A DNA stretch of 64,000 nt, from positions 1,244,875-1,308,874 of the forward strand of contig NZ_NSKH01000023.1 of the NCBI RefSeq assembly GCF_003144095.1. The letters are read 5' to 3'. The notes beneath the pieces were generated by a model. It was not told the origin of the DNA. It made no database searches and saw only the letters and a list, made by a program, of their open reading frames with translations. The position numbers and the translations under genes are program-made. Of this stretch, positions 1 to 64,000 are shown one piece after another. This DNA comes from Streptomyces sp. ICBB 8177 (lineage in GTDB: Bacteria; Actinomycetota; Actinomycetes; Streptomycetales; Streptomycetaceae). Position 1 is the stretch's first letter, and the number at the start of each line of letters is the position of its first letter.

Positions 1-1665
1 GTCGGTGGCGCCGGTGGCGGGCATGCCGCCCGATCCCGTGCCGGGCATCATCGGCATGCCGCCGCTGCCGGCCAACTTCTCTTCGTCCGCGCCGAGTTCG
101 CCGGGGAATGCCTCGGCTTCGTCGTCGGTGGGGAGGTTGTCGAGTCCTTCGCCGCCTGCTTGGGTGCCGTTGCCGCCGATGTCGTCGGCGACGCCGGGGT
201 CTCCGGTCCAGGGTTCGGCGTCGGAGTCGAGGAGTCCTGAGGCGTCGCTGGGATCGGTGGCGCCGGTGGCGGGCATGCCGCCCGATCCCATGCCGGGCAT
301 CATCGGCATGCCGCCCGCCCCGGTCCCGGTGCCGCCGGGGAAGCCCTCCGCCTCCTCGTCGTCGAGGGCGCCGGGCGACTCCAGCGCGTCGTCCAGCGTG
401 GCCGGCGTCTTCAGCTCGCCGGGCAGGCCCGACTCCTTGGCGAGGTCACCGGGGAACGCCTCGGGCGCGTCGTCGCCGAGTGCGTCCGGAGAGCCGAGCG
501 CACCGGTGCCGCCGACCCCGGTGTCGCCGGGGAAGTCCTCGGGCGCCGCGTCGTCGCTCCACGCCTGCGGGTTCTCGTCGGCCAGCTTCTCGTCCGGCGA
601 GAGCCCGTCACCCGTGCCGGTGCCGAGGCCGCCGAGGAACGCGCTCGGCGTGAGCGTCGGCATGTCGCCGCCCCCCACCCCGTCGCCGCCCTGGAACGGG
701 GTGGGGTTGAGCGCCCTGTCCAGCGCCGCGGGATCGAGGGCGTCGTTGGCCAACCCGTCGTCCGCCCCGCCCAGATCCGGCGCGTCACCCCCGACGCCCG
801 TTCCGCCGCCGAACGGGGCCGGCGACGCCGCCAGGGCGTCCATCGGGCTGAGGGCGTCCATCGTCGGGGCGTCCACGCCGGTGGTGTCCGGGACCGAGAA
901 CTGCTGCGGCGTGCCGGGATCGACCGCCTGCAACTGGGGGGTCGACAAGTCCGGATCGGGAACGTCCGGGGTGTCGTCCGGGGGAGTGTCGGTGGGGTTG
1001 GTCACCGGCGTCGGGTTCTTCACCGAGTCGATGGTGACCTGGTACTCGCCCGCCAGACTCTTGAGCACCGCCCGCATGTCGTTGGTCATCATGTCCACGA
1101 GTTGGGGCTTCTCGTGGATCGGGATCAGCCCGTTGCTCATGGGCTGCACGCCCATCTTCACCGCCTGGTCGGCGTACCAGGAGTCGATGTCGGCGATCTT
1201 CGTCTGGGCGTTGTAGAGGTTGACCGAGTTGTCCGCGAGCTGCTGCGGCACGGAGTTGCCCGCCTCGCCGCCGGAGAGCACGTCGACCGTTGCCTTCACC
1301 TGACGGGAGAAGGTGTTCATCATGTCGAGGAACGCGTCGGCGGCGTCGCCCTTCCACGGCCCGTTGTCACCGGCCAGGGCGGTGGCCTGGTCCGCAAGGC
1401 TCTTGGCGATGCCGGCCAGCACGGTCTGGGCGTCGAGGAAGTACCCCGCGGCGTCCATCAGGGACTGGGGGTCGGCGATGCCCTTGGCGCGGGACTCGTT
1501 CGAGGACGAGTCGGTTCCGGCGGACATGCCGTTGATGGCCGCCATGATCTGCTTCCAGTCCCAGGAGTCGTAGTCCTGGATCGACCCCGGATCGCTGGTG
1601 GGATCGCCGAAGGTGCCGTCGTCGGTGGTGCTGAACCCGCCGCTGTCGTCCGGGCTGTCACTCAT
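1..1665 (-). CDS. ESX-associated WXG-containing repeat protein (C-terminus cut by window edge)
   Basis: The start ATG is at 1665 and at least 555 residues are visible; the stop lies left of base 1. Residues about 30-200 look like a WXG100-type helical hairpin, with the turn motif WKGDAADAF. After about residue 210 the protein becomes a Pro/Gly/Asp-rich low-complexity tail with several EAFPG/EDFPG motifs and two copies of GGMPMMPG(M/T)GSGGMPATG. Its place as the last visible gene of the ESX operon suggests a secreted or surface-exposed substrate, which is inference. A strong 18-bp hairpin lies just upstream, so it may be transcribed at a different level from the esx pair. Function unknown. Confidence 0.75.
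   Translation of the reverse strand, partial: MSDSPDDSGGFSTTDDGTFGDPTSDPGSIQDYDSWDWKQIMAAINGMSAGTDSSSNESRAKGIADPQSLMDAAGYFLDAQTVLAGIAKSLADQATALAGDNGPWKGDAADAFLDMMNTFSRQVKATVDVLSGGEAGNSVPQQLADNSVNLYNAQTKIADIDSWYADQAVKMGVQPMSNGLIPIHEKPQLVDMMTNDMRAVLKSLAGEYQVTIDSVKNPTPVTNPTDTPPDDTPDVPDPDLSTPQLQAVDPGTPQQFSVPDTTGVDAPTMDALSPMDALAASPAPFGGGTGVGGDAPDLGGADDGLANDALDPAALDRALNPTPFQGGDGVGGGDMPTLTPSAFLGGLGTGTGDGLSPDEKLADENPQAWSDDAAPEDFPGDTGVGGTGALGSPDALGDDAPEAFPGDLAKESGLPGELKTPATLDDALESPGALDDEEAEGFPGGTGTGAGGMPMMPGMGSGGMPATGATDPSDASGLLDSDAEPWTGDPGVADDIGGNGTQAGGEGLDNLPTDDEAEAFPGELGADEEKLAGSGGMPMMPGTGSGGMPATGATD
256..313 (-). repeat. Second copy of a 252-bp-offset in-frame coding repeat
   Basis: About 58 bases here match positions 4-61 with few changes, at an offset of 252 bases (84 codons). 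The repeat therefore stays in frame and encodes the duplicated Met/Gly/Pro motif of the repeat protein. Further copies may lie beyond the left edge. Confidence 0.8.
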
Positions 1666-1702
1666 GTGTTGCCCCAGTCTCCGCTCACGCCCGTGTCATG
1701 CC

Positions 1703-1745
1703 CGCCGTCCCCCGGTGCCGAGGTGCCCGGCACCGGGGGACGGCG
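1703..1745. terminator. Perfect 18-bp-stem hairpin inside the ESX operon
   Basis: The left arm (1703-1720) is perfectly complementary to the right arm (1728-1745) around a 7-nt loop (AGGTGCC). It sits in the 90-bp gap between the 184-aa gene and the WXG repeat gene. No U-tract follows on either strand, which is common for actinomycete terminators. It could terminate, attenuate or stabilise the upstream mRNA. Confidence 0.7.
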
Positions 1746-1755
1746 AGACCGTCCG

Positions 1756-2310
1756 TCAACTGTTCCCGCCGCTACCGGCCGTGCCGCCGGCGTCGGTCAT
1801 CATGGTGGTGAAGTCGCTGTCGGTGCTCTGCATGGCGTTCTGCAGGTCCGTCGCCTTCATCGTCCCGGCCTCCTCCAGGGTCGTGTACTTCTGCGCCAAC
1901 TGCTTCACGCCGTCGCGCAGATCACCCAGACCCTGGGCGAGGTCCTGGAACACCTTGATGTACTGCTCCTTGAGCCCGGAATCCGCGTTGAGGCCGTTGA
2001 CCTTCGTGCGGATCTGGTTCGCGTGGTAGAACGCACCCGGCTCGGCCTGGACGCCCTGCAGCTTGGTCGCGGCGTCCTTCGCGGGCTGGATGAGCTTGTC
2101 GACGTTGTCAGCGAACAACAGCATCGACGGGGTGTCCACGCTCGTGCCGCTGCCGGGCGCCCCCGAACCGCCGGGCACGTTCGGCGCGTTGAAGGGCGTC
2201 GCCTGTGGCAACGTGCCGTGGCCGGCCGGCACCGTGGTGCCGCCGTCGTACGCCTTCGGCTGGTAGGGGGGCGGCTGCTTGTGCGGCTGCCTGACGGGAG
2301 GGACATACAT
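1756..2310 (-). CDS. ESX-associated 184-aa hypothetical protein
   Basis: The start is ATG at 2310, 6 bp after the stop of the upstream WXG100 gene, so the two are translationally close. Residues 1-55 are Pro/Gly-rich (PPVRQPHKQPPPYQPKAY). Residues 60-165 are predicted helical and charged, like a WXG100-type hairpin but without a clear W-x-G turn. The tail is Gly/Ser-rich. No signal peptide is visible. Position between the WXG100 pair and the repeat protein suggests an accessory substrate or chaperone-like partner of the ESX system. I do not recognise a named family. Confidence 0.75.
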   Translation of the reverse strand: MYVPPVRQPHKQPPPYQPKAYDGGTTVPAGHGTLPQATPFNAPNVPGGSGAPGSGTSVDTPSMLLFADNVDKLIQPAKDAATKLQGVQAEPGAFYHANQIRTKVNGLNADSGLKEQYIKVFQDLAQGLGDLRDGVKQLAQKYTTLEEAGTMKATDLQNAMQSTDSDFTTMMTDAGGTAGSGGNS

Positions 2311-2316
2311 CCGGCG

Positions 2317-2604
2317 TCACCCCCAGAGCTGAACGCCCTGGCGTTCACCGTTGGAGTAGTACTCGTTGATGGTGCCGAGCATCTGGGTGGCGGCGGCGGC
2401 CTTCTGGGTCATGTCGGCGGCGGCGGCGTCCCACTGGGCCTTGACCTGGGCGTAGGTCTGCTGGGCGTCGCTGGTCCACTCGCTCAGGTTGACCTTCGAC
2501 TGGTTGTCGAGGTCGGCGAGGGTCTGGTTGATGCGCTGGGTGATGGAGTTCATCTCGCCGACGATGTAGTCGACCTGCTCCATCTGAACGGTGTACGTGG
2601 CCAT
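2317..2604 (-). CDS. WXG100-family ESX substrate (EsxA/EsxB-like, WTS variant)
   Basis: The protein has 95 residues, the usual WXG100 length, and folds by prediction as a helix-turn-helix hairpin. The turn reads EWTSDAQQTY, so the usual W-x-G is W-T-S. The C-terminal end carries YSNGE, fitting the YxxxD/E export signal of ESX heterodimers, which the neighbouring WXG100 protein lacks. An AAGGAG ribosome site lies upstream of ATG 2604. It most likely forms a heterodimer with the 2657-2998 product and is recognised by EccC; this is family knowledge and was not shown here. Confidence 0.88.
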   Translation of the reverse strand: MATYTVQMEQVDYIVGEMNSITQRINQTLADLDNQSKVNLSEWTSDAQQTYAQVKAQWDAAAADMTQKAAAATQMLGTINEYYSNGERQGVQLWG

Positions 2605-2656
2605 CTTCTGTCCGGCTCCTTCGCGGGGGACGGCGGTATGGGTCGGAAAGCGGGTG

Positions 2657-2998
2657 TCAGGAGGGGAAGCCCGGCAGGCCGATGCTGCCGGAACCCATCT
2701 GCTGGGCGACCTGCTGGGCCTGCTGCTGGGTGTTCTCGTGGGTGTTGGCGTACACGTTGGTGTTCTGCGCCAGCTTCTCCAGCATGGTGCGCAGCGCCTG
2801 GTTGACCTTGTCGAAGTCCGACAGCCACTCCTGCATGGCGTTGTGGTAGATGGTGGCGGCCTCGCCGGTCCAGTTGGACTGCAGACCCTCGATCTGCCCG
2901 TCCATCTGCGCGTACGAGCTGGTCGCCTCGTCCAGAGCGGTCTGGAACGTCTGCTGGGCCGCAGTCATTCCCTGCAGTTCGACTGACGTCAGTGCCAT
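2657..2998 (-). CDS. WXG100-family ESX substrate (canonical WTG)
   Basis: The 113-residue protein has the canonical WXG turn (NWTGEAATIYHNAM) at about residue 43 between two long amphipathic helices. The C-terminal third is Gln-rich and ends in a flexible GSGSIGLPGFPS tail. No YxxxD/E motif is present in the tail, so export would depend on its partner at 2317-2604. AAGGGA precedes ATG 2998. It is the first gene after the 154-bp gap following the AAA gene and is 52 bp from the second WXG100 gene. Confidence 0.92.
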   Translation of the reverse strand: MALTSVELQGMTAAQQTFQTALDEATSSYAQMDGQIEGLQSNWTGEAATIYHNAMQEWLSDFDKVNQALRTMLEKLAQNTNVYANTHENTQQQAQQVAQQMGSGSIGLPGFPS

Positions 2999-3105
2999 CG
3001 TGTGGTCCCTTCGTGTCCAGCGGCGCCGGCCGGGGCCGTTGACAGCGACAGCGCACCCGTTGCGGGTGCGTGTCCGCGCCGGTTGATGGGTGGTTCACCC
3101 GCCGG

Positions 3106-3141
3106 CCGCCGCGTCGCGCGACCTCGCGCGCGTCGCGGCGG
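3106..3141. terminator. Long GC hairpin between the EccA-like gene and the WXG100 pair
   Basis: CCGCCGC (3106-3112) pairs with GCGGCGG (3135-3141), and inside it CGCGCG pairs with CGCGCG around an ACCT tetraloop. It lies in the 154-bp gap upstream of the WXG100 genes. A role as attenuator or mRNA-processing site separating machinery from substrates is inference. Confidence 0.55.
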
Positions 3142-3152
3142 TGGCGGACGCT

Positions 3153-6100
3153 TCATGTGCGCACCAGGGATTCCGCTTCCTGGGGCGGTGGCCCCGCCGG
3201 TCCCGGCGGTGGTTGCGCGGGGCCGGACGCGGGGCTCGGTGGGCTGGTGGTGTCCGAGGGCGCCGAGCCTTTGCCGGAGCCTGTCGGCGCCGGGGCCCGG
3301 GGCAGGTCCGGGACGGAGACGGTACGGGTACGCGCGCAGGCCACCAGGCGTTCGGCGAGCCGGTGCGCCTCCCAGGCACCGCCACGCGGCGGCGACGCCT
3401 CGAACGACGCCGCCAGCACCTTGGCCGCGTCGTCGGCCAACTTGAAGCCGTAGTCCCGCATGCGACCTCGGGTCAGCTCGATCGCCTGCTCGGCCGTGTA
3501 CGGCTCCAAGCGCAGGTATTCGGCGAACTCCTCGGCGATGCTCGCCCGTTCGGCCATCAGGGCGCGCAGCCCTTCGGGCGAGCCGCACAGGGCCAGCACG
3601 GTGTCGCCCGGCACCGCGGCCAGGCGGCCGAGCCCGTCGAGCACCGCGCTCCGCTCGGCCGGTGACCGGCGGCCGAAGGCCTCGTCCAGCTCCACCACCA
3701 GCACACCGCCCTCCGCCTCCGTCAGCGCGGCGGCCAGCAGGTGCGTGGGCTGCTCGGGCCAGCGCACCGGCACCGCGGACAGCTTCACCTCGTGCACGGT
3801 GCCCGACGTCAGCAGTCCCGCCTCGGTCAGGCAGCGCGCGTAGACCCGGGCCAGCGCCCTGCGCCCACTGCCGGGCGCGCCCTCCAGCACCACGTTGGCC
3901 TGCGCCGACAACGGCTGGGCCCGCTGCTCCCGCGCCGCGCCCAGCGCTTCGAGCCGGGTGAGCAGCGCCGCGCGGGCGGCGTCCAGGCCGGTCATCGCCG
4001 CGAGCTTCCGCAGCCCGCCGGACGGACCGTCCTCCCCGGCCGGTCGCCCACTCGACGGGCGCGCCGCACCGGACGGCCGGGCGGCGGCGGAGGTCCTCGC
4101 GCCCGTCGTGGCATCGGGCGCTGCCCTCGTGGCCGGCGCGCCGGTGCCGCCCTTCGCCGCGTTCGGGTCGGCGGGGACGGTGATGACGTCGGCGCCGGTG
4201 AGGCGGGAGAGTTCGTCGTCGTGGGTGGGGGGTTGAGTGGCGAGGCGGGAGGCCTGGCGGCTGATCATTTCTTCGAAGACCTGGCGGGCGACGCGGCCGT
4301 TGCCGAAGGTGGCGGTCTTGGGTACGTCCTCGAAGTAGCGGTTCAGCGCGTCCAGCGCTGAGGGGGTCAGTTCGTAGTAGTGCTTGCCGCACAGTCCGCG
4401 CACGATGGTGACGAGTTCGGTGGGGCTGTAGTTGGGGAATTCGACGGTGCGGGCGAAGCGGGAGGCCATGCCCGGGTTGGAGGCGAGGAACTGGTCCATC
4501 TGGGCGGAGTATCCGGCGACGATGACGACGATTTCGTCGCGGTGGTCCTCCATGAGTTTCATGAGGGTTTCGACGGCTTCCTGGCCGAAGTCGGGTCCGG
4601 TGCCGCGGGACTGGTTGGTGAGGGTGTAGGCCTCGTCGATGAACAGGACGCCGCCGAGTGCTTTGTTGAAGACTTCGGTGGTCTTGATGGCGGTGCCGCC
4701 GATGATCTGGGCGACGAGGTCGGCGCGGGCGACTTCGACGATGTGTCCTTGGGCGAGGATGCCGAGTTCGGCGAGGACGGCGCCGTAGAGGCGGGCGACG
4801 GTGGTCTTGCCGGTGCCGGGGGGCCCTGCGAAGACGAGGTGGCGGCTCATGGGGGGCATGGGCAGGCCCATCTCCATGCGCCGCTGGGTCATCTTGTTGA
4901 GGTTGATCAGGCCGGTGACCTCGCGCTTGACGCTCTCCAGACCGACCAGCGCCTCCAACTCCGCCAACGGGCCGGTGGACACCTCGCCCGCCGCCCGGGC
5001 GTCGGGCCCTCCCGGCTGCTGCGCGCCGTCCGCGGTGGTGGCGGTGCGGCCGTGCGGGTCGCCGCCGGTGTCGACGCGTTCCACGGACACCTGGGCGGAT
5101 TTGAGCTGGTGGACGGGGCGTCCGCCGTTGTCGCGCACTTCGCAGTCGTGGACGCGTACCGGTTCGTCGGTGTTGCAGCGCACGCCGTCGCCGCCGTTGT
5201 CGAAGACCGCGCAGTTGGTCAGCTCGGCACGCGACGACGCCTGCACGGTGACCCCGTGCCCGCGGGCCCCGTTGATCCGGCATCCCACGGCGGTCAGCGC
5301 GCCACCGCTCGTCACCCGCACACCGTCGGAGTCCGACCGGCTGAACTCGCTGTCACGGGCGGTCAGTTCGGCCTCCGCGCCGACGAGCGTGAGGCAGCCG
5401 GTGAACTCGCAGCCGTCCACCTCCGCACGCGCCCCGGACGCCAGCGCGAGACCCGTACCGCCACCGGAACGCAACCGCACCGACGACAACGCACCGACCG
5501 CACCCTCCTCCAACTCCACCCCCACCGCACCACCGACCGCCAGCTCGGCGTCCCGCACCGTCAACCGGGCACTCGCCCCCGTCGCCCGCGCGGCGGGGCC
5601 GCCGCCCTCGGTCGTCAGACGCTCCAGGACGGCTTCGCCACCGGCCGCGTGCACGGCCGCCGTCGCCGCGTCCTCCACAGTCAGCCCGGCGCACTCGGCG
5701 TGTGCGTCCTTCTCCACGAGCAGCCCGACCGGAGTACCGGTCACACGGCACTCCTCCAGCCGGGGCCGTCCGCCCGGCGCCACGTGCACGCCCTCGCGCC
5801 TGGCCCCGGACACCACGCACTCGCGCAGCACCGGAGCGCAGCCGGTGCCCACGTGCAGCGCCTGGCCACCGGAGCCGGTGAACACACAGCGCGTCAGGGC
5901 GACGTCGGAGGCGCTGGTCAGGTAGGCGTCCAGCGCCGCGCTGCCGGTGACCTCGACGCCGGTGAGCTGCGCGCGGGCGTTCTGCTCGACGGCGAGAGCG
6001 GGCTTGCCCGTGCCGGTGACACGCGTGGCCTCGACCGTGACGGTGGCCTGCCCGTTGGCGCAGATGCCGTTGCCACGGGCCCGGTCCAGCTCGCACTCCC

Positions 6101-6617
6101 GCAGCGTCAGGCGGCCGTGCTCCGCGACGACGACGGCGGAGGAGGCGACCTCGCTGATCCGGGAACGTTCGACCGCGTTGCCACCACCGGAGGTGACGAC
6201 GATGCCCGCGCCCTGGGAGTTGGTGATCCGGCAGTCGCGCAGCGCGATCACGCCGTCCTGCCACGCCAGGACGGCGGCCCAGGCCTCGCCGGACAAGTGG
6301 CAGGCGTCGAGGGCGGCCTGTCCGCGCCGTACGTCCAGCACGGGGACCTCGCGGTCGGTGCCGGACAGGTGCAGGCCGGTGAGCTGCACGGCCTCGGTCT
6401 CCAGCACGAGGGTGCTGCCGCTCGCGGAGGTGATCTCCACCGTTCCCGCGGCGCCCTCGGCGGCGAGCGTGACCGGGCGGGTGACGTAGAGAGTCTCGTC
6501 GTAGCGGCCGGGGGCGATGGTGATCAGGGCACCGTCGGGCGCGTCCGCCAAGGCGTCCTTGACCGCTCGGTAGGTCCCCGGACGATCCGGGGACACCAGT
6601 AGCACGGACCGGCTCAC
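3153..6617 (-). CDS. EccA-like AAA ATPase with N-terminal parallel beta-helix
   Basis: The 1154-residue product starts at a GTG that overlaps the upstream stop (GTGA). Residues about 15-510 are short repeating beta-helix rungs with recurrent L.....C.(I/V)T or L..C.F.G patterns, as in pectate-lyase-like right-handed helices. A full AAA domain follows: Walker A GPPGTGKT at residues 598-605 and Walker B VLFIDEAYTL near 660, of the CbbX/EccA type. A second AAA-like domain has a degenerate Walker A (GAPGSGRR, Lys replaced by Arg, near residue 915) and VLVVELDEAF near 975. The C-terminus is Pro-rich. EccA proteins are cytosolic ATPases of ESX systems; the beta-helix fusion suggests a scaffold or binding surface. 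Confidence 0.88.
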   Translation of the reverse strand: MSRSVLLVSPDRPGTYRAVKDALADAPDGALITIAPGRYDETLYVTRPVTLAAEGAAGTVEITSASGSTLVLETEAVQLTGLHLSGTDREVPVLDVRRGQAALDACHLSGEAWAAVLAWQDGVIALRDCRITNSQGAGIVVTSGGGNAVERSRISEVASSAVVVAEHGRLTLRECELDRARGNGICANGQATVTVEATRVTGTGKPALAVEQNARAQLTGVEVTGSAALDAYLTSASDVALTRCVFTGSGGQALHVGTGCAPVLRECVVSGARREGVHVAPGGRPRLEECRVTGTPVGLLVEKDAHAECAGLTVEDAATAAVHAAGGEAVLERLTTEGGGPAARATGASARLTVRDAELAVGGAVGVELEEGAVGALSSVRLRSGGGTGLALASGARAEVDGCEFTGCLTLVGAEAELTARDSEFSRSDSDGVRVTSGGALTAVGCRINGARGHGVTVQASSRAELTNCAVFDNGGDGVRCNTDEPVRVHDCEVRDNGGRPVHQLKSAQVSVERVDTGGDPHGRTATTADGAQQPGGPDARAAGEVSTGPLAELEALVGLESVKREVTGLINLNKMTQRRMEMGLPMPPMSRHLVFAGPPGTGKTTVARLYGAVLAELGILAQGHIVEVARADLVAQIIGGTAIKTTEVFNKALGGVLFIDEAYTLTNQSRGTGPDFGQEAVETLMKLMEDHRDEIVVIVAGYSAQMDQFLASNPGMASRFARTVEFPNYSPTELVTIVRGLCGKHYYELTPSALDALNRYFEDVPKTATFGNGRVARQVFEEMISRQASRLATQPPTHDDELSRLTGADVITVPADPNAAKGGTGAPATRAAPDATTGARTSAAARPSGAARPSSGRPAGEDGPSGGLRKLAAMTGLDAARAALLTRLEALGAAREQRAQPLSAQANVVLEGAPGSGRRALARVYARCLTEAGLLTSGTVHEVKLSAVPVRWPEQPTHLLAAALTEAEGGVLVVELDEAFGRRSPAERSAVLDGLGRLAAVPGDTVLALCGSPEGLRALMAERASIAEEFAEYLRLEPYTAEQAIELTRGRMRDYGFKLADDAAKVLAASFEASPPRGGAWEAHRLAERLVACARTRTVSVPDLPRAPAPTGSGKGSAPSDTTSPPSPASGPAQPPPGPAGPPPQEAESLVRT

Positions 6618-9600
6618 AGCTTCGCTCCCTCGTCAGACACACTCACACCGCCATCGGCTCCCGGCCGCCGCACCCGAGCACCGCCGATCAGGCCCGGAGG
6701 CGTCGCCAGGGGCCCTTCCTCGCGGCGCTCGCCGCGCTTGCCCCGCGCCGCGGTGTCCTCGCTCCGGCGCAACGCGGAGACCGCCCGCTCCAGTCCGTCC
6801 AGGGCGATCTCGTCCAGCGGCACCCGCCGGACGTCGACCCTGCCCTCGCCGTCCATCTCCGAGGGCGACAACTCCCGCATCAGGACCGGGCCTTCACCGT
6901 CCGAGGCGCGCAGCACCTTGAAGGTGGTGCCGGGCAGGAAGACGATGCGGAAGGGGTCGGCCGGGTCGATGAGGGCGGTGCGGCGGGCGGTCATCGACCA
7001 GATCAGGAAGTCGGTGCCGTCCGGCGGGCCGGGGCGCGGGGCGCTGTGCGCGGTGCAGAACGCCCACTCCGTGGCGAGCCGCCCCTCGCGGTACCAGTCG
7101 CGCTCGGCCGCGGTGGTCCGGGCGCGCAGCAGCGCCGCCCCGCGGTACGACGGCAACCTGCGCAGACCGGCCGCCACGCACCGGGCGAGCGGCACGTGCG
7201 GGCCGACCGAGGCCGACCGCACGGCCTCGTCGACCTGCGCGCTGTCGCCCGACAGGTACAGCCGTACGGCCACCAGGTCGGTCAGCGCGTCGGCCGCCTC
7301 GCTCCGGCTGCCGCCCCGCAGGCCCGGCGACTCGGACATCACGCGCGAGACGGTGCCCGCGACGGCGTTGTACTGCGCGCTGAAGGTGCGCCGGACCCAG
7401 TCGCGTTCCTGGCCCGTGCCACGCTCCGGCGGAACGGCGCAGGCGGACGTCTTCGGCACCGGCTGCACCCGGACCCCGGCCGCCGCCGCGCGGGGCGCGG
7501 CGGCGGGACCCTCGGCGGGCACGGGCCGCGCGGGCGAGGGCCCGGCCGGCCCGGCGGGAGCGCCCGGTCCCGGGCCGGGATCCGGCTCGACGGCACGCGT
7601 CGGGGCGGCGGCCGGTGAGTCGGACTCCAGACGGATCATCCGGGCGGGCGAGGGCGCCGCCGGACGCGCGGGCTCGCGAACCGCGGGCGCGGCCTGCGCC
7701 ACCGCGTCGGGTGGAGGGGACGCCTCCGGAGCCTTCGGCGCGGCGAGCGCGTCCGGGTCACGCGGTGGCTCAGGGCCGCGTGGCGGTTCCGGTGCGCCGG
7801 GCGGCCCGGACGCCACGGGCAGGCTGGGCAACTCGGGCCCAGGGAGGGCGGAAGGCTCGGGCGTGCGGTCGGACGCCGCCGGGTCCTGCCGCCCGGCACC
7901 CGGCGTCACGTACGGCAACGGCTCGCCGGTGGGCGGCTGTTCGGGAGCACGCTCGGGTCCGGCGGGCGGGGCGTCCCGCTGCGGGACGGGGGCCGGCGCG
8001 GGCGCGGGTGCTGCGCCCGTGGCGGGCGGCGGCGTGGCCTGTCGTTCGGCGGTCGTCCCCGAAGTCGCCACGGCCGTGCGTCCCTCGTCCGCCACCCCGT
8101 CACCGCCCCCCGCCTCCGGGGCGGTGTATTCCGTGCTGGGCAACGGAGTCGACGGCACGTCGGTTTCGGTGCGGGCGGACTGCGGTGCCGGAGCCGGTGC
8201 GGCGGGGGCGGCGGCGTCGGGACGGCTGACGACGGAGGCGTACGACGGGTCGTCAGGGTTGAGGCTGGCCAGCGCGGACGCGGGGCCTCCCTGCGTCTCC
8301 CGCGGCGCCGCGGTGTGCTCCTGCGCCTCCGGTACGGCGGACTCCGGCGTCCAGGGCGCGATGTCGGCCGGACGGCTGTGCACCCCGCGGGCCGGTGCCA
8401 CGACGGCCTGCGGCCCTGAGGCCGCCGGGTCCTGCGGCGACCACAGATAGGCGTCCTCGGCCGGCCCGGACCGCACGCCCGGCTCGTCGGCGGGCGCGAC
8501 CGTGAAGCCCTCGCGCGTGTCGGGGTCGAGCTTCCAGAGCATGTCCTCGGCGAGCGAGCGCATGCGCTCCTCGGTCCCCGGGACGCTGCGGTCGTAGAGG
8601 ATGGCCGCGTACCCGGGGGTCGCGGGGATGCGGCGCACGGCGTCGCCGTCGGCGGGCTCGGTGTGCGGGCGCATCCACAGACCGCTCTGGACGACTTCGA
8701 GCACCGCGTCGGAGGCGTACTCGTAGACGCCCGTGGTGATCTCCGGCACGCCGTACAGGGGTGCGCGCAGGCCGAACAGGGCGGGCGGCGGCGCCGAGCG
8801 GGACGTGCGCGGGAAGTACATCAGCTCGCTGACGAACGGGCGGGCGCCGAGCGTGCCGTCGCAACCGACGGACACCACGTCGGGCGAGTCGAGACCCCGG
8901 CGCGGAGTGACGGGCAGGCCCGCGTACAGCACGACCTGCTGGCGCAGCGTGTCGGCGAGGTGCTGGCCGAGCGACTCTGCGGTGTCGGGCAGCGCGACCG
9001 GCCCGAAGTGCAGGAAGCGGACCCAGGAGCGGGCCGACGGCAGGACGGTGTCCCACCACCGGATGATGTCGGTCAGCGGCAGGGGCGGGCAACCGGGGGC
9101 GCCGAGGACGGCCGTGAGGATGTCCGGGTGGCTGGGCAGGTGGTCGACGAGCCACTGGCGGCCACCGGGGAAGGCGTCGGTGGAGCGGTTGTGCAGCCAC
9201 ACGCCGCTGGGGACCGGCTCGACGACGGCGTGGCTGCTCGTGGTCCAGGGCCGGTCGAAGGTGGAGAACTCCCAGCGGGGCTTGGGGAAGCGCTGCGAGT
9301 CGCGTTCCGGGGTACGGCCGGGGCGGTAGCGCAGCCACCCCGCGCCGTGGTCGCTGGGTACGAACAGTCCGCCGTCGGCGGTCGGCAGCACGTGGCCGTC
9401 CGCGGCGAGCACGAGGCGGTCGAGGCGTTCCGCGACGTGCTGCGCGGTGCGCCGGGCCTCTTGCGCGGTCGCGCGTCCGAAGACCAGGCGCAGACTCGGC
9501 CCGTACGGCGTCAGGTGCCGCGCCAGCGCCTCGGCGGAGGCCTCCAGCGTGCCGAACGGCAGGTCGACGACGGCCAGGGCGTGCTGGGGGTCGGGGGCGA

Positions 9601-9736
9601 GCCGGGTCGCGAACGCGACGGCGCGCGGGTCGGGTTCGCCCTTGGCGTGGACCAGGACGGCGTGGCCGGCGCCGCGGCTCTGCAACGCGGTGCCCGCGGT
9701 CTTGACGCCACCGAGGCCGATGCGCACGCCCCTCAC
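6614..9736 (-). CDS. ESX-locus large hypothetical with Pro/Ala-rich linker and degenerate ART-like C-terminus
   Basis: About 1040 residues. I chose GTG 9736, which overlaps the eccB stop (GTGA) after GAAGG; GTG 9727 is the alternative. Residues 1-420 form a globular alpha/beta region. Residues about 430-770 are a Pro/Ala-rich disordered linker. Residues about 850-950 resemble an ADP-ribosyltransferase fold: YRGA at the first-strand Arg position, FCTAHS where STS is expected, and FRIVFLPGTTFKVL like the last ART strand but without the E-x-E pair. The ART reading is inference from pattern only, and the domain looks catalytically dead. The last bases overlap the beta-helix AAA gene, so the two are translationally coupled. 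Confidence 0.75.
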   Translation of the reverse strand: MRGVRIGLGGVKTAGTALQSRGAGHAVLVHAKGEPDPRAVAFATRLAPDPQHALAVVDLPFGTLEASAEALARHLTPYGPSLRLVFGRATAQEARRTAQHVAERLDRLVLAADGHVLPTADGGLFVPSDHGAGWLRYRPGRTPERDSQRFPKPRWEFSTFDRPWTTSSHAVVEPVPSGVWLHNRSTDAFPGGRQWLVDHLPSHPDILTAVLGAPGCPPLPLTDIIRWWDTVLPSARSWVRFLHFGPVALPDTAESLGQHLADTLRQQVVLYAGLPVTPRRGLDSPDVVSVGCDGTLGARPFVSELMYFPRTSRSAPPPALFGLRAPLYGVPEITTGVYEYASDAVLEVVQSGLWMRPHTEPADGDAVRRIPATPGYAAILYDRSVPGTEERMRSLAEDMLWKLDPDTREGFTVAPADEPGVRSGPAEDAYLWSPQDPAASGPQAVVAPARGVHSRPADIAPWTPESAVPEAQEHTAAPRETQGGPASALASLNPDDPSYASVVSRPDAAAPAAPAPAPQSARTETDVPSTPLPSTEYTAPEAGGGDGVADEGRTAVATSGTTAERQATPPPATGAAPAPAPAPVPQRDAPPAGPERAPEQPPTGEPLPYVTPGAGRQDPAASDRTPEPSALPGPELPSLPVASGPPGAPEPPRGPEPPRDPDALAAPKAPEASPPPDAVAQAAPAVREPARPAAPSPARMIRLESDSPAAAPTRAVEPDPGPGPGAPAGPAGPSPARPVPAEGPAAAPRAAAAGVRVQPVPKTSACAVPPERGTGQERDWVRRTFSAQYNAVAGTVSRVMSESPGLRGGSRSEAADALTDLVAVRLYLSGDSAQVDEAVRSASVGPHVPLARCVAAGLRRLPSYRGAALLRARTTAAERDWYREGRLATEWAFCTAHSAPRPGPPDGTDFLIWSMTARRTALIDPADPFRIVFLPGTTFKVLRASDGEGPVLMRELSPSEMDGEGRVDVRRVPLDEIALDGLERAVSALRRSEDTAARGKRGERREEGPLATPPGLIGGARVRRPGADGGVSVSDEGAKL

Positions 9737-11265
9737 CCGGCCTTCGCCGAACCGGTGGGCGCCGGACGCCTGGACACCGACGGCGCGGGGGCACTCACCG
9801 CCGCCCGGCGGCCACTCGCCGCCCTGGAGCCCCGGGCGGCCCCGGACCCGCCGCCCACCGGCGCGGACGCGGGCGCCGGCGCGGACGCGGACGCTGACGC
9901 GGGCGCACTCGGCGAGGCCGCGGGCTGCTGACCCTGCACCGTCGCCGCCGCGGCCGTACGGTCGAGCGCCGGCCCGTGCGGCAGCGCCGCCAGCACGCTC
10001 CCCGGCAGCGCCGTCTCGGTGCCGCCGCCGATGCCGAGATCCTGCGCGGCGGAGGAGTCGCCGAGCGGGTAGGCGACGCCCTGGTCGGTGATGAGCCAGG
10101 TCTGCGGGTTCGACGCCTGCGCGGCCAACTGCCCCTGGTCGACGGCGTAGACACCGTGTGAGGGCGGTACGAGGACCGGGTCGGCACCGGTCGCCGCCGC
10201 GCCGGACTCGACCGCCGCCTGCGCGGTCAGCCGTGTGCCCTGCGAGGACTCGCGCAGGCACACGGCCCGCGTGGTCGTGTCCACCGACGGGGCGTTCAGA
10301 ACGTCCGGCAGCGCGCTGGTCATCGACTGGTCGTCGGAGACGCGGGCGGCGGCGATGTCGGACACCGAGACCTGCCGCGGCGCCGGTGCGCCGTGCTGCG
10401 CCGCGAGCAGTGCCGCCTCCGTGGCGCTGACCGGGGCCACGCCCGCCGACGTCATCACGTAGAAGCGCTTGGCCCCCGCCGCAGATGTGCTGAACAACTG
10501 GCCGACGGTGGACGGCTGCCCGCCGACCTGCCCGGCGGACTTGCCCACGCCCTCGATCCGTGCCGGGGCGAGCGCGACCCCGGTCGGTACCCCGGCCAGC
10601 CAGGCGGCGGGCGCCGCGATGGAGCGGTCGGCGTCCAGCCCGAGGGCGATCAGCGTGGAGTCCGACGGCACCGGGTACTTCGTTCCCTGCCACAGCACGT
10701 AACGCGTGCCGTCCGGCGCGGCCAGCAACGCCTGCTTGCCGGAGGGGAAGGCCGCGGCCCGCGCGCCCGGCGCGAAGTCGAAGACCTGACCCGCCGCCAG
10801 GTCCGGACGCAGGCAGTCGGTCCACGACGGCGACAGCAGGTTCGCGGCCGTCGGCACGGAGTCGGGGGCGCCGTCGATGCCGACCGGCGCGCCGTGCGGT
10901 ACGTCCGCCAGCGCCTTCGACGCGACGGTGCGCACCGCCGCGCCCTTGCCGGTGAGCAGCAGCGCGGAGGCGTAGTTGCGCACCGGGCGCAGTTCGCCGC
11001 CGAGGTAGAGGTAGCGGTTGCCGGTCTCCTTCTCCACGATGATCGAACCCGGCTGCCGCCAGGCCGCGGTGGTCACCGGCGACAGCTTCCCGTAGATGAG
11101 GAACCCGACGCTCAGCAGGACGACGATGCCCGCGCCGAAGAACGTGCCCAGGGCGGCGCGTCTGGTCGGGCTGTCGCCCCGGCCCGGGTCGCCGGTGACG
11201 AGAGCGGTGGCGAGGCGGCCCATGGCGAACTGGTACGCCTGCATGTGATCGCGTCGTGTCTGCAC
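9733..11265 (-). CDS. eccB: Type VII secretion protein EccB
   Basis: The 510-residue protein starts at GTG 11265, 24 bp after eccD. The N-terminus has the EccB signature RRDHMQAYQFAMGRLATALV, then one transmembrane helix at about residues 44-62 (GIVVLLSVGFLIYG). A large extracytoplasmic domain follows, with four or so repeated YVL/YPLGD-like modules. The last 70 residues are an Ala/Ser/Pro-rich tail. EccB is a single-pass core component of the ESX membrane complex with EccC, EccD and EccE. Confidence 0.93.
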   Translation of the reverse strand: MQTRRDHMQAYQFAMGRLATALVTGDPGRGDSPTRRAALGTFFGAGIVVLLSVGFLIYGKLSPVTTAAWRQPGSIIVEKETGNRYLYLGGELRPVRNYASALLLTGKGAAVRTVASKALADVPHGAPVGIDGAPDSVPTAANLLSPSWTDCLRPDLAAGQVFDFAPGARAAAFPSGKQALLAAPDGTRYVLWQGTKYPVPSDSTLIALGLDADRSIAAPAAWLAGVPTGVALAPARIEGVGKSAGQVGGQPSTVGQLFSTSAAGAKRFYVMTSAGVAPVSATEAALLAAQHGAPAPRQVSVSDIAAARVSDDQSMTSALPDVLNAPSVDTTTRAVCLRESSQGTRLTAQAAVESGAAATGADPVLVPPSHGVYAVDQGQLAAQASNPQTWLITDQGVAYPLGDSSAAQDLGIGGGTETALPGSVLAALPHGPALDRTAAAATVQGQQPAASPSAPASASASAPAPASAPVGGGSGAARGSRAASGRRAAVSAPAPSVSRRPAPTGSAKAG

Positions 11266-11289
11266 GGTCGGTGTCTCCCTCTGCCTCGG

Positions 11290-12684
11290 TCAGCTCGTCA
11301 GGGAGCGGAAGGCGGAGTAGGCGTGCAGGGCTTGCAGCAGCAGGGGCAGCAGCGCGATCGCCGTGATGGTCTCCAGCAGGTCGCCGCTGTGCCCCCACAC
11401 CGGCAGCAGCCGCCCGGTCGGCAGCCGCCAGGCGGCGGCCAGCACGGCGGCCACGGCCGCGAGGAGCACGACCACCACGGCGAGCCGCGCCCCGGCACCG
11501 AGCGGCGCGAAACGGGCGAGCGCGACGGTGATCAGGCCGAGCGCGCCGGCCACGACCATCGGCACGCGCTGCGCCGAGCGGTTCAGGCCGCGCGAGCGCA
11601 GCAGGACGGCACCGGCGAAGACCAGCGGCAGCAGCCAGCCGATCCAGCCGCTCTCGCGCGTCATGTACCAGAAGCCGGCCACGTACACGAGCGCGGAGGA
11701 GACGCTGAGGGTGTCCAGGTAGGCGCTGGCGGCCTGGACCTGCTCCTGGATCCGCTCCCCGGAACCCGGCTCGATGTCCTCCTGCAACTCCTCGGCGTTG
11801 TGCGGCAGTCGGGGCACGCGCAGCCGGGACATGCGCAGCGACAGCCGCGGCCCGAAGTGCCCGAGCACGAACATCGCGACGGCGACACACGTCACGGCCT
11901 GCGCGCCGTGCCATCCGGTGGCCCGCATCAGTCCGGTGCCGACGGCGGCGGCCAGCGCGGTGAGCAGGACGGTACCGGGGACCACCAGCGGCAGCGGCCG
12001 CAACGCCAGCAGCGCGGCCGCCAGGACGACCACGCACACCGCCGCCGCCAGCACCCCGGGCAGCCCGGGTGCGTAGCCCCCGTGCGGTCCGTGGCGGAAC
12101 GTCAGTCCGGCCAGGGCACCGAAGGCGATCGAGCCCAGGCCCGCCACCAGTACCGTGCCCCGGTCGGCGTCCAGTCGCGCCGCGGCCACGCACCCGGCGG
12201 CCAGTGCGACGGCGATCGCCCCGGCGCCGACCGCGGTCCCGGTGCCGGGGCCGAAGCCCAGCAGCGCGGCGGCCAGCGCGGGCATCGCCAGGACGGCCAT
12301 CGCCAACGCGAGGGCGCGGGTCAGCCGGGGCGTCCAGCGGCCGGGCAGCGCGTCGACGGCCTGGGCGACGCCGTCGGCGACGTCGTCGAAGTGCAGCGCG
12401 GGCAACGGCTCCTGCGCGGGCCGCAGATGCAGGACGTCACCGTGGCGCAGCCCCAGCGTGGCGGGTGTGCCGTCGGCGTCCAGCGGATCCTCGCCGAGCC
12501 GTTGCAGCACCCACGGCGTCCCGCGTTCCGCGGGGTCCTTCGTCACGTGCCGCGCCAGCACCGGGAGCAGCGCGGAGACCGGAGTGCTCAGCGGGATCGC
12601 GAGATCGGCCCGCCCGGCCGGTCCCACGACCGTGACCCGGCACACCTCCGAGGCCGGTGCGGTGACCGCATGTGCCGTGGTCAT
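11290..12684 (-). CDS. eccD: Type VII secretion integral membrane protein EccD
   Basis: I chose ATG 12684 (464 aa) because CAGGAGC lies 6 nt upstream; an in-frame start at 12732 lacks this. Residues 10-95 form the ubiquitin-like domain typical of EccD (CRVTVVGPAGRADLAIPL, then LRHGDVLHLRP). The remainder holds about eleven hydrophobic helices. A charged cytoplasmic loop lies mid-way (ELQEDIEPGSGERIQEQV). EccD forms the membrane channel vestibule of the ESX complex. It follows eccC by 97 bp and precedes eccB by 24 bp. Confidence 0.93.
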   Translation of the reverse strand: MTTAHAVTAPASEVCRVTVVGPAGRADLAIPLSTPVSALLPVLARHVTKDPAERGTPWVLQRLGEDPLDADGTPATLGLRHGDVLHLRPAQEPLPALHFDDVADGVAQAVDALPGRWTPRLTRALALAMAVLAMPALAAALLGFGPGTGTAVGAGAIAVALAAGCVAAARLDADRGTVLVAGLGSIAFGALAGLTFRHGPHGGYAPGLPGVLAAAVCVVVLAAALLALRPLPLVVPGTVLLTALAAAVGTGLMRATGWHGAQAVTCVAVAMFVLGHFGPRLSLRMSRLRVPRLPHNAEELQEDIEPGSGERIQEQVQAASAYLDTLSVSSALVYVAGFWYMTRESGWIGWLLPLVFAGAVLLRSRGLNRSAQRVPMVVAGALGLITVALARFAPLGAGARLAVVVVLLAAVAAVLAAAWRLPTGRLLPVWGHSGDLLETITAIALLPLLLQALHAYSAFRSLTS

Positions 12685-12781
12685 CGGGTTGCTCCTGGGG
12701 TGCGGTGGTTCGGCAGGGACGGGAGCGGACACGGGATGCCGCCATGGGCGAACGGTGAACGGCGCGTCGGCAGGGCACGGG

Positions 12782-15700
12782 TCACGGGGTCACCAGTCCG
12801 GTCTGGACGAGTTTGACGGAGCGGCGGGTGACGAGTTGGGCGCGGCCCTGGGGGAGGGTGCGGGGTTTGGCCTCGCCGAGGAACTTGCCCTCTTCCTTGG
12901 GGTAGGAGAAGAGGAGGGCGGGGTTGCCGAGTTCCCACAGGCGGCGCAGGACGGGGTCCATCATGGCGCGGATGGCGCCCGAGGTGCTGCGGGCGACGAC
13001 GAGGTGCATGCCGATGTGCAGGCCCTGGGCGAGGAGGGGGACCAGGGGTGCCATGGGCGAAGGGGCGCCGGGGGTGCCGGAGAACAGGTCGTAGTCGTCG
13101 ATGAGGACGAACAGCAGGGGGCCTTCCCACCAGTCGCGGCGGGCGAGTTGCTCGGGGCTGACGTCCGGCCCCGGGACCCGCTTGCCCACCGACACCGCCG
13201 CGTTGCCGGCGAGTTGGGTGAGGGCGTCGCTGTCGACGACGTAGCCGACGCGGTACTCCTCCGGCACGGACTTGAGCAGGCCTCGACCGGGGTCGGCGAC
13301 CATGATGCGTGCCTGGTCGGGCGTGTAGCGCGAGGTGATCGACCGGATCATCAGGCGCAGGGCGTTGGTCTTGCCGGTCTCCCCGTCGCCGAAGACCATC
13401 AGGTGGGGGTTGGTGGAGAAGTCGTGCCAGGTGGGTTCGAGGCGCTGTTCGTCCCAGCCGAGGCACACGCGCAGGTCGCCTTCTGCGGGCGGGAGCTGGG
13501 CGGCGGGCAGGCGGGTGGGCAGCAGACGGACGCCCGGCGCGGGGTTGCCGGTCCAGAAGGTGTCGATCTCGGCGACGGCGGCTTTGGTGGCGGCGGTGAG
13601 GTCACCGGTCTCGCCGGAGCTGTCGAGGCGGGGGAGCGCGGCCAGGAAGTGGTGTCCGCCGGCGGTCAGGCCGCGTCCTGGCTGGTGGGGGACGGCGGCG
13701 GCGATGCGGGAGCCGACCTCGGATTCCATGGAGTCGCCGAGGCGCAGTTCGAGTTTGGTGCCGAGCAGATCGCGCAGGCGGGGGCGGATCTCGGACCAGC
13801 GGACGGCGGCGGCGACGACGTGGAGGCCGAAGGACAGGCCGCGGGCGGCCATGTCGATGACGCGGGCTTCGAGGTCCTCGTAGTCCTGGCGCAGGGTGCC
13901 CCAGCCGTCGACGACGAGGAAGACGTCGCCGTAGGGGTCGTCGATCTCTCCGGACGCCTTGAGCGCGCGGTAGGCGGTCATGGATTCCAGGCCGCGCGAG
14001 GTGAACTCCTCTTCGCGCTTTTCCAGCAGTTGGGTGAGTTCGGCGATGGTGCGCAGGACGCGGTCGCGTTCCAGGCGGGTGGCGACGGATCCGACGTGGG
14101 GCAGGCCCGCGGTGGAGACCAGTCCGCCGCCGCCGAAGTCGAGGCAGTAGAACTGGGCTTCTTCGGGGGTGTGGGTGAGGGCGAGCGAGAGCATGAGGGT
14201 GCGCAGGGTGGTGGACTTGCCGGTCTGGGGTGCGCCGACCAGGCCGATGTGGCCGTCGGCGCCGGACAGGTCGGCGACCAGCAGTTCGCGCAGTTGCTCG
14301 TAGGGTCGGTCCACGATGCCCAGCGGCACCTTGAGGGAGGACAGGGCGGGATGCCCCGAGGCGCTCATGCCGCGCACGGGGTCGGGGACGATGCCGGGCA
14401 GGAGCTGGTCGAGGCTGGGGGACTCGGTGAGCGGGGGCAGCCACACCTGCCGGGCGGGCGGGCCGCTGTCCTCCAGCCGCCCGATCAGCACCTCCAGCAG
14501 ACTCTCCTCGGCCTGCGGTTCGGAGCCCGGGGCCGGCTTCTCCGGCTCGCGTTCGGCGGCCCGCAAGGACTGCCCGGCCAGCTCCGCGAGGCTTTCGTCG
14601 GCACGCTCGGACAGCAGCGCGCCCTGCTGCTCCAGGCCGAAGACGGTGATCTCCTGGCCGACCCTGGCCTGTTCGGCGCTGCGCTCGGCCTCGGACGGCG
14701 GCTCCGGCGCGGGGCCGGAGACGTAGGCGGCCTTGAAGCGGACCAGGTTGGTGGTGTCCACCTTGAGGTAGCCGTTGCCGGGGGCGGACGGCAGTTCGTA
14801 GGCGCTGGAGACGCCGATGACGCTGCGCGACTCCATGGAGGAGAAGGTGCGCAGGGCGATCCGGTACGACAGGTGGCCCTCCACCTTGTGGATGCGGCTC
14901 TCGTCCAGCCGTTGCGAGGCCAGCAGCAGGTGGACGCCGAGGGAGCGCCCCAGCCGTCCGATGGAGACGAACAGGTCCACGAACTCCGGCTTGCTGGCGA
15001 GGAGTTCGGAGAACTCGTCGACGATGATGAGGAGGGAGGGCAGCGGGGTGAGGTTGGTGCCGGCCGCGCGGGCCTTCTCGTAGTCGTAGAGGCTGGAGTA
15101 GCCGGATTCGCGCAGGAGTTCCTGGCGGCGGATCATCTCGCCGTTGATGGAGTCGCGCATGCGGTCCACGAGGTGGATCTCGTCGGCGAGGTTGGTGATG
15201 ACGGCGGAGGTGTGCGGCAGGCGGTCCATGCCGAGGAAGGTGGCGCCGCCCTTGAAGTCGACCAGGACCATGTTGAGGACTTCGGAGGAGTGGGTGGCGA
15301 CCAGGCCGAGGACGAGGGTCCGCAGCAGTTCGCTCTTGCCGGAGCCGGTGGCGCCGATGAGCAGGCCGTGGGGTCCCATGCCGCCTTGCGCGGACTCCTT
15401 GATGTCCAGCTCGACGACCTCGCCCTCCTCCGTGACTCCCAGCGGGACGAGCAGCCGCGCGGACTGCGCCTGCCGGGGACGCCACTTCGCCGCCACGTCG
15501 AACGTGCGCGGATCACGGATGCCCAGCAGCGCCGTCAGGTCGAAGTCCGACTCCAGCGGCCGGTCCACCAGGTCGACGCTCCCACTGGTACGCATCGGTG
15601 CGAGGGTGCGCGCGAGGGTGTCGGCCCGCGTGAGGCCGAGGGCGTCCGCGCGCGCCGAGACGGTGCTGTCGCCGGAGGGGAACTCGACCTGCCCGTCGCG

Positions 15701-16804
15701 GGTGGTCAGGCGCAGGACTTTCCGTCCGCCGGTCATGGCGCCGGTGGCGTCGAGCAGGACCACGTTGCGCAGCCCGCCGTGCAGCAGCCGGGAGCTGTCC
15801 GGCAGCCGCAGGCCCTGCGCGATCACCACGACGAACGGCTCGGCCACGCTCGGGGAAGCCTCCGGATCGTGATCGGGCCGGTCGCGTACGTCGGAGCCCA
15901 GCAGGTCCATCAACGTGTCGTGGTCGTCGGCCGCCAGCCGCACCGGCCCCGCGTCGTCCTCCTCCTTCGGGTGGGCGTTGTGCGGAAGCCACTTGAGCCA
16001 GTCCCACTCCTCACGGGCCGACGCACCGCCCAGCAGCGCGATGCGCAATTCGTCGGGGGAGTGGAACACCGCCAACTGCCCGATCATCGCGCGTAGCAGG
16101 CCGAGTGCGGGCCCACCCTCACCGGCGAACTCCACACTCGTGAACCGGCGCAGCGCCACCGGGATGGGAAGCTGCGGCACCGTCTGGTGCGCCTTGGTGA
16201 ACCGCCGCAGCGAGATCGCGGTCAGCGGCTCCAGGTCCTCCACCGGCTTGGTCTGCGGCGGGACAAACTCCAGGGCCGCACGCCGCGTACCCAGGCCGAT
16301 GCGCACCCGCCCGAAGTCCTCGTGTCCCGGCCGCCGCTCCCACAACCGGCTGCCCATCGCCAGCGCCCACAAGTCCGCCGGATCAGGGTTGTCCCACAGC
16401 AGTGCCGCACGCTGCTGCGCCGCCGCCGCCCGCGCCTGACGGCGCTTCTGCGCCAGATACCGCAGATAGTCACGCCGCTCGGCACGCATCCTGCGGCGCC
16501 GCTCACCACCGGCCCGCCCGATCTGCGTCAGCGTCATGCTGACCATGGCGATGCCCATCATCCCCGACATCATGTACGTCGTCGGACCGGCACTGCGCAT
16601 GGAGAACATCAACACCATCGCACCCGTTCCCAAACCCATGGGCAGGTACATCAACGCCGAACCGAAATCAGCGCTCGCCGGCTCCCCCAGAACCGGCGGC
16701 TCCGCCAACTCGACCTGTCCCTCGGGCAGCTGGGGACCTTCGACGCGCGGTGAGCGCTTGGCCACCACGGTGCTCAATGCGTGAAACCTCTCTGACGGGC
16801 GCAT
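12782..16804 (-). CDS. eccC: Type VII secretion ATPase EccC (fused EccCa-EccCb)
   Basis: ATG 16804 is preceded by AAGGAG at 9 nt spacing; an upstream in-frame start at 16894 is less likely. The 1340-residue protein has two transmembrane helices near residues 37-80, then three FtsK/SpoIIIE-type ATPase domains with Walker A motifs GATGSGKS (484-491), GAPQTGKS (857-864) and GDGETGKT (1139-1146). Conserved DFKGG and DFGGGG follow the first two. It is full length and unsplit, as usual in Streptomyces, and is the first gene of the operon. EccC is the motor that recognises WXG100 substrates. Confidence 0.96.
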   Translation of the reverse strand: MRPSERFHALSTVVAKRSPRVEGPQLPEGQVELAEPPVLGEPASADFGSALMYLPMGLGTGAMVLMFSMRSAGPTTYMMSGMMGIAMVSMTLTQIGRAGGERRRRMRAERRDYLRYLAQKRRQARAAAAQQRAALLWDNPDPADLWALAMGSRLWERRPGHEDFGRVRIGLGTRRAALEFVPPQTKPVEDLEPLTAISLRRFTKAHQTVPQLPIPVALRRFTSVEFAGEGGPALGLLRAMIGQLAVFHSPDELRIALLGGASAREEWDWLKWLPHNAHPKEEDDAGPVRLAADDHDTLMDLLGSDVRDRPDHDPEASPSVAEPFVVVIAQGLRLPDSSRLLHGGLRNVVLLDATGAMTGGRKVLRLTTRDGQVEFPSGDSTVSARADALGLTRADTLARTLAPMRTSGSVDLVDRPLESDFDLTALLGIRDPRTFDVAAKWRPRQAQSARLLVPLGVTEEGEVVELDIKESAQGGMGPHGLLIGATGSGKSELLRTLVLGLVATHSSEVLNMVLVDFKGGATFLGMDRLPHTSAVITNLADEIHLVDRMRDSINGEMIRRQELLRESGYSSLYDYEKARAAGTNLTPLPSLLIIVDEFSELLASKPEFVDLFVSIGRLGRSLGVHLLLASQRLDESRIHKVEGHLSYRIALRTFSSMESRSVIGVSSAYELPSAPGNGYLKVDTTNLVRFKAAYVSGPAPEPPSEAERSAEQARVGQEITVFGLEQQGALLSERADESLAELAGQSLRAAEREPEKPAPGSEPQAEESLLEVLIGRLEDSGPPARQVWLPPLTESPSLDQLLPGIVPDPVRGMSASGHPALSSLKVPLGIVDRPYEQLRELLVADLSGADGHIGLVGAPQTGKSTTLRTLMLSLALTHTPEEAQFYCLDFGGGGLVSTAGLPHVGSVATRLERDRVLRTIAELTQLLEKREEEFTSRGLESMTAYRALKASGEIDDPYGDVFLVVDGWGTLRQDYEDLEARVIDMAARGLSFGLHVVAAAVRWSEIRPRLRDLLGTKLELRLGDSMESEVGSRIAAAVPHQPGRGLTAGGHHFLAALPRLDSSGETGDLTAATKAAVAEIDTFWTGNPAPGVRLLPTRLPAAQLPPAEGDLRVCLGWDEQRLEPTWHDFSTNPHLMVFGDGETGKTNALRLMIRSITSRYTPDQARIMVADPGRGLLKSVPEEYRVGYVVDSDALTQLAGNAAVSVGKRVPGPDVSPEQLARRDWWEGPLLFVLIDDYDLFSGTPGAPSPMAPLVPLLAQGLHIGMHLVVARSTSGAIRAMMDPVLRRLWELGNPALLFSYPKEEGKFLGEAKPRTLPQGRAQLVTRRSVKLVQTGLVTP

Positions 16805-17593
16805 GTCACACGGCTCCTTGTCGATCGTAGCCGCGTCAACTGGTGACGATGAGTTCAACTGATGAAGACGGTGACTCCCCCGGTGGGGTGACAATACGCC
16901 TGGATCGCTCGCGTCCGGTGAACGGTCGTTGAACTCGTGAACGTCATTTGAGTAAACGTTGCCTGGACGTTGACCTGTTGTCGCCTGGTGGGCGCGTGGT
17001 CGCTGAGCGGGTCGAACGCCGGTCGCTCAATTGCCGTCCGAATGACCCGGGGGGGCGTCCGGTGGGTGCGAGTGCTGCGTATGGCGCGGTCGCCGCGTGC
17101 CGGACGGTTCGCGCGGTGGTGGGGCCGTGGCTGTAGGCGCGTTCGGGCGCCGGTGCGCGTGGTGCGTGGTCGCCATGGCCACCCCTCCCGACGGGCGTGC
17201 GGCCTCCCGGACCCCGGGATCCGCAACTGCCGCTGCGTACTGTCACTTTGAGCCGCGCCAAATCGGAACGCAACCCCTCGCGCGAGGGGTTGCGCGTCGC
17301 CGTCGTCTCTGCCGCCTCACGGTACAACCGTTGGCACGTTCGTCAAACGCCCGGGTCGGCGTCGCCCCTGTTGAGAGGCTTGCCGCAGGGGTCTTCCCGG
17401 CGCCTCAAATTACGATCAACACCGTTGACGCGGCACCGGGGAGAGGTGGCCGTTGGATGTGTTCCGCGGTGGCCGTGGCTTACTTTTTGACGTCACGTCA
17501 CATTGCCTCTGTGGCTGCTGTGTGTTCTCCATCACGGCTGCGACCGCGTCGGCGACATGCCGGGGCCTGGTGCCGCGGGCCGCGTGGTGGCGG
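16805..17593. other. 789-bp intergenic region upstream of the ESX operon
   Basis: No convincing gene is seen. The region must hold the eccC promoter. On the minus strand a TACGAT element lies close upstream of eccC, but no good -35 is spaced to it. Two direct GTGAACG copies (16918-16924 and 16937-16943, 19 bp apart) with a third GAAC between them could be a regulator site. A perfect 26-bp palindrome lies at 17269-17294. Confidence 0.6.
17269..17294. repeat. 26-bp perfect palindrome
   Basis: Every base from 17269 pairs with its mirror to 17294 (arm CGCAACCCCTCGC). It lies 300 bp downstream of the tetR stop and 465 bp upstream of eccC, both on the minus strand. It could be the tetR terminator as a hairpin or an operator as duplex DNA. 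No U-run follows. Confidence 0.75.
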
Positions 17594-18175
17594 TCATTCG
17601 CGTTCGACGCCGGGTTCTCGCGCCGGCAGGCCGCGCAGCAGCGTGTCGAGGAAGAGTTCGAAGCGCGGTGCGGCGTCACCGAGGTCGAGCGGGTTCTCGT
17701 GGATCGCGAGCCAGCTGACCACGGAGGTGATGAAGATGTACCAGCTCTGTTCGGCCAGTTCGGGGCTCACGCCGGCACCGGCGAAGGCGGTGACGACCTC
17801 GCGCCGCAGCCGTTCGAAGGGCCGGGCGGCGTGGCGGTGCGGTCGTGAGGTGCGGGTGGCGTAGCCGGGCACCGCGAGGAACCGGTCGTGCATGGCCCAC
17901 GCCACCTGCGCCAGCCAGGCCCGCCAGTGCCGTCCGTCCGGGCCTTCCGGCGGCAGGACCCGCTCGACCATGACCTCGCTGACCAGGTCGAACAGCTGGT
18001 CGCGGTTCCTGACCCAGCGGTAGAGCGCGCTGTGGCTGGCCCCCAGGCGCCCGGCCAGCTCGCGCATCGTCAGCTCGTCGAGGTTCCCGCTCGAAAGGGC
18101 GGCCTCGACGATCCGCTCGCGGCTGAGCTGCGCGGGGCGTCCCGGGTGGGGTCGGTGTGTCGCGGCGTCGGCCAT
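17594..18175 (-). CDS. TetR-family transcriptional regulator
   Basis: The 193-residue protein has the TetR helix-turn-helix at residues 18-62 (LSRERIVEAAL then LTMRELAGRLGASHSALYRWV). The rest is the helical ligand-binding and dimerisation half with conserved Trp and Phe residues. It starts at ATG 18175 and is divergent from the ornithine-cyclodeaminase-family gene. A 21-bp near-palindrome 80 bp upstream is its likely operator, implying control of itself and the divergent enzyme. Confidence 0.93.
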   Translation of the reverse strand: MADAATHRPHPGRPAQLSRERIVEAALSSGNLDELTMRELAGRLGASHSALYRWVRNRDQLFDLVSEVMVERVLPPEGPDGRHWRAWLAQVAWAMHDRFLAVPGYATRTSRPHRHAARPFERLRREVVTAFAGAGVSPELAEQSWYIFITSVVSWLAIHENPLDLGDAAPRFELFLDTLLRGLPAREPGVERE

Positions 18176-18254
18176 GGCCGGACTCTACGAGACCGCCGCC
18201 TCGGTTCCCCGATTGGCCGGAAGTCGCCCTCGGGTGAGAACCCTCACTCCGGTA

Positions 18255-18275
18255 TTAGTGACCACTGGTTACTAA
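18255..18275. promoter_or_regulatory. 21-bp near-palindromic TetR operator candidate
   Basis: TTAGTGACCA-C-TGGTTACTAA has ten-base arms around a central C with one mismatched arm pair. It overlaps a possible promoter for the rightward gene (GTGACC 18258-18263, N18, TACGCT 18282-18287), so binding would block RNA polymerase. It is in the 268-bp divergent gap between tetR and the enzyme gene. Confidence 0.7.
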
Positions 18276-18443
18276 ATCGGTTACGCTCGCGGTCCGCCCG
18301 GCGGTCCCCGCACTGCATCCGGCGCCACCCGCGTGCGGACGACCGACCGGCCCAGCCGTCGGGACGCCGCGTGCCCGGCCACGCCAAGAGGCCGCAGGAG
18401 CGCGCCCGTTCGTCCCGTCCCGTCCACCACGTCGAGGAGTGCC

Positions 18444-19496
18444 ATGGAACCGCTCGATCCCACGACGCCGTCCGCAGGCCGCGCCGAGGCCGTCCCGCCC
18501 GAGGGCACCACACTGCTGCTGAGCGACGACGAGGTGCGCGAGGCGTGCCGGATGCCCGCGGTGATCGACGCCGTGGAGACGGCGCTCGGCGAGGCCCCCG
18601 GTCCCGCACTGGCACTGCCGCCGCGCTCCGACCTGGAGGCCGGGAACACCTTCTTCCGTGTGCTGCCCGCCATCCTGGGCCGCGCCGGCGTGCTCGGACT
18701 GAAGATGCTCCACGGATCGTTCGAACGCGGCGTGCGGTACCTGCTGGTGCTGTGCGACCTCGCCTCCGGTGAGGTCGTCGCCGTACTCGACGCCGCCCAC
18801 CTGACCGGCGTGCGCACCGGTGCCACCGCGGGCGTGGCGACTCGCCACCTCGCCCGCCGGGACGCGACCGCCGCGGGCGTCATCGGCGCGGGGTTCGAGG
18901 CGGAGACCAACCTGACGGCGGTCGCCGCCGTACGCGACCTGCGCACGGTGAAGGTGTTCAGCCCGCGGCAGGCGCGGCGTGAGGCGTTCGCCGCCCGCAT
19001 GACTGCCCGGCTCGGCATCGAGGTCGTCGCGGTGGACTGCCCGCAGGAGGCGGTCGCCGCGACGGACGTGGTGGTCGTGGCGACCAACACCGGGCACGGC
19101 GGCCCGGTCGCGCTGCGCGGTGCGTGGATCGAGCCGGGACAGCACATCGTGTCGATCGGCTCCACCACACCCGGCGTCCGCGAACTCGACACCGCCGTCC
19201 TGGCCCGGGCCGGCACCGTGGTCTTCGACGTGGACGCGGCCACCGTCGCGACGCAGTCGGGCGACGTCATCGCCTGGCACGCGCTCGACGCGGCGGCGGC
19301 CACGGCACCGCGCACGCTGACCGAGGTGCTGAACGAGCAGGCGCCGGGCCGCCGCGGCGACGAGGACGTCACGGTGTTCAAGTCGATCGGATCCGCCGCG
19401 CAGGATCTGGCCGCGGCCGTCGCCGTGTGCGAACGGGCCCGCGCGCTCGGCCTCGGGAGGAAGGTCGACGGCCTCGCCTCGCTCCGCACCTTCTGA
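18444..19496 (+). CDS. Ornithine cyclodeaminase / mu-crystallin family NAD(P)-dependent enzyme
   Basis: ATG 18444 follows GAGGAG at good spacing; the longer upstream frame has no ribosome site. The 350-residue protein has the family layout: an N-terminal substrate domain (LLLSDDEVREACRMPAVIDAVE, and LKMLHGSF with the conserved Lys), then LTGVRTGATAGVATRHLAR and a Rossmann domain GVIGAGFEAETNLTAV. The C-terminal half carries VFKSIGSAAQDLAAA. Members include ornithine cyclodeaminase, ketimine reductases and SbnB-like enzymes, so the substrate cannot be set from sequence. Regulation by the divergent TetR is likely. Confidence 0.9.
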   Translation: MEPLDPTTPSAGRAEAVPPEGTTLLLSDDEVREACRMPAVIDAVETALGEAPGPALALPPRSDLEAGNTFFRVLPAILGRAGVLGLKMLHGSFERGVRYLLVLCDLASGEVVAVLDAAHLTGVRTGATAGVATRHLARRDATAAGVIGAGFEAETNLTAVAAVRDLRTVKVFSPRQARREAFAARMTARLGIEVVAVDCPQEAVAATDVVVVATNTGHGGPVALRGAWIEPGQHIVSIGSTTPGVRELDTAVLARAGTVVFDVDAATVATQSGDVIAWHALDAAAATAPRTLTEVLNEQAPGRRGDEDVTVFKSIGSAAQDLAAAVAVCERARALGLGRKVDGLASLRTF

Positions 19497-19590
19497 AGCG
19501 GCCGCGGCCGTCGGTGACCACGCCTCCTGCGCCGCGTGGGCCTCGCCCCGAGCCCGTCCGGTCCTACGGCCGGACTCGGCGGCCTACCGG

Positions 19591-19596
19591 TAAACT
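19591..19596 (+). promoter_or_regulatory. -10 element for the fluoride operon leader
   Basis: TAAACT matches TANNNT. Its predicted start point (about 19602-19604) falls exactly at the beginning of the riboswitch-like leader. No clear -35 hexamer was seen. Confidence 0.4.
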
Positions 19597-19602
19597 GGTC
19601 GC

Positions 19603-19668
19603 CGAAGACGGCGGAGGGGCTCGCCGCAACCGCGACCGTCACCAGTCGCCAACGGTCCCTACCTGGCA
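19603..19668 (+). ncRNA. Divergent fluoride (crcB-type) riboswitch candidate
   Basis: The order of elements fits the fluoride riboswitch. P1 is GGCG (19610-19613) with CGCC. Its loop AGGGGC can form a 6-bp pseudoknot with GUCCCU downstream. Then comes AACC, a second hairpin GCGAC...GTCGC, then CAACG-GTCCCTAC. The conserved long-range A-U linchpin positions are kept, while a usual A-U pair appears to be replaced by G-C. The usual UGAUG is CAACG here. It sits directly upstream of crcB and a ribosome site (AGGAG at 19699-19703). Confidence 0.6.
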
Positions 19669-19908
19669 CCCGCGTACGACGGGCACAACACGACAGGTAG
19701 GAGAACCATGCCCCGGGGCATCTTGACCCCCGCACCCGCTCAGGCCCGCAGCCGCCGCGCCTCGGACGCACCGCCGTTGCCGTCCCGCCCGGACGCCCCC
19801 GGCCCGCGAACCGAGACGCGCGGACCCCGCGAACCCGGCGTCGGCCACGACGGCCGCGGGGGCCGGCGCCACCAGCCCGACCACCCCGACGACCAAGGAG
19901 GCGCGCCC

Positions 19909-20547
19909 GTGCCGTCCACCGACCGGCCCAGGACCGGCGAGACGCTGCCGGTCGACCCCGACCTCATCCCCGACGAGTCGCCGCGGCCCCGGCGCCGCCC
20001 GCCGCGGTCGCGCCAGTGGGACGTCCTGGCGGTCATCGCGGTCGGCGGCGGCACGGGCAGCGTCGCCCGCTACGGACTGGCGCGGGCCCTGCCCACCTCG
20101 CCGGGCGGCTTCCCCTGGGCGACCTTCCTGACCAACGTCAGCGGCTGCTTCGTCCTGGGCCTGTTCATGGTCTACGTCCTGGAGATCTGGCCGCCCTCGC
20201 GCTACCTGCGGCCGTTCTTCGGCGTCGGCGTGCTCGGCGGCTTCACCACCTTCTCCACGTACACCGTGGAACTGCGCGGCATGCTCGCCGCCCACCACTG
20301 GTCGCTGGCCGACGCGTACGCGCTCGGCAGCCTGGTCGCCGGGCTCGCCGCGGTCTGGACCGGCATCGTGCTGGCCCGGCGGCTCAGCGGCCTGCCGGTG
20401 CGCCGGGGCCCGCGCCGCCGTGGCGAGACGGGCCTCGCCCCGGAGCCGGCGCAGAGCGCGCCGCAGCCAGAGGCGGCAACCGGCACCGCGTCGCGGTCCG
20501 AGTCCGCGGCCTCCCGGCCGCACCCCGGACGAGGAGGGCAGCGATGA
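19909..20547 (+). CDS. crcB: Fluoride efflux channel CrcB/Fluc (first copy)
   Basis: GTG 19909 follows AGGAGG with 7-nt spacing and gives a 212-residue protein. An in-frame ATG at 19708, with AGGAG just after the riboswitch, would add 67 low-complexity residues and remains possible. Four transmembrane helices carry Fluc motifs: [29 protein letters not shown] and [15 protein letters not shown] (pore FTTFST). The C-terminal tail is Arg/Ala-rich. Fluc channels are dual-topology dimers, or heterodimers when two crcB genes are adjacent, as here. Its stop overlaps the next start (ATGA). Confidence 0.92.
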
Positions 20548-20972
20548 GCCCGCACCTGCGCCACCGGAACGCCGAGGAGACCGAGGCCCCGCGGGCCCGG
20601 CAGCCCAGGGAGCCGCTGAGCGGTCCGGTCACCCGGCTGACCGTCCACCTCGGCGACGGCGACCAGTACCACCACCGCCCGCTCTACACCGAGATCGTGC
20701 ACCGCGCACACCGCGCCGGGCTGGCCGGAGCCAGCGTCCTGCGGGGCGTGGAGGGCTTCGCGGGCGGCGCCATCCACACCTCGCGGCTGCTCGACCTGGC
20801 CGAGGGCCTGCCCGTCCTCGTGGTCGTCGTCGACACCGACCAGCGCGTCCGCGACTTCCTGCCGGAACTCGCCGAGGTCGCCGGCGGCCGCCTGGTCACC
20901 CTGGAACCTGCGGAGGCCGTCGTGCTGACGCCGCCGGAACCCCGTTCGACCCCCGAGGAAGGTGCCCCCTGA
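20544..20972 (+). CDS. DUF190 family (PII-like) protein in the fluoride operon
   Basis: The 142-residue protein starts at an ATG overlapping the crcB stop and ends overlapping the second crcB start (TGATG). Its core [28 protein letters not shown] then [15 protein letters not shown] is the DUF190 signature, a small ferredoxin-like fold related to PII and CutA. It lacks membrane segments. DUF190 genes are repeatedly found with crcB; a ligand-sensing or channel-modulating role is plausible but not established. Confidence 0.9.
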
Positions 20973-21340
20973 TGCCCGTCGTCCTGGTCTTCCTGGGCGG
21001 CCTCGTCGGCGCGCCACTGCGCTACCTGCTGGACAGGGCGGTGCAGGCACGCCACGACAGCGTCTTCCCCTGGGGCACGTTCGCCGTCAACGTCACCGGC
21101 GCGTTCGTGCTCGGCGCCCTGACCGGCGCCGCCGCCACGCACGGCCTGCCGGGCAACGCCACCTCGCTGCTGGGCACCGGCGTCTGCGGAGCGTTCACCA
21201 CGTTCAGCACGTTCGGATTCGAGACGATGCGGCTGCTGGAGGACGGATCGCTGGCCGAGGCCGGGATCAACGCGATCGGCAGCCTGCTGCTCGGCGTCGC
21301 GGCGGCGGTCGCCGGATACGCGCTGCTGTCCTGGCTGTAA
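20972..21340 (+). CDS. crcB: Fluoride efflux channel CrcB/Fluc (second copy)
   Basis: A compact 122-residue protein of four transmembrane helices. Motifs are GGLVGAPLRYLLD, FPWGTFAVNVTGAFVLG and GVCGAFTTFSTFGFET, including the pore FTTFST pair of phenylalanines. The start overlaps the DUF190 stop by one base pair of codons (TGATG), so the three genes are translationally coupled. Two crcB genes in one operon usually form an obligate heterodimer with fixed opposite topologies. Confidence 0.93.
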   Translation: MPVVLVFLGGLVGAPLRYLLDRAVQARHDSVFPWGTFAVNVTGAFVLGALTGAAATHGLPGNATSLLGTGVCGAFTTFSTFGFETMRLLEDGSLAEAGINAIGSLLLGVAAAVAGYALLSWL

Positions 21341-21468
21341 CCTCGTACCGCCACGGGCGAGCGGGAGGCATCCGCGGTGGTCGCCGGGAGATGCCCCCGG
21401 TGATCCCGTACAACCGGCCCCTTCCGCCCGGCACTTCGGTCCCCGCCCCGGAACCGAATCACCAACAC

Positions 21469-21484
21469 TTGCATCTTTGTGCAA
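21469..21484. promoter_or_regulatory. TTGCA-N6-TGCAA inverted repeat upstream of the SEDS gene
   Basis: A 5-bp inverted repeat with a 6-bp spacer lies about 65 bp before the FtsW/RodA-like gene in the otherwise non-coding 211-bp gap after crcB. It is a candidate operator; the regulator is unknown. Confidence 0.35.
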
Positions 21485-21551
21485 CAGTTAGCCGGGGGCC
21501 TAGCGGCCGACGAGGCCGAACAGGCCGTGGCAAAGGGGTGGATGAGCAGTG

Positions 21552-22964
21552 ATGAGTGTGAGCCGCCGCCGCAACACCGAGCTGGTGCTCGTGGTGGGCG
21601 CGGTGGCGTTGAGCATGTTCGGCTACGCCGGGGCGAGCCTGGCGCTGCGGGACACCGTGCCCAGCTCCCTGTTCACCGTCGGCGGCGGGCTGGGGGCGCT
21701 CGCGCTGCTCGCCCACCTCGCCGTACGCCGCTTCGCGCCCTACGCCGACCCGCTGATCCTCCCGCTCGCCGTGATGCTCTCCTCGCTGGGCCTGATGCTC
21801 ATCGCGCGGCTCGACATCTCCTACCGCGCCGAGTACCCGCACTCCTCACCGGGCGCTCCGGGCGCTCCGGGACAGGTGATGTGGATGAGCGTGGCCGGGG
21901 TGGTGTTCATCGGCCTGCTGGTCGTCATCAGGCACCACCGCATCCTCCAGCGGTACTCGTACCTGACGATGGCCGTCGCGCTGGTGCTGCTGCTGGCGCC
22001 GGCGTTCTTCCCCAGCGACACCTTCGGCGCCAAGCGGTGGATCTTCATCGGCCCGCTGTCACTGGAACCGGACGAGTTCGTCAAGATCGCCATCGCCATC
22101 TTCTTCGCCGGCTACCTGATGGCCAACCGGGACGCGCTCTCGCTCGCCGGGCGCCGGGTGTGGGGGATGAACCTGCCGCGCGGCCGCAACGTCGGCCCGA
22201 TCCTGGCGGTCTGGGCGGTCAGCCTGCTGGTGCTGATCTTCGAGAACGACCTCGGCACCTCGCTGATCTTCTTCGGCGTCTTCATCGTCATGCTGTACGT
22301 CGCCACGGAACGCGGCAGTTGGGTGATCCTCGGCGTCCTGATGGCCGCGCTCGGCGCGGGCGTCGTCGGATCGATGTCGCCGCACGTCAAGGCGCGCGTC
22401 GTGGCCTGGCTGCACCCGATGGCGATCTTCCTGCCGCCCGCGCAGCGCCCGCCGGGCCTGATCTCCGACCAGTCGGCGCAGGCCCTGTTCAGCTTCGGCA
22501 GCGGCGGCGTCCTGGGCTCCGGCCTCGGCCAGGGCTACCCCTGGCTGATCGGCTTCGCCGGGCGCAGCGACTTCATCCTCACCACGGTCGGCGAGGAACT
22601 CGGGCTCGCCGGTGTGACCGCCGTGCTGCTGCTGTACGTGCTGCTGATCGAACGCGGTCTGCGCACCGCGCTGCTGCTGACCGACCCGTTCGGCAAGCTG
22701 CTGGCCGCCGGGCTCGCCGCCACCATCGGGCTCCAGGTCTTCGTGGTCGTCGGCGGTGTCACCGGCCTGATCCCGCTGACCGGCAAGGCGCTGCCCTTCC
22801 TCGCCCAGGGCGGCTCCTCCACCGTCGCCAACTGGCTGCTGGTGGCGATCCTGCTCAAGCTCAGCGACGCGGCGGGCCGCGCCACGTACGAACGGCAGAA
22901 CCCCAGCCAGGCGCCCTCGACCGCGGAGGCGATGACGGCGGTCGTGCCGCGCGCGGCGCTGTGA
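21552..22964 (+). CDS. FtsW/RodA/SpoVE (SEDS) family peptidoglycan polymerase
   Basis: I chose ATG 21552 (470 aa); an in-frame GTG precedes it by one codon. About ten to twelve transmembrane helices are visible. SEDS motifs occur in order: GAKRWIFIGPLSLEPDEFVK, FENDLGTSL, FGSGGVLGSGLGQG, FILTTVGEELGLAG and GLIPLTGKALPFLAQGGSS. SEDS proteins polymerise glycan strands with a partner class B PBP. No PBP gene lies adjacent, so this may be an extra paralogue separate from the main division and elongation loci. It converges on the M50 peptidase gene. Confidence 0.93.
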   Translation: MSVSRRRNTELVLVVGAVALSMFGYAGASLALRDTVPSSLFTVGGGLGALALLAHLAVRRFAPYADPLILPLAVMLSSLGLMLIARLDISYRAEYPHSSPGAPGAPGQVMWMSVAGVVFIGLLVVIRHHRILQRYSYLTMAVALVLLLAPAFFPSDTFGAKRWIFIGPLSLEPDEFVKIAIAIFFAGYLMANRDALSLAGRRVWGMNLPRGRNVGPILAVWAVSLLVLIFENDLGTSLIFFGVFIVMLYVATERGSWVILGVLMAALGAGVVGSMSPHVKARVVAWLHPMAIFLPPAQRPPGLISDQSAQALFSFGSGGVLGSGLGQGYPWLIGFAGRSDFILTTVGEELGLAGVTAVLLLYVLLIERGLRTALLLTDPFGKLLAAGLAATIGLQVFVVVGGVTGLIPLTGKALPFLAQGGSSTVANWLLVAILLKLSDAAGRATYERQNPSQAPSTAEAMTAVVPRAAL

Positions 22965-23025
22965 GCGCGCTGCTCCGGCAGGCGGGCCCGGCCACGTCGG
23001 CGTGACGCTTCGAGCGCGGCGGCCG

Positions 23026-24153
23026 TCAGGGTGTGCGGTGCGTGCGCCGCGGCATGCGCTGGAGGGCGGCGCGGGAGATCGTCTCGGCGGTGACCACGCC
23101 GACCAGCCGCCCGTCCTCCACGACCAGCACCGGCGGGGTCGCGCCCGCCCGCTCCAGCACCTCCACCAGTTCGTCGTCCGGCGCCGCCACCGTGCACCGC
23201 GCCAGCGGCACCGCGGCGTCCCGCAGCCGCACCTCGTCACGGCGGCCGACGGGGACCAGGGCCAGCCGCCGGCCGTCCACCACCCCGCTGGGCCGCCCCT
23301 CGAAGTCGACCAGCGGGACCACCGCCCGCGGCCCGCGTCCGGCCGTGCCGGCGAGGAACCGCTCCACCGTCAGCCACTCCGGCACCGCGTCCGGGGCGGC
23401 CGACATCAGCCGTCCCACCCGCACCCCACGCAACGCGCCCACCAGCGCGGCCCGCCGGACCTCCGCGATCGCCGCCGACCACACGAACAGCCCGACCAGC
23501 GCCAGCCACAGCCCCGAGTCGTAGCCGTACACCACCATCGCGAAGCCCGCGGCGGCCAGCGCCAGCCCCGCGCCCTGACCCGCGCGCCCCGCCACGTGCT
23601 CCGCGCGCTCCCGGTCGCCGCCGCGCCACCACACCGCCGCCCGGAGCACCCGCCCGCCGTCCAGCGGGGCGGCAGGCAGCAGGTTGAACGCGGCGAGCAG
23701 CCCGTTGAGCCACCCGGTCCACACCAGCACCGCCGCCGGTACCTCCCAGCCCAGCGCCTCCCGCACGCCGAACCCCAGCGCCACCGCCACTCCACCGGTG
23801 ACCAGGCTGGCCAGCGGCCCGGCCAGCGCCACCATCAGCTCCCCGCCCGGGGTCGAGGGGCGTCCCATACGGGTCACACCGCCCAGACCCCACACGGTGA
23901 TGTCGTCCACCCGCACCCCGAACCGCCGGGCCGTCAGCGCGTGCGCCGTCTCGTGCAGCAGCAGGCTCGCGGTCAGCAGCAGCGCGCCGACCAGCCCGGC
24001 CGTGTCGTAGACGGCGCGCGAGCGGCCGGGCACCCACGCGGGCAGGGTCTGCCCGGCCAGGCCCACGCCGAGGAACAGCACCAGGACCGGGGCGGACCAG
24101 TGGACGCGCAGCGGCACGCCCAGGACCCTGCCCAGTGGTGCGGAGCCGTTCAT
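23026..24153 (-). CDS. Site-2-protease-like M50 zinc metallopeptidase with C-terminal CBS region
   Basis: ATG 24153 (375 aa) is the first start that leaves the protein beginning with the typical MNGSAPLGRVLGVPLRVHW. Zinc and catalytic residues are HETAH in the second transmembrane helix and NLLPAAPLDGGRVL later. GGELMVALAGPLASL is the third conserved stretch. Residues about 240-375 form a CBS-pair-like domain ending ISRAALQRMP. Proteins of this group cleave membrane-embedded substrates and CBS domains may sense nucleotides. It is separated from upstream meaB by 137 bp containing two hairpin repeats. Confidence 0.92.
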   Translation of the reverse strand: MNGSAPLGRVLGVPLRVHWSAPVLVLFLGVGLAGQTLPAWVPGRSRAVYDTAGLVGALLLTASLLLHETAHALTARRFGVRVDDITVWGLGGVTRMGRPSTPGGELMVALAGPLASLVTGGVAVALGFGVREALGWEVPAAVLVWTGWLNGLLAAFNLLPAAPLDGGRVLRAAVWWRGGDRERAEHVAGRAGQGAGLALAAAGFAMVVYGYDSGLWLALVGLFVWSAAIAEVRRAALVGALRGVRVGRLMSAAPDAVPEWLTVERFLAGTAGRGPRAVVPLVDFEGRPSGVVDGRRLALVPVGRRDEVRLRDAAVPLARCTVAAPDDELVEVLERAGATPPVLVVEDGRLVGVVTAETISRAALQRMPRRTHRTP

Positions 24154-24179
24154 GTCCGCTTCCCGTCGCCGACGCCACG

Positions 24180-24229
24180 GCCGGAGCCCGACGACTCCCG
24201 CCGACAGCCGGAGCCCGAAGGCTCCCGCC
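24180..24229. repeat. Two 23-bp direct repeats that form hairpins after meaB
   Basis: GCCGGAGCCCGACGACTCCC (24180 on) recurs at 24207 with a few changes, a 27-bp offset. The second copy forms GGAGCC-CGAA-GGCTCC, a 6-bp stem with a tetraloop. It lies between meaB and the M50 peptidase gene on the same strand and may be a partial terminator. Confidence 0.45.
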
Positions 24230-24290
24230 CCTTCAATCTCGCGCGTGCGGCGGCGTACGCAAAGAGGCCGTCCGTCCCGGGCGCGGCCGG

Positions 24291-25331
24291 TCAGCCCTCG
24301 CCGTGAGCGCCGTGACCACCGCAACCGCCCGGACCACCAGGTCCGTCGCCCTCCCCGAACGCGTCCAGCAGCCGGTCGGCGGCCAGGGTAGCGGTCAACG
24401 TGCCCTCCCTGACCCGCTGTTCGAGCTCGGGAACCAGGCGGCGCACCGCCGGGTGCTCGCGCATCCGGGTCAGCAGCCGCTCGTGCACCATCGCCCAGGT
24501 CCACGCCACCTGCTGGTCACGGCGCTTGGCGGCCAGACGCCCGGTGGACTCCAGCAGCGTGCGGTGCTGCTCCAGCCGCTCCCACAACGCGTCCAGGCCG
24601 CTGCCCTCGCGCGCGCTGCAGGTGAGCACCGGGGGAGTCCAGGCCGCGTCCACCGGCTGCATCAGCCGCAGTGCGCCCGCCAGTTCACGCGCGGCCGCCT
24701 TCGCGTCGCGCTCGTGAGGACCGTCCGCCTTGTTGACGGCGACGACGTCGGCGAGTTCCAGCACGCCCTTCTTGATGCCCTGCAACTGGTCGCCGGTCCT
24801 GGCCAGGGTGAGCATCAGGAAGGTGTCCACCATGCCGGCCACGGCGGTCTCCGACTGGCCCACGCCCACGGTCTCCACCAGCACCACGTCGTAGCCGGCG
24901 GCTTCCACCACCACCATGGTCTCCCGGGTCGCCCGGGCCACCCCGCCCAGCGTCCCCGAACTCGGCGAGGGCCGCACGAACGCCGCCGGGTCCACCGCCA
25001 GCCGCTCCATCCGGGTCTTGTCGCCCAGGATGGAACCGCCGGTACGGGACGAGGACGGGTCCACCGCCAGCACCGCCACCCGGTGGCCCATGCCGGTCAG
25101 CAACGTGCCCAGGGCGTCGATGAACGTCGACTTGCCGACCCCCGGCACACCCGTGATGCCGATCCTGCGGGCCCGACCGGCGTGCGGCAGCAGCTCGACC
25201 AGGAGCTGCTGCGCGAGCCCGCGGTGGTCCGGCCTGCTGGACTCCACCAGCGTGATGGCCCGCGCCACCTGCGCGCGCGAGCCGTCCAGCACACCCTTGA
25301 CGTACGCGTCGAGATCGATCACCCGCGCCAT
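24291..25331 (-). CDS. meaB: Methylmalonyl-CoA mutase-associated GTPase MeaB
   Basis: The 346-residue G3E-family GTPase has Walker [10 protein letters not shown] near residue 61, the MeaB signature [31 protein letters not shown] and NKAD for guanine binding. It loads and protects adenosylcobalamin on the mutase. It starts 4 bp after the mutB stop, completing the mutA-mutB-meaB operon. The last 20 residues are Gly/His-rich ([12 protein letters not shown]), a possible metal-binding tail or simple low complexity. Confidence 0.96.
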
Positions 25332-25335
25332 GCGA

Positions 25336-27561
25336 TCACAACTCGTGACCGAGCGCGGCGGCCAGATCCGTCAGCAGGTCGTAGGCCGCGTCCGGGATCA
25401 CCGTGCCCGGCGGGAAGACCGCGGCGGCGCCCATCTCCTTGAGCGGCTCCACGTCCTGCGGCGGGATCACGCCGCCCACGACGATGGTGATGTCGTCGCG
25501 GCCCGCCCGCGCCAGCTCCTCGCGCAGCGCCGGCACCAACGTCAGATGGCCCGCCGCCAGCGACGAGACCCCCACGATGTGCGCGTCGGCCTCCACCGCC
25601 TGCCGCGCGACCTCCGCGGGCGTCTGGAACAGCGGGCCGACGTCCACGTCGAAGCCCAGGTCGGCGAAGGCGGTGGCGATCACCTTCTGGCCGCGGTCGT
25701 GACCGTCCTGCCCCATCTTGGCGACCAGGATGCGCGGCCTGCGGCCCTCCGCCTCCTCGAACGCCTCCACCAGCTTGCGGGTGCGCTCCACCCCGGGCGA
25801 GGTCCCCGCTTCGTCTCGGTACACACCGGAGATGGTACGGATCTGGCCCGCGTGGCGGCCGTACACCTTCTCCAGGGCGTCGGAGATCTCGCCGACCGTC
25901 GCCATCGCACGGGCCGCGTCCACCGCGAGCGCCAGCAGATTGCCTTCCAGGCCGTCCCCGGAGGGGCCCTGCTCGGCGGCCCTGGTCAGCGCGCGCAGCG
26001 CGTCCTGGCAGGCGGCCTCGTCGCGTTCGGCCCGCAGCCTGCGCAGCTTCTCGATCTGCTGGGCGCGCACCGAGGAGTTGTCCACCTTGAGCACGTCGAT
26101 CTGCTCGTCGGACTCCACCCGGTACTTGTTGACGCCGATCACCGGCTGGCGCCCGGAGTCGATGCGCGCCTGGGTGCGCGCCGCGGCCTCCTCGACGCGC
26201 AGCTTGGGAATCCCCGCGTCGATCGCCTCGGCCATGCCGCCCGCCGCCTCGACCTCCTGGATGTGCTGCCAGGCCCGCCGCGCCAGGTCGTAGGTGAGGC
26301 GCTCGACGTACGCGCTGCCGCCCCACGGGTCGATCACCCGGCAGGTGCCCGACTCCTGCTGGAGCAGCAGCTGGGTGTTGCGGGCGATGCGCGCGGAGAA
26401 GTCGGTGGGCAGCGCCAGCGCCTCGTCCAGCGCGTTGGTGTGCAGCGACTGGGTGTGGCCCTGGGTCGCCGCCATCGCCTCCACGCAGGTGCGGGTGACG
26501 TTGTTGAAGACGTCCTGCGCGGTCAGCGACCAGCCCGAGGTCTGCGAATGGGTGCGCAACGAAAGGGACTTGGGGTTCTTCGGGTCGAACCCCTTCACCA
26601 GCTTCGCCCACAGCAGCCGCGCCGCGCGCAGCTTGGCGACCTCCATGAAGAAGTTCATGCCGATCGCCCAGAAGAACGACAGCCGCGGCGCGAACGCGTC
26701 CACGTCCAGCCCCGCGCCCAGGCCCGCCCGCAGGTACTCCACACCGTCCGCGAGCGTGTAGGCCAGCTCCAGGTCGGCCGTGGCCCCGGCCTCCTGGATG
26801 TGGTAGCCGGAGATGGAGATCGAGTTGTAGCGCGGCATCCTGCGCGAGGTGTACGCGAAGATGTCGGAGATGATCCGCATCGACGGCTGCGGCGGATAGA
26901 TGTAGGTGTTGCGGACCATGAACTCCTTGAGGATGTCGTTCTGGATGGTCCCCGCCAGCATCGTAGGCGGCACGCCCTGCTCCTCGGCCGCCACGATGTA
27001 CAGCGCCAGCACCGGCAGCACCGCGCCGTTCATCGTCATCGACACGCTCATGCGGTCCAGCGGGATGCCGTCGAACAACTGCCGCATGTCGTAGATCGAG
27101 TCGATCGCCACGCCCGCCATGCCGACGTCACCGGTCACCCGGGGGTGGTCGCTGTCGTAGCCGCGGTGCGTCGGCAGGTCGAACGCCACCGACAGGCCCT
27201 TTTGACCCGCCGCCAGGTTGCGCCGGTAGAACGCGTTGGACTCCTCGGCGGTCGAGAATCCCGCGTACTGCCGGATCGTCCAGGGCTGGTTGACGTACAT
27301 CGTCGGGTACGGGCCGCGGAGGTAGGGCGCGATGCCCGGATAGGTGCCAAGGAAGTCGAGCCCGGCCAGGTCGTCCGCGGTGTACAGCGGCTTGACGCCG
27401 ATGCCCTCGGGCGTCTCCCACACCAGGTCCTGCGGCCCCTTGCCGGTCGCCTCGGCGACCGCGTCACGCCACTGGCCGGCATCGGTCCCGGGCGCGTCGC
27501 CGTCGAGCGGGACGTCGCAGAAGTCCGGGATGGAGGCCGGCTGTCCGGCACTGCCCTGCAT
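25336..27561 (-). CDS. mutB: Methylmalonyl-CoA mutase large (catalytic) subunit
   Basis: ATG 27561 overlaps the mutA stop (TGATG) and gives 741 residues, the usual length. The N-terminal TIM barrel binds substrate ([31 protein letters not shown]). The C-terminal cobalamin domain has DGHDRG in [15 protein letters not shown], the axial-His base-off B12 motif near residue 617, then GVSSLAAGH and VGGVIPPQD. It interconverts succinyl-CoA and methylmalonyl-CoA, linking propionate metabolism to polyketide extender supply. Confidence 0.97.
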
Positions 27562-29450
27562 CACGCCACTCCCAACTGGTCGAGGACGGCGGACAGTACG
27601 GCCGCCGCGTCACCGCCCGCGAAGACGAACTCGTCAACTCCCGCGCGTTCCAAGGCGCCTTGCAGCTCGCCCGGCCGCCCCGCGAGGAACACCCGCTGCG
27701 CACCGGCCGACCTGAGCGCCCCGGCGACCGCCTCGGCCTCCTGCGCGTACAGCGCGTCGCTGGAACACAGGCACGCCACCCGGGCGCCGCTGCGCGCGAA
27801 CGCCTCCGCCGCCGAGGCCGCGTCCACCGTCACCGGGTCGTGCACCGGCTGGATGCCGCCCGCCTGGAAGAGGTTGGACGCGAAAGTCACCCGGGTGGTG
27901 TGGGCCGCCGCCGGACCGAGCGCGGCCAGGAAGATCGCGGGCCGCTGCCCGGTCGCCGCCAGGTGCGCGTCGGACCGCGCCCGCAGCGCCTCGAACGCCT
28001 CGTCGCGCCGGACCCTCGGCAGCCCGCCCGCAGGGCCCGTCGGCGCGGGCTCGCGCACGACCGGCTGCTCGGCCAGCAGCGGGAACTCGCTGACGCCGGT
28101 GATGGGTTCGCGCCGCCGGGCCAGCCTGCCGGAACGCTCCCGCCAGGCCGACTCCAGGCGCTCGGCGACCAGCCCGGTCCGCAGCGCAGACTCCTGGCCT
28201 CCGGCCCGTTCGATCTCCTGGAACCACGCCCAGGCCGCCCGCGCCAGTTCGTCGGTGAGCCGCTCGACGTACCAGGAACCGCCCGCCGGATCGATGACCC
28301 GCGACAGGTGCGACTCCTCGACGAGGATGGAGGAGGTGTTGCGCGCTATGCGCCGGGCGAAGGCGTCCGGCAGGCCGATCGCTTCGTCGAACGGCAGCAC
28401 GGTCACAGCGTCCGCGCCGCCCACCCCGGCGCCCAGGCAGGCCACCGTCGTGCGCAGCATGTTCACCCACGGGTCGCGCCGCGTCATCATCACCGGCGAG
28501 GTCACCGCGTGCTGCCGCTGCGCGCCCGAGCCCGGCGCCGCCCCGGACACCTCGGCGACCCGCGACCACAACCGCCGCGCCGCGCGCAGCTTCGCGATGG
28601 TCAGGAACTGGTCGGCGTCCGCCGCGTAACGGAACTCCAGCTGCCCGCACGCCGCGTCCACCGAAAGCCCGGCCTGCGTCAGCAGCCGCAGGTAGGCGAC
28701 GCCGGTGGCGAGGGAGCAGCCCAGCTCCTGCGCGGGCGAGCCACCCGCCTCGTGGTACGGCATCGCGTCCACCGTCAGCGCGCGCACACCGGGGTACGCG
28801 TCCAGGCACCGCTGCGCGAGCCGGCCCGCGGTCCGCGAGTGCTCCGCGATCCGGTCGTGGCGGCCGGTGCGCGCGGCCAGGCCCAGCGGATCCGCGCCCA
28901 GATTGCCGAGCGCGGCGGATCCCGGCACCTCACGCTCGCCGTACAGCGCCAGCAGTGCCTCGGCCGCCGCCTCGAACTCCTCGCCCGCCTCCAGCACGAC
29001 CGGGGCCAGGTCGAGATAGACGCCGTCCAGCGCCCTCGGCAGGTCCGCGACCGCGAGCCCGGCGGCACCGGTGACCAGCCACAGGGAGGTCGCGCCGTTC
29101 TCCAGGTCGGCGAGCACGGCCGCGTTGGCCCGCTCGGGATCGGGGTCCACGTGCCGCTGGCGTACGTCCCAGCCTGCGGCCGTGGTGCCGTCCGGCCGTC
29201 CGCCGCGCAGATACGGCGGGAACCCGGGGAAGCCCGGATCCGCCCCCGTGCCGTCCTCGGCCGCGTACAGCGGACCGGTGACCAGCGCGTCCTGGAGCCT
29301 GGTGGCCAGTGCGTCTTCCGCCGCCGTGCCCGACACGTCGTCCTTACCCGCCTTGCGCAGCACGCCTTCGACGAGGCGCTGCCACTGCTCGCGGGTGGCT
29401 TCGGGGAAGTCGGCGGCCAGGGAAAGCCCGTCGTCGGGTAGGACCGTCAT
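27561..29450 (-). CDS. mutA: Methylmalonyl-CoA mutase small subunit
   Basis: The 629-residue protein is homologous to MutB across the barrel ([36 protein letters not shown]). Its cobalamin-like C-terminal domain lacks DxHxxG, as expected for the non-catalytic subunit. It starts at ATG 29450 with no obvious Shine-Dalgarno sequence; TAGCCT lies 6 nt before the start, compatible with a leaderless mRNA (inference). It is the first gene of the mutA-mutB-meaB operon. Confidence 0.96.
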
Positions 29451-29764
29451 GGGGAAAGGCTAGGGGAGACGCCGTTGGCGCAGCAGTTGCCATGGCTGTG
29501 ACCTTCCCCTCTTCCGGCACGTGGTCGAACGCCGTGACCTGGCGGAGTGAGGGAGAGCAGTCGGGGGGATGCGGGCCGTTCGCGACATAGCGGGCGGCCT
29601 GCGGCGGGGGCACTTCGGCGACGCTTCGGGGGCGTACGGGAGTGCGTGCGGAGTCGTACGTGCGCGGATGTGCATGGTGGGCGCCGGGCGGGGCGCGGAC
29701 GCCGGCGCGTGCGGCCGGACGCCGCGCTCCGTGCCCGTCGTCGTCCTGCCGTTCAGGCCGTCCC
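29451..29764. other. 314-bp gap between the ketosynthase and mutA
   Basis: No gene, tRNA or strong hairpin is seen. It should carry the mutA promoter on the minus strand. Short open frames here have poor codon structure and overlap in all directions. No cobalamin riboswitch box was recognised. Confidence 0.6.
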
Positions 29765-31012
29765 TCAGCCCGGTGTCGTCGTGCGGGTCGTGTCGGTGAT
29801 GACGAGTGAGACGTTCTGCCCGCCGAAGCCGAAGGAGTTGGTGAGCACGGCCTCCTGGGGGACGTCTCGTCGCTCGGCGACGACATCGAGGTCGATGTCG
29901 GGTCCGACGCCGGCCGTGGCGAGGTTACGGGTCGGCGGGATGACGCCGTGCTCCACACTGAGGACGGCGACGAGCGCTTCGATCGCACCGGCCGCGCCGA
30001 AGAGATGGCCGAGTGCCGCCTTGGGGGCCGTCACGGTGGCGCGGCCGAAGACCTCCCGGATCGCACGCGCCTCGGCGACGTCACCGACCGGGGTTCCGGT
30101 GGCGTGGGCGTTGACGTGGCTGATCTGCTCGGGACGCAGGCCGGCTTGCGCGAGGGCCTTTCGCATGGCCGAGATCTGACCGGAACCGTCCGCGGCGGGC
30201 GCCGTGATGTGGTGGGCGTCGGCGGCGACGCCGGCTCCCGCCAGCACCGCGTGGACGCGCGCGCCCCGGGCGCCTGCGTGCTCGGCGCTTTCCAGCACCA
30301 CGACAGCGGCGCCCTCACTGAGGACGAACCCGCTGCGGTCCGCGGCGAACGGCCGGGACGCGGACGCGGGTTCGGCGGTGTGGCGCGACAGCGCTTGAGC
30401 CTGGGCGAAGCCGGCAACGGTGATCGGTGTGATCGCGGCCTCGGTCCCGCCCGCGATCACCACGTCCGCCTCGCCGGCACGGATGAGCCTGGCCCCCAGC
30501 GCGATCGCCTCGGCGCCGGACGAGCACGCCGAGACCGGCGTGTACGCGCCGGCCCGCGCGCCGTATTCGATGCTGATCAGCGCCGCCGCCGCATTGGGCA
30601 TGAGCATCGGGACCGTGCGTGGCGAGACGCGCCGCGTCCCGGCCGACTCCAGTACGTCGTCTTCCCTGAGCAGCGTCCCGACGCCCCCGATGCCCGTGCC
30701 GACAGCCGAGGCGAGCCGGTCCGGGTCCACCTCCGGCGTACCGGCGTCGGCCCAGGCTTCGGCCGCCGCGACCAGGGCCGCCTGCTGCGAGCGGTCGAGC
30801 CGCCTGGCCCGCACCGGCGGCAGCGCCCCGGCGGGGTCGGTCGCCATCGTCCCCGCGACGATGCCGGGAAGGCCGGCGTCCTCGTGGCCGCGCAGGACGC
30901 CGCCGCGGATGCCGGACTCGCCGGCCAGCAGGGCGTCCCAGGTGGACGCCACGTCCGCCCCGAGCGGTGTGATCGCGCCGAGTCCGGTCACCACGACCTC
31001 AGTCCGGTGCAT
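29765..31012 (-). CDS. Stand-alone beta-ketoacyl-ACP synthase (FabF/KAS II-like)
   Basis: ATG 31012 (415 aa) follows AAGAAGGG; a longer frame to 31042 runs through the operators and is rejected. The Cys-His-His set is present: VSACSSGAEAIALG, NAHATGTPVGD and KAALGHLFGAAGAIE, plus the glycine-rich end NSFGFGGQNVSLV. KAS II enzymes condense acyl chains with malonyl-ACP. No ACP or other fatty-acid gene is adjacent, so it is a lone enzyme under its own TetR regulator with two operator sites in the 65-bp divergent gap. Confidence 0.94.
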   Translation of the reverse strand: MHRTEVVVTGLGAITPLGADVASTWDALLAGESGIRGGVLRGHEDAGLPGIVAGTMATDPAGALPPVRARRLDRSQQAALVAAAEAWADAGTPEVDPDRLASAVGTGIGGVGTLLREDDVLESAGTRRVSPRTVPMLMPNAAAALISIEYGARAGAYTPVSACSSGAEAIALGARLIRAGEADVVIAGGTEAAITPITVAGFAQAQALSRHTAEPASASRPFAADRSGFVLSEGAAVVVLESAEHAGARGARVHAVLAGAGVAADAHHITAPAADGSGQISAMRKALAQAGLRPEQISHVNAHATGTPVGDVAEARAIREVFGRATVTAPKAALGHLFGAAGAIEALVAVLSVEHGVIPPTRNLATAGVGPDIDLDVVAERRDVPQEAVLTNSFGFGGQNVSLVITDTTRTTTPG

Positions 31013-31027
31013 GCCCTTCAACCCTTC

Positions 31028-31042
31028 TTGTATGCGATACAA
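31028..31042. promoter_or_regulatory. TetR operator copy 1 (TTGTAT-N3-ATACAA)
   Basis: TTGTATGCGATACAA has perfect 6-bp arms. It lies 16 bp upstream of the ketosynthase start, where it would cover that promoter. Confidence 0.8.
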
Positions 31043-31055
31043 GTGAACGCTGTTG

Positions 31056-31070
31056 TTGTATCACATACAA
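31056..31070. promoter_or_regulatory. TetR operator copy 2 (TTGTAT-N3-ATACAA)
   Basis: TTGTATCACATACAA has the same arms as copy 1 and starts 28 bp away. It overlaps TACAAT (31066-31071), the best -10 for tetR, paired with GTGAAC (31043-31048) at N17. The predicted start point coincides with GTG 31078, suggesting a leaderless, autorepressed tetR mRNA. Confidence 0.8.
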
Positions 31071-31077
31071 TTCCGGT

Positions 31078-31704
31078 GTGGAGAAGAAGCGAACCGAAGC
31101 CCGGCCACCGTCGGCTCGGCCGCGCGACCGCGGTCGCGCGACGAGGCACCGGCTGATCGAGGCGGCCGCACGGCTCTGCGCGGAGCGGCCCGGCGCCGAG
31201 GTGAGCGTCGCGGAGATCGCGAACGCGGCGGGCGCCTTCCCCAACCAGGTCACCTACTACTTCGGCTCCAAGGACTCGCTCCTCGTGCACGCCGCCTTCC
31301 TCGGGCTGCTGCACGACGCCCGGCGGATCGAACGCATCGGCCGCCAGGCCCCCGACGCGGCGACATTCCGACGCAACATCGCCCGCGCCGTACTGGCCAT
31401 GCCCTCGCTCCCGTCGGTCACGCGAGCACTCGCCTCAGGGATCTCCAAACCCGAACTCGCCCCCGTGGTCGACCAGCACCTCCAGTTGCTGTTCCGTCAG
31501 TCCGAGCGCTTCGTGAGCCGGCTCGTCGACAGCCGCGGCTGGAGCGCCCGACGACCGCTCAACGTGGAGGCCAGGACGTTCTGGAGCACCGCGCTCGGTG
31601 CGGTGCTGCTGGTCCGCGCCGGGGCGCACGGCACCGTCGCCGAACTCGACCTCGCCGGAGCGTTGACCATCCACGACGGGCCCGGTCCCGCTCAGTCCGG
31701 CTGA
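31078..31704 (+). CDS. TetR-family regulator divergent from the ketosynthase
   Basis: The 208-residue protein starts at GTG 31078. The helix-turn-helix spans residues about 20-66 (RATRHRLIEAAARL, VSVAEIANAAGAFPNQVTYYFGSKDSL). The C-terminal helical domain would bind a small ligand. The two operators next to both starts mark it as a repressor of itself and the ketosynthase. An acyl-CoA or fatty-acid effector is plausible from context but not shown. Confidence 0.93.
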   Translation: MEKKRTEARPPSARPRDRGRATRHRLIEAAARLCAERPGAEVSVAEIANAAGAFPNQVTYYFGSKDSLLVHAAFLGLLHDARRIERIGRQAPDAATFRRNIARAVLAMPSLPSVTRALASGISKPELAPVVDQHLQLLFRQSERFVSRLVDSRGWSARRPLNVEARTFWSTALGAVLLVRAGAHGTVAELDLAGALTIHDGPGPAQSG

Positions 31705-31855
31705 ACGGGCCGGCGACGCAGGCCCCCGCCGCCCGGGGGAAACCACCCCACCGAGCGGCATCCACGAGTGGTTGCCGCGGTGGTGGCGCGGGCCGGCGGT
31801 GGTGCTGCGGCGGCACACTGGCGGGACCCACCGTCACGCGCGTTCGGGAGTCTCC

Positions 31856-32170
31856 ATGCCAGAGCCCTCCGCCAGGTCCCGCGAAGCGGACACCCGTCCG
31901 GCCGTCTGCGGCCACACGCACCTGTTCCCGGGGGCTCGCTGCCGTGTGCAGGGGTTGTCCGACCCCCGTGCGTTCGCCGCGGACCCGTGGCCGGTCGAGC
32001 TGGATCTGCGCTTCTCGGACGGGGTGGTCGCCGACGCCGTACTGCGCACCGGCGGACCCGAGGGCGCGGTCCTCGTGGTCCCGCCCTACACCACGGGCGC
32101 CGGCACGTCGATCGACGGCCGCACCTGGACGATCCGGGAGTTCGCCGGGACAGGGGAGAGGTGGAGCTGA
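31856..32170 (+). CDS. Small hypothetical protein (104 aa)
   Basis: ATG 31856 follows GGGAG at 6 nt. The product has no membrane segment or signal peptide and contains two Cys (PAVCGHTHLF and GARCRVQGL). Codon third-position GC is high and steady, supporting coding. I do not recognise the family. It lies alone between the TetR gene and the XRE module. Confidence 0.6.
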   Translation: MPEPSARSREADTRPAVCGHTHLFPGARCRVQGLSDPRAFAADPWPVELDLRFSDGVVADAVLRTGGPEGAVLVVPPYTTGAGTSIDGRTWTIREFAGTGERWS

Positions 32171-32399
32171 CCATCGGCCGGCACGCCTGTGCCTGAGCGG
32201 CATCCGGTCGGCGCCCACCGTGAATCCCCGGTTCCGTGCGGGTTCCGTACGGCGGCTTCCATCGGCCGAAACCCGTCAACTGGCGTGCGCGGTAAAGGGG
32301 ATGACATCGATGTGCTACCAGCTAGGATGGATGGCCGGGTCGGTCGGGCGCGTGGTGGCCGGGGCCGGAGCGATCGGGACGGACCGAGGGAGGTGGCGG

Positions 32400-32861
32400 A
32401 TGGCTCCGCCGGAACCGACGGCGGCGACACCTCGCCCGCAGGCGTCGACGCTGGCCGAGAAGATCGACGCGCTGTTCCGGGTCGTACGACGGCCCAACCA
32501 CGAGCAGTTCAGCCACGAAGAGGTCGCCAAGGCCTGCCGCGAGGCGACCGGGGAGAGCTTCTCGGCGACCTACCTGTGGCAGTTGCGCACCGGCCGCCGG
32601 GACAATCCCACCAAACGCCATCTGGAGGCACTCGCCCAGTTCTTCCAGGTTCCCGTCGCCTACTTCTTCGACGACGACCGCGGCGCCGCCGTCGCCAAGG
32701 AACTGGAACTGCTCGGTGCGCTGCGGGACGCCGGAGTGCGCAGCGTCGCGCTGCGCGCGGTGAACCTCTCGCCCGAAGGCGTGGGCACCATCAGCGACAT
32801 GATCGACGTGATCGCCCGCCGGGAGCGCGGCGGTGGTGGCACTCTGGGACCCGGCGACTGA
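32400..32861 (+). CDS. XRE-type helix-turn-helix regulator of an XRE-ImmA-membrane module
   Basis: ATG 32400 follows GGAGG at 6 nt. The 153-residue protein has an HTH (FSHEEVAKACREATGESFSA, TYLWQLRTGRRDNPTKRHLE) then ALAQFFQVPVAYFFDDD, a layout common among Streptomyces developmental-type XRE proteins. The C-terminal helix has LRAVNLSPEGVGTISDMIDVI. It is followed by a HEAAH protein, like ImmR-ImmA repressor-protease pairs of mobile elements; repression relieved by proteolysis is inference. Confidence 0.88.
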   Translation: MAPPEPTAATPRPQASTLAEKIDALFRVVRRPNHEQFSHEEVAKACREATGESFSATYLWQLRTGRRDNPTKRHLEALAQFFQVPVAYFFDDDRGAAVAKELELLGALRDAGVRSVALRAVNLSPEGVGTISDMIDVIARRERGGGGTLGPGD

Positions 32862-32934
32862 GCGCGCTCCCGCGCTCGTCGGCCCGACCGGCGCGGGATC
32901 AGGCGCACTCGGCACGGCGGAAGAGGTACGGCGG

Positions 32935-33489
32935 GTGAGTACGGGTGGGCGCCTGCGCGCGCTGCGGGAAGGACGCCGGCTGAAGCTGCGGTGCCGGCAG
33001 ACGGTGGACGCGCTCGAACTGCCGCGCCCGTTCGACGCGTTCGCCTTCATCGCCTCGCTGGCCCGGACCCGGGGCAGGCCGATCGAGCTGATACCGGTGA
33101 CCGACCGCCCCCACACACCCTGCGGGCTGCTGGTCACCACCGACCGCGCGGACTGCATCCTCTACGCGGCGGACACCACCCCCCTGCACCAGCAGCACAT
33201 CCTGCTCCACGAAGCCGCCCACATCATCTGCGGCCACTACGACACCGCCCCGTCGGCCACCTCCGCCGCGCGGCTGCTCATGCCCAATCTGCCCCCGGCA
33301 CTGGTCCAGCGGGTGCTGGGACGCACGGTCTACACCGAACCGCAGGAACGCGAGGCCGAACTCGTCGCCTCACTGATCCGTTGCCGGGCCGCCCGCGACG
33401 ACGGACTGCGGCCACCGGCCCTCGTTCCGCGCAACCGGGTCGAGTCGCTGCTCAGCCCGACGGACTGCCGGGGCGCGCACCGTGGTTGA
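32935..33489 (+). CDS. ImmA/IrrE-like zinc metallopeptidase
   Basis: I chose GTG 32935 (184 aa) because the residues before it look non-conserved and a longer start at 32833 would overlap the upstream gene by 29 bp. HEAAH within HILLHEAAHIICGHYD is the gluzincin-type HExxH zinc site of ImmA/IrrE proteases. The C-terminal REAELVASLIRCRA supplies a plausible third ligand. It ends overlapping the membrane protein start by 8 bp, so the two are coupled. Confidence 0.85.
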   Translation: MSTGGRLRALREGRRLKLRCRQTVDALELPRPFDAFAFIASLARTRGRPIELIPVTDRPHTPCGLLVTTDRADCILYAADTTPLHQQHILLHEAAHIICGHYDTAPSATSAARLLMPNLPPALVQRVLGRTVYTEPQEREAELVASLIRCRAARDDGLRPPALVPRNRVESLLSPTDCRGAHRG

Positions 33490-34780
33490 GCTGATCGCGT
33501 ACGTCGCGGCGGCCGTGCTCGCCGGGTTCGGCGGCTACCGTGTCCTGCTCGCCCGTGGCCACGGCGCCGACCCCGCGCAGCGCTACGTCTGCGGTTTCGC
33601 GCTCTGCCTCGGGACGTCCCTCGTCCTGCTCACCCCGGCGACGCTGTCCTGGCTGGACGCCCTGCTGCCGGGGGCCGTGGTCGAGTTGGCCGGCAACTCG
33701 GTGAAGACGGCAGCCCTGAGCTTCCTGGCCCTGCTGGCGCTCTCGCTCGCGAACGAGGCCCCTTACGAGGTGGCGCCTTCCCCTCTAGCCGCCCCGACGG
33801 CCCGTCGAGAAGGGTCCCCTCGGACCGACGGCGCCGCCGACTCCGTCCCCGTAGGGCCGGACCTGCGATGCCACGTGCTCGTCGCGGTCGCGGTCCAACT
33901 CGTCTCCGCCGTACTGCTGTTGGGCGCCGACCCCAGGGTGAGCGGCGGTTCCATGGCGGTTCACGGGCCGGCCGCGCGGATCCTGCTGTCGTCGTACGAC
34001 GCGTTGTTCACCTGCTACGCCATCTGGTGTCTGTTGGTGCTGACCCGGGTGATCGTGCCGCACGCCCGCCGCGCGGGACCCGGGCCGCTGCGCTTCGGTC
34101 TCGGACTGACCACCGCGGCGATCGTGGCCGGTGCTTTGTGGACCGCGTGGTCGCTGGACGACGTGGCCGACGTGCTGCTCGGCGGCGTGCAGGACGGCGG
34201 CGAGGACACGCTCTCCAACGTGCTCGGTGTGATCTGCGCCGTGCTGACCGTCTCCGGTGCCACCGCGACACTGTGGGGAACCCGCGTGGCCGCCCCGTTG
34301 CGCTGGCTGCGGGCGCACCGGCGGTACCGGGCGCTGGAGCCGCTGTGGTCCGCGCTGCACGCCGAACTCCCCGAGATCGCGCTGGCCCCCGGACGGCCAC
34401 CGCACCGACTGCCGCCCTGGCGCGCGCAGTTCGCGCTCTACCGCCGCATCATCGAGATCCACGACGCCGCCCTCGCGCTGCGCCCGTACCACGATCCTCA
34501 CGTGGCCTCCCGGATCGCCGATCTGGACCCGGCGGGCCCGCGCGGGCCCGTGGCGGAGGCTGCCACGCTCGCCGCCGCCCTGGAGAACCGCAGGCACGGC
34601 CGCCGCCACGGGGAGGACCCGGAGGCGGGACACCCTGCCCCGACGCTGCCGGGCACCATCGACGCGGAGGCGCTCTGGCTGGTCCAGGTGGCCGAGGCGT
34701 TCCGCGGCTCCGAGGTGAGCGCGTACGTCCGCGGGCGAGCGGCGCGCACGGCGCTCGGCAGCGGAGCGCGCGAGGAGTGA
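33482..34780 (+). CDS. MAB_1171c-type multi-pass membrane protein
   Basis: The 432-residue protein starts at GTG 33482. About seven transmembrane helices lie in residues 1-265, with an acidic/polar insert at about 95-130. A cytoplasmic C-terminal helical domain of about 160 residues follows (YRALEPLWSALHAELPEIAL, then FALYRRIIEIHDAALALRPY), the pattern I associate with MAB_1171c-like putative transporters. Function is unknown. The operon with an XRE regulator and ImmA-like protease suggests a regulated membrane effector. Confidence 0.82.
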   Translation: MVELIAYVAAAVLAGFGGYRVLLARGHGADPAQRYVCGFALCLGTSLVLLTPATLSWLDALLPGAVVELAGNSVKTAALSFLALLALSLANEAPYEVAPSPLAAPTARREGSPRTDGAADSVPVGPDLRCHVLVAVAVQLVSAVLLLGADPRVSGGSMAVHGPAARILLSSYDALFTCYAIWCLLVLTRVIVPHARRAGPGPLRFGLGLTTAAIVAGALWTAWSLDDVADVLLGGVQDGGEDTLSNVLGVICAVLTVSGATATLWGTRVAAPLRWLRAHRRYRALEPLWSALHAELPEIALAPGRPPHRLPPWRAQFALYRRIIEIHDAALALRPYHDPHVASRIADLDPAGPRGPVAEAATLAAALENRRHGRRHGEDPEAGHPAPTLPGTIDAEALWLVQVAEAFRGSEVSAYVRGRAARTALGSGAREE

Positions 34781-34926
34781 CGGGCACCCGGCGGCGCGCC
34801 GACGCACCGTCCCGGCACGGCACTTGGCCGGGGCTCCCTGTCCGCAAGCTGTGCGGCGAACGGTACGATCGACGCGCCGATGGCAGGAACATGCCCGGCA
34901 TCGAGAGCCGACCGAGGAGCACCACG

Positions 34927-35130
34927 TTGTCCCGTGTGAAGACCGCGTCCCGTGTGCGGACCGCCGCCGCGGCCGTCACCCTGGCCGCCACCGCCGTGCT
35001 GGCCACCGGCTGCGCGAGCCACCACCACACCACGACCGTGGTCCACCACACCGTCGTCCACCACACGGTGACCCACCACGTCGTCACGCATCACGTCGTC
35101 ACCCACCACACGGTGACCCACCGCCACTGA
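34927..35130 (+). CDS. Histidine-rich small lipoprotein
   Basis: TTG 34927 follows GAGGAG at 7 nt (67 aa); GTG 34936 or ATG 34891 are alternatives. A lipoprotein signal peptide ends in LATGC. The mature part is almost only His, Val and Thr in 5-residue units (HHTVV, HHTVT, HHVVT, HHVVT, HHTVT), giving 15 His in about 37 residues. It would sit on the outer face of the membrane and could bind Zn, Ni or Cu. I know no family for it. Confidence 0.65.
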   Translation: MSRVKTASRVRTAAAAVTLAATAVLATGCASHHHTTTVVHHTVVHHTVTHHVVTHHVVTHHTVTHRH

Positions 35131-35139
35131 GCGCGGGAG

Positions 35140-35871
35140 GTGCTGGACTACGACGGCGAGGCGGCCCGGTACGACGCCACACGCGGGGGAGTGCCCAGGG
35201 CTCGGGCCGCGGCGGAAGCGGTGCTGCGCCTGCTGCCCGCGTCCGCCGGCGACCTGCTCGACGTCGGCTGCGGGACCGGGCTGGTGCCCGAGCGGCTGCG
35301 CCGGCCGGGTCTGCGGGTCGTCGGCGCGGACGCCTCGGCGGGCATGACCGCGGTCGCGGCGCCCCGGCTGGGCGGCCGGGTCGTACGGGCGGACGGCCTG
35401 CGACTGCCCTTCGCGGCGCGGTCCTTCGACGCCGTGTGCGCGGTCTGGCTGCTGCACCTGCTGCCCCGGGCGGCCGACGTCGTCTCCGAGGCGGCACGGC
35501 TGCTGCGCCCGGGCGGCGTCCTCGTGACCACCGTCGACAAGGACGCCGGTCACGACGTCGGCAGCGACATCGACGCCCTGCTCGCGCCGTACCGGGTGAG
35601 CGGCGCTCGCGACGCGGCCGACGCGATCACCGCGCGCGCCGCCCGGGCGGGCCTGCGGCCCGCGGGGGAGACCGCCTTCACCGGGTACGGCCAGGGCCGC
35701 ACCCCGCTGGGCGTCGCGGCGGACGTGCGTGCCGGAAGGCTGCCCTCGGCCGTACGCGTCACGGACGACGCGGCCGGGCGATTGATCGGCCTGCTCGCCG
35801 CGCTGCCCGATCCGCGCGGCGCCCGGCGCGACCCGGTCTACCGGCTGATGGCGTTCGAGCGGACCACGTGA
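35140..35871 (+). CDS. SAM-dependent methyltransferase (class I)
   Basis: The 243-residue product starts at GTG 35140, directly after GGGAGG. Motif I is LLDVGCGTGLVPERL near residue 40, the acidic end of beta-2 is VVGADAS, and motif III is FDAVCAVWLLHLLPRAADVV, all of the Methyltransf_11 type. It is 9 bp after the His-rich lipoprotein stop and likely co-transcribed. The substrate is unknown. Confidence 0.9.
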   Translation: MLDYDGEAARYDATRGGVPRARAAAEAVLRLLPASAGDLLDVGCGTGLVPERLRRPGLRVVGADASAGMTAVAAPRLGGRVVRADGLRLPFAARSFDAVCAVWLLHLLPRAADVVSEAARLLRPGGVLVTTVDKDAGHDVGSDIDALLAPYRVSGARDAADAITARAARAGLRPAGETAFTGYGQGRTPLGVAADVRAGRLPSAVRVTDDAAGRLIGLLAALPDPRGARRDPVYRLMAFERTT

Positions 35872-36194
35872 CAGGACCGCGCTGACGCGGGGACCCCGCC
35901 GGATCGGGTCCGAGGCGCCGTGGTGCCGGGAGTCGGGCGCCGTGTGGCGGGTGCGTGGCGGCGCGTGTGGCGCGAACGCGACGTGTACGACCGTCATGCC
36001 TCCGGGTGGGCCCGTGCGCGGCATCGCCGCCCGTGACGAACAGCGCCCGATCGGGCATACTCCAACCGCCACAGACCGCTGATCAGCCCAGACCGCGACC
36101 CGGCGGGAGATCATCGGCCGAGGGTACATCCATGCGGCGGCGCTGCCCCACCCCTGGCCCGCCGCCGACCCGCCCGACAGGGAGGAACGCCGCC
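35872..36194. other. 323-bp gap upstream of the acyl-CoA dehydrogenase
   Basis: No gene is seen. A sigma-70-type promoter candidate is GTGACG (36033-36038), N17, CATACT (36056-36061), about 130 bp before the dehydrogenase start. Confidence 0.5.
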
Positions 36195-37370
36195 ATGCCC
36201 GCCGACGGCCCGCAGCCGGTCGAACGTCACCTGCCCACCGAGGAGGCCCGCGACCTGCTCGGCCTCACCCGCGACATCGCCGCGCGGGAGATCCGGCCCC
36301 GGGCCGCCGAGGAGGAGGACGCGGGGCGCTTCCCGCGCGAGGTCTTCACCACCATCGGCGCGGCCGGCCTGCTGGGCCTGCCGTACCCGGCGGAACACGG
36401 CGGCGGCGAGCAGCCGTACGAGGTCTACCTCCAGGTCCTCGAAGAGCTGGCCGCGGTCCGGCTCACCGTGGGCCTCGGCGTCAGCGTCCACACCCTCGCC
36501 TGCCACGCGCTCGCGGAGTTCGGCACCAAGACGCAGCGCGCCGAGCACCTCGACGCCATGCTGGGTGGCGAACTGCTGGGCGCCTACTGCCTGTCCGAGC
36601 CCAGCGCGGGCTCCGACGCCGCCAGCCTGCGCACCCGCGCCACGCGCGACGGCGACGACTGGGTCATCGAGGGCACCAAGGCGTGGATCACCCACGGCGG
36701 CGTGGCGGACTTCTACACGGTGCTGGCCCGCACCGGGGCGGAGGGGCCGCGCGGCATCACCGCGTTCCTCGTCCCCGGCGACGCGCAGGGCCTGAGCGCG
36801 GCGGCCCCGGAGCGCAAGATGGGCCTGAAGGGTTCACCCACCGCGCAGGTCCACTTCGACGGCGTGCGGGTGCCCGACACCCGGCGGGTCGGGGAGGAGG
36901 GCCAGGGCTTCTCCATCGCGCTGTCCGCCCTCGACTCCGGGCGCCTCGGGATCGCCGCCTGCGCGATAGGGGTCGCACAGGGCGCGCTGGACGAGGCGCT
37001 GCGGTTCCTCGCCGAGCGGCGGCAGTTCGGCCGCCCGCTGGTCGACTTCCAGGGGCTGCGCTTCATGGTCGCCGACATGGCCACCGCGATCGAGGCGGGC
37101 CGCGCGCTCTACCTGGCCGCCGCGCGACTGCGGGACGCCGGGCAGCCGTTCGGCAAGCAGGCCGCGATGGCCAAGCTGCTGTGCACCGACACCGCGATGA
37201 AGGTGACCACGGACGCGGTCCAGCTGATGGGCGGCTACGGCTACACCGCCGACTTCCCCGCCGAGCGCTACATGCGGGAGGCCAAGGTGCTCCAGATCGT
37301 GGAGGGCACCAACCAGATCCAGCGCATGGTGATCGCCCGTCACGTTGCGGGCCCGGAGAGCCGGGGCTGA
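36195..37370 (+). CDS. Acyl-CoA dehydrogenase
   Basis: ATG 36195 follows GGGAGGAA; the upstream frame extension has no ribosome site. The 391-residue flavoprotein has family motifs LGAYCLSEPSAGSDAASLRT (FAD side), GTKAWITHGGVADFY, KMGLKGSPTAQVHFDGV and MGGYGYTADFPAERYMREAK. The catalytic base Glu is in VEGTNQIQRMVIARH. It oxidises acyl-CoA thioesters and passes electrons to ETF. Chain-length preference cannot be read from sequence. It converges on the Cys-motif gene via a hairpin. Confidence 0.95.
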   Translation: MPADGPQPVERHLPTEEARDLLGLTRDIAAREIRPRAAEEEDAGRFPREVFTTIGAAGLLGLPYPAEHGGGEQPYEVYLQVLEELAAVRLTVGLGVSVHTLACHALAEFGTKTQRAEHLDAMLGGELLGAYCLSEPSAGSDAASLRTRATRDGDDWVIEGTKAWITHGGVADFYTVLARTGAEGPRGITAFLVPGDAQGLSAAAPERKMGLKGSPTAQVHFDGVRVPDTRRVGEEGQGFSIALSALDSGRLGIAACAIGVAQGALDEALRFLAERRQFGRPLVDFQGLRFMVADMATAIEAGRALYLAAARLRDAGQPFGKQAAMAKLLCTDTAMKVTTDAVQLMGGYGYTADFPAERYMREAKVLQIVEGTNQIQRMVIARHVAGPESRG

Positions 37371-37378
37371 ACCGTACG

Positions 37379-37412
37379 GAAGGGGCCGTACCTCGCGGCG
37401 GTGCGGCCCTTC
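37379..37412. terminator. Terminator-like hairpin after the acyl-CoA dehydrogenase
   Basis: GAAGGGGCCG pairs with CGGCCCTTC, with one bulged G, around a 15-nt loop, and a pyrimidine-rich stretch follows. It lies just after the stop at 37370 in a convergent gap. Confidence 0.6.
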
Positions 37413-37515
37413 TCCGTCTCCGACGTGCCGTCAGTGTTCAGGGTGACCTGCCGTCAAGTGACTGCACGCGGAGGGCAGTTCGATGGCCCGTGCTGTCTCT
37501 CCCGCCTACGTCATG

Positions 37516-38007
37516 TCAGGCGCGCGGGGTGCGCATCTCGGGCAGGCGCATGGGGCGCGACCCCGGGCCGCCCGCGTGCGAGAACGGCTGGGTGCGCCAG
37601 TCGAGCCCCGCGGGCAGGGTGAGCAGGGCGGCGACGTCCCCCTCGGTCCCCTCCTCGTCCTCCTCGACCGGCCGTGCGTCCGCGACCGAACGGCCGGAAC
37701 CGGCGCACACCGTGAGGCCGAACGGGTTCCACGGCGACGGGCACAGCGCGTGCTCCGGGAGCGTCTCCTCGTCCGCGAGCAGCGCTATCGGCCGGGCGCA
37801 GTCCGGGCAGTGCACCCGGAAGATGCCGAAGGACTCCTCGTCGAGGTCGCCCAACTCCCCGGCGGCTTCAGCCGTGTCGAACTGCTCGTCGGTGTCCTCG
37901 GCGTCGGCGATGCCGTCCTCGACGGCCTGCGGAACGGCCGGGCCGGGCTCGTCTTCGAGCGCGGACCGCGTGCGGTCACCGCGGCTTTGCCGCTTCAATG
38001 CGCGCAT
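37516..38007 (-). CDS. Conserved acidic hypothetical with zinc-ribbon-like cysteines
   Basis: ATG 38007 (163 aa) has GGGGGAGAA about 5 nt upstream. Residues 15-60 are acidic. A C-x2-C pair (HCPDCARPIALL) followed by Cys in HALCPSPWNP and LTVCAGSG suggests a small zinc-binding unit. No membrane helix is seen. It is convergent with the acyl-CoA dehydrogenase gene and divergent from the Lrp gene. Function unknown. Confidence 0.75.
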   Translation of the reverse strand: MRALKRQSRGDRTRSALEDEPGPAVPQAVEDGIADAEDTDEQFDTAEAAGELGDLDEESFGIFRVHCPDCARPIALLADEETLPEHALCPSPWNPFGLTVCAGSGRSVADARPVEEDEEGTEGDVAALLTLPAGLDWRTQPFSHAGGPGSRPMRLPEMRTPRA

Positions 38008-38225
38008 GGTGGTTCTCCCCCTGTGACGGGCGCCCCTTGGCGGGCGGGTCGGGCCGGACGCGACGTCCACGGCCCGAGCAGAGCATTTCCCGCCACGCCC
38101 AGCCGATAATCGCCCCGGCGCCAACCCACCGGAGCACGGCCTGTGGCATTCGTCACACGAGGGGGCGCACGGGGCGCGCAACCCCACGCGCGCCCTGATC
38201 CCCGCGAGGCGATAGGTTGGGCGGC

Positions 38226-38666
38226 GTGGAGGAGCTGGACCGGCGGATCGTGGAGCTGCTCGTCGCCGATGGGCGGATGAGCTACACCGACCTGGGCAAG
38301 GCCACCGGCCTGTCCACCTCGGCCGTGCACCAGAGGGTGCGCAGGCTGGAGCAGCGAGGGGTGATCCGCGGCTACGCGGCGATCGTCGACCCCGAGGCGG
38401 TCGGCCTGTCCCTGACCGCGTTCATCTCGGTCGCGCCCTTCGACCCCAGCGCCCCCGACGACATCGCGGACCGGCTCGCCGACGTCCCCGAGATCGAGGC
38501 CTGCCACAGCGTCGCGGGCGAGGAGAACTACATCCTCAAGGTCCGCGTGGCCACCCCGGGCGCACTGGAACACCTGCTGGCCCGCATCCGCAGCCTGGCC
38601 GGCGTCTCCACCCGCACCACCGTGGTCCTCTCCACGCCCTACGAGGCCCGCCCCCCGCACCTGTAG
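38226..38666 (+). CDS. Lrp/AsnC-family transcriptional regulator
   Basis: The 146-residue protein starts at GTG 38226. Residues 1-60 form the AsnC HTH (LDRRIVELLVADGRMSYTDL, STSAVHQRVRRLEQRGVIRGY). The RAM effector domain follows (IEACHSVAGEENYILKVRVA). GATAGGTT lies only 8-15 bp before the start, so the mRNA may be leaderless. Such regulators sense amino acids; the downstream amidohydrolase is 88 bp away and could be a target. Confidence 0.94.
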   Translation: MEELDRRIVELLVADGRMSYTDLGKATGLSTSAVHQRVRRLEQRGVIRGYAAIVDPEAVGLSLTAFISVAPFDPSAPDDIADRLADVPEIEACHSVAGEENYILKVRVATPGALEHLLARIRSLAGVSTRTTVVLSTPYEARPPHL

Positions 38667-38754
38667 CCCCTCCCGGCCGCCTTCGCCGCGCTCGGGGCCG
38701 CCGTGGATCAACCCGGGTGCGGGCGCGCCGCCGGCAGGCGCCAGACTGGTGCGC

Positions 38755-40374
38755 ATGAACGACGAGCGCCCCCCGGGCACCGTGCTGCTGCGAGGCGGCA
38801 GCGTGTACAGCCCCGCCGACCCCTTCGCCACCGCCATGGTCACCGACGGCCCCACCGTCGCGTGGATCGGCTCCGAGGGCGCGGCGGACGGCTTCGCCGA
38901 CTCCGTCGACGAGGTCGTGGACCTGGACGGCGCGCTGGTCACCCCGGCGTTCACCGACGCCCACGTGCACACCACCTCCACCGGTCTCGCGCTCACCGGG
39001 CTCGACCTGGCCGCCGCCACCGGCCTGGCCGACGCCCTCGCCCGGGTCGCCGAGCACGCCGCCGCCCGCCCCGCCGACCAGGTGCTGCTGGGACACGGCT
39101 GGGACGAGACCCGCTGGCCCGAGCGCCGCCCGCCGTCCCGCGCCGAACTCGACGCCGCGTGCGCCGGCCGTCCCCTCTACCTCAGCCGTACCGACGTCCA
39201 CTCGGCGCTCGTCAGCACCGCGCTGGCGCGGCGGGCCCGAGGCCTTGACGGCTACCACGACGACGCCCCGCTGACCCGCGACGCCCACCACGCCGTGCGC
39301 CGCGCCGCGCTGGCGGCCGTCACCCCCGCCCAGCGCGCCGACGCCCAGCGCACCGCCCTGCGGCACGCCGCCTCCCAGGGCATCGGCGCCCTGCACGAGT
39401 GCGCGGGGCCCGACATCTCCTCGCAGGACGACCTGACCGGCCTGCTCGCGCTGGCCGCCGCCGAACCGGGCCCGCGGGTCTTCGGCTACTGGGCGCAGGC
39501 CGTGAGCCGCCCCGCCGACCTGGACGCGATCCGCGACCTCGGCGCGCTGGGTGCCGCCGGAGACCTGTTCGTCGACGGCTCCCTGGGCTCCCACACCGCC
39601 TGCCTGAGCAGCCCGTACGCGGACGCCGGGCACACCGGCACCGCCTACCTGACCGCAGAGCGCATCGCCGACCACGTGACGGTGTGCACCGAGGGCGGGG
39701 TCCAGGCCGGGTTCCACGCCATCGGGGACGCCGCCGTCGCCGCCGTGCTCGACGGGGTGCGCCGGGCCGCCGCCCGCGTCGGCGTCGAGCGGGTCCGCGC
39801 CGCCCGGCACCGCGTGGAGCACGCCGAGATGCTGGACGCCGCCGCCATCGACGGCTTCGCGGAACTGGGCCTGGTCGCCTCCGTCCAGCCCGCCTTCGAC
39901 GCTGCGTGGGGCGGCGACGGGGGCATGTACGCGGCCCGCCTCGGCGCCGACCGCGCCCGCGGTCTCAACCCGTACGCCGCGCTGCTCAAGGCGGGCGTGC
40001 CGCTCGCCCTCGGCTCCGACAGCCCGGTCACGCCGCTCGACCCCTGGGGCGCCGTGCGCGCCGCCGCGTTCCACCGCACCCCGGAGCACCGGATCTCGGT
40101 GCGTGCCGCCTTCACCGCCCACACCCGCGGCGGCTGGCGGGCGATCCGGCGTGACGACGCGGGCACCCTGGTGCCCGGCGCGCCGGCCGACTACGCCGTC
40201 TGGGGGGCCGGTGACCTCGTCGTCCAGGTGCCCGACGAACGCGTCGCCAACTGGTCGACCGACCCCCGCTCCGGCACCCCGGGACTGCCCGACCTCACCC
40301 CGGGGCAGCCGCTTCCGCACGCCCTGCGCACCGTCGTGGCGGGCCGTGTCGTGCACGCGCGGCCGAACGGGTGA
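38755..40374 (+). CDS. YtcJ-like metal-dependent amidohydrolase
   Basis: ATG 38755 (539 aa) is preferred over GTG 38749. Metal ligands of the amidohydrolase superfamily are visible: DAHVH (HxH) near residue 70, VQAGFHAIGD, HRVEHAE and the catalytic Asp in LGSDSPVTPLDPW. GHGWDETRWPERRPPSRAEL is typical of the YtcJ/exoenzyme-regulatory AepA group. The substrate is unknown; N-substituted amino acids or lactams are typical. It ends in ordinary intergenic DNA with no ribosomal coupling downstream. Confidence 0.92.
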   Translation: MNDERPPGTVLLRGGSVYSPADPFATAMVTDGPTVAWIGSEGAADGFADSVDEVVDLDGALVTPAFTDAHVHTTSTGLALTGLDLAAATGLADALARVAEHAAARPADQVLLGHGWDETRWPERRPPSRAELDAACAGRPLYLSRTDVHSALVSTALARRARGLDGYHDDAPLTRDAHHAVRRAALAAVTPAQRADAQRTALRHAASQGIGALHECAGPDISSQDDLTGLLALAAAEPGPRVFGYWAQAVSRPADLDAIRDLGALGAAGDLFVDGSLGSHTACLSSPYADAGHTGTAYLTAERIADHVTVCTEGGVQAGFHAIGDAAVAAVLDGVRRAAARVGVERVRAARHRVEHAEMLDAAAIDGFAELGLVASVQPAFDAAWGGDGGMYAARLGADRARGLNPYAALLKAGVPLALGSDSPVTPLDPWGAVRAAAFHRTPEHRISVRAAFTAHTRGGWRAIRRDDAGTLVPGAPADYAVWGAGDLVVQVPDERVANWSTDPRSGTPGLPDLTPGQPLPHALRTVVAGRVVHARPNG

Positions 40375-41054
40375 CCCGCGGTGGCGCGCGTACCGCCGAA
40401 CGATGATCCCTCGGCCTGTCGCGCCTGCCCGGCAGGCCCCGCACTGACCTGCTGATTTGTCGAATTGCCGCAGGTCACACGGGTGTTGACAGGCTGCGGT
40501 CGCGGGCGAGTAGGTTCGGCGGAGTCCACCACAGGACGTCCGACCCGGGATCCCTCGTGCTTCCCGGCGACCGCAGCTGGGCCATGGGGTGGCGCGCGGC
40601 ACGCGCACCACCACTGGGAGCCAGGTCCAGGGCTCGCGGTACGCCGAGCACGGCCCGCCAGGGCCCCTTCCCCGCCCGAGCGGGTCAGGGGGGATGCCGC
40701 CCGGGCGGCGGGTGCGACCCGGGTGGGGCCCGGACGCTCAGTAGACAACGGCTCTCGGTCGATCCGCAGCCAGCGGGTTCCAGGTCGGCCCGAAGGGCGT
40801 TCCGGGCCCCCATCCGCAGTTCCCGCACCGCAGCCGGCGAACGCGGCCGAGGGCCACCGGGGAGCCTGCGGGCCCCTGTCGGGGAAAGACCGGGCAAAGC
40901 GGCCCGTGGACAACCCTTTGCGCCCCCGTACGCCCTCCTGGCACCGTTGCGTTGTACCGTCACTGGACCACGGGTGGCCCAGCCGCCCGGTCGTCCGCGC
41001 CGCGACCGTCCCCCAGGTGTCCGCGGCGGCAGAAGCAGAAGAGGTAAGACCCGC
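40375..41054. other. 680-bp gap and long leader upstream of lnt
   Basis: The only strong element is a promoter at 40486-40516. The same frame as lnt is open back to 40557, but the implied residues are Arg/Pro-rich without a natural composition, so I treat it as untranslated leader of about 530 nt. No riboswitch was recognised. Confidence 0.55.
40486..40516 (+). promoter_or_regulatory. Consensus-like promoter for the lnt-ppm operon
   Basis: TTGACA (40486-40491), 19-bp spacer, TAGGTT (40511-40516). The -35 is perfect for the principal sigma factor and the -10 fits TANNNT. A start near 40523 would leave a leader of about 530 nt before lnt. Confidence 0.65.
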
Positions 41055-42728
41055 GTGTCTCCGCGACCCGACACCGCCACCGCGTCGCCACCCGGCGGTA
41101 CGGGCCGCCGGCCCAAGGGCGCGCAGGGCGGCCAGGCCGGTGCCGCCGCGCCGCGCCGGCCCGGCCGTGTGCGCCGCACGGCCGCGGCCCTGCGTGCCGA
41201 CTGGCGCCGCAGCGTCCTGGCCGTCCTCAGCGGCCTGGCGCTCGCGGCCGCCTTCCCGCCCTACGGCTACTGGCAGCTGTCCGTCGTCGCGGTGACCGCG
41301 CTCGCCCTGCTCACGAAGGGCAGACGGCCCAAGCAGGCCGCCTGGACCGGCTTCGTCTTCGCGGTGCCGTTCTTCGTCTGGCTGCTGCAGTGGCTGCACG
41401 TCGTCGGCTGGGACGCCGTGGTGGGCCTTTCGGTCATCGAGGCGGCCTTCTTCGTCCCGCTCGGCGCGGCGCTCGCCCTGGCCTCACGGCTGCCCGGCTG
41501 GCCGCTGTGGGGCGCCTGCGTGTGGGTGGCCGAGGAGGCGGCCCGCGACCGGCTGCCGTTCGGCGGCTTCCCGTGGGGGCGGCTGGCATTCGCCAACGCC
41601 GGATCGCCGTTCACCCCGTTCGCGGCGCTCGGCGGCGCGCCGCTGGTCACCTTCGGCGTCGCGCTGTGCGGCGGGCTGCTGGCCGCGGGCGTCCTGGCCC
41701 TGTGGCGGCTGCGCGGCGAGGGCCGCACCGTGCGCGCCGTGACCGGTGCGGCGGCGCGGGTCGTGCTGGCCGCCGCCGTGCTGTGCGCCGCCTTCGCGGT
41801 GCCGGTGCCCACGAAGGCGGACGGCACCATGCGGGTCGCCGTCGTGCAGGGCAACGTCGCCCGCCCCGGCATGCACTTCCTGGGCCGCCCGATGCAGATC
41901 CTCGACAACCACGTCCAGGCCACCCTGCAACTGGCCAAGGACATCCAGGCGGGCCGCGCGCCCAGGCCGGACCTGGTGATCTGGCCGGAGAACTCCTCCG
42001 ACCTCGACCCGTTCGCCTACCCGCAGGCCTACGCCAAGATCACCCAGGCGGTGCGGGCGGTCGGCGTGCCGGTGCTGGTCGGCGCGCTGGTCGACGGCCC
42101 GGACACCCAGCACGTGCAGAACGAGGGCATCCTGTGGGACCCGCTGAGCGGCCCGGGCGCGGAGTACACCAAGCAGCACCCGGTGCCGTTCGGCGAGTAC
42201 GTGCCGTTCCGCAAGGAACTCACCAAGGTCATCAGCCGCCTCGACGAGATCCCCAAGGACTTCTACCCCGGCAAGCACACCGGCGTGATGCAGATGGGCC
42301 CGGCGAAGCTCGGTGACGTCATCTGCTTCGAGGTGGCCTACGACGGCATCGTCCGCGACACCGTCGACGCCGGCGCCCGCGCCATCGTCGTACAGACCAA
42401 CAACGCCACCTACGGGCGCAGCGGGCAGCCGGAGCAGCAGCTCGCCATGTACCGGCTGCGCGCCGTCGAGCACGGCCGCGCGGTCGTCGCGGCGGCCACC
42501 AGCGGCATCAGCGCCCTCGTCGCCCCGAACGGCAAGGTCGAGGCGCACACGAAGGAATTCACCCGGGCGGTCCTCGACGTCAACCTCCCGTTGCGCGACC
42601 AGACCACCGTGGCGGACCGGATCGGCGCGGTACCGGAGTGGACACTCGCTATCGTGGGCGTCCTGTCCTGCGCCGCCGCGATCTGGCTGAGCCGGCGGGG
42701 ACGTCCGGAACGTAAGGGGAAGCAGTGA
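41055..42728 (+). CDS. lnt: Apolipoprotein N-acyltransferase
   Basis: GTG 41055 (557 aa) is chosen because conserved sequence begins soon after and AGAGG lies upstream. About seven to eight transmembrane helices (from [20 protein letters not shown]) precede a periplasmic-side nitrilase domain. The catalytic Glu is in VIWPENSSD, a Lys lies in the following loop region, and Cys is in [12 protein letters not shown]. It N-acylates lipoproteins at the membrane surface. Its stop overlaps the ppm GTG start (GTGA). Confidence 0.93.
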
Positions 42729-43519
42729 ACGACGGCGGAAAGGCCACCCTCGGCGACACCAGGGGCAGGCAGTTCGGTCCGCTCGGCGAGGTCCTGGTCA
42801 TCATCCCGACCTACAACGAAGCCGAGAACGTCCAGCCGATCGTGGGCCGGGTGCGGGCCGCGGTGCCCGAGGCGCACGTGCTGGTCGCCGACGACAACAG
42901 CCCGGACGGCACCGGGAAGCTCGCCGACGAACTCGCCGACGCGGACGACCACGTCCACGTGCTGCACCGCAAGGGCAAGGAGGGGCTCGGCGCCGCGTAC
43001 CTGGCGGGCTTCCGCTGGGGCATCGACCACGGCTACGGGGTGCTGGTCGAGATGGACGCCGACGGCTCCCACCAGCCGGAGGAACTGCCCCGGCTGCTGA
43101 CCGCCCTCAAGGGCGCCGACCTGGTGCTCGGCTCGCGCTGGATCCCCGGCGGACGGGTCGTCAACTGGCCCAAGTCGCGCGAGTTCCTCTCCCGCGGCGG
43201 CAGCACCTACTCGCGCCTCATGCTCGGCGTCCCGATCCGTGACGTCACCGGCGGCTACCGGGCCTTCCGCAAGGAGACCCTGGAGGGCCTGGGCATGGAC
43301 GAGGTGGCCTCGGCGGGCTACTGCTTCCAGGTCGACCTGGCCTGGCGCGCGGTGAAGAAGGGCTTCCACGTGGTGGAGGTGCCGATCACCTTCGTCGAAC
43401 GCGAACGCGGCGACTCCAAGATGAGCCGCAACATCGTCGTCGAGGCGCTGTGGCGGGTCACCACCTGGGGCGTCGGCGACCGCGTCACCCGGTTGCGCGG
43501 CGGAGCCAGGCACAATTGA
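42725..43519 (+). CDS. ppm: Polyprenol monophosphomannose synthase (GT2)
   Basis: The 264-residue cytoplasmic glycosyltransferase has [16 protein letters not shown] at the N-terminus, [25 protein letters not shown] as the DxD metal site, and GSRWIPGG. It makes polyprenyl-phosphate-mannose for protein O-mannosylation and cell-envelope glycans. In mycobacteria the Lnt and Ppm domains are fused in one protein; here they are separate but coupled by a 4-bp overlap. FxsA follows after 3 bp. Confidence 0.95.
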
Positions 43520-43522
43520 GGC

Positions 43523-44113
43523 ATGACCACCGGCACGCCTGATCCCAGCACCCGCCCGCGGCGGCCCCAGGGCCGCTCCCGCGTCCGCACCGCCGTCCTG
43601 CTGACGGTGGCGGTGTGGGCGGTGCTGGAGATCTGGCTGCTGACGGTGGTGGCCCATGCCGTCGGGGGCGGCACGGTGCTGCTGCTCCTGCTGGCCGGCC
43701 TGGTGCTCGGCGGGATCGCGGTCAAGCGGGCCGGGCGCCGCGCCTGGCAGAGCCTCACCGCCTCGGCCCGGTCCGGGCAGCCGGTGCCCGGTGCGGGCGC
43801 GGGCGGCGCGGGCCTGGCGATGCTGGGCGGGCTGCTGCTGATGGTCCCCGGCTTCGTCTCCGACGCGGTCGGGCTGCTGTACCTCTTCCCGCCGACGCGC
43901 AAGCTGCTGGCCGCGGGGGCGGGCGCGCTGACCCGCAGGCTCGGCGCCCGCCAGTACCCGCCCGGTTCGTTCGGCGACGCCTTCCAGCAGGCGCGGATGC
44001 GCATGCCGGACGGCAAGGTGGTCCCGGGCGAGGTCGTCCGCGACGACCACCCCTCGGGGGCGCACCCCGGCGGCGGCCAGGACGGCCCGCCGCGCGGCAG
44101 GCTCCCGCGCTAG
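43523..44113 (+). CDS. fxsA: FxsA family membrane protein
   Basis: The 196-residue protein has three to four transmembrane helices with the FxsA pattern: LEIWLLTVVAHAVGGGTV, then LMVPGFVSDAVGLLYLFPPT followed by a positively charged tail region. The C-terminal 60 residues are polar. FxsA relates to phage exclusion suppression in E. coli; its normal role is unknown. It ends the lnt-ppm-fxsA operon before a bidirectional terminator. Confidence 0.9.
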   Translation: MTTGTPDPSTRPRRPQGRSRVRTAVLLTVAVWAVLEIWLLTVVAHAVGGGTVLLLLLAGLVLGGIAVKRAGRRAWQSLTASARSGQPVPGAGAGGAGLAMLGGLLLMVPGFVSDAVGLLYLFPPTRKLLAAGAGALTRRLGARQYPPGSFGDAFQQARMRMPDGKVVPGEVVRDDHPSGAHPGGGQDGPPRGRLPR

Positions 44114-44561
44114 CGGCGTCCGCGGCGGAGACATGGCCCGACGGACGCGCGCCCGGCAACGGGCGACAGGGGCCCGGCCCGGAGCAGCGCGGCAGGGGAA
44201 CCGGCCTCGGCGCTCCAGCGGCCGCTCAGCCCGCCCCCGGCGCTTCGACGACCACCCGTGCCCACACGGACGCAGCGGCAGCCCTCCGTCCCGCGTGCCG
44301 CGCAGTCGTCAACCGGCGACGGCAGCCGTCCAGCCCGCGCACAACGCAAGGCGCTCGGCCGCAGGCACCCCCCGACCCGCCCGGGGCATCCCCCAAGAAG
44401 CACGCGGCGCAGGGCGCCATCCAGCCTCCGACCGCCGTACGGGGCGCCCCAGAAGCGCGGCGCAGCGCGAAACGCACGCACGCGAACGGGCCTGACGCCA
44501 CGCTCTCGCGTGGTCGCCGGCCCGTTCGCGTCGCTCGCCGCCGTGAGGCGCTTCGCGCTGG
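44114..44561. other. 448-bp convergent gap between fxsA and rbpA
   Basis: No gene is supported. Open frames here are Arg/Pro-rich shadow frames. The one clear structure is the bidirectional hairpin at 44480-44531. Confidence 0.6.
44480..44531. terminator. Bidirectional hairpin terminator between fxsA and rbpA
   Basis: A 13-bp perfect stem (ACGCGAACGGGCC against its complement) encloses a second stem CCACGC-TCTC-GCGTGG. It lies 30 bp past the rbpA stop and serves both converging transcripts. Confidence 0.75.
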
Positions 44562-44936
44562 TTATGCCGTCTTGCGGTTGTCGCGCGGATGCACCGCGAT
44601 GTTCATCCCACCGGAGCGCAGGACCGCCAGCCGCTCGGCCAGCACCTCCTCCAGCTCCTCCCGCGTGCGACGCTCCATGAGCATGTCCCAGTGCGTGCGC
44701 GCGGGCTTGGTCTTCTTCTCCTCGGGGCCCTCTCCGTCCACCAGAAGAGCCTGAGCACCGCAGGCGCGGCACTCCCACTCCGGCGGAATCTCAGCCTCCA
44801 TAGAGAACGGCATCTCGAATCGATGGCCGTTCTGGCATGCGTACTCCACCGTCTGGCGCGGGGCCAGGTCGATGCCGCGGTCGGTCTCGTAGCTGGTGGC
44901 CCCGAGTCGCGTGCCGCGGAGAGCTCGCTCACTCAT
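44562..44936 (-). CDS. rbpA: RNA polymerase-binding protein RbpA
   Basis: The 124-residue protein matches RbpA throughout: an N-terminal tail (RGTRLGATSYETDRG), a core with CQNGHRFEMPFSMEAEIPP and WECRACG, and the basic linker plus sigma-interaction helix (RTHWDMLMERRTREELEEVL). RbpA binds the principal sigma factor and beta subunit, stabilises open complexes and affects rifampicin sensitivity. Start ATG 44936 is immediately downstream of a sigma-R-type promoter. It is monocistronic, ending at the shared terminator. Confidence 0.97.
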   Translation of the reverse strand: MSERALRGTRLGATSYETDRGIDLAPRQTVEYACQNGHRFEMPFSMEAEIPPEWECRACGAQALLVDGEGPEEKKTKPARTHWDMLMERRTREELEEVLAERLAVLRSGGMNIAVHPRDNRKTA

Positions 44937-44997
44937 GAATCGTGCCTCCCGGGCTTGTCGCCCACAGGACAGGTGTCGCTGTCGTCGTCATCCGGTC

Positions 44998-45024
44998 AAC
45001 GTCCGGTCGGCGGTGAAGATTCCC
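44998..45024 (-). promoter_or_regulatory. Sigma-R-type promoter for rbpA
   Basis: On the minus strand GGGAATC, then GTT: GGAAT-N18-GTT exactly, which is the Streptomyces SigR (thiol-oxidative stress) consensus. It lies about 60 bp upstream of the rbpA start. rbpA is a known SigR target in S. coelicolor. Confidence 0.85.
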
Positions 45025-45218
45025 GAAATCGGAACATGCGCCCGCCGGAGGCGCTGCGCGCCGCCTGTCACTTTCGCGCCGCCCCTTTTTGTACCCGTCG
45101 CCGCCCGTTTTGTCACATCTGACAGGAGATATCACCCGTCGTTTTCGTATCGTCAGCGCGCAGTAACGGTCCATCCGCCTGGCCAACGGCGTACACTACC
45201 CGCCCCGGGCCGCAGGAC

Positions 45219-46634
45219 CTAAATCACATCCGGCACCGGACGGCCGGTGGCCGCCACCGCGCGTGCCACCGGCACACGGGCCAGCAGCACGAAACCGACC
45301 GCGAAGAACACCACCAGGGACACGATGGCCACCCGGTAGCTCCCGGTCAGCTGGAACGCGAGCCCGAACATCAGGGGCCCAAGCCAACTCGTGCCCCGGT
45401 CGCTCACCTGGTACACCGCGAAGTACTCGGCTTCCTTGCCGACCGGCACCAGGTGCGAGAAGAGCGAACGCGACAGCGCCTGGCTGCCGCCGAGCACCAT
45501 GCCGATGGCCGCGGCGAGAACGAAGAACCCGATCGGCTGCCCCGAAGGCAGGAAGTACCCGATGCCCACCGTGACCGTCCAGGCCACCAGCGAGCCCAGC
45601 ACCGTGCGCTTGGCGCCGAAGCGGCGGGCCAGCCGGCCCAGCAGCAGTGCCCCGGCCACCGCGAGCACCTGCACCAGCAGCACCGCGGCGATCAACGTCG
45701 TCTGGCCCAGCTTCAGTTGCTCGGAGCCGTAGAGCGACGCCTGCGAGATGACCGTCTGCACGCCGTCGTTGTAGATCAGGTAGGCGAGCAGGAAGCTCAG
45801 CGTCAGCGGATAGCGCCGCAAGTCGCGCACGGTTTCGGCCAGTTGCCGGAAGCCCTGCCCGACCCCCGCCGACTCGGCCGTCCGCGTCACCGGGCCGTCG
45901 CGCAGGGCGATCAGCGGTACCAGCGTCCAGATCGCCCACCACACCCCGGCCGAGGCCAGGCACATCCGCACGGCCGTGGTCTTCGTCAGCCCGAACGCGT
46001 CGTGGTCGAGGAACAACGCGAGGTCGACCACGAGCATGCCCGCCCCGGCCACGTAGCCGGAGGCCCAGCCGCGCGAGGAGACCGCGTCGCGCTCGTGCGG
46101 CTCGGCGATCTGCGGCAGGTAGGCGTTGTAGACGACGATGGAGGTGCTGTAGCTGACGTTGGCCACGACCAGCAGCGCGCCGCCCAGCAGATAGCGGTCG
46201 CCGTGCAGGAAGAACATCCCCGTGGTGGCCGCGGCGCCGATGTAGGCGAACAGCCCCATCACCGGCTTCTTGCGCCCGGTCCGGTCGGCGATCGCTCCGG
46301 CCAGCGGCATCACCACCACCGACAGCAGCACGGATGCGGAGACCGCGTAGGCGAAGTACGCCCCCGCGCGCACCGGGATGCCCAGCGGGTGCACGAAGCC
46401 GTGCGCGTCGGCCGCGGCGTTGGTGATGTCGGTGAGGTACGGGCCGAGGAAGACCGTCAGCACGCTGGTCGAGAAGACGGTGACGGCGAAGTCGTAGACG
46501 TACCAGGCGCGTTGCTCGCGTCGCCGCGCCGGATCCGGCGTCGTCGTCGCTCCGCCGCCGGTCCCGGAATCCGTGCCGGAGGCGTCGTCGGCCACGGCCG
46601 TCACGGCCGTGGTGTCCTTCTGGCGCGAGCCCAC
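45219..46634 (-). CDS. MFS transporter, UMF1/Atg22-like
   Basis: The 471-residue protein has about twelve transmembrane helices after an acidic, disordered N-terminal 38 residues. WYVYDFAVTVFSTSVLTVFL and GAIADRTGRKKPVMG are typical of the Atg22/UMF1 branch of MFS; LVPVGKEAEYFAVYQVSDRG is also conserved there. In this group amino-acid or vacuolar efflux is known in yeast only, so the substrate here is unknown. It is upstream of rbpA on the same strand, separated by 282 bp with its own rbpA promoter. Confidence 0.88.
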   Translation of the reverse strand: MGSRQKDTTAVTAVADDASGTDSGTGGGATTTPDPARRREQRAWYVYDFAVTVFSTSVLTVFLGPYLTDITNAAADAHGFVHPLGIPVRAGAYFAYAVSASVLLSVVVMPLAGAIADRTGRKKPVMGLFAYIGAAATTGMFFLHGDRYLLGGALLVVANVSYSTSIVVYNAYLPQIAEPHERDAVSSRGWASGYVAGAGMLVVDLALFLDHDAFGLTKTTAVRMCLASAGVWWAIWTLVPLIALRDGPVTRTAESAGVGQGFRQLAETVRDLRRYPLTLSFLLAYLIYNDGVQTVISQASLYGSEQLKLGQTTLIAAVLLVQVLAVAGALLLGRLARRFGAKRTVLGSLVAWTVTVGIGYFLPSGQPIGFFVLAAAIGMVLGGSQALSRSLFSHLVPVGKEAEYFAVYQVSDRGTSWLGPLMFGLAFQLTGSYRVAIVSLVVFFAVGFVLLARVPVARAVAATGRPVPDVI

Positions 46635-46686
46635 GCTGTCCCCTCGTCGGTCCCCGTCGTCCGCCCGCCCGGGCGGGCGGGGGCGC

Positions 46687-47472
46687 TCAGACCGGATCCG
46701 GCCAGGCTCCTCGCTCGGCCAGCACGGCGCGCAGCGTCTCGATGTGATCGGTCATGATGCCGTCGACACCCAGGTCCAGCAGCGCCGACATCCGGTCGCG
46801 ATCGTTCACCGTCCACACGTGAACCTGCAAGCCCCTGTGACGCGCGGCACGCAGGAAGCGCCGGTCGACCACCGCCACCGGCCCCGACCGGTCCGGCACC
46901 TGCACACAGACCGCCCGGCCCGGCACGGCCTCCCGCACCGGGTCGGGTACCGAGCGCTCGAAGGGGCTGCGCAGCCGCAGCGCCAGGACCTCGCGCACCC
47001 CCATCGAGGTGGCCAGCCGGGGTCCGGCCAGCCGCCGCACGGCGTCCAGGCGGGCCTGGGAGAACGAGCCGACGCACACCCGGTCCCAGGCGTGGGCGGC
47101 CCGGATCGCCTCCACCAGCGGGGCGATCGCGCCGGGCGCCTTGACGTCGACGTTGAACCGGGTGCCGGGGAACTCCTCCAGCAGGTCGGCGAAGAGCGGC
47201 ACCGGCTCACGGCCCGCCACCTTCGCCCTGCGCACCTCGCGCCACGGCAGGTCGGCGATGGCGCCCTTCCCGTCGGTCACGCGGTCCAGCGTGGCGTCGT
47301 GCAGGGCCACCAGCGTGCCGTCCGACGTGGCGTGCACGTCCGTCTCCAGGTAGCGGTAACCGAGGTCCACCGCGCGGCGGAAGGCGGTCACGGTGTTCTC
47401 CAGGCCGTCCGCCGCCCCGCCGCGATGGGCGAAGGCGAGCGGGCCCGGATGATCGAGGTAGGGGTGCGTCAC
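46687..47472 (-). CDS. Glycerophosphodiester phosphodiesterase
   Basis: GTG 47472 (261 aa) precedes the conserved start. Metal and catalytic residues are AFAHRGGAADGLENT (His, Glu) and YLETDVHATSDGTLVALHD (ETD and the second His). VHVWTVNDRDRMSALLDLGVDGIMTDH is the C-terminal GDPD signature. It hydrolyses glycerophosphodiesters to glycerol-3-phosphate and an alcohol. No signal peptide is seen, so it is probably cytoplasmic. The yczE-like gene is 23 bp upstream. Confidence 0.94.
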   Translation of the reverse strand: MTHPYLDHPGPLAFAHRGGAADGLENTVTAFRRAVDLGYRYLETDVHATSDGTLVALHDATLDRVTDGKGAIADLPWREVRRAKVAGREPVPLFADLLEEFPGTRFNVDVKAPGAIAPLVEAIRAAHAWDRVCVGSFSQARLDAVRRLAGPRLATSMGVREVLALRLRSPFERSVPDPVREAVPGRAVCVQVPDRSGPVAVVDRRFLRAARHRGLQVHVWTVNDRDRMSALLDLGVDGIMTDHIETLRAVLAERGAWPDPV

Positions 47473-47495
47473 GCAGGCAGTATGACCTGACCGCG

Positions 47496-48269
47496 TCACG
47501 CGTGATCATCCGTGTGGCCGACGTCATGCCGCTCCCCGGCCCCGGGCAGGGCGAAGACCCGCAGGAAGAGCTGGGCGAGCGGTCCGATCGCCAGGGCGTA
47601 CGCGAGCGTGCCGACGCCCACCGAGCCACCGAGCGCGAAGCCCGCGACCAGCACGGTCACCTCGATGCAGGTGCGCACCAGCCGGATGGAACGCCCGGTG
47701 CGCCGGTGCAGCCCGGTCATCAGGCCGTCGCGGGGGCCGGGTCCGAAGCGCGCGGAGATGTACAGGCCGGTCGCGGCGCCGTTGAGCGCGATCGCCCCGG
47801 CGAGCAGCGGCCCGCGCACCACCAGGGCGTGCGGGGCGGGCACCAGGTCCAGCGTCGCGGTCATCGACAGGCCGATCACGAAGACGTTGGAGACGGTGCC
47901 GAGCCCGGGCCGCTGACGCATCGGCCACCACAGCAGCAGCACGAGCGCGCCGACGACGATCGACACCGTGCCGATGCCGATCCCGGTGTGCCGGGCGACG
48001 CCCTGGTGCAGCACGTCCCACGGGTCGAGCCCGAGTCCGGCGCGCACCAGCAGCGCGTCACTCACGCCGTACAGCACCAGGCCGACGTACAGGTGGACCA
48101 GCCGCCGGGCGACCCGCCGCGCGGAGGCGCGTTCCGCAGGGGCGGCGCGGCGGACGCGGGCCGGTGAGTGGACCGACGGGTGGCTCGGTCCTCGCGTGGT
48201 GGCAGGGTCGGTTGGAGCGGGTGTAACGGACAAAACAGGCACCCCCCTGGTGAGACTGGCTGATCGCAT
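47496..48269 (-). CDS. YczE/YitT-like membrane protein
   Basis: The frame gives up to 257 residues from ATG 48269; shorter starts at GTG 48242 or TTG near 48230 (after AGGGGGG) are possible. About five transmembrane helices begin at residue 55 (LVHLYVGLVLYGVSDALLVRAGLG, cut here). LDPWDVLHQGVARHTGIGIG and RFGPGPRDGLMTGL match YczE. Its function is unknown; a MocR regulator is encoded divergently, as in known YczR-YczE pairs. Confidence 0.85.
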   Translation of the reverse strand: MRSASLTRGVPVLSVTPAPTDPATTRGPSHPSVHSPARVRRAAPAERASARRVARRLVHLYVGLVLYGVSDALLVRAGLGLDPWDVLHQGVARHTGIGIGTVSIVVGALVLLLWWPMRQRPGLGTVSNVFVIGLSMTATLDLVPAPHALVVRGPLLAGAIALNGAATGLYISARFGPGPRDGLMTGLHRRTGRSIRLVRTCIEVTVLVAGFALGGSVGVGTLAYALAIGPLAQLFLRVFALPGAGERHDVGHTDDHA

Positions 48270-48276
48270 GCCACTC

Positions 48277-48296
48277 TGGACTCAGGTCGCGGTCCA
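48277..48296. promoter_or_regulatory. TGGAC-N10-GTCCA inverted repeat between yczE-like and mocR genes
   Basis: A 5-bp inverted repeat in the 64-bp divergent gap. GTCCAAT recurs in a related form (GGCCAATCC, near 48303) a short distance on. This is a candidate MocR operator. Confidence 0.4.
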
Positions 48297-48333
48297 ATTC
48301 CACGGCCAATCCAGGGAAGGTGGACTGGTTCGC

Positions 48334-49839
48334 ATGGCTCAGTGGAGTGCCACCGTGGGCGCCGCCCAGCTGGCGCGGCTGCTCGCGCCGCAGGACGAGG
48401 CGGCCGCTCACGACAACGGCCGGAGGGTGCCCGCGTACCGCGGACTCGCCGAGCGGGTACGGCTGTTGGTGCTCGAAGGCCGTGTGCCGGTCGCCGCCCG
48501 GCTGCCCGCCGAACGTGAACTCGCCGTCGCGCTGGGCGTCAGCCGGACCACCGTCGCCGCCGCCTACGAAGCGCTGCGCGCCGAGGGATTCGTCAAGTCC
48601 CGTAGAGGTGCGGGCAGTTGGACCGCCGTTCCGGACGGCCGCCCGGTGCCCGCCGGGGGACTGGAGCCGCTGCCGCCGGAGACCGCCGCCTCCGTCATCG
48701 ACCTGGGCTGCGCCGCGCTGCCCGCCCCCGAGCCGTGGCTGACCCGGGCCATCGAGGGCGCCCTGCCCGAACTGCCCGGCTACGCGGCCACCCACGGCGA
48801 CTACCCCGCGGGCCTGCCGACGCTGCGCGAGGCGATCGCCGACCACTACACGGCGCGCGGCGTGCCGACGATGCCCGAGCAGATCATGGTGACCACCGGG
48901 GCGATGGGCGCCGTCGCCGCCGCCTCCCGGCTGCTGGCCGGACCCGGCGAACGCATCGCGGTCGAGTCGCCCAGCTACGCCAACGTGCTGCAACTGCTGC
49001 GGGAGAACGGCGCCCGCATCGTGCCCGTCGCCATGGCGGACGGCGCCGCCGGATGGGACCTGGCCGCGTGGCGGCGGGTGCTGCGCGACGCCGCGCCGCG
49101 CATGGCCTACGTCATCCCCGACTTCCACAACCCCACCGGCGTCCTGGTCGGCGACGAGCAGCGCAGGGAACTGGTCGAGGCGGCGCGCGCCTCCGGTGTC
49201 GTGCTGGTCGCCGACGAGACCATGGCGGAGCTGGCCATCGACCCGGTGGGCGGCATGCCCCGCCCGCTCGCCTCGTTCGACAAGGGCGGCGGGACCGTGC
49301 TGACCGTCGGCTCGGCCAGCAAGACCTTCTGGGCCGGCATGCGGATCGGCTGGGTGCGCGCCGCGCCCGAGGTCGTGCGGCACATGGTCGCCGCCCGCGC
49401 CTACCTCGACCTCGGCTCGCCGGTCGTCGAACAGCTCGCGGTGGCCTGGCTGCTGCGCGGCGAGGGCTGGGGGCGTGCCCTGGAACTCCGCCGCGAGCAG
49501 GCCAGGGCCAACCGTGACGCGCTGGTGGACGCGCTGCGCCGCCGGGTGCCCGACTGGGAGTTCGAGGTCCCGGCGGGCGGGCTGACGATGTGGGTGCGCA
49601 CCGGCGACGTCTCCGGTTCGCGGCTGGCGGTCGCGGGGGAGCAGTTCGGCGTACGGGTGCCCTCCGGGCCGAGGTTCGGCGTGGACGGCGCCTTCGAGGG
49701 GTACATCCGGCTGCCGTTCAGCGCCCAGGCGACGGTGGCCGACGAGGCCGTGGCCCGGCTGGAGCGGGCCGCGGAGGCCGTCCGCGCGGGCGGTCCCGCG
49801 TTCGGTCTCCAGTCCGCCGCGGCGTCGCTGGTGGCCTGA
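48334..49839 (+). CDS. MocR-type (GntR-aminotransferase) transcriptional regulator
   Basis: The 501-residue protein starts at ATG 48334. Residues 30-95 are a GntR winged helix (RLPAERELAVALGVSRTTVA, AAYEALRAEGFVKSRRGAG). The rest is a type I PLP aminotransferase fold with DFHNPTGV, DETMAEL and the PLP lysine in SASKTFWAGMRIG. MocR proteins sense PLP-bound ligands. Its divergent placement next to yczE fits the YczR subgroup, so it probably controls the YczE-like membrane protein. Confidence 0.93.
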   Translation: MAQWSATVGAAQLARLLAPQDEAAAHDNGRRVPAYRGLAERVRLLVLEGRVPVAARLPAERELAVALGVSRTTVAAAYEALRAEGFVKSRRGAGSWTAVPDGRPVPAGGLEPLPPETAASVIDLGCAALPAPEPWLTRAIEGALPELPGYAATHGDYPAGLPTLREAIADHYTARGVPTMPEQIMVTTGAMGAVAAASRLLAGPGERIAVESPSYANVLQLLRENGARIVPVAMADGAAGWDLAAWRRVLRDAAPRMAYVIPDFHNPTGVLVGDEQRRELVEAARASGVVLVADETMAELAIDPVGGMPRPLASFDKGGGTVLTVGSASKTFWAGMRIGWVRAAPEVVRHMVAARAYLDLGSPVVEQLAVAWLLRGEGWGRALELRREQARANRDALVDALRRRVPDWEFEVPAGGLTMWVRTGDVSGSRLAVAGEQFGVRVPSGPRFGVDGAFEGYIRLPFSAQATVADEAVARLERAAEAVRAGGPAFGLQSAAASLVA

Positions 49840-49846
49840 GCCCCGG

Positions 49847-51532
49847 TCAGCCCTCCGTCACGTCGACGGTCTCCCGCCGAGGCGCCTTCGCCGGGTCGGG
49901 CGCGGCGAGCCGCACGGCGGGCGCCTCGGCGAGGCCGGCGGAGGCGGGCTTCGTCATGTCCACCGGTGCGGCCTTGACCATGCTCACCGGAGCGGCCTTC
50001 GTCATGTCCACCGTCGTGGGGACCGCGGGCAGCAGCGCCAGCACCGCCCTGCGGTGGCCGTCCTCGGTCTCCTCGTCGTGCGGGTCGGGCGTGCTCGGCA
50101 CCTGGAGCCGGTGCACCGGCCCGTCGCCCAGCCGGGCGTAACCGCGCCCCGCGGGGGTGTCACCGGACGGTGTGGTGTGCGGCGGCACGCCGAGGACCGC
50201 TTCCACCTCACCGGGCCCGGCCGGGCCCAGCACGACCCGGGCCCGGGTGTGGCCGCGCACCGTCGCACCCAGGGCGTCCGCCGCGTCGAGAGCGTCGGCG
50301 AGCGCCACCGTCACGCCCGCGGCGCGGCCGTGCAGCAGCGGGGTCTCCAGCAGTTCCTGCGGATCGGGGCGGCCCTCGGCCTGCGCGAGCCGGCTGAGCG
50401 CGGTCGGCCGGTCGACCAGCACCCACAGCGGACGGCGGCAGTCCTCGGGCGCGGGACGGTCCGCCTGCCGGGCCCGGTTGACGGCGATCAGCCGCCGCTG
50501 GGTCTCGTGCGCGGCCCACTCCAGCACCGCGAGCGTGCCGGCGAGTCCGCTCTCGACGGCCAGCACTCCCGGCCGGCCGGCCAGGAAGGCGTGGTCCCCG
50601 GTCCCGGCGCCGTCCACCACCACCACGTCGCCGTGGTGCAGCGCCTGGAGGGCCAGCGACCGCAGCAGCGTGCTGGTGCCGCTGCCGGCACGCCCCAGGG
50701 CGAGCAGGTGCGGCTCCGTGGAGCGCGGGCCGGTGCGCCAGACCACCGGCGGCGCGTTCCAGGTGCGGTCGCCGTCGCGCACCGGGATGGTGCGGCGCAC
50801 GTGCAGGTCGTCGGTGAAGCCGAGGACGGTCTCGCCCGGCGCGGTGACGAACCGCTGCGCGCTGATGCCGGTGGCCAGGGGCGCCAGCGCGGTGAGGGTG
50901 AGGTGGTTGTCCTCCTCGTCCCAGTCGAAGCGGTACTCCCTGCCGCGTCCGGCCTTGGCGTGCAGCAGCCGCTCCACGCGGGCCCGGGAGGCGGGCTCGC
51001 CGTCGGTGAAGTAGGCGGGGTAGCGCAGTCGCAGCCGCGTCAGCCGCCCGTCGTCGAAGGCGTAGGAGGCGAACACCTGCTGCCAGTCGCCGTCGTGCGC
51101 GTAGAGCGGGGCCGGGTCGTTCGGGTCCGACAGATAGGGCACCAGCGCCTCGTAGAGCGCCTTGAGCTTGGCGGTCTCGGCCGGGTCCGGCCCCTCGGGC
51201 TCCGGCGGGGTACGGTCCCGCCCCGCCCACGCCGCCGACCCCATCAGCCCGATGGCGGCCAGCAGCGGCCCGTACGGCATCAGCGCGACCACGGCGATGC
51301 CGGTCGCCACCAGCAGCAGCGCGGGCCCCCGCTTGTCCTTGGGCGCCGCCTTCCACCAGTCGCGGGCCCAGGCCAGGTGGTGCCGCAGGCCGCGGCCGAT
51401 CGTCAGGACCGGCTGGAGGACGTCCCCGGCCCCTTCGGCCGCGGACCGCGCGGCCCGGGCGACGTCTCGCCCACGGGCCAGCGACGGCCTGGGCCGGTTG
51501 GTCAGGATGCTGGGGAGGGGGCGCCGGGCCAC
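49847..51532 (-). CDS. FtsK/SpoIIIE-like membrane-anchored P-loop ATPase, uncharacterised
   Basis: GTG 51532 (561 aa) follows AGGAG. Two transmembrane helices lie near residues 70-105 (GPALLLVATGIAVVALMPYG). A cytoplasmic domain follows with a P-loop GRAGSGTSTLLRSLAL near residue 280 and DVVVVDGAGTGDH as a possible Walker B. The tail has repeats of M(T/V)KAAPV/MTKPA. It lacks the DNA-recognition gamma domain I would expect of a true FtsK. It is found with the small membrane protein gene 129 bp upstream. Function unknown. Confidence 0.75.
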   Translation of the reverse strand: MARRPLPSILTNRPRPSLARGRDVARAARSAAEGAGDVLQPVLTIGRGLRHHLAWARDWWKAAPKDKRGPALLLVATGIAVVALMPYGPLLAAIGLMGSAAWAGRDRTPPEPEGPDPAETAKLKALYEALVPYLSDPNDPAPLYAHDGDWQQVFASYAFDDGRLTRLRLRYPAYFTDGEPASRARVERLLHAKAGRGREYRFDWDEEDNHLTLTALAPLATGISAQRFVTAPGETVLGFTDDLHVRRTIPVRDGDRTWNAPPVVWRTGPRSTEPHLLALGRAGSGTSTLLRSLALQALHHGDVVVVDGAGTGDHAFLAGRPGVLAVESGLAGTLAVLEWAAHETQRRLIAVNRARQADRPAPEDCRRPLWVLVDRPTALSRLAQAEGRPDPQELLETPLLHGRAAGVTVALADALDAADALGATVRGHTRARVVLGPAGPGEVEAVLGVPPHTTPSGDTPAGRGYARLGDGPVHRLQVPSTPDPHDEETEDGHRRAVLALLPAVPTTVDMTKAAPVSMVKAAPVDMTKPASAGLAEAPAVRLAAPDPAKAPRRETVDVTEG

Positions 51533-51661
51533 GAATGCTCCTGGAGGTGCCGGAGGGATGCGGGGATCGGGGCCCGGAGCGGGATGCCCCGGTCCGGGCC
51601 CTTCGGGGAGGGGAGGCCGTCCCGTCGCAGCCGGCGGTGAACGGCTGCCGACCGGCTCGGG

Positions 51662-51856
51662 CTAGATCTTGATCCCGCCGAGCATGCTCGCCAGGCTGGC
51701 GCCGCCCGCCTTGATGCTCGGCGCGATGGCGGTCCCGGCGAGGTAGAAGCCGAACAGCGAGCAGACGATGGCGTGCGAGACCTTGAGCCCGTCCTTGCGG
51801 AAGAACAGGAAGGCGATGATGCCGAGCAGGACGACGCCGGAGATGGTCAGGATCAT
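51662..51856 (-). CDS. Small two-helix membrane protein (64 aa)
   Basis: ATG 51856 follows CAGGAGAA. Two hydrophobic helices (MILTISGVVLLGIIAFLFF and HAIVCSLFGFYLAGTAIA) are joined by a short basic loop RKDGLKVS, with a Gly-rich tail. It lies directly upstream of the P-loop ATPase gene on the same strand and is a likely partner. Upstream is an AT-rich stretch (51907-51927) unusual for this DNA, probably the promoter. Confidence 0.8.
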   Translation of the reverse strand: MILTISGVVLLGIIAFLFFRKDGLKVSHAIVCSLFGFYLAGTAIAPSIKAGGASLASMLGGIKI

Positions 51857-52036
51857 GGGTTCTCCTGTGGGATAGGGACGGTCACCATGAGTGTCACCAC
51901 GATCGCAAAAAGTAATAAACGGTTAAAGGGGTCATTCGGGTGATCCCTCGGACTGTTCACCGGGGTGGCGGGGGGAAGTCGTCCCGGTCGGCGCGACGGG
52001 TGCGCCGCACCGCGTGCCCGCATAGGGTGAGGCGCC

Positions 52037-52462
52037 ATGACGCACTCCACCCCGGGGGCAGGCCCCGAGTCCGAGCCCGCGCACGACCCCGAGGTCATCC
52101 AGCTCGCCGCCAAGGTCTTCGACCTCGCCCGGCAGGGCGCCACCGACACCCTCGCCGCCTACGTGGACGCGGGCGTGCCGGTCAACCTGCACAACGACCG
52201 CGGGGACACGCTGCTGATGCTCGCCGCCTACCACGGTCACGCGGAGGCGGTCGCCGCCCTGCTGGCCCGCGGCGCGGACCCCGACCGGGCCAACGACCGG
52301 GGCCAGACCCCGCTGGCCGGCGCGGTCTTCAAGGGGGAGGACGCGGTGGTCACCGCGCTGCTGGACGGCGGCGCCGATCCGCTCGCGGGCACGCCGTCGG
52401 CGCTGGACACCGCCAGGATGTTCGGCAAGCAGGAGCTGGTGGCCCGCTTCGAGCGCGGCTGA
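52037..52462 (+). CDS. Ankyrin-repeat protein
   Basis: The 141-residue protein starts at ATG 52037, with CATAGGGT 9-16 bp before it, so it may be near-leaderless. Three ankyrin repeats are visible: VPVNLHNDRGDTLLMLAAYH, ADPDRANDRGQTPLAGAVFK and GADPLAGTPSALDTARMFGK. No signal or catalytic motif is present. It is a protein-protein interaction module with unknown partner. Confidence 0.92.
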   Translation: MTHSTPGAGPESEPAHDPEVIQLAAKVFDLARQGATDTLAAYVDAGVPVNLHNDRGDTLLMLAAYHGHAEAVAALLARGADPDRANDRGQTPLAGAVFKGEDAVVTALLDGGADPLAGTPSALDTARMFGKQELVARFERG

Positions 52463-52484
52463 CCGGACCGCGGACGGCCCTGTC

Positions 52485-52518
52485 CGGCGGACGTCGGGAC
52501 GGGGCCCGGCGTCCGCCG
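52485..52518. terminator. Hairpin between ankyrin gene and exonuclease III gene
   Basis: CGGCGGACG (52485-52493) pairs with CGTCCGCCG (52510-52518). It lies in the 68-bp convergent gap and can serve both transcripts. Confidence 0.6.
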
Positions 52519-52530
52519 CGCGGTGAGCCG

Positions 52531-53328
52531 TCAGACGCGGTACGTGACCGTCACCGGGGCGTGGTCCGACCAGCGCTCGGCGTGCGTGGCCGCCCGCTCC
52601 ACCACCGCCTCCACCGCGCGCGCCGCCAGGGCCGGCGTCGCCACGTGGTAGTCGATGCGCCATCCCGCGTCGTTGTCGAACGCCCTGCCCCGGTACGACC
52701 ACCACGAGTACGGGCCGGTGGCCTGCGGGTGCAGGGCGCGCACCACGTCCACGTAGCCCGTCTCGTCGAAGACGCCGGACAGCCAGGCGCGTTCCTCCGG
52801 CAGGAAACCGGCGTTGCGGGTGTTGGCCCGCCAGTTCTTCAGGTCGGCCTCGCGGTGCGCGATGTTCCAGTCGCCGCAGACCAGCACCTCGCGCCCGGCC
52901 GCCTCGGCGCGCGCCCTCAACTCGCCCAGATACACGGCGAATTCCTTGCAGAACCGGTCCTTCTCCGCCTGCCGCTCGGTGCCCACCTCGCCGGACGGCA
53001 GGTAGAGGCTGGCGACGGTCAGACCCGGCAGGTCCGCCTCGACGTAGCGGCCCGAGGCATCGAACTCGTCCGAGCCGAATCCCACCCGCACCCGCTCGGG
53101 CTCGCGCCGGGTGTAGAGCGCGACCCCCGCCCGGCCCTTCGCCGCCGCCGGCGCGTGCACCGCGTACCAGCCGTCCGGCTCCCTTACCCCGTCGGGCAGC
53201 TGCGCGGCCTCGGCCCGCACCTCCTGCAGGCACACCACGTCGGCCGCGGTCCCCGCCAGCCACGGCACGAAGCCCTTCCTGGCGGCGGCACGCAGCCCGT
53301 TGACGTTCACCGACGACACGGTCAGCAC
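52531..53328 (-). CDS. xth: Exodeoxyribonuclease III
   Basis: GTG 53328 (265 aa) has GGAGG at 6 nt; ATG 53334 is a two-codon longer alternative adjacent to the same GGAGG. EEP-nuclease motifs are present: SVNVNGLRAA, CLQEVRAE, VCGDWNIAHREADLKNWR (Asp, Asn), and WRIDYHVATPAL plus WSDHAPV with the catalytic Asp-His. It removes nucleotides 3' to 5' and nicks abasic sites in base-excision repair. Confidence 0.95.
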   Translation of the reverse strand: MLTVSSVNVNGLRAAARKGFVPWLAGTAADVVCLQEVRAEAAQLPDGVREPDGWYAVHAPAAAKGRAGVALYTRREPERVRVGFGSDEFDASGRYVEADLPGLTVASLYLPSGEVGTERQAEKDRFCKEFAVYLGELRARAEAAGREVLVCGDWNIAHREADLKNWRANTRNAGFLPEERAWLSGVFDETGYVDVVRALHPQATGPYSWWSYRGRAFDNDAGWRIDYHVATPALAARAVEAVVERAATHAERWSDHAPVTVTYRV

Positions 53329-53424
53329 GGGCATCCTCCGATCGGCACGACAGCCCCGGCAGCCTACGCGACCCGGACGCGGACGCCCGCCCCGGCCGCG
53401 GCCGGCGTCCCGTACCCTGCCGGG

Positions 53425-53946
53425 GTGGAGATACGACACGTGCGCTACGACCACCCGGACGCGGTACTGCTGACGACCCGGGTGCAACAGGAGTACGTGG
53501 AGCGCTACGGCGACCCCGACGCGACCCCGGTCAATCCGGGCGACTTCGAGCCGCCGCGCGGGCTCTTCCTCGTCGCCTACCTCGACGGGGTGCCGGTGGC
53601 CACCGGCGGATGGCGCGCGCAGGACGCCTCGCCCGAGGGGCACGAGGACGGCGACGCCGAGCTGAAGCGGATGTACGTGGTCCCCGAGGCACGCGGACGC
53701 GGCCTGGCCCGGCGGGTCCTGGCCGCGCTGGAGGACAGCGCCGCCGCCGCGGGGCGCTCCCGGATGGTGCTGGAGACCGGCACCAGGCAGCCCGAGGCCA
53801 TCGCGCTCTACACCTCCTGCGGCTACGCGCCGATCACCAAGTTCGGGCTGTACCGGGACGATCCGCTGAGCCGCTGCTTCGGCGTCGAGCTCGCCGCGCG
53901 CCCGGTCCGCCGGAACGTCTTGCAGGCCGAGGCGCCGTGCCGTTAG
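53425..53946 (+). CDS. GNAT-family N-acetyltransferase
   Basis: The 173-residue protein starts at GTG 53425. The acetyl-CoA motif is RMYVVPEARGRGLARRVLAA. LETGTRQPEAIALYTSCGYAP is the typical C-terminal motif B. The substrate is unknown. It is 13 bp upstream of another acetyltransferase gene, likely one operon. Confidence 0.93.
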   Translation: MEIRHVRYDHPDAVLLTTRVQQEYVERYGDPDATPVNPGDFEPPRGLFLVAYLDGVPVATGGWRAQDASPEGHEDGDAELKRMYVVPEARGRGLARRVLAALEDSAAAAGRSRMVLETGTRQPEAIALYTSCGYAPITKFGLYRDDPLSRCFGVELAARPVRRNVLQAEAPCR

Positions 53947-53959
53947 CGTCCGGCCCACC

Positions 53960-54979
53960 ATGACCTTCGCCATCGCGCCCATGTCGGCCGAGCACGTACC
54001 GGAGTCCGCCGCCCTCCTCGACCGCTGGTACGGCAGAGCGCGCAGGCCCCGCGGCTACGCGGGTGCCGGAGGCCGGGGGGCCGCCGCGGCCGGGCAGGAC
54101 GGCGAGGCGCTGATATCCGCGCTGCTCGGTGCGCCCGGCGCGCAGAGCGCGCTGGCCCGCGACAGCCGCTCCCGGCTGGCCGGTTACCTCGTCGCCGCGC
54201 CCACCGAGGGCCTCGGCGACGACCGGCCCGACGACCACGGCCACGCGGGCAGCGCCCTGGTGGGCCACGGCGGCCACGCCCTCCACCCGGGCCAGGAGAC
54301 CGCCGTGCTGCGCGAGTTGTACGCGGCGGTGGCCGAACGCCTGGTGGCGCGCGGGCGGTTGGTGCACCACGTGTGGCTGCCGGCGGACGACGCCGTGGCG
54401 ATGGCGTGGTTCCGGCTGGGCTTCGGCCTCGAACAGCTCCGCGGGGTCATGCCGGTACGCGCCACCGGACGCCAGCCGCGCGGTGTCGAAGGGCTGTCCA
54501 TCCGCCGCGCCGGGCCCGCCGACCTCGCGGCGATCGGGCGTATGGCGGCCGACGCGGCGGCCCACCGCAGGGAGGCGGGCATGTTCCAGCCGCAGCCCGA
54601 GGAGGTGCTGATCCGCCAGCGCCTGCGGTACGCGGACGCCCTGGCCGACCCGCGCTGCGGCGCGTGGCTGGCGGTGCGGCGCGGCGAGGAGGCCGGGATG
54701 ATCGTGCTGACCCCGGCGCCGCCGGACCCCTTCACGCCGGAGCCGGCCGCCGAACTGGCCGAGGCCCACGTCGAGCCCTCCTCGCGCGGCGAGGGCGTCA
54801 GCAGGGTGCTGCTCGCCACGGCACTGGCCTGGGCGTATGGCAGGGGCTACCGCCACGTCGCGGCGACCTGGCCCACCGCCTCCCGGCTGTCGGCCGGTCA
54901 CTGGCCCAGTCTGGGCTTCACGCCGATCGCCTACCGGCTGTGCAGAGTCCTGGACCCCCGCGTCGTCGCACACGGCTGA
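53960..54979 (+). CDS. Tandem-GNAT acetyltransferase-like protein
   Basis: The 339-residue protein begins at ATG 53960. The N-terminal GNAT half includes VAERLVARGRLVHHVWLPAD and WFRLGFGLEQ. The C-terminal half has LSIRRAGPADLAAIGRMAAD and HVEPSSRGEGVSRVLLATAL. An inserted Gly/His-rich stretch near residues 85-115 is odd. The two halves look like a duplication with one half possibly non-catalytic. Substrate unknown. Confidence 0.85.
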   Translation: MTFAIAPMSAEHVPESAALLDRWYGRARRPRGYAGAGGRGAAAAGQDGEALISALLGAPGAQSALARDSRSRLAGYLVAAPTEGLGDDRPDDHGHAGSALVGHGGHALHPGQETAVLRELYAAVAERLVARGRLVHHVWLPADDAVAMAWFRLGFGLEQLRGVMPVRATGRQPRGVEGLSIRRAGPADLAAIGRMAADAAAHRREAGMFQPQPEEVLIRQRLRYADALADPRCGAWLAVRRGEEAGMIVLTPAPPDPFTPEPAAELAEAHVEPSSRGEGVSRVLLATALAWAYGRGYRHVAATWPTASRLSAGHWPSLGFTPIAYRLCRVLDPRVVAHG

Positions 54980-55094
54980 CGTGGTGTCAGGTCGGCCGGG
55001 CGGCCCGCGCCGCGGTCCCGCGCGCCGCGCGGAAGCGGTGCGGGTGCCGCGAACAACCGGCCCGTGGGAATGAATTCGCGCGAGGTGGATGCAC

Positions 55095-55114
55095 GCGCAG
55101 CTGCATGTGCATCG
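55095..55114. promoter_or_regulatory. 20-bp shared motif copy A, DUF397 promoter
   Basis: GCGCAGCTGCATGTGCATCG matches the copy at 56104 in 17 of 20 bases. TATCAT (55118-55123) just downstream is a good -10, so the motif covers the -35/spacer region of the DUF397 gene. Flanking GATGCAC and GTGCATC form an inverted repeat. Confidence 0.65.
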
Positions 55115-55160
55115 CGCTATCATTCCCGCCGGTGAGAACGCACGTTCCAGGAGGTTGAGA

Positions 55161-55406
55161 GTGCGGCGCACGTACAACGGCATGGCTGCCACCGAACTCC
55201 AGGGCGTCGTGTGGCAGAAGAGCCGGCGCAGCAACTCCCAGGGAACGTGCGTGGAGTTGGCGAAGTTGCCGGACGGTGACGTGGCGGTGCGCAACTCCCG
55301 TTTCCCGGAGGGACCCGCGCTGATATACACCCGTGCCGAGATCGAGGCGCTGCTGCTCGGGGTGAAGGCCGGCGAGTTCGACCATCTGGTGCGCCCGGCG
55401 CCCTGA
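55161..55406 (+). CDS. DUF397 protein of a WhiJ-like regulatory triad
   Basis: GTG 55161 (81 aa) follows AGGAGG. WQKSRRSNSQGTCVELAKLPDG then AVRNSRFPEGPALIYT is the DUF397 signature. Such small proteins partner with HTH-DUF5753 regulators in Streptomyces, where they are thought to antagonise the regulator. The HTH gene is nearby at 56211 with an HATPase between them. Confidence 0.93.
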   Translation: MRRTYNGMAATELQGVVWQKSRRSNSQGTCVELAKLPDGDVAVRNSRFPEGPALIYTRAEIEALLLGVKAGEFDHLVRPAP

Positions 55407-55484
55407 CGGCCCGCGCACGCGCGGGTTCGCGGCCACTGGCGGAATTCACCGTATTCCCGCCGTGTTATCGCGCGCGTATTCCGG

Positions 55485-55985
55485 TCAGTCGGCGGCGTGC
55501 GCCGGTATCGGAAAGAGCGCCCAGACGACCTTTCCGCTCCCCGGCAGCGGATGCCATCCCCAGGCCCCGCTGCACGACTCGACCAGGTGCAGGCCGCGGC
55601 CGGACTCGGCCGCGAAGTCCGGCGTGGCCGGGACCGGTCCGCGATCACTGGGATCGCGGACCGAGCACACCACGCGCGACGCCCAGTGGGCCAGGCTCAG
55701 CCGGACCGGCGCGGTGGTGGAGGTCTGCGCGGCGTTCGGGTGCGGCCCCGTGCCCGTCCCGACGCCGTGCCGCAGCGCGTTGGTGACCAGTTCCGACGTC
55801 ACCAGCGCGACGTTGTCGAACAGCTCCGCCAGCCCCCAGCCCGCGAGCGTGGCCCGGGTGAAGCGCCTCGCCTGCGCCACGGACTCGTACCGGGCGAGCA
55901 GTTCGCACGCCGAGGTCGCCAGTCGGTCGGTCGCGGGCGCCACACCCTTTAAGGGGGCGAGCACGCTGGGGCCGTCACTCCTCAT
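55485..55985 (-). CDS. RsbW-like ATP-binding protein (HATPase)
   Basis: ATG 55985 (166 aa) is chosen with GAGG 9 nt upstream; GTG 55994 is an alternative. GHKL motifs are LVTSELVTNALRHG (N box Glu and Asn) and DFAAESGRGLHLVESC (G box). Such proteins regulate sigma factors or antisigma partners, but in WhiJ-like clusters their role is unclear. It is divergent from the HTH gene. Confidence 0.9.
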   Translation of the reverse strand: MRSDGPSVLAPLKGVAPATDRLATSACELLARYESVAQARRFTRATLAGWGLAELFDNVALVTSELVTNALRHGVGTGTGPHPNAAQTSTTAPVRLSLAHWASRVVCSVRDPSDRGPVPATPDFAAESGRGLHLVESCSGAWGWHPLPGSGKVVWALFPIPAHAAD

Positions 55986-56055
55986 GGCAGGCACCTCGGC
56001 TGTCGTGAGCTGTGGTCGACGTGTGCACGACGAACATCGTCCCCAACGCCCTTTC

Positions 56056-56123
56056 CATATGCAAGGGCGGATGCACGTGCATCTGCAAACTTGGCATATG
56101 CAGGCGCAGGTTCACGTGCATCG
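56056..56123. promoter_or_regulatory. Divergent operator region with CATATGCA pair, ATGCACGTGCAT palindrome and motif copy B
   Basis: CATATGCA occurs at 56056 and 56095 (39 bp apart), flanking a perfect 12-bp palindrome ATGCACGTGCAT at 56071-56082. Copy B of the shared motif, GCGCAGGTTCACGTGCATCG, is 56104-56123. The region separates the HATPase gene from the HTH gene. Confidence 0.65.
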
Positions 56124-56210
56124 TTTCGGCCACCGGCCGGTGCAGCGCTGGTCCGCGAGGCCGGGGAAGGTGGCAGACTGCGCCTGTTCGTCGTCAGGAG
56201 GGGCCATCCA

Positions 56211-57092
56211 ATGTCGACAGATCAGTCCGCGGGCACGCATCCCGGCGGCGGATCGATGGTGCGGCGCATCCTGCTCGGCTCCCAGTTGCGCAGGCTGCGG
56301 GAGTCGCGCGGGGTCACGCGGGAGGACGCCGGGTACTCGATCCGGGCGTCGGAGTCCAAGATCAGCCGGATGGAGCTCGGCCGGGTGAGCTTCAAGGAAC
56401 GCGACGTCGCGGACCTGCTCACTCTTTACGGTGTCACCGAACAGGCCGAGCGCGACGCCTTGCTGGGGCTCGCCCGGGAGGCCAACGTCACCGGGTGGTG
56501 GCACAGTTACGGAGACGTACTGCCTGGCTGGTTCCAGACGTACGTGGGCCTGGAGGAGTCGGCTTCCGCCATCTCCACCTTCGAGGTGCAGTTCGTCCAC
56601 GGCCTGTTGCAGACCGAGGAGTACGCCCGGGGCGTCGTCCTGCTCGGGCAGCCCAACGCGTCGCGGGACGAGGTGGCCCGCCGGGTGGACCTGCGGATGC
56701 GCCGCCAGAAGATCCTGGCCGGCGACCGCTGCCCCGGCTTCACCGTGGTGCACGACGAGGCGGCGCTGCGCAGGCCGTTCGGCGGCCGGGCGGCGATGCG
56801 CGGACAGCTGGAACGGTTGCTGGAGATGTCGGACCACCCGGGTGTGGACCTGCGCGTCATGCCGTTCGCGCAGGGTGGCCACGCGGCGGAGAGCGGCGCG
56901 TTCACCGTACTGGGATTCCCCGAGTCCGACCTGCCCGACGTCGTCTATCTCGAACAGCTCACCAGCGCGCTCTACATCGACAAGCGGGACGAAGTGGCGC
57001 AGTACATAAAGGTGATGGACCGGCTCCTCGCCGACAGCCTCCCGCCCGAACCCACCCGGGACCTGCTGCGTTCCCTTCTGCGAGAGCTGTGA
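56211..57092 (+). CDS. HTH (XRE) regulator with DUF5753 domain, WhiJ-like
   Basis: ATG 56211 (293 aa) follows AGGAGGGG. The HTH spans residues 20-70 (LGSQLRRLRESRGVTREDAG, YSIRASESKISRMELGRVSF). DUF5753 follows, with WFQTYVGLEESAS, IVVHDEAALRRPF-like VVHDEAALRRPFGG and VVYLEQLTSALYIDK. This family controls development and antibiotic genes. It sits with HATPase and DUF397 genes. Two shared promoter motifs are probably its binding sites. Confidence 0.93.
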   Translation: MSTDQSAGTHPGGGSMVRRILLGSQLRRLRESRGVTREDAGYSIRASESKISRMELGRVSFKERDVADLLTLYGVTEQAERDALLGLAREANVTGWWHSYGDVLPGWFQTYVGLEESASAISTFEVQFVHGLLQTEEYARGVVLLGQPNASRDEVARRVDLRMRRQKILAGDRCPGFTVVHDEAALRRPFGGRAAMRGQLERLLEMSDHPGVDLRVMPFAQGGHAAESGAFTVLGFPESDLPDVVYLEQLTSALYIDKRDEVAQYIKVMDRLLADSLPPEPTRDLLRSLLREL

Positions 57093-57131
57093 TCCGTGTG
57101 TACCCACGGCCCGTGACGTAGCGTCAAGCCA

Positions 57132-57159
57132 TTCAAGTCGCTTATCTGCTCCGTACTAT
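57132..57159 (+). promoter_or_regulatory. Promoter candidate for the aldehyde dehydrogenase
   Basis: TTCAAG (57132-57137), 16-bp spacer, TACTAT (57154-57159); a start near 57166 would leave a leader of about 50 nt. Confidence 0.5.
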
Positions 57160-57216
57160 GAGGCCGCGTCAGGACAATTCGCCGCGCGCCCGACCCGATC
57201 CTGTGAGAGGTATGGC

Positions 57217-58674
57217 ATGTCCCTTTCTTCCGAATTGGCGCTCCAGTACATCGACGGTGAATGGAAGTCTGGGAGCGGCTCCTGGGGCATCATCGACTTC
57301 AACCCGTACAACGGCGAGAAGATCGCATCCATAACCGTCGCCACCGTGGCCGAGGTCGACCAGGCCTACCGGGCGGCGGAGCGGGCGCAGCGGGAATGGG
57401 GCCGGGTCAACCCGTACCAGCGCCGGATGGTCTTCGAGCGGGCGCTGCGCATCATCGAGGAGCGCGAACGGGAGATCACCGAGACCATCATCGAGGAACT
57501 CGGTGGCACCCGTCTGAAGGCGGGCTTCGAACTCGCGCTGTCAAAGGACATGTTGCGCGAGGCGATGCAGCTGGCGCTGCGCGCCGAGGGGCGGATCCTG
57601 CCGTCGCCGGTGGACGGCAAGGAGAACCGCCTCTACCGGCTGCCGGTCGGGGTGGTGGGCGTCATCAGCCCGTTCAACTTCCCGTTCTTCCTCTCGCTCA
57701 AGTCGGTGGCCCCGGCGCTCGCGCTGGGCAACGGCGTCGTGCTCAAGCCGCACCAGAACACCCCCGTCGTCGGCGGCACCCTGATCGCGAAGATCTTCGA
57801 GGAGGCCGGTCTGCCCGCCGGGCTGCTCAACGTGGTGGTCACCGACATCGCCGAGATCGGCGACGCGCTCATCGAGCACCCGGTGCCCAAGGTGATCTCC
57901 TTCACCGGCTCCGACAAGGTCGGCCGCCACGTCGCCCAGGTCGCCGCCGGCCACTTCAAGCGCACGGTCCTCGAACTCGGCGGCAACAGCGCGCTGATCG
58001 TGCTCGACGACGCCGACCTCGACTACGCGGTCGACGCCGCGGTCTTCAGCCGCTTCGCCCACCAGGGCCAGGTGTGCATGGCGGCCAACCGGGTGCTGGT
58101 CGACCGCACGGTGGAGAAGGAGTTCAGCGAGCGCTTCGTCGCCAAGATCCGAACCCTGAAGGTGGGGGACCCGAAGGACCCGGCCACCCACATCGGCCCG
58201 CTGATCAACTCCACCCAGGCCGACAGCATCGAGGCGCAGGTCGACGCCGCCATCGAGGCCGGCGCCACACCGCTGCTGCGCGGCGGCACCGAGGGCACCA
58301 TGATGGAGCCGACCGTGCTGGGCGCGGTGCCGGCCGACGCGCCGATCCTGACCTCCGAGATCTTCGGCCCGGTCGCCCTGGTCATCCCGTTCGACGACGA
58401 GGACGAGGCGGTGCGGATCGCCAACGACACGCCGTTCGGCCTGAGCGGAGCGGTGCACACCGCCGACACCGAGCGCGGGGTGCGCGTCGCCCAGCGCATC
58501 GAGGCGGGCATGGTCCACGTCAACGACGGCACCATCGCCGACGAGCCGATCGTGGCCTTCGGCGGCGAGAAGAACTCGGGCGTGGGGCGGCTCAACGGCG
58601 ACGCGACGGTGGAGGCGTTCACCACGGTCAAGTGGATCTCGATCCAGCACGGCCGCAGCGCCTTCCCGTTCTGA
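57217..58674 (+). CDS. NAD(P)-dependent aldehyde dehydrogenase
   Basis: The 485-residue enzyme starts at ATG 57217 with GAGAGG upstream. ALDH motifs are GVVGVISPFNFPFFLSL, KVISFTGSDKVGRHV, LELGGNSALIVLDDADL (Glu base) and HQGQVCMAANRVLVDR (nucleophilic Cys). The pattern QVCM and LELGGN is close to vanillin/benzaldehyde dehydrogenases, but the substrate is uncertain. It converges on glutamate decarboxylase with only 42 bp between stops. Confidence 0.94.
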   Translation: MSLSSELALQYIDGEWKSGSGSWGIIDFNPYNGEKIASITVATVAEVDQAYRAAERAQREWGRVNPYQRRMVFERALRIIEEREREITETIIEELGGTRLKAGFELALSKDMLREAMQLALRAEGRILPSPVDGKENRLYRLPVGVVGVISPFNFPFFLSLKSVAPALALGNGVVLKPHQNTPVVGGTLIAKIFEEAGLPAGLLNVVVTDIAEIGDALIEHPVPKVISFTGSDKVGRHVAQVAAGHFKRTVLELGGNSALIVLDDADLDYAVDAAVFSRFAHQGQVCMAANRVLVDRTVEKEFSERFVAKIRTLKVGDPKDPATHIGPLINSTQADSIEAQVDAAIEAGATPLLRGGTEGTMMEPTVLGAVPADAPILTSEIFGPVALVIPFDDEDEAVRIANDTPFGLSGAVHTADTERGVRVAQRIEAGMVHVNDGTIADEPIVAFGGEKNSGVGRLNGDATVEAFTTVKWISIQHGRSAFPF

Positions 58675-58716
58675 CCGCCCTCCGGCGCGTGGGAGCGGCC
58701 GGGGGCGGGGGAGCGG

Positions 58717-60102
58717 TCAGTGGTGGAAGCCCGGCTGCTCCTTCGCCCCGCCGACGCCACGGCGGTTGAGCTCGGCGACCGCCTTCTCGATGTCCGCCAG
58801 CAGGAGTGCGGCCAGGTCCCGGCTGACCCCGTGGCGGACCACCACCCGCTGCACCACGATGTCGTCACGATCGGCAGGCAGCGGGTAGGTGGGCACCTGC
58901 CAGCCGCGCATCCGCAGCCGCTCCGACAGGTCGTAGAGGGTCCAACTGTTTGGCTGGTCCTCGGGCTTCATCGTCCAGCACACCACCGGCAGTCCCGTCC
59001 TGCCGTCGTGCAGGACGGTGAACGGCCCCAACGCGCCGACCGTGTCCGCGAGTTCGACCGCCGTGTCGGCACACGCCCGCTGGACGTCGTGGTAGCCCCG
59101 GCGGCCCAGTCGCAGCAGGTTGTAGTACTGCGCGACCACTTCGCCGCCGGGGCGGCTGAAGTTGAGCGCGAAGGTCGGCATGTCGCCGCCCAGGTAGTCG
59201 ACGTGGAAGACGAGTTCGTCGGGGAGTTCGGCGGCGTCGCGCCAGACGACCCAGCCCACGCCGAGCGGCGAGAGGCCGAACTTGTGGCCGGAGGAGTTGA
59301 TGCTCTTGACCCGCTCCAGCCTGAAGTCCCACACCAGGTCCGGCTGGAGGAACGGAGCCACGAAGCCGCCGCTGGCCGCGTCCACGTGCATGGGGATGTC
59401 CAGTCCCTTGGCCTGCTGCAGCTCGTCCAGCGCCTTCGCCACGGCGGCCACCGGCTCGTACCCGCCGGTGAAGGTGACGCCGAGTGTCGTGACGACACCG
59501 ATGGTGTTCTCGTCGCAGTAGTCGACCAGCTGCTCCGGCCGCATCGTCAGGCTGTCCTTGAGCAACGGGATCTGCCGCAGCTCGACGTCGAAGTAGCGGC
59601 CGAACTTCTCCCAGCACACCTGGACCGGACCGCACACGAGGTTGGGCCGGTCGGCCGGCTGTCCCGCCGCGCGGCGCCGGGCGCGCCAGCGGCGTTGCAG
59701 CGCCAGGCCCGCCAGCATCGCGGCCTCGCTGGAGCCGGTGGTGGAACACCCCATGGTGGTCGCGCCCTCCGGCGAGTTCCACAGGTCGGCCAGGATGTGC
59801 ACACACCGCGACTCCAGCTCGGCCGTCTGCGGGTACTCGTCCTTGTCCACCAGGTTCTTGTCCAGGGTCTCGGCCATGATGGCCTTGACCTCGGGCTCGG
59901 TCCACGTGGTGCAGAAGGTGGCGAGGTTCTGCCGGGAGTTGCCGTCCAGCGCCAGCTCGTCGTGGACCAGACCGAACGCGGTGCGGGCGGCCATCGACTC
60001 GTCCGGGATGCGGTAGCGCGGCAGCGGCTCGCTCGCCCCGGGCAGGGCGTACAGGTCGTCGGGTGCTTGCCGGCGTTCGCGGTCGACGCGGTGCAGTGCC
60101 AT
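58717..60102 (-). CDS. gad: Glutamate decarboxylase
   Basis: ATG 60102 (461 aa) follows CCAGGAGGTCCC. PLP-enzyme motifs are [31 protein letters not shown] and [17 protein letters not shown] with the PLP Lys. The length and [19 protein letters not shown] fit GadA/GadB. It converts glutamate to GABA and consumes a proton. No GABA transaminase or antiporter gene is adjacent. Confidence 0.94.
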
Positions 60103-60278
60103 GGGACCTCCTGGGGTCATCTCCATCGTGCAACGCCTGCCCCGCGGGCGCCCGCCGCAATGCCGAAGCTCCCCGCGGCCCTCCTTCGCGGGCTCCGCCC
60201 CGGGGCTGACCGGATCGGTCCGCATCGAGGCATGATGGTGTCTGTCGTGGAACGCGGCGCACCGGCCAGGATCGGATC

Positions 60279-60899
60279 ATGAGCAACGCACTCGTCGTCA
60301 TCGACGTCCAGGAGTCCTTCCGGCAGCGGCCCGACTGGCAGGCCGTCTCCGAGCCGGCCGTCGCGGCCAAGGCGGCCCGCCTCGTCGACGCCGCCCGTGA
60401 ACGCGGTGACCTGGTGGTCTGGGTGCTGCACAGCGAGCCGGGCACCGGCACCGTCTTCGACCCCGCGAACGGTCACGTGCGGCTGATCGAGGGACTGCGG
60501 GAGCGCGAGGGCGAACCGGTGATCACCAAGACCTCGCACAACGCCTTCACCACCACCAACCTCCAGCAACTGCTGACCAGCCGGGGCGTGCGCTCCCTCA
60601 CCGTCTGCGGCATCCGCACCGAGCAGTGCTGCGAGACCACCGCCCGTCTCGCCTCCGACCTCGGCTACGAGGTCACCTTCGTGATCGACGCGACCGCGAC
60701 CACCCCCCGCGAACACCGCGACGCCCCGGCCGGCCGCGCCTTGGAGGAGATCCTCGCCGACCCGCGCACCCTGTCCACCGCCGACATCCTGGCCCGTACC
60801 GAGTACGCGCTGGCCGGGCGCTTCGCGACCATCGCCACCGTGGACGAACTGACCGGCTCCCCCGTGTCGGCCGGGCCCGCGGCGGCCCCGATGGGCTGA
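60279..60899 (+). CDS. Cysteine hydrolase (isochorismatase family)
   Basis: The 206-residue protein starts at ATG 60279. The Asp-Lys-Cys triad is readable: ALVVIDVQESF, ITKTSHNAF and TVCGIRTEQCCETT. Substrate may be a nicotinamide or other amide, not set by sequence. It is 7 bp upstream of the GlxA-type regulator gene, a common pairing, and is divergent from gad. Confidence 0.92.
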   Translation: MSNALVVIDVQESFRQRPDWQAVSEPAVAAKAARLVDAARERGDLVVWVLHSEPGTGTVFDPANGHVRLIEGLREREGEPVITKTSHNAFTTTNLQQLLTSRGVRSLTVCGIRTEQCCETTARLASDLGYEVTFVIDATATTPREHRDAPAGRALEEILADPRTLSTADILARTEYALAGRFATIATVDELTGSPVSAGPAAAPMG

Positions 60900-60906
60900 C
60901 CGGATC

Positions 60907-61806
60907 GTGCCACGCGTCGTCTTCCTGCTCGTGCCCCGGGTCCACCTGCTGGACCTGGCGGGGCCCGCCCAGGTGTTCTCCACCGCCGCGGACTTCGGCC
61001 ACGACTACCGGCTGGAGTACGTGGCCGAGCGGGAGGACGTGCCGACCGCGCAGGGCGTGCCGCTGCGCGCCCGCGTCGAGTGGCCGGCCCTCGGCCCCGA
61101 CGACCTGCTGGTGGTCCCCGGCTGGCGGGCTTCGGCGCCGGACGCGGCGCTGGGGGAGGCGGCGCTGCGGCGGCTGCGCGCCCATCACGCGGCGGGCGGC
61201 ACGGTGGCGAGCGTCTGCTCCGGTGCCCGGGCGCTGGGCGAGGCGGGCCTGCTGGACGGGCGGCGGTGCACCACGCACCACGAGCTCCAGGACGACCTCG
61301 CCCGCCGTCACCCCCGCGCCGAAGTGGTGCGCGACGTGCTCCACGTGACCGACGACCGCCTCGTCACCTCCGCCGGGATCGCCAGCGGCATCGACCTCGC
61401 CCTGCACCTCGTCGCGACCCGGCACGGCCCCGCGGCGGCGGCCAGGGTCGCCCGCTCGATGGTGGTCTACGCCCGGCGCAACGGCGACGACCCGCAGGAC
61501 GGCGCGATGCTGCGGCACCGCGCGCACCTGAGCGACGTGGTGCACCGCGCCCAGGACCTCATCGAGGCCCGCTTCACCTGCACGCTGCGGCTGTCCGCGC
61601 TGGCCGCCGAGACCGGGGTCAGCGAGCGCACCCTGACCCGCCGGTTCACCGCCGCCACCGGGCTCACCCCGCTGCGCTACCAGCAGGTTCTGCGGGTCGA
61701 GCGCGCGGAACACCTCATCGGCCACGGCGCGACGGTGGAGGCGGCGGCCCGCGCGGTCGGCTTCGAGGACGCCCGCATGCTGCGCCGCCTGCGCGCGAGA
61801 GCCTGA
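60907..61806 (+). CDS. GlxA-family AraC-type transcriptional regulator
   Basis: The 299-residue protein starts at GTG 60907. Residues 5-165 form a DJ-1/PfpI-like domain with VASVCSGARALGEAGLLDGR at the nucleophile-elbow position (Cys). An AraC HTH follows at about 215-299 (LSALAAETGVSERTLTRRFT, LIGHGATVEAAARAVGFEDA). It likely senses a small metabolite and regulates the upstream hydrolase gene. Confidence 0.93.
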   Translation: MPRVVFLLVPRVHLLDLAGPAQVFSTAADFGHDYRLEYVAEREDVPTAQGVPLRARVEWPALGPDDLLVVPGWRASAPDAALGEAALRRLRAHHAAGGTVASVCSGARALGEAGLLDGRRCTTHHELQDDLARRHPRAEVVRDVLHVTDDRLVTSAGIASGIDLALHLVATRHGPAAAARVARSMVVYARRNGDDPQDGAMLRHRAHLSDVVHRAQDLIEARFTCTLRLSALAAETGVSERTLTRRFTAATGLTPLRYQQVLRVERAEHLIGHGATVEAAARAVGFEDARMLRRLRARA

Positions 61807-61811
61807 GACGA

Positions 61812-61930
61812 GGGCCGGCGCCCCAGCGCGGGGAGAGCCGCAGAAGGGGGCCGGCACTCCAGTGCTGGGAGGGCCTGGGCGCAACGGCCCGCACTCCGGC
61901 GCGCCCGAGACGCTGGCGCGAAGGCCCGCG
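61812..61930. repeat. Three to four degenerate 36-37-bp direct repeats
   Basis: Units begin with GGCCGGC or GGCCCGC at 61813, 61849 and 61886, spaced 36 and 37 bp, each with a CTCCAG...CTGGGAG-like inverted repeat. They follow the glxA-type regulator stop and may act as tandem terminators before the glycoside hydrolase promoter. Confidence 0.5.
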
Positions 61931-61964
61931 CCCGTCCCGTCCGCGCTCGCACTCTCCCGACGTA

Positions 61965-61993
61965 TTGACATGCTCCCGTCCGCGCACCACGCT
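61965..61993 (+). promoter_or_regulatory. Promoter of the GH8 gene
   Basis: TTGACA (61965-61970), 17-bp spacer, CACGCT (61988-61993). The predicted start lies just before the palindrome at 62005. Confidence 0.55.
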
Positions 61994-62004
61994 GTCCACG
62001 GCAA

Positions 62005-62023
62005 GTTAGGAAAGTTTCCTAAC
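62005..62023. promoter_or_regulatory. 19-bp perfect palindrome operator (GTTAGGAAA-G-TTTCCTAAC)
   Basis: The nine-base arms are exact around a central G. It lies just downstream of the predicted start point and 40 bp before the GH8 ATG. I recall closely similar palindromes in front of Streptomyces-type chitosanase genes bound by the ROK-family regulator CsnR; the match should be confirmed. Confidence 0.85.
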
Positions 62024-62062
62024 GAATCTGCCTCCCCAACCTCCCGACGTGAAGGAGCGTTG

Positions 62063-63304
62063 ATGGCACGCAGCAGGACCCGATGGATCGCGGGCGCGGC
62101 CGCCCTCGCCGCCGCGTCGCTCGGCATCACGGTGAGCGGCACCACCGGCGCCTCGGCGGACACCGCCGCCAAGCGCCCGTTCCCCCAGCACACCACGTAC
62201 AAGACCGGCGTCATGCCCTCGGCCTCGCAGTCCTCCCGGGACGCGTTCGTCGAGAGGCAGTACGACTCGTGGAAGAAGAACTACCTGGTCAAGGGGTGTG
62301 CTTCGGGGGAGTACTACGTCTCCACCAAGGGTGACGACGACGCCCCGAACAACGGCCCGGTCTCCGAGGGACAGGGCTACGGCATGAACATCGTGCCGCT
62401 GATGGCCGGTTACGACCCCGACGCGCAGACCGAGTTCAACGGCCTGTGGAAGCTGGTCCAGGACCACGAGGACTCCGACGGCCTGATGGAGTGGCAACTC
62501 GACGGCAAGACCTGCAAGTACGCCGACGACGGCACTCCGGACGCGGCCACCGACGGGGACCTCGACATCGGCTACGGCCTCGTCCTCGCCGACAGGCAGT
62601 GGGGCGGCTACTCCTCGGCCGCCAAGGCCTGGCTCGCCGACGTCTACAAGCACGACGTCGCCTCCGACGGCCACCTCAAGTGCGAGGACGACGGCCCGGG
62701 CACCGACACCCGGCCCTCCGACATGATGCTCGACCACCTGCGGGCGTTCGCCGCGTACGACACCGCGCACGACTGGAACAAGGTGATCCAGCGCACCGAG
62801 GCGGTCATCGGCGAGTTCACCTCCTCGTACTCCTCCAAGGGCGGGCTGCTGTCCGACTTCGTGGTCAACGCCAACACCACGAGCCCCAAGCCCGCCCCGG
62901 CCGACTACCAGGAGGACCAGCCCGACAACATCGTCGGTTACAACTCCATCCGGGTGCCCTGGCACCTGGGCACGGACGCGCTGCTGTACGGGAGCACGGC
63001 CTCCACCTCGCTGGCGACGGCCAAGAAGGAATCGGCCTGTCTGAAGGGCGAGTCGGGCGGCGACCCGCAGAAGGTCTATCCGCACACCAAGCTGGACTGC
63101 ACCGCCTACTCCAAGGACGACCAGGCCGAGGAGGCGGGCGACGCGGTCGGGCCGGCCGCGATGGCGGCGGGCGACCAGGCGTGGACCGACACCATCTGGA
63201 AGTACCTGGCGAGCAACCCGTTCGGCGACGGATACTACGGGGAGTCGATCAAGACCCTGGTGGCCATCGTGATGGCGGGCGACTACTGGAACCCGGTGGC
63301 CTGA
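62063..63304 (+). CDS. Secreted glycoside hydrolase family 8 enzyme (chitosanase or endoglucanase)
   Basis: ATG 62063 (413 aa) follows GAAGGAGC. A Sec signal peptide (WIAGAAALAAASLGITVSG) ends near TGASA. GH8 motifs are VSEGQGYGMNIVPLMAG with the general acid Glu, and DGDLDIGYGLVLADRQWGG. GYNSIRVPWHLGTDALL is also conserved. GH8 has an (alpha/alpha)6 barrel and includes chitosanases, cellulases and lichenases. The operator upstream favours chitosan or a related polymer as inducer, which is inference. Confidence 0.9.
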   Translation: MARSRTRWIAGAAALAAASLGITVSGTTGASADTAAKRPFPQHTTYKTGVMPSASQSSRDAFVERQYDSWKKNYLVKGCASGEYYVSTKGDDDAPNNGPVSEGQGYGMNIVPLMAGYDPDAQTEFNGLWKLVQDHEDSDGLMEWQLDGKTCKYADDGTPDAATDGDLDIGYGLVLADRQWGGYSSAAKAWLADVYKHDVASDGHLKCEDDGPGTDTRPSDMMLDHLRAFAAYDTAHDWNKVIQRTEAVIGEFTSSYSSKGGLLSDFVVNANTTSPKPAPADYQEDQPDNIVGYNSIRVPWHLGTDALLYGSTASTSLATAKKESACLKGESGGDPQKVYPHTKLDCTAYSKDDQAEEAGDAVGPAAMAAGDQAWTDTIWKYLASNPFGDGYYGESIKTLVAIVMAGDYWNPVA

Positions 63305-63341
63305 CCGCGGGCGGGGGAACCGGCCGCCGGTGGGCGGCGGA

Positions 63342-63377
63342 GCCCGGCCCGGACCGCCCGAGCGGTCCGGGCCGGGC
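63342..63377. terminator. Strong 16-bp-stem terminator after the GH8 gene
   Basis: GCCCGGCCCGGACCGC pairs perfectly with the following arm around a CCGA tetraloop. It lies 37 bp after the stop. Confidence 0.8.
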
Positions 63378-63515
63378 CGTCCCGTCCCGTGACGCGACAC
63401 GCTCCCCGGCAAGCTCAGATGTTGCTCAAGGAATGCCCCCGCGACGCCGGGCGCGAATCGGCCGGGTTACCGTCGAGCACGACCCGAGCGCCCCGTACGA
63501 GGAGAACCTGACGGC

Positions 63516-64000
63516 ATGTCTGACGCTCCGCCGCAGCGCGTGACCATCCCCGGCGACGTCACCGCGTGGCTCTCGGCGGATCTGCGCGAACCCGGCGGCG
63601 TCGACGGCCTGCTGCCCGACGACGACCCCGGCGCGTACGGCGGGACGGGCGCCAAGCTGCTGCGCAACCACCTCCCCGCCGCCGTGCTGGAGCGCCTGAC
63701 CGCCTGGCGCAGCGATCCGCAGCCCTGGCTGACGGTCGGCAACCTGCCGGGGCCGCGGGAGTTCGTGCCCACCCCGCGGGACGGCTTCGCCGACGAGAGC
63801 GCGCTGACCGTGCCCAACCTCGTCCACTTCGGCCTGCTGCGCCTGCTCGGGGTGACCCCGGTCGCGTACCGCTGGGAGAACGACGGGCGGCTCATCCGCA
63901 ACGTCGCGCCCCGGCCCGGCTCGGCCGGGACCCTGACCTCCTGGGGTTCGACGGCCCCGCTGGACTGGCACACCGACGACTCCGTGCTCGACCACGACGA
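63516..64000 (+). CDS. TauD/clavaminate-synthase-like Fe(II)/2OG oxygenase (3' end outside window)
   Basis: ATG 63516 follows GAGGAG, and the frame stays open to the right edge (161 codons visible). WLTVGNLPGPREFVPTP and LVHFGLLRLLGVTPVAYRWE precede DWHTDDSVLDHD, which contains the H-x-D iron-binding pair typical of clavaminate synthase and amino-acid beta-hydroxylases. The second His lies beyond the window. Substrate unknown; arginine or asparagine oxygenases are candidates. Confidence 0.8.
   Translation, partial: MSDAPPQRVTIPGDVTAWLSADLREPGGVDGLLPDDDPGAYGGTGAKLLRNHLPAAVLERLTAWRSDPQPWLTVGNLPGPREFVPTPRDGFADESALTVPNLVHFGLLRLLGVTPVAYRWENDGRLIRNVAPRPGSAGTLTSWGSTAPLDWHTDDSVLDHD

What the first reader, a model, noticed from the sequence alone, without database searches (positions are those of the whole stretch)
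3153..6617. EccA-like ESX ATPase fused to a long parallel beta-helix, with a dead second P-loop
Seen: about 500 residues of beta-helix rungs, then one intact AAA Walker A (GPPGTGKT) and a second with GRR in place of GKT. Known: EccA is normally a TPR plus AAA protein. Inference: the beta-helix replaces the TPR part as a substrate or cell-wall binding scaffold, and the second domain regulates the first.
Basis: partly seen in the sequence, partly recalled or inferred. Interest (0 to 1): 0.65.

Follow-up and report, generated by a model that had tools for sequence, protein, structure and literature searches.

The report
Beta-helix ATPase of a secretion locus
A soil actinomycete's type VII protein-secretion gene cluster encodes a large helper protein made of a long beta-helix arm, one apparently working ATP-driven motor domain and one conserved but disabled motor domain, which looks like a separate invention from the usual helper EccA and may help hand very large proteins to the secretion machine.

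Summary
ORF 3153-6617(-), 1154 aa, is a right-handed beta-helix (residues ~1-516), an intact CbbX/SpoVK/EccA-type AAA+ domain (~549-812) and a degenerate AAA+ copy (~866-1108) with GSGRR for GTGKT. The gene sits in an ESX operon, and 42 of 43 homologous loci of its set with enough flank carry eccB/C/D. But it is not EccA with its TPR part exchanged: in a tree, EccA and an EccA-like relative elsewhere in this genome form one clade, the beta-helix ATPases another. The fusion with a single AAA domain occurs outside ESX loci (10 of 10 fetched), including in this genome. New points: a sister set has two intact AAA domains (27 of 27); the window's clade lost the second one, apparently once, always with Arg for the Walker Lys (50 of 50), yet purifying selection keeps it. 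The gene overlaps by 4 bp a partner gene ending in an ADP-ribosyltransferase fold (45 of 49 loci; one frame with it in another), and the operon ends in a 5,314-aa WXG100-headed ORF. Most likely it is a cytosolic, ring-forming substrate-handling ATPase of an ESX variant without its own EccE and MycP. A 2023 preprint already mentions 'a beta-helix in EccA' in passing.

The parts
3153..6617 (-). beta-helix / tandem AAA+ protein, 1154 aa, GTG start
5070..6617 (-). right-handed beta-helix, residues 1-516
   Evidence: Pfam PF13229; AlphaFold DSSP and pLDDT; VIA-align 7o7t Z 20.9, rmsd 20.1, 457 aligned
4182..4973 (-). AAA+ domain 1 with lid, residues 549-812; Walker A, Walker B, sensor 1 and Arg-finger motifs present; pore loop IIGGT
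4803..4826 (-). Walker A of AAA1, GPPGTGKT
   Evidence: Lys present in 80 of 80 rows
3294..4022 (-). degenerate AAA+ domain 2, residues 866-1108
   Evidence: model; two-domain match to p97/Cdc48 chains; tree; dN/dS 0.18-0.38 in nine clade-A pairs
3858..3881 (-). degenerate Walker A of AAA2, GAPGSGRR
   Evidence: Arg at the Lys position in 50 of 50 clade-A rows
6614..9736 (-). partner gene (called geneX here), 1040 aa: folded N-terminal part ~16-432, disordered Pro/Ala-rich ~433-752, C-terminal ADP-ribosyltransferase fold; 4-bp stop/start overlap with the beta-helix ATPase gene
9733..11265 (-). eccB
   Evidence: PF05108 6.3e-78
11290..12732 (-). eccD
   Evidence: PF19053 8.4e-74 and YukD 4.9e-18
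12782..16858 (-). eccC
   Evidence: FtsK_SpoIIIE 2.9e-92, three stretches
2657..2998 (-). WXG100 protein
   Evidence: PF06013 3.7e-12
2317..2604 (-). WXG100 protein
   Evidence: PF06013 1e-6
1756..2310 (-). conserved operon protein, 184 aa, no Pfam match itself; a relative in L034 matches EspC/WXG100 weakly, below the cut-offs
1..1665 (-). long WXG100-like protein with repetitive tail, cut by the window edge
   Evidence: PF06013 3.8e-5, below its cut-off

Best explanation
It is a cytosolic AAA+ substrate-handling protein of a second ESX locus, without its own EccE and MycP, in a streptomycete. AAA1 hydrolyses ATP in a ring (inferred from its CbbX-type domain). The dead AAA2 forms a second, non-hydrolysing ring that stabilises or couples the assembly, possibly still holding nucleotide. 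Beta-helix arms, together with the overlapping partner geneX, hold WXG100-type cargo, probably including the giant WXG100-headed protein, and present it to EccC. Shown: domain anatomy, motif states, loss of AAA2 motifs in one clade with continued purifying selection, ESX operon, gene overlap with geneX. Inferred: ring formation, cargo, hand-over to EccC, role of AAA2. It works like EccA, on this view, but belongs to a separate lineage.
For: AAA1 matches CbbX (Z 26.6) and EccA1/CbbX chains by sequence. Operon eccC-eccD-eccB-geneX-this gene-WXG100s recurs: eccB/C/D in 42 of 52 set-A database loci; nine of the other ten have contigs ending about 0.5-2.1 kb upstream, and L075 is the one exception with full flanks. 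45 of 49 loci with geneX directly upstream overlap by exactly 4 bp, and L046 carries both in one 2098-aa frame. AAA2 dN/dS 0.18-0.38 in nine clade-A pairs, lower than the linker in 9 of 9; Walker B Asp kept in 49 of 50 although its Glu is kept in 12 of 50. No membrane or signal segment. The operon ends in a 5,314-aa ORF with a WXG100_2 head. EccA5 is cytosolic, and its deletion reduces but does not abolish ESX-5 secretion (PMC10597459, passages seen).
Against: No experiment and no complex prediction. AAA1 lacks the aromatic pore-loop residue in 48 of 53 clade-A rows, which argues against classical threading. The beta-helix is less conserved than AAA1 (dN/dS 0.11-0.37 against 0.03-0.14 in nine clade-A pairs). 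The single-AAA form lies outside ESX loci, so the module need not have a secretion role. An ESX system without its own MycP and EccE may depend on the other locus.
Confidence: 0.5

Rival explanations
1. True EccA whose TPR part was exchanged for a beta-helix.
For: ESX location; NCBIfam EccA match 1.6e-85; the preprint lists TPRs and a beta-helix as N-terminal domains of EccA and has its own tree of the clade, whose figure I could not see (passages).
Against: The score 287.8 is below the EccA cut-off 466.65 and the best stretch starts at profile position 237, so the N-terminal part is unmatched. In the tree EccA and EccA-like relatives are separated from all beta-helix ATPases by starred branches. 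An EccA-like gene that also matches the N-terminal part of the EccA model already exists elsewhere in this genome.
Confidence: 0.15
2. A chaperone for a cytosolic or envelope-synthesis enzyme (as CbbX for Rubisco, SpoVK for MurG) that merely lies in an ESX operon.
For: Single-AAA beta-helix ATPases sit in a conserved non-ESX neighbourhood in 9 of 10 such loci fetched. The clade's known members are dedicated chaperones (PMC10659427 passages).
Against: eccB/C/D genes lie beside the gene in 42 of 43 set-A loci with enough flank, and MycP-type subtilases in 22 of 27 set-B loci.
Confidence: 0.25
3. AAA2 is a decaying remnant with no role.
For: Walker Lys, Arg finger, aromatic pore loop and sensor 1 are gone in 50 of 50 rows, and AAA2 has long branches in the tree.
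Against: dN/dS 0.18-0.38, lower than the neighbouring linker in 9 of 9 clade-A pairs, though only slightly in L023-L038 (0.32 against 0.34); the same Arg at the Lys position in 50 of 50 rows; Walker B Asp in 49 of 50; confident fold.
Confidence: 0.1

Closest known systems
EccA (ESX AAA+ ATPase)
   Same: Encoded in an ESX locus; AAA+ domain of the CbbX/SpoVK/EccA type; presumably cytosolic
   Different: Beta-helix in place of the TPR part; a second, degenerate AAA domain; separate clade in the tree; below the EccA cut-off
CbbX (red-type Rubisco activase)
   Same: AAA1 is 42% identical over 265 residues, Z 26.6, rmsd 4.2
   Different: CbbX chains 3syk, 3syl and 3zuh (285-290 residues) match AAA1 only; no beta-helix, no second AAA domain, no ESX context known to me (recalled)
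SpoVK
   Same: Best NCBIfam model by E-value; the clade's variable N-terminal domains are thought to recruit substrate (PMC10659427 passages)
   Different: Short N-terminal domain; sporulating Firmicutes only (same passages)
p97/Cdc48 and other tandem AAA proteins
   Same: Tandem AAA domains; two-domain structural match within 547-1109
   Different: 13-16% identity to p97/Cdc48, no beta-helix; a comparison with the dead rings of NSF or Pex1/6 is from memory
Single-AAA beta-helix ATPase of the window's family (L094 in this genome)
   Same: Same beta-helix plus AAA architecture (Pfam), 34% identity over window residues 12-801
   Different: One AAA domain; no ESX genes in the fetched neighbourhood

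Membership tests
EccA (TIGR03922) | TPR N-terminal domain | tested here: not met
   Best stretch starts at profile position 237; model shows a beta-helix there
EccA (TIGR03922) | Score above the curated cut-off of 466.65 bits | tested here: not met
   287.8 bits. One set-B relative, L080, passes at 482.8 by the sum of two AAA domains, so the score alone is not decisive
EccA (TIGR03922) | Encoded in an ESX locus | tested here: met
   eccB, eccC, eccD and WXG100 genes adjacent
EccA (TIGR03922) | AAA domain groups with EccA in a tree | tested here: not met
   Separated by starred branches; no CbbX or SpoVK rows in that tree
CbbX/SpoVK/EccA higher clade | AAA domain, lid and GY in sensor 1 | tested here: met
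   AAA_lid_6; AGY in AAA1 of 80 of 80 rows; GY signature as given in PMC10659427
Right-handed parallel beta-helix | Pfam Beta_helix above cut-off and helical model | tested here: met
   128.8 against 25.9 bits
T7SSa (ESX) locus | eccB, eccC, eccD and WXG100 genes | tested here: met
T7SSa (ESX) locus | eccE and mycP in the locus | tested here: not met
   The only EccE match in the genome is at the other ESX locus; MycP-type genes in 0 of 52 set-A loci within the flanks and none in the 20 kb overlapping the window's left edge; a distant mycP is not excluded
ATP-hydrolysing hexamer | Oligomeric ring with ATPase activity | not testable with these tools
   Motifs complete in AAA1 only

The most novel reading that the evidence does not exclude
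A T7SS loading complex built around apparent pseudo-enzymes: a tandem AAA+ ring whose second ring was switched from motor to a fixed, Arg-marked scaffold or nucleotide sensor (Walker B Asp kept, catalytic motifs lost), coupled one-to-one to an ADP-ribosyltransferase-fold partner, with beta-helix arms that hold giant WXG100-headed proteins in register for an ESX channel without its own EccE and MycP. The sister set with both AAA domains intact would show the ancestral motor.
Probability: 0.12. Interest if true: 0.75.

Novelty: new variant of a known kind. Interest (0 to 1): 0.48.

Why it matters
EccA's role in type VII secretion is still unsettled (PMC10597459 passages). Here a different AAA+ lineage appears to have been recruited to ESX loci independently, with natural versions carrying one AAA domain, two intact ones, or one intact and one dead. 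This series lets the role of each ring and of the N-terminal arm be tested, and it points to an ESX variant that lacks its own EccE and MycP and carries a giant WXG100-headed protein.

Tried and rejected
Considered and rejected: (1) pectate or alginate lyase activity of the beta-helix: the lyase entries 7o7t and 7o77 match the fold at 13-14% identity, no pectate-lyase family was listed for the window protein and there is no signal segment; active-site residues were not compared. (2) Dead P-loop as a sequencing error: excluded by 50 of 50 relatives. (3) Cell-wall binding. (4) A wholly lost Walker B in AAA2: my first reading; on recount the Asp is kept in 49 of 50 rows and the Glu in 12 of 50, the window's included.

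Results that limit my reading: AAA1 pore loop mostly without an aromatic; single-AAA relatives outside ESX; L075 (Saccharothrix, no AAA2) with no ESX gene in full flanks. 18 of 27 set-B loci show no eccB/C/D in the fetched flanks, though 22 of 27 have a MycP-type subtilase; L052, L070 and L074 show no ESX-type gene at all. The EccA model also gives weak matches in 14 of 14 control genomes at E 0.001, so only strong matches were used. L046's single frame could be a local sequencing frameshift; it is one genome.

Dropped or partial: L079 (frame broken, set-B-like context) left out of the alignments and of the A and B counts; L039, L040 (contig ends) and L075 lack AAA2; the structure alignment used 52 of 80 rows after length and 85% identity filters. 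One search kept 80 of 102 relatives, and its peptide patterns came from the window protein, so set B is under-sampled. dN/dS pairs (11, nine of set A) were chosen by me, not drawn at random. Two window sub-domain references were out of frame by my error and were discarded, and the L083 reference matched nothing and is not used. Gene calls in loci come from my own G+C-frame script, not from a trained gene finder. The AAA tree holds no CbbX or SpoVK rows; eight of the ten EccA matches above the cut-off were given as loci and used. No source organism of the window was established.
Full report
WHAT IS THERE. The ORF at 3153-6617(-) encodes 1154 aa. Pfam finds Beta_helix (1.9e-37, three stretches), AAA (595-728) and AAA_lid_6 (752-811), with only weak AAA signal further on. 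NCBIfam puts the first AAA domain with SpoVK, EccA and CbbX, in that order of E-value, none above its cut-off. By sequence the closest solved structures are CbbX and the ESX-1 EccA1 chain. An AlphaFold model from 52 homologues (mean pLDDT 87.7, pTM 0.60) shows a beta-helix over residues 5-513 (ten-residue means 84-99 over 11-510), AAA1 at about 549-812, a disordered linker, AAA2 at about 866-1108 and a disordered tail; the low pTM means that the arrangement of the domains is not known. VIA-align gives CbbX 3syl_B Z 26.6, rmsd 4.2, 265 aligned; PL6 alginate lyase 7o7t Z 20.9, rmsd 20.1, 457 aligned over 5-518; and p97/Cdc48 chains over both AAA domains.

THE DEAD SECOND DOMAIN IS A CLADE TRAIT. 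One scan of genome contigs gave 102 relatives, 80 kept. I aligned 79 of them with the window protein; L079, whose frame is broken, was left out. They fall in two sets by the state of AAA2. In 27 of 27 rows of set B, AAA2 has GTGKT, LFIDE or LFVDE, and AGY, an aromatic pore loop and the Arg-finger motif. In set A (53 rows, window included), 50 rows reach AAA2: 50 of 50 have Arg at the Walker Lys, 0 of 50 have the aromatic pore loop, AGY or the Arg-finger motif, 49 of 50 keep the Walker B Asp, and 12 of 50 (the window among them) keep its Glu. L039, L040 and L075 do not have AAA2. AAA1 has Lys, AGY and the Arg-finger motif in 80 of 80 rows, but an aromatic pore loop in only 5 of 53 (A) and 0 of 27 (B; two have His). 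In a tree of 104 domain sequences from 52 proteins, AAA1 of set A is one clade (SH-aLRT 99), AAA2 of set A is one clade (100), and two Micromonosporaceae set-B sequences lie at the base of the AAA1 side if AAA2 is taken as outgroup. One loss of AAA2 activity from a double-active ancestor is the simplest reading. The quick method and the long AAA2 branches limit this. dN/dS for AAA2 in nine clade-A pairs of my choice is 0.18-0.38, in each pair below that of the adjoining linker (0.34-2.31) and above that of AAA1 (0.03-0.14): dead, but kept.

NOT EccA. No CbbX or SpoVK rows were in it. The window's own genome holds one of those EccA-like genes (L091:9043-11115), whose N-terminal part matches EccA profile positions 1-158, away from ESX genes, and a second beta-helix protein with a single AAA domain (L094:8773-11235, 34% identical over window residues 12-801), also away from ESX genes. 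Ten such single-AAA loci were read in stretches of 15-20 kb: 0 of 10 show EccB, EccC, EccD, MycP, WXG100 or geneX matches, and nine share one conserved neighbourhood. Three further loci hold the beta-helix alone (572-600 aa). In the same call the five set-B-type and set-A-type loci L130-L134 all show ESX genes, and L135 shows geneX and c14 matches only.

NEIGHBOURHOOD. The window has eccC, eccD, eccB, geneX, this gene, two WXG100 genes, a 184-aa gene and a long WXG100-like gene in one direction. To the left lie a YbaB-type gene, another WXG100-type gene and a 5,314-aa ORF with a WXG100_2 head. Much the same order recurs across set A. eccB/C/D were found in 42 of 52 set-A database loci; nine of the other ten lie on contigs that end about 0.5-2.1 kb upstream of the gene, and L075, which lacks AAA2, is the one exception with full flanks. 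MycP was found in 0 of 52 set-A and 22 of 27 set-B loci, and eccB/C/D in 9 of 27 set-B loci. The genome's only EccE match is beside its other EccB gene, where a MycP-type gene also lies. GeneX directly precedes this gene in 49 loci (48 of set A and L077 of set B), in 45 with an exact 4-bp overlap, also in the window (6614-6617); in L046, a Streptomyces nigrescens plasmid, the two are one 2098-aa frame. GeneX has no Pfam match. Its profile matches XopAI in the PDB at 2.1e-14, and its C-terminal domain has an ADP-ribosyltransferase fold (6k94_A Z 16.8, rmsd 2.7, 189 aligned). Whether it is an enzyme was not tested.

DISTRIBUTION. With the beta-helix part as query, 10 of 296 genomes spread over the phylum match at 1e-10, and 164 of 200 in the window's family; these counts include single-AAA and beta-helix-only forms. 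By my count of the listing, 30 of the 200 have a match of at least 430 bits, the level of set A; the state of AAA2 was not read in them. Closest is Streptantibioticus parmotrematis (90%), so the window is probably from that genus or near it.

MECHANISM. Shown: the anatomy, the motif states, the ESX operon, the overlap with geneX. From print (PMC10659427, passages seen): characterised members of this clade act as dedicated chaperones, with variable N-terminal domains thought to recruit substrates. For EccA5, deletion reduced but did not abolish secretion (PMC10597459, passages seen). Inferred: AAA1 powers a ring; AAA2 is a non-hydrolysing second ring, which may still bind nucleotide; the beta-helix arms and geneX bind WXG100-type cargo. 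The missing aromatic in the AAA1 pore loop suggests remodelling or release rather than long-range threading. I put the overall mechanism at about one in two.

KNOWN OR NEW. [quoted passage not shown] In five literature searches, seen as listings only, and the passages seen of four papers, I saw no description of the double-AAA form, the dead ring, the geneX coupling or the separation from EccA. Figures are not held and most subscription papers are missing, so this is weak evidence of absence. I rate it a new variant of a known kind.

Noticed in passing
window 6614-9736(-): Partner gene with a disordered Pro/Ala-rich middle and a C-terminal ADP-ribosyltransferase fold closest to XopAI; overlaps the ATPase gene by 4 bp and shares one frame with it in L046.
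   Followed up: yes
L092:661-16605(-), genome contig C17 left of the window: 5,314-aa ORF with a WXG100_2 head and no other Pfam match at the end of the ESX operon. Relatives in 27 loci all run off the end of the locus held (up to 2,246 aa seen), so their full lengths are unknown.
   Followed up: partly
L094:8773-11235(-): Single-AAA beta-helix ATPase in a conserved non-ESX neighbourhood of the window's family; no function assigned here.
   Followed up: partly
L127, L128, L129: Stand-alone beta-helix proteins (572-600 aa) related to the arm of this ATPase, without an AAA domain.
   Followed up: no
L051, L053, L060, L067, L073 and others: ORFs of about 2,600 aa upstream of set-B beta-helix ATPases beside MycP-type subtilases; the one scanned (L073) had no Pfam match.
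   Followed up: partly
window 1-1665(-): Long WXG100-like protein with repeated Gly/Met/Pro-rich units in its tail, cut by the window edge.
   Followed up: no
L091:9043-11115(-): EccA-like gene lying among what look like rib and his genes (my reading of sequence, not a call), not beside ESX genes.
   Followed up: partly
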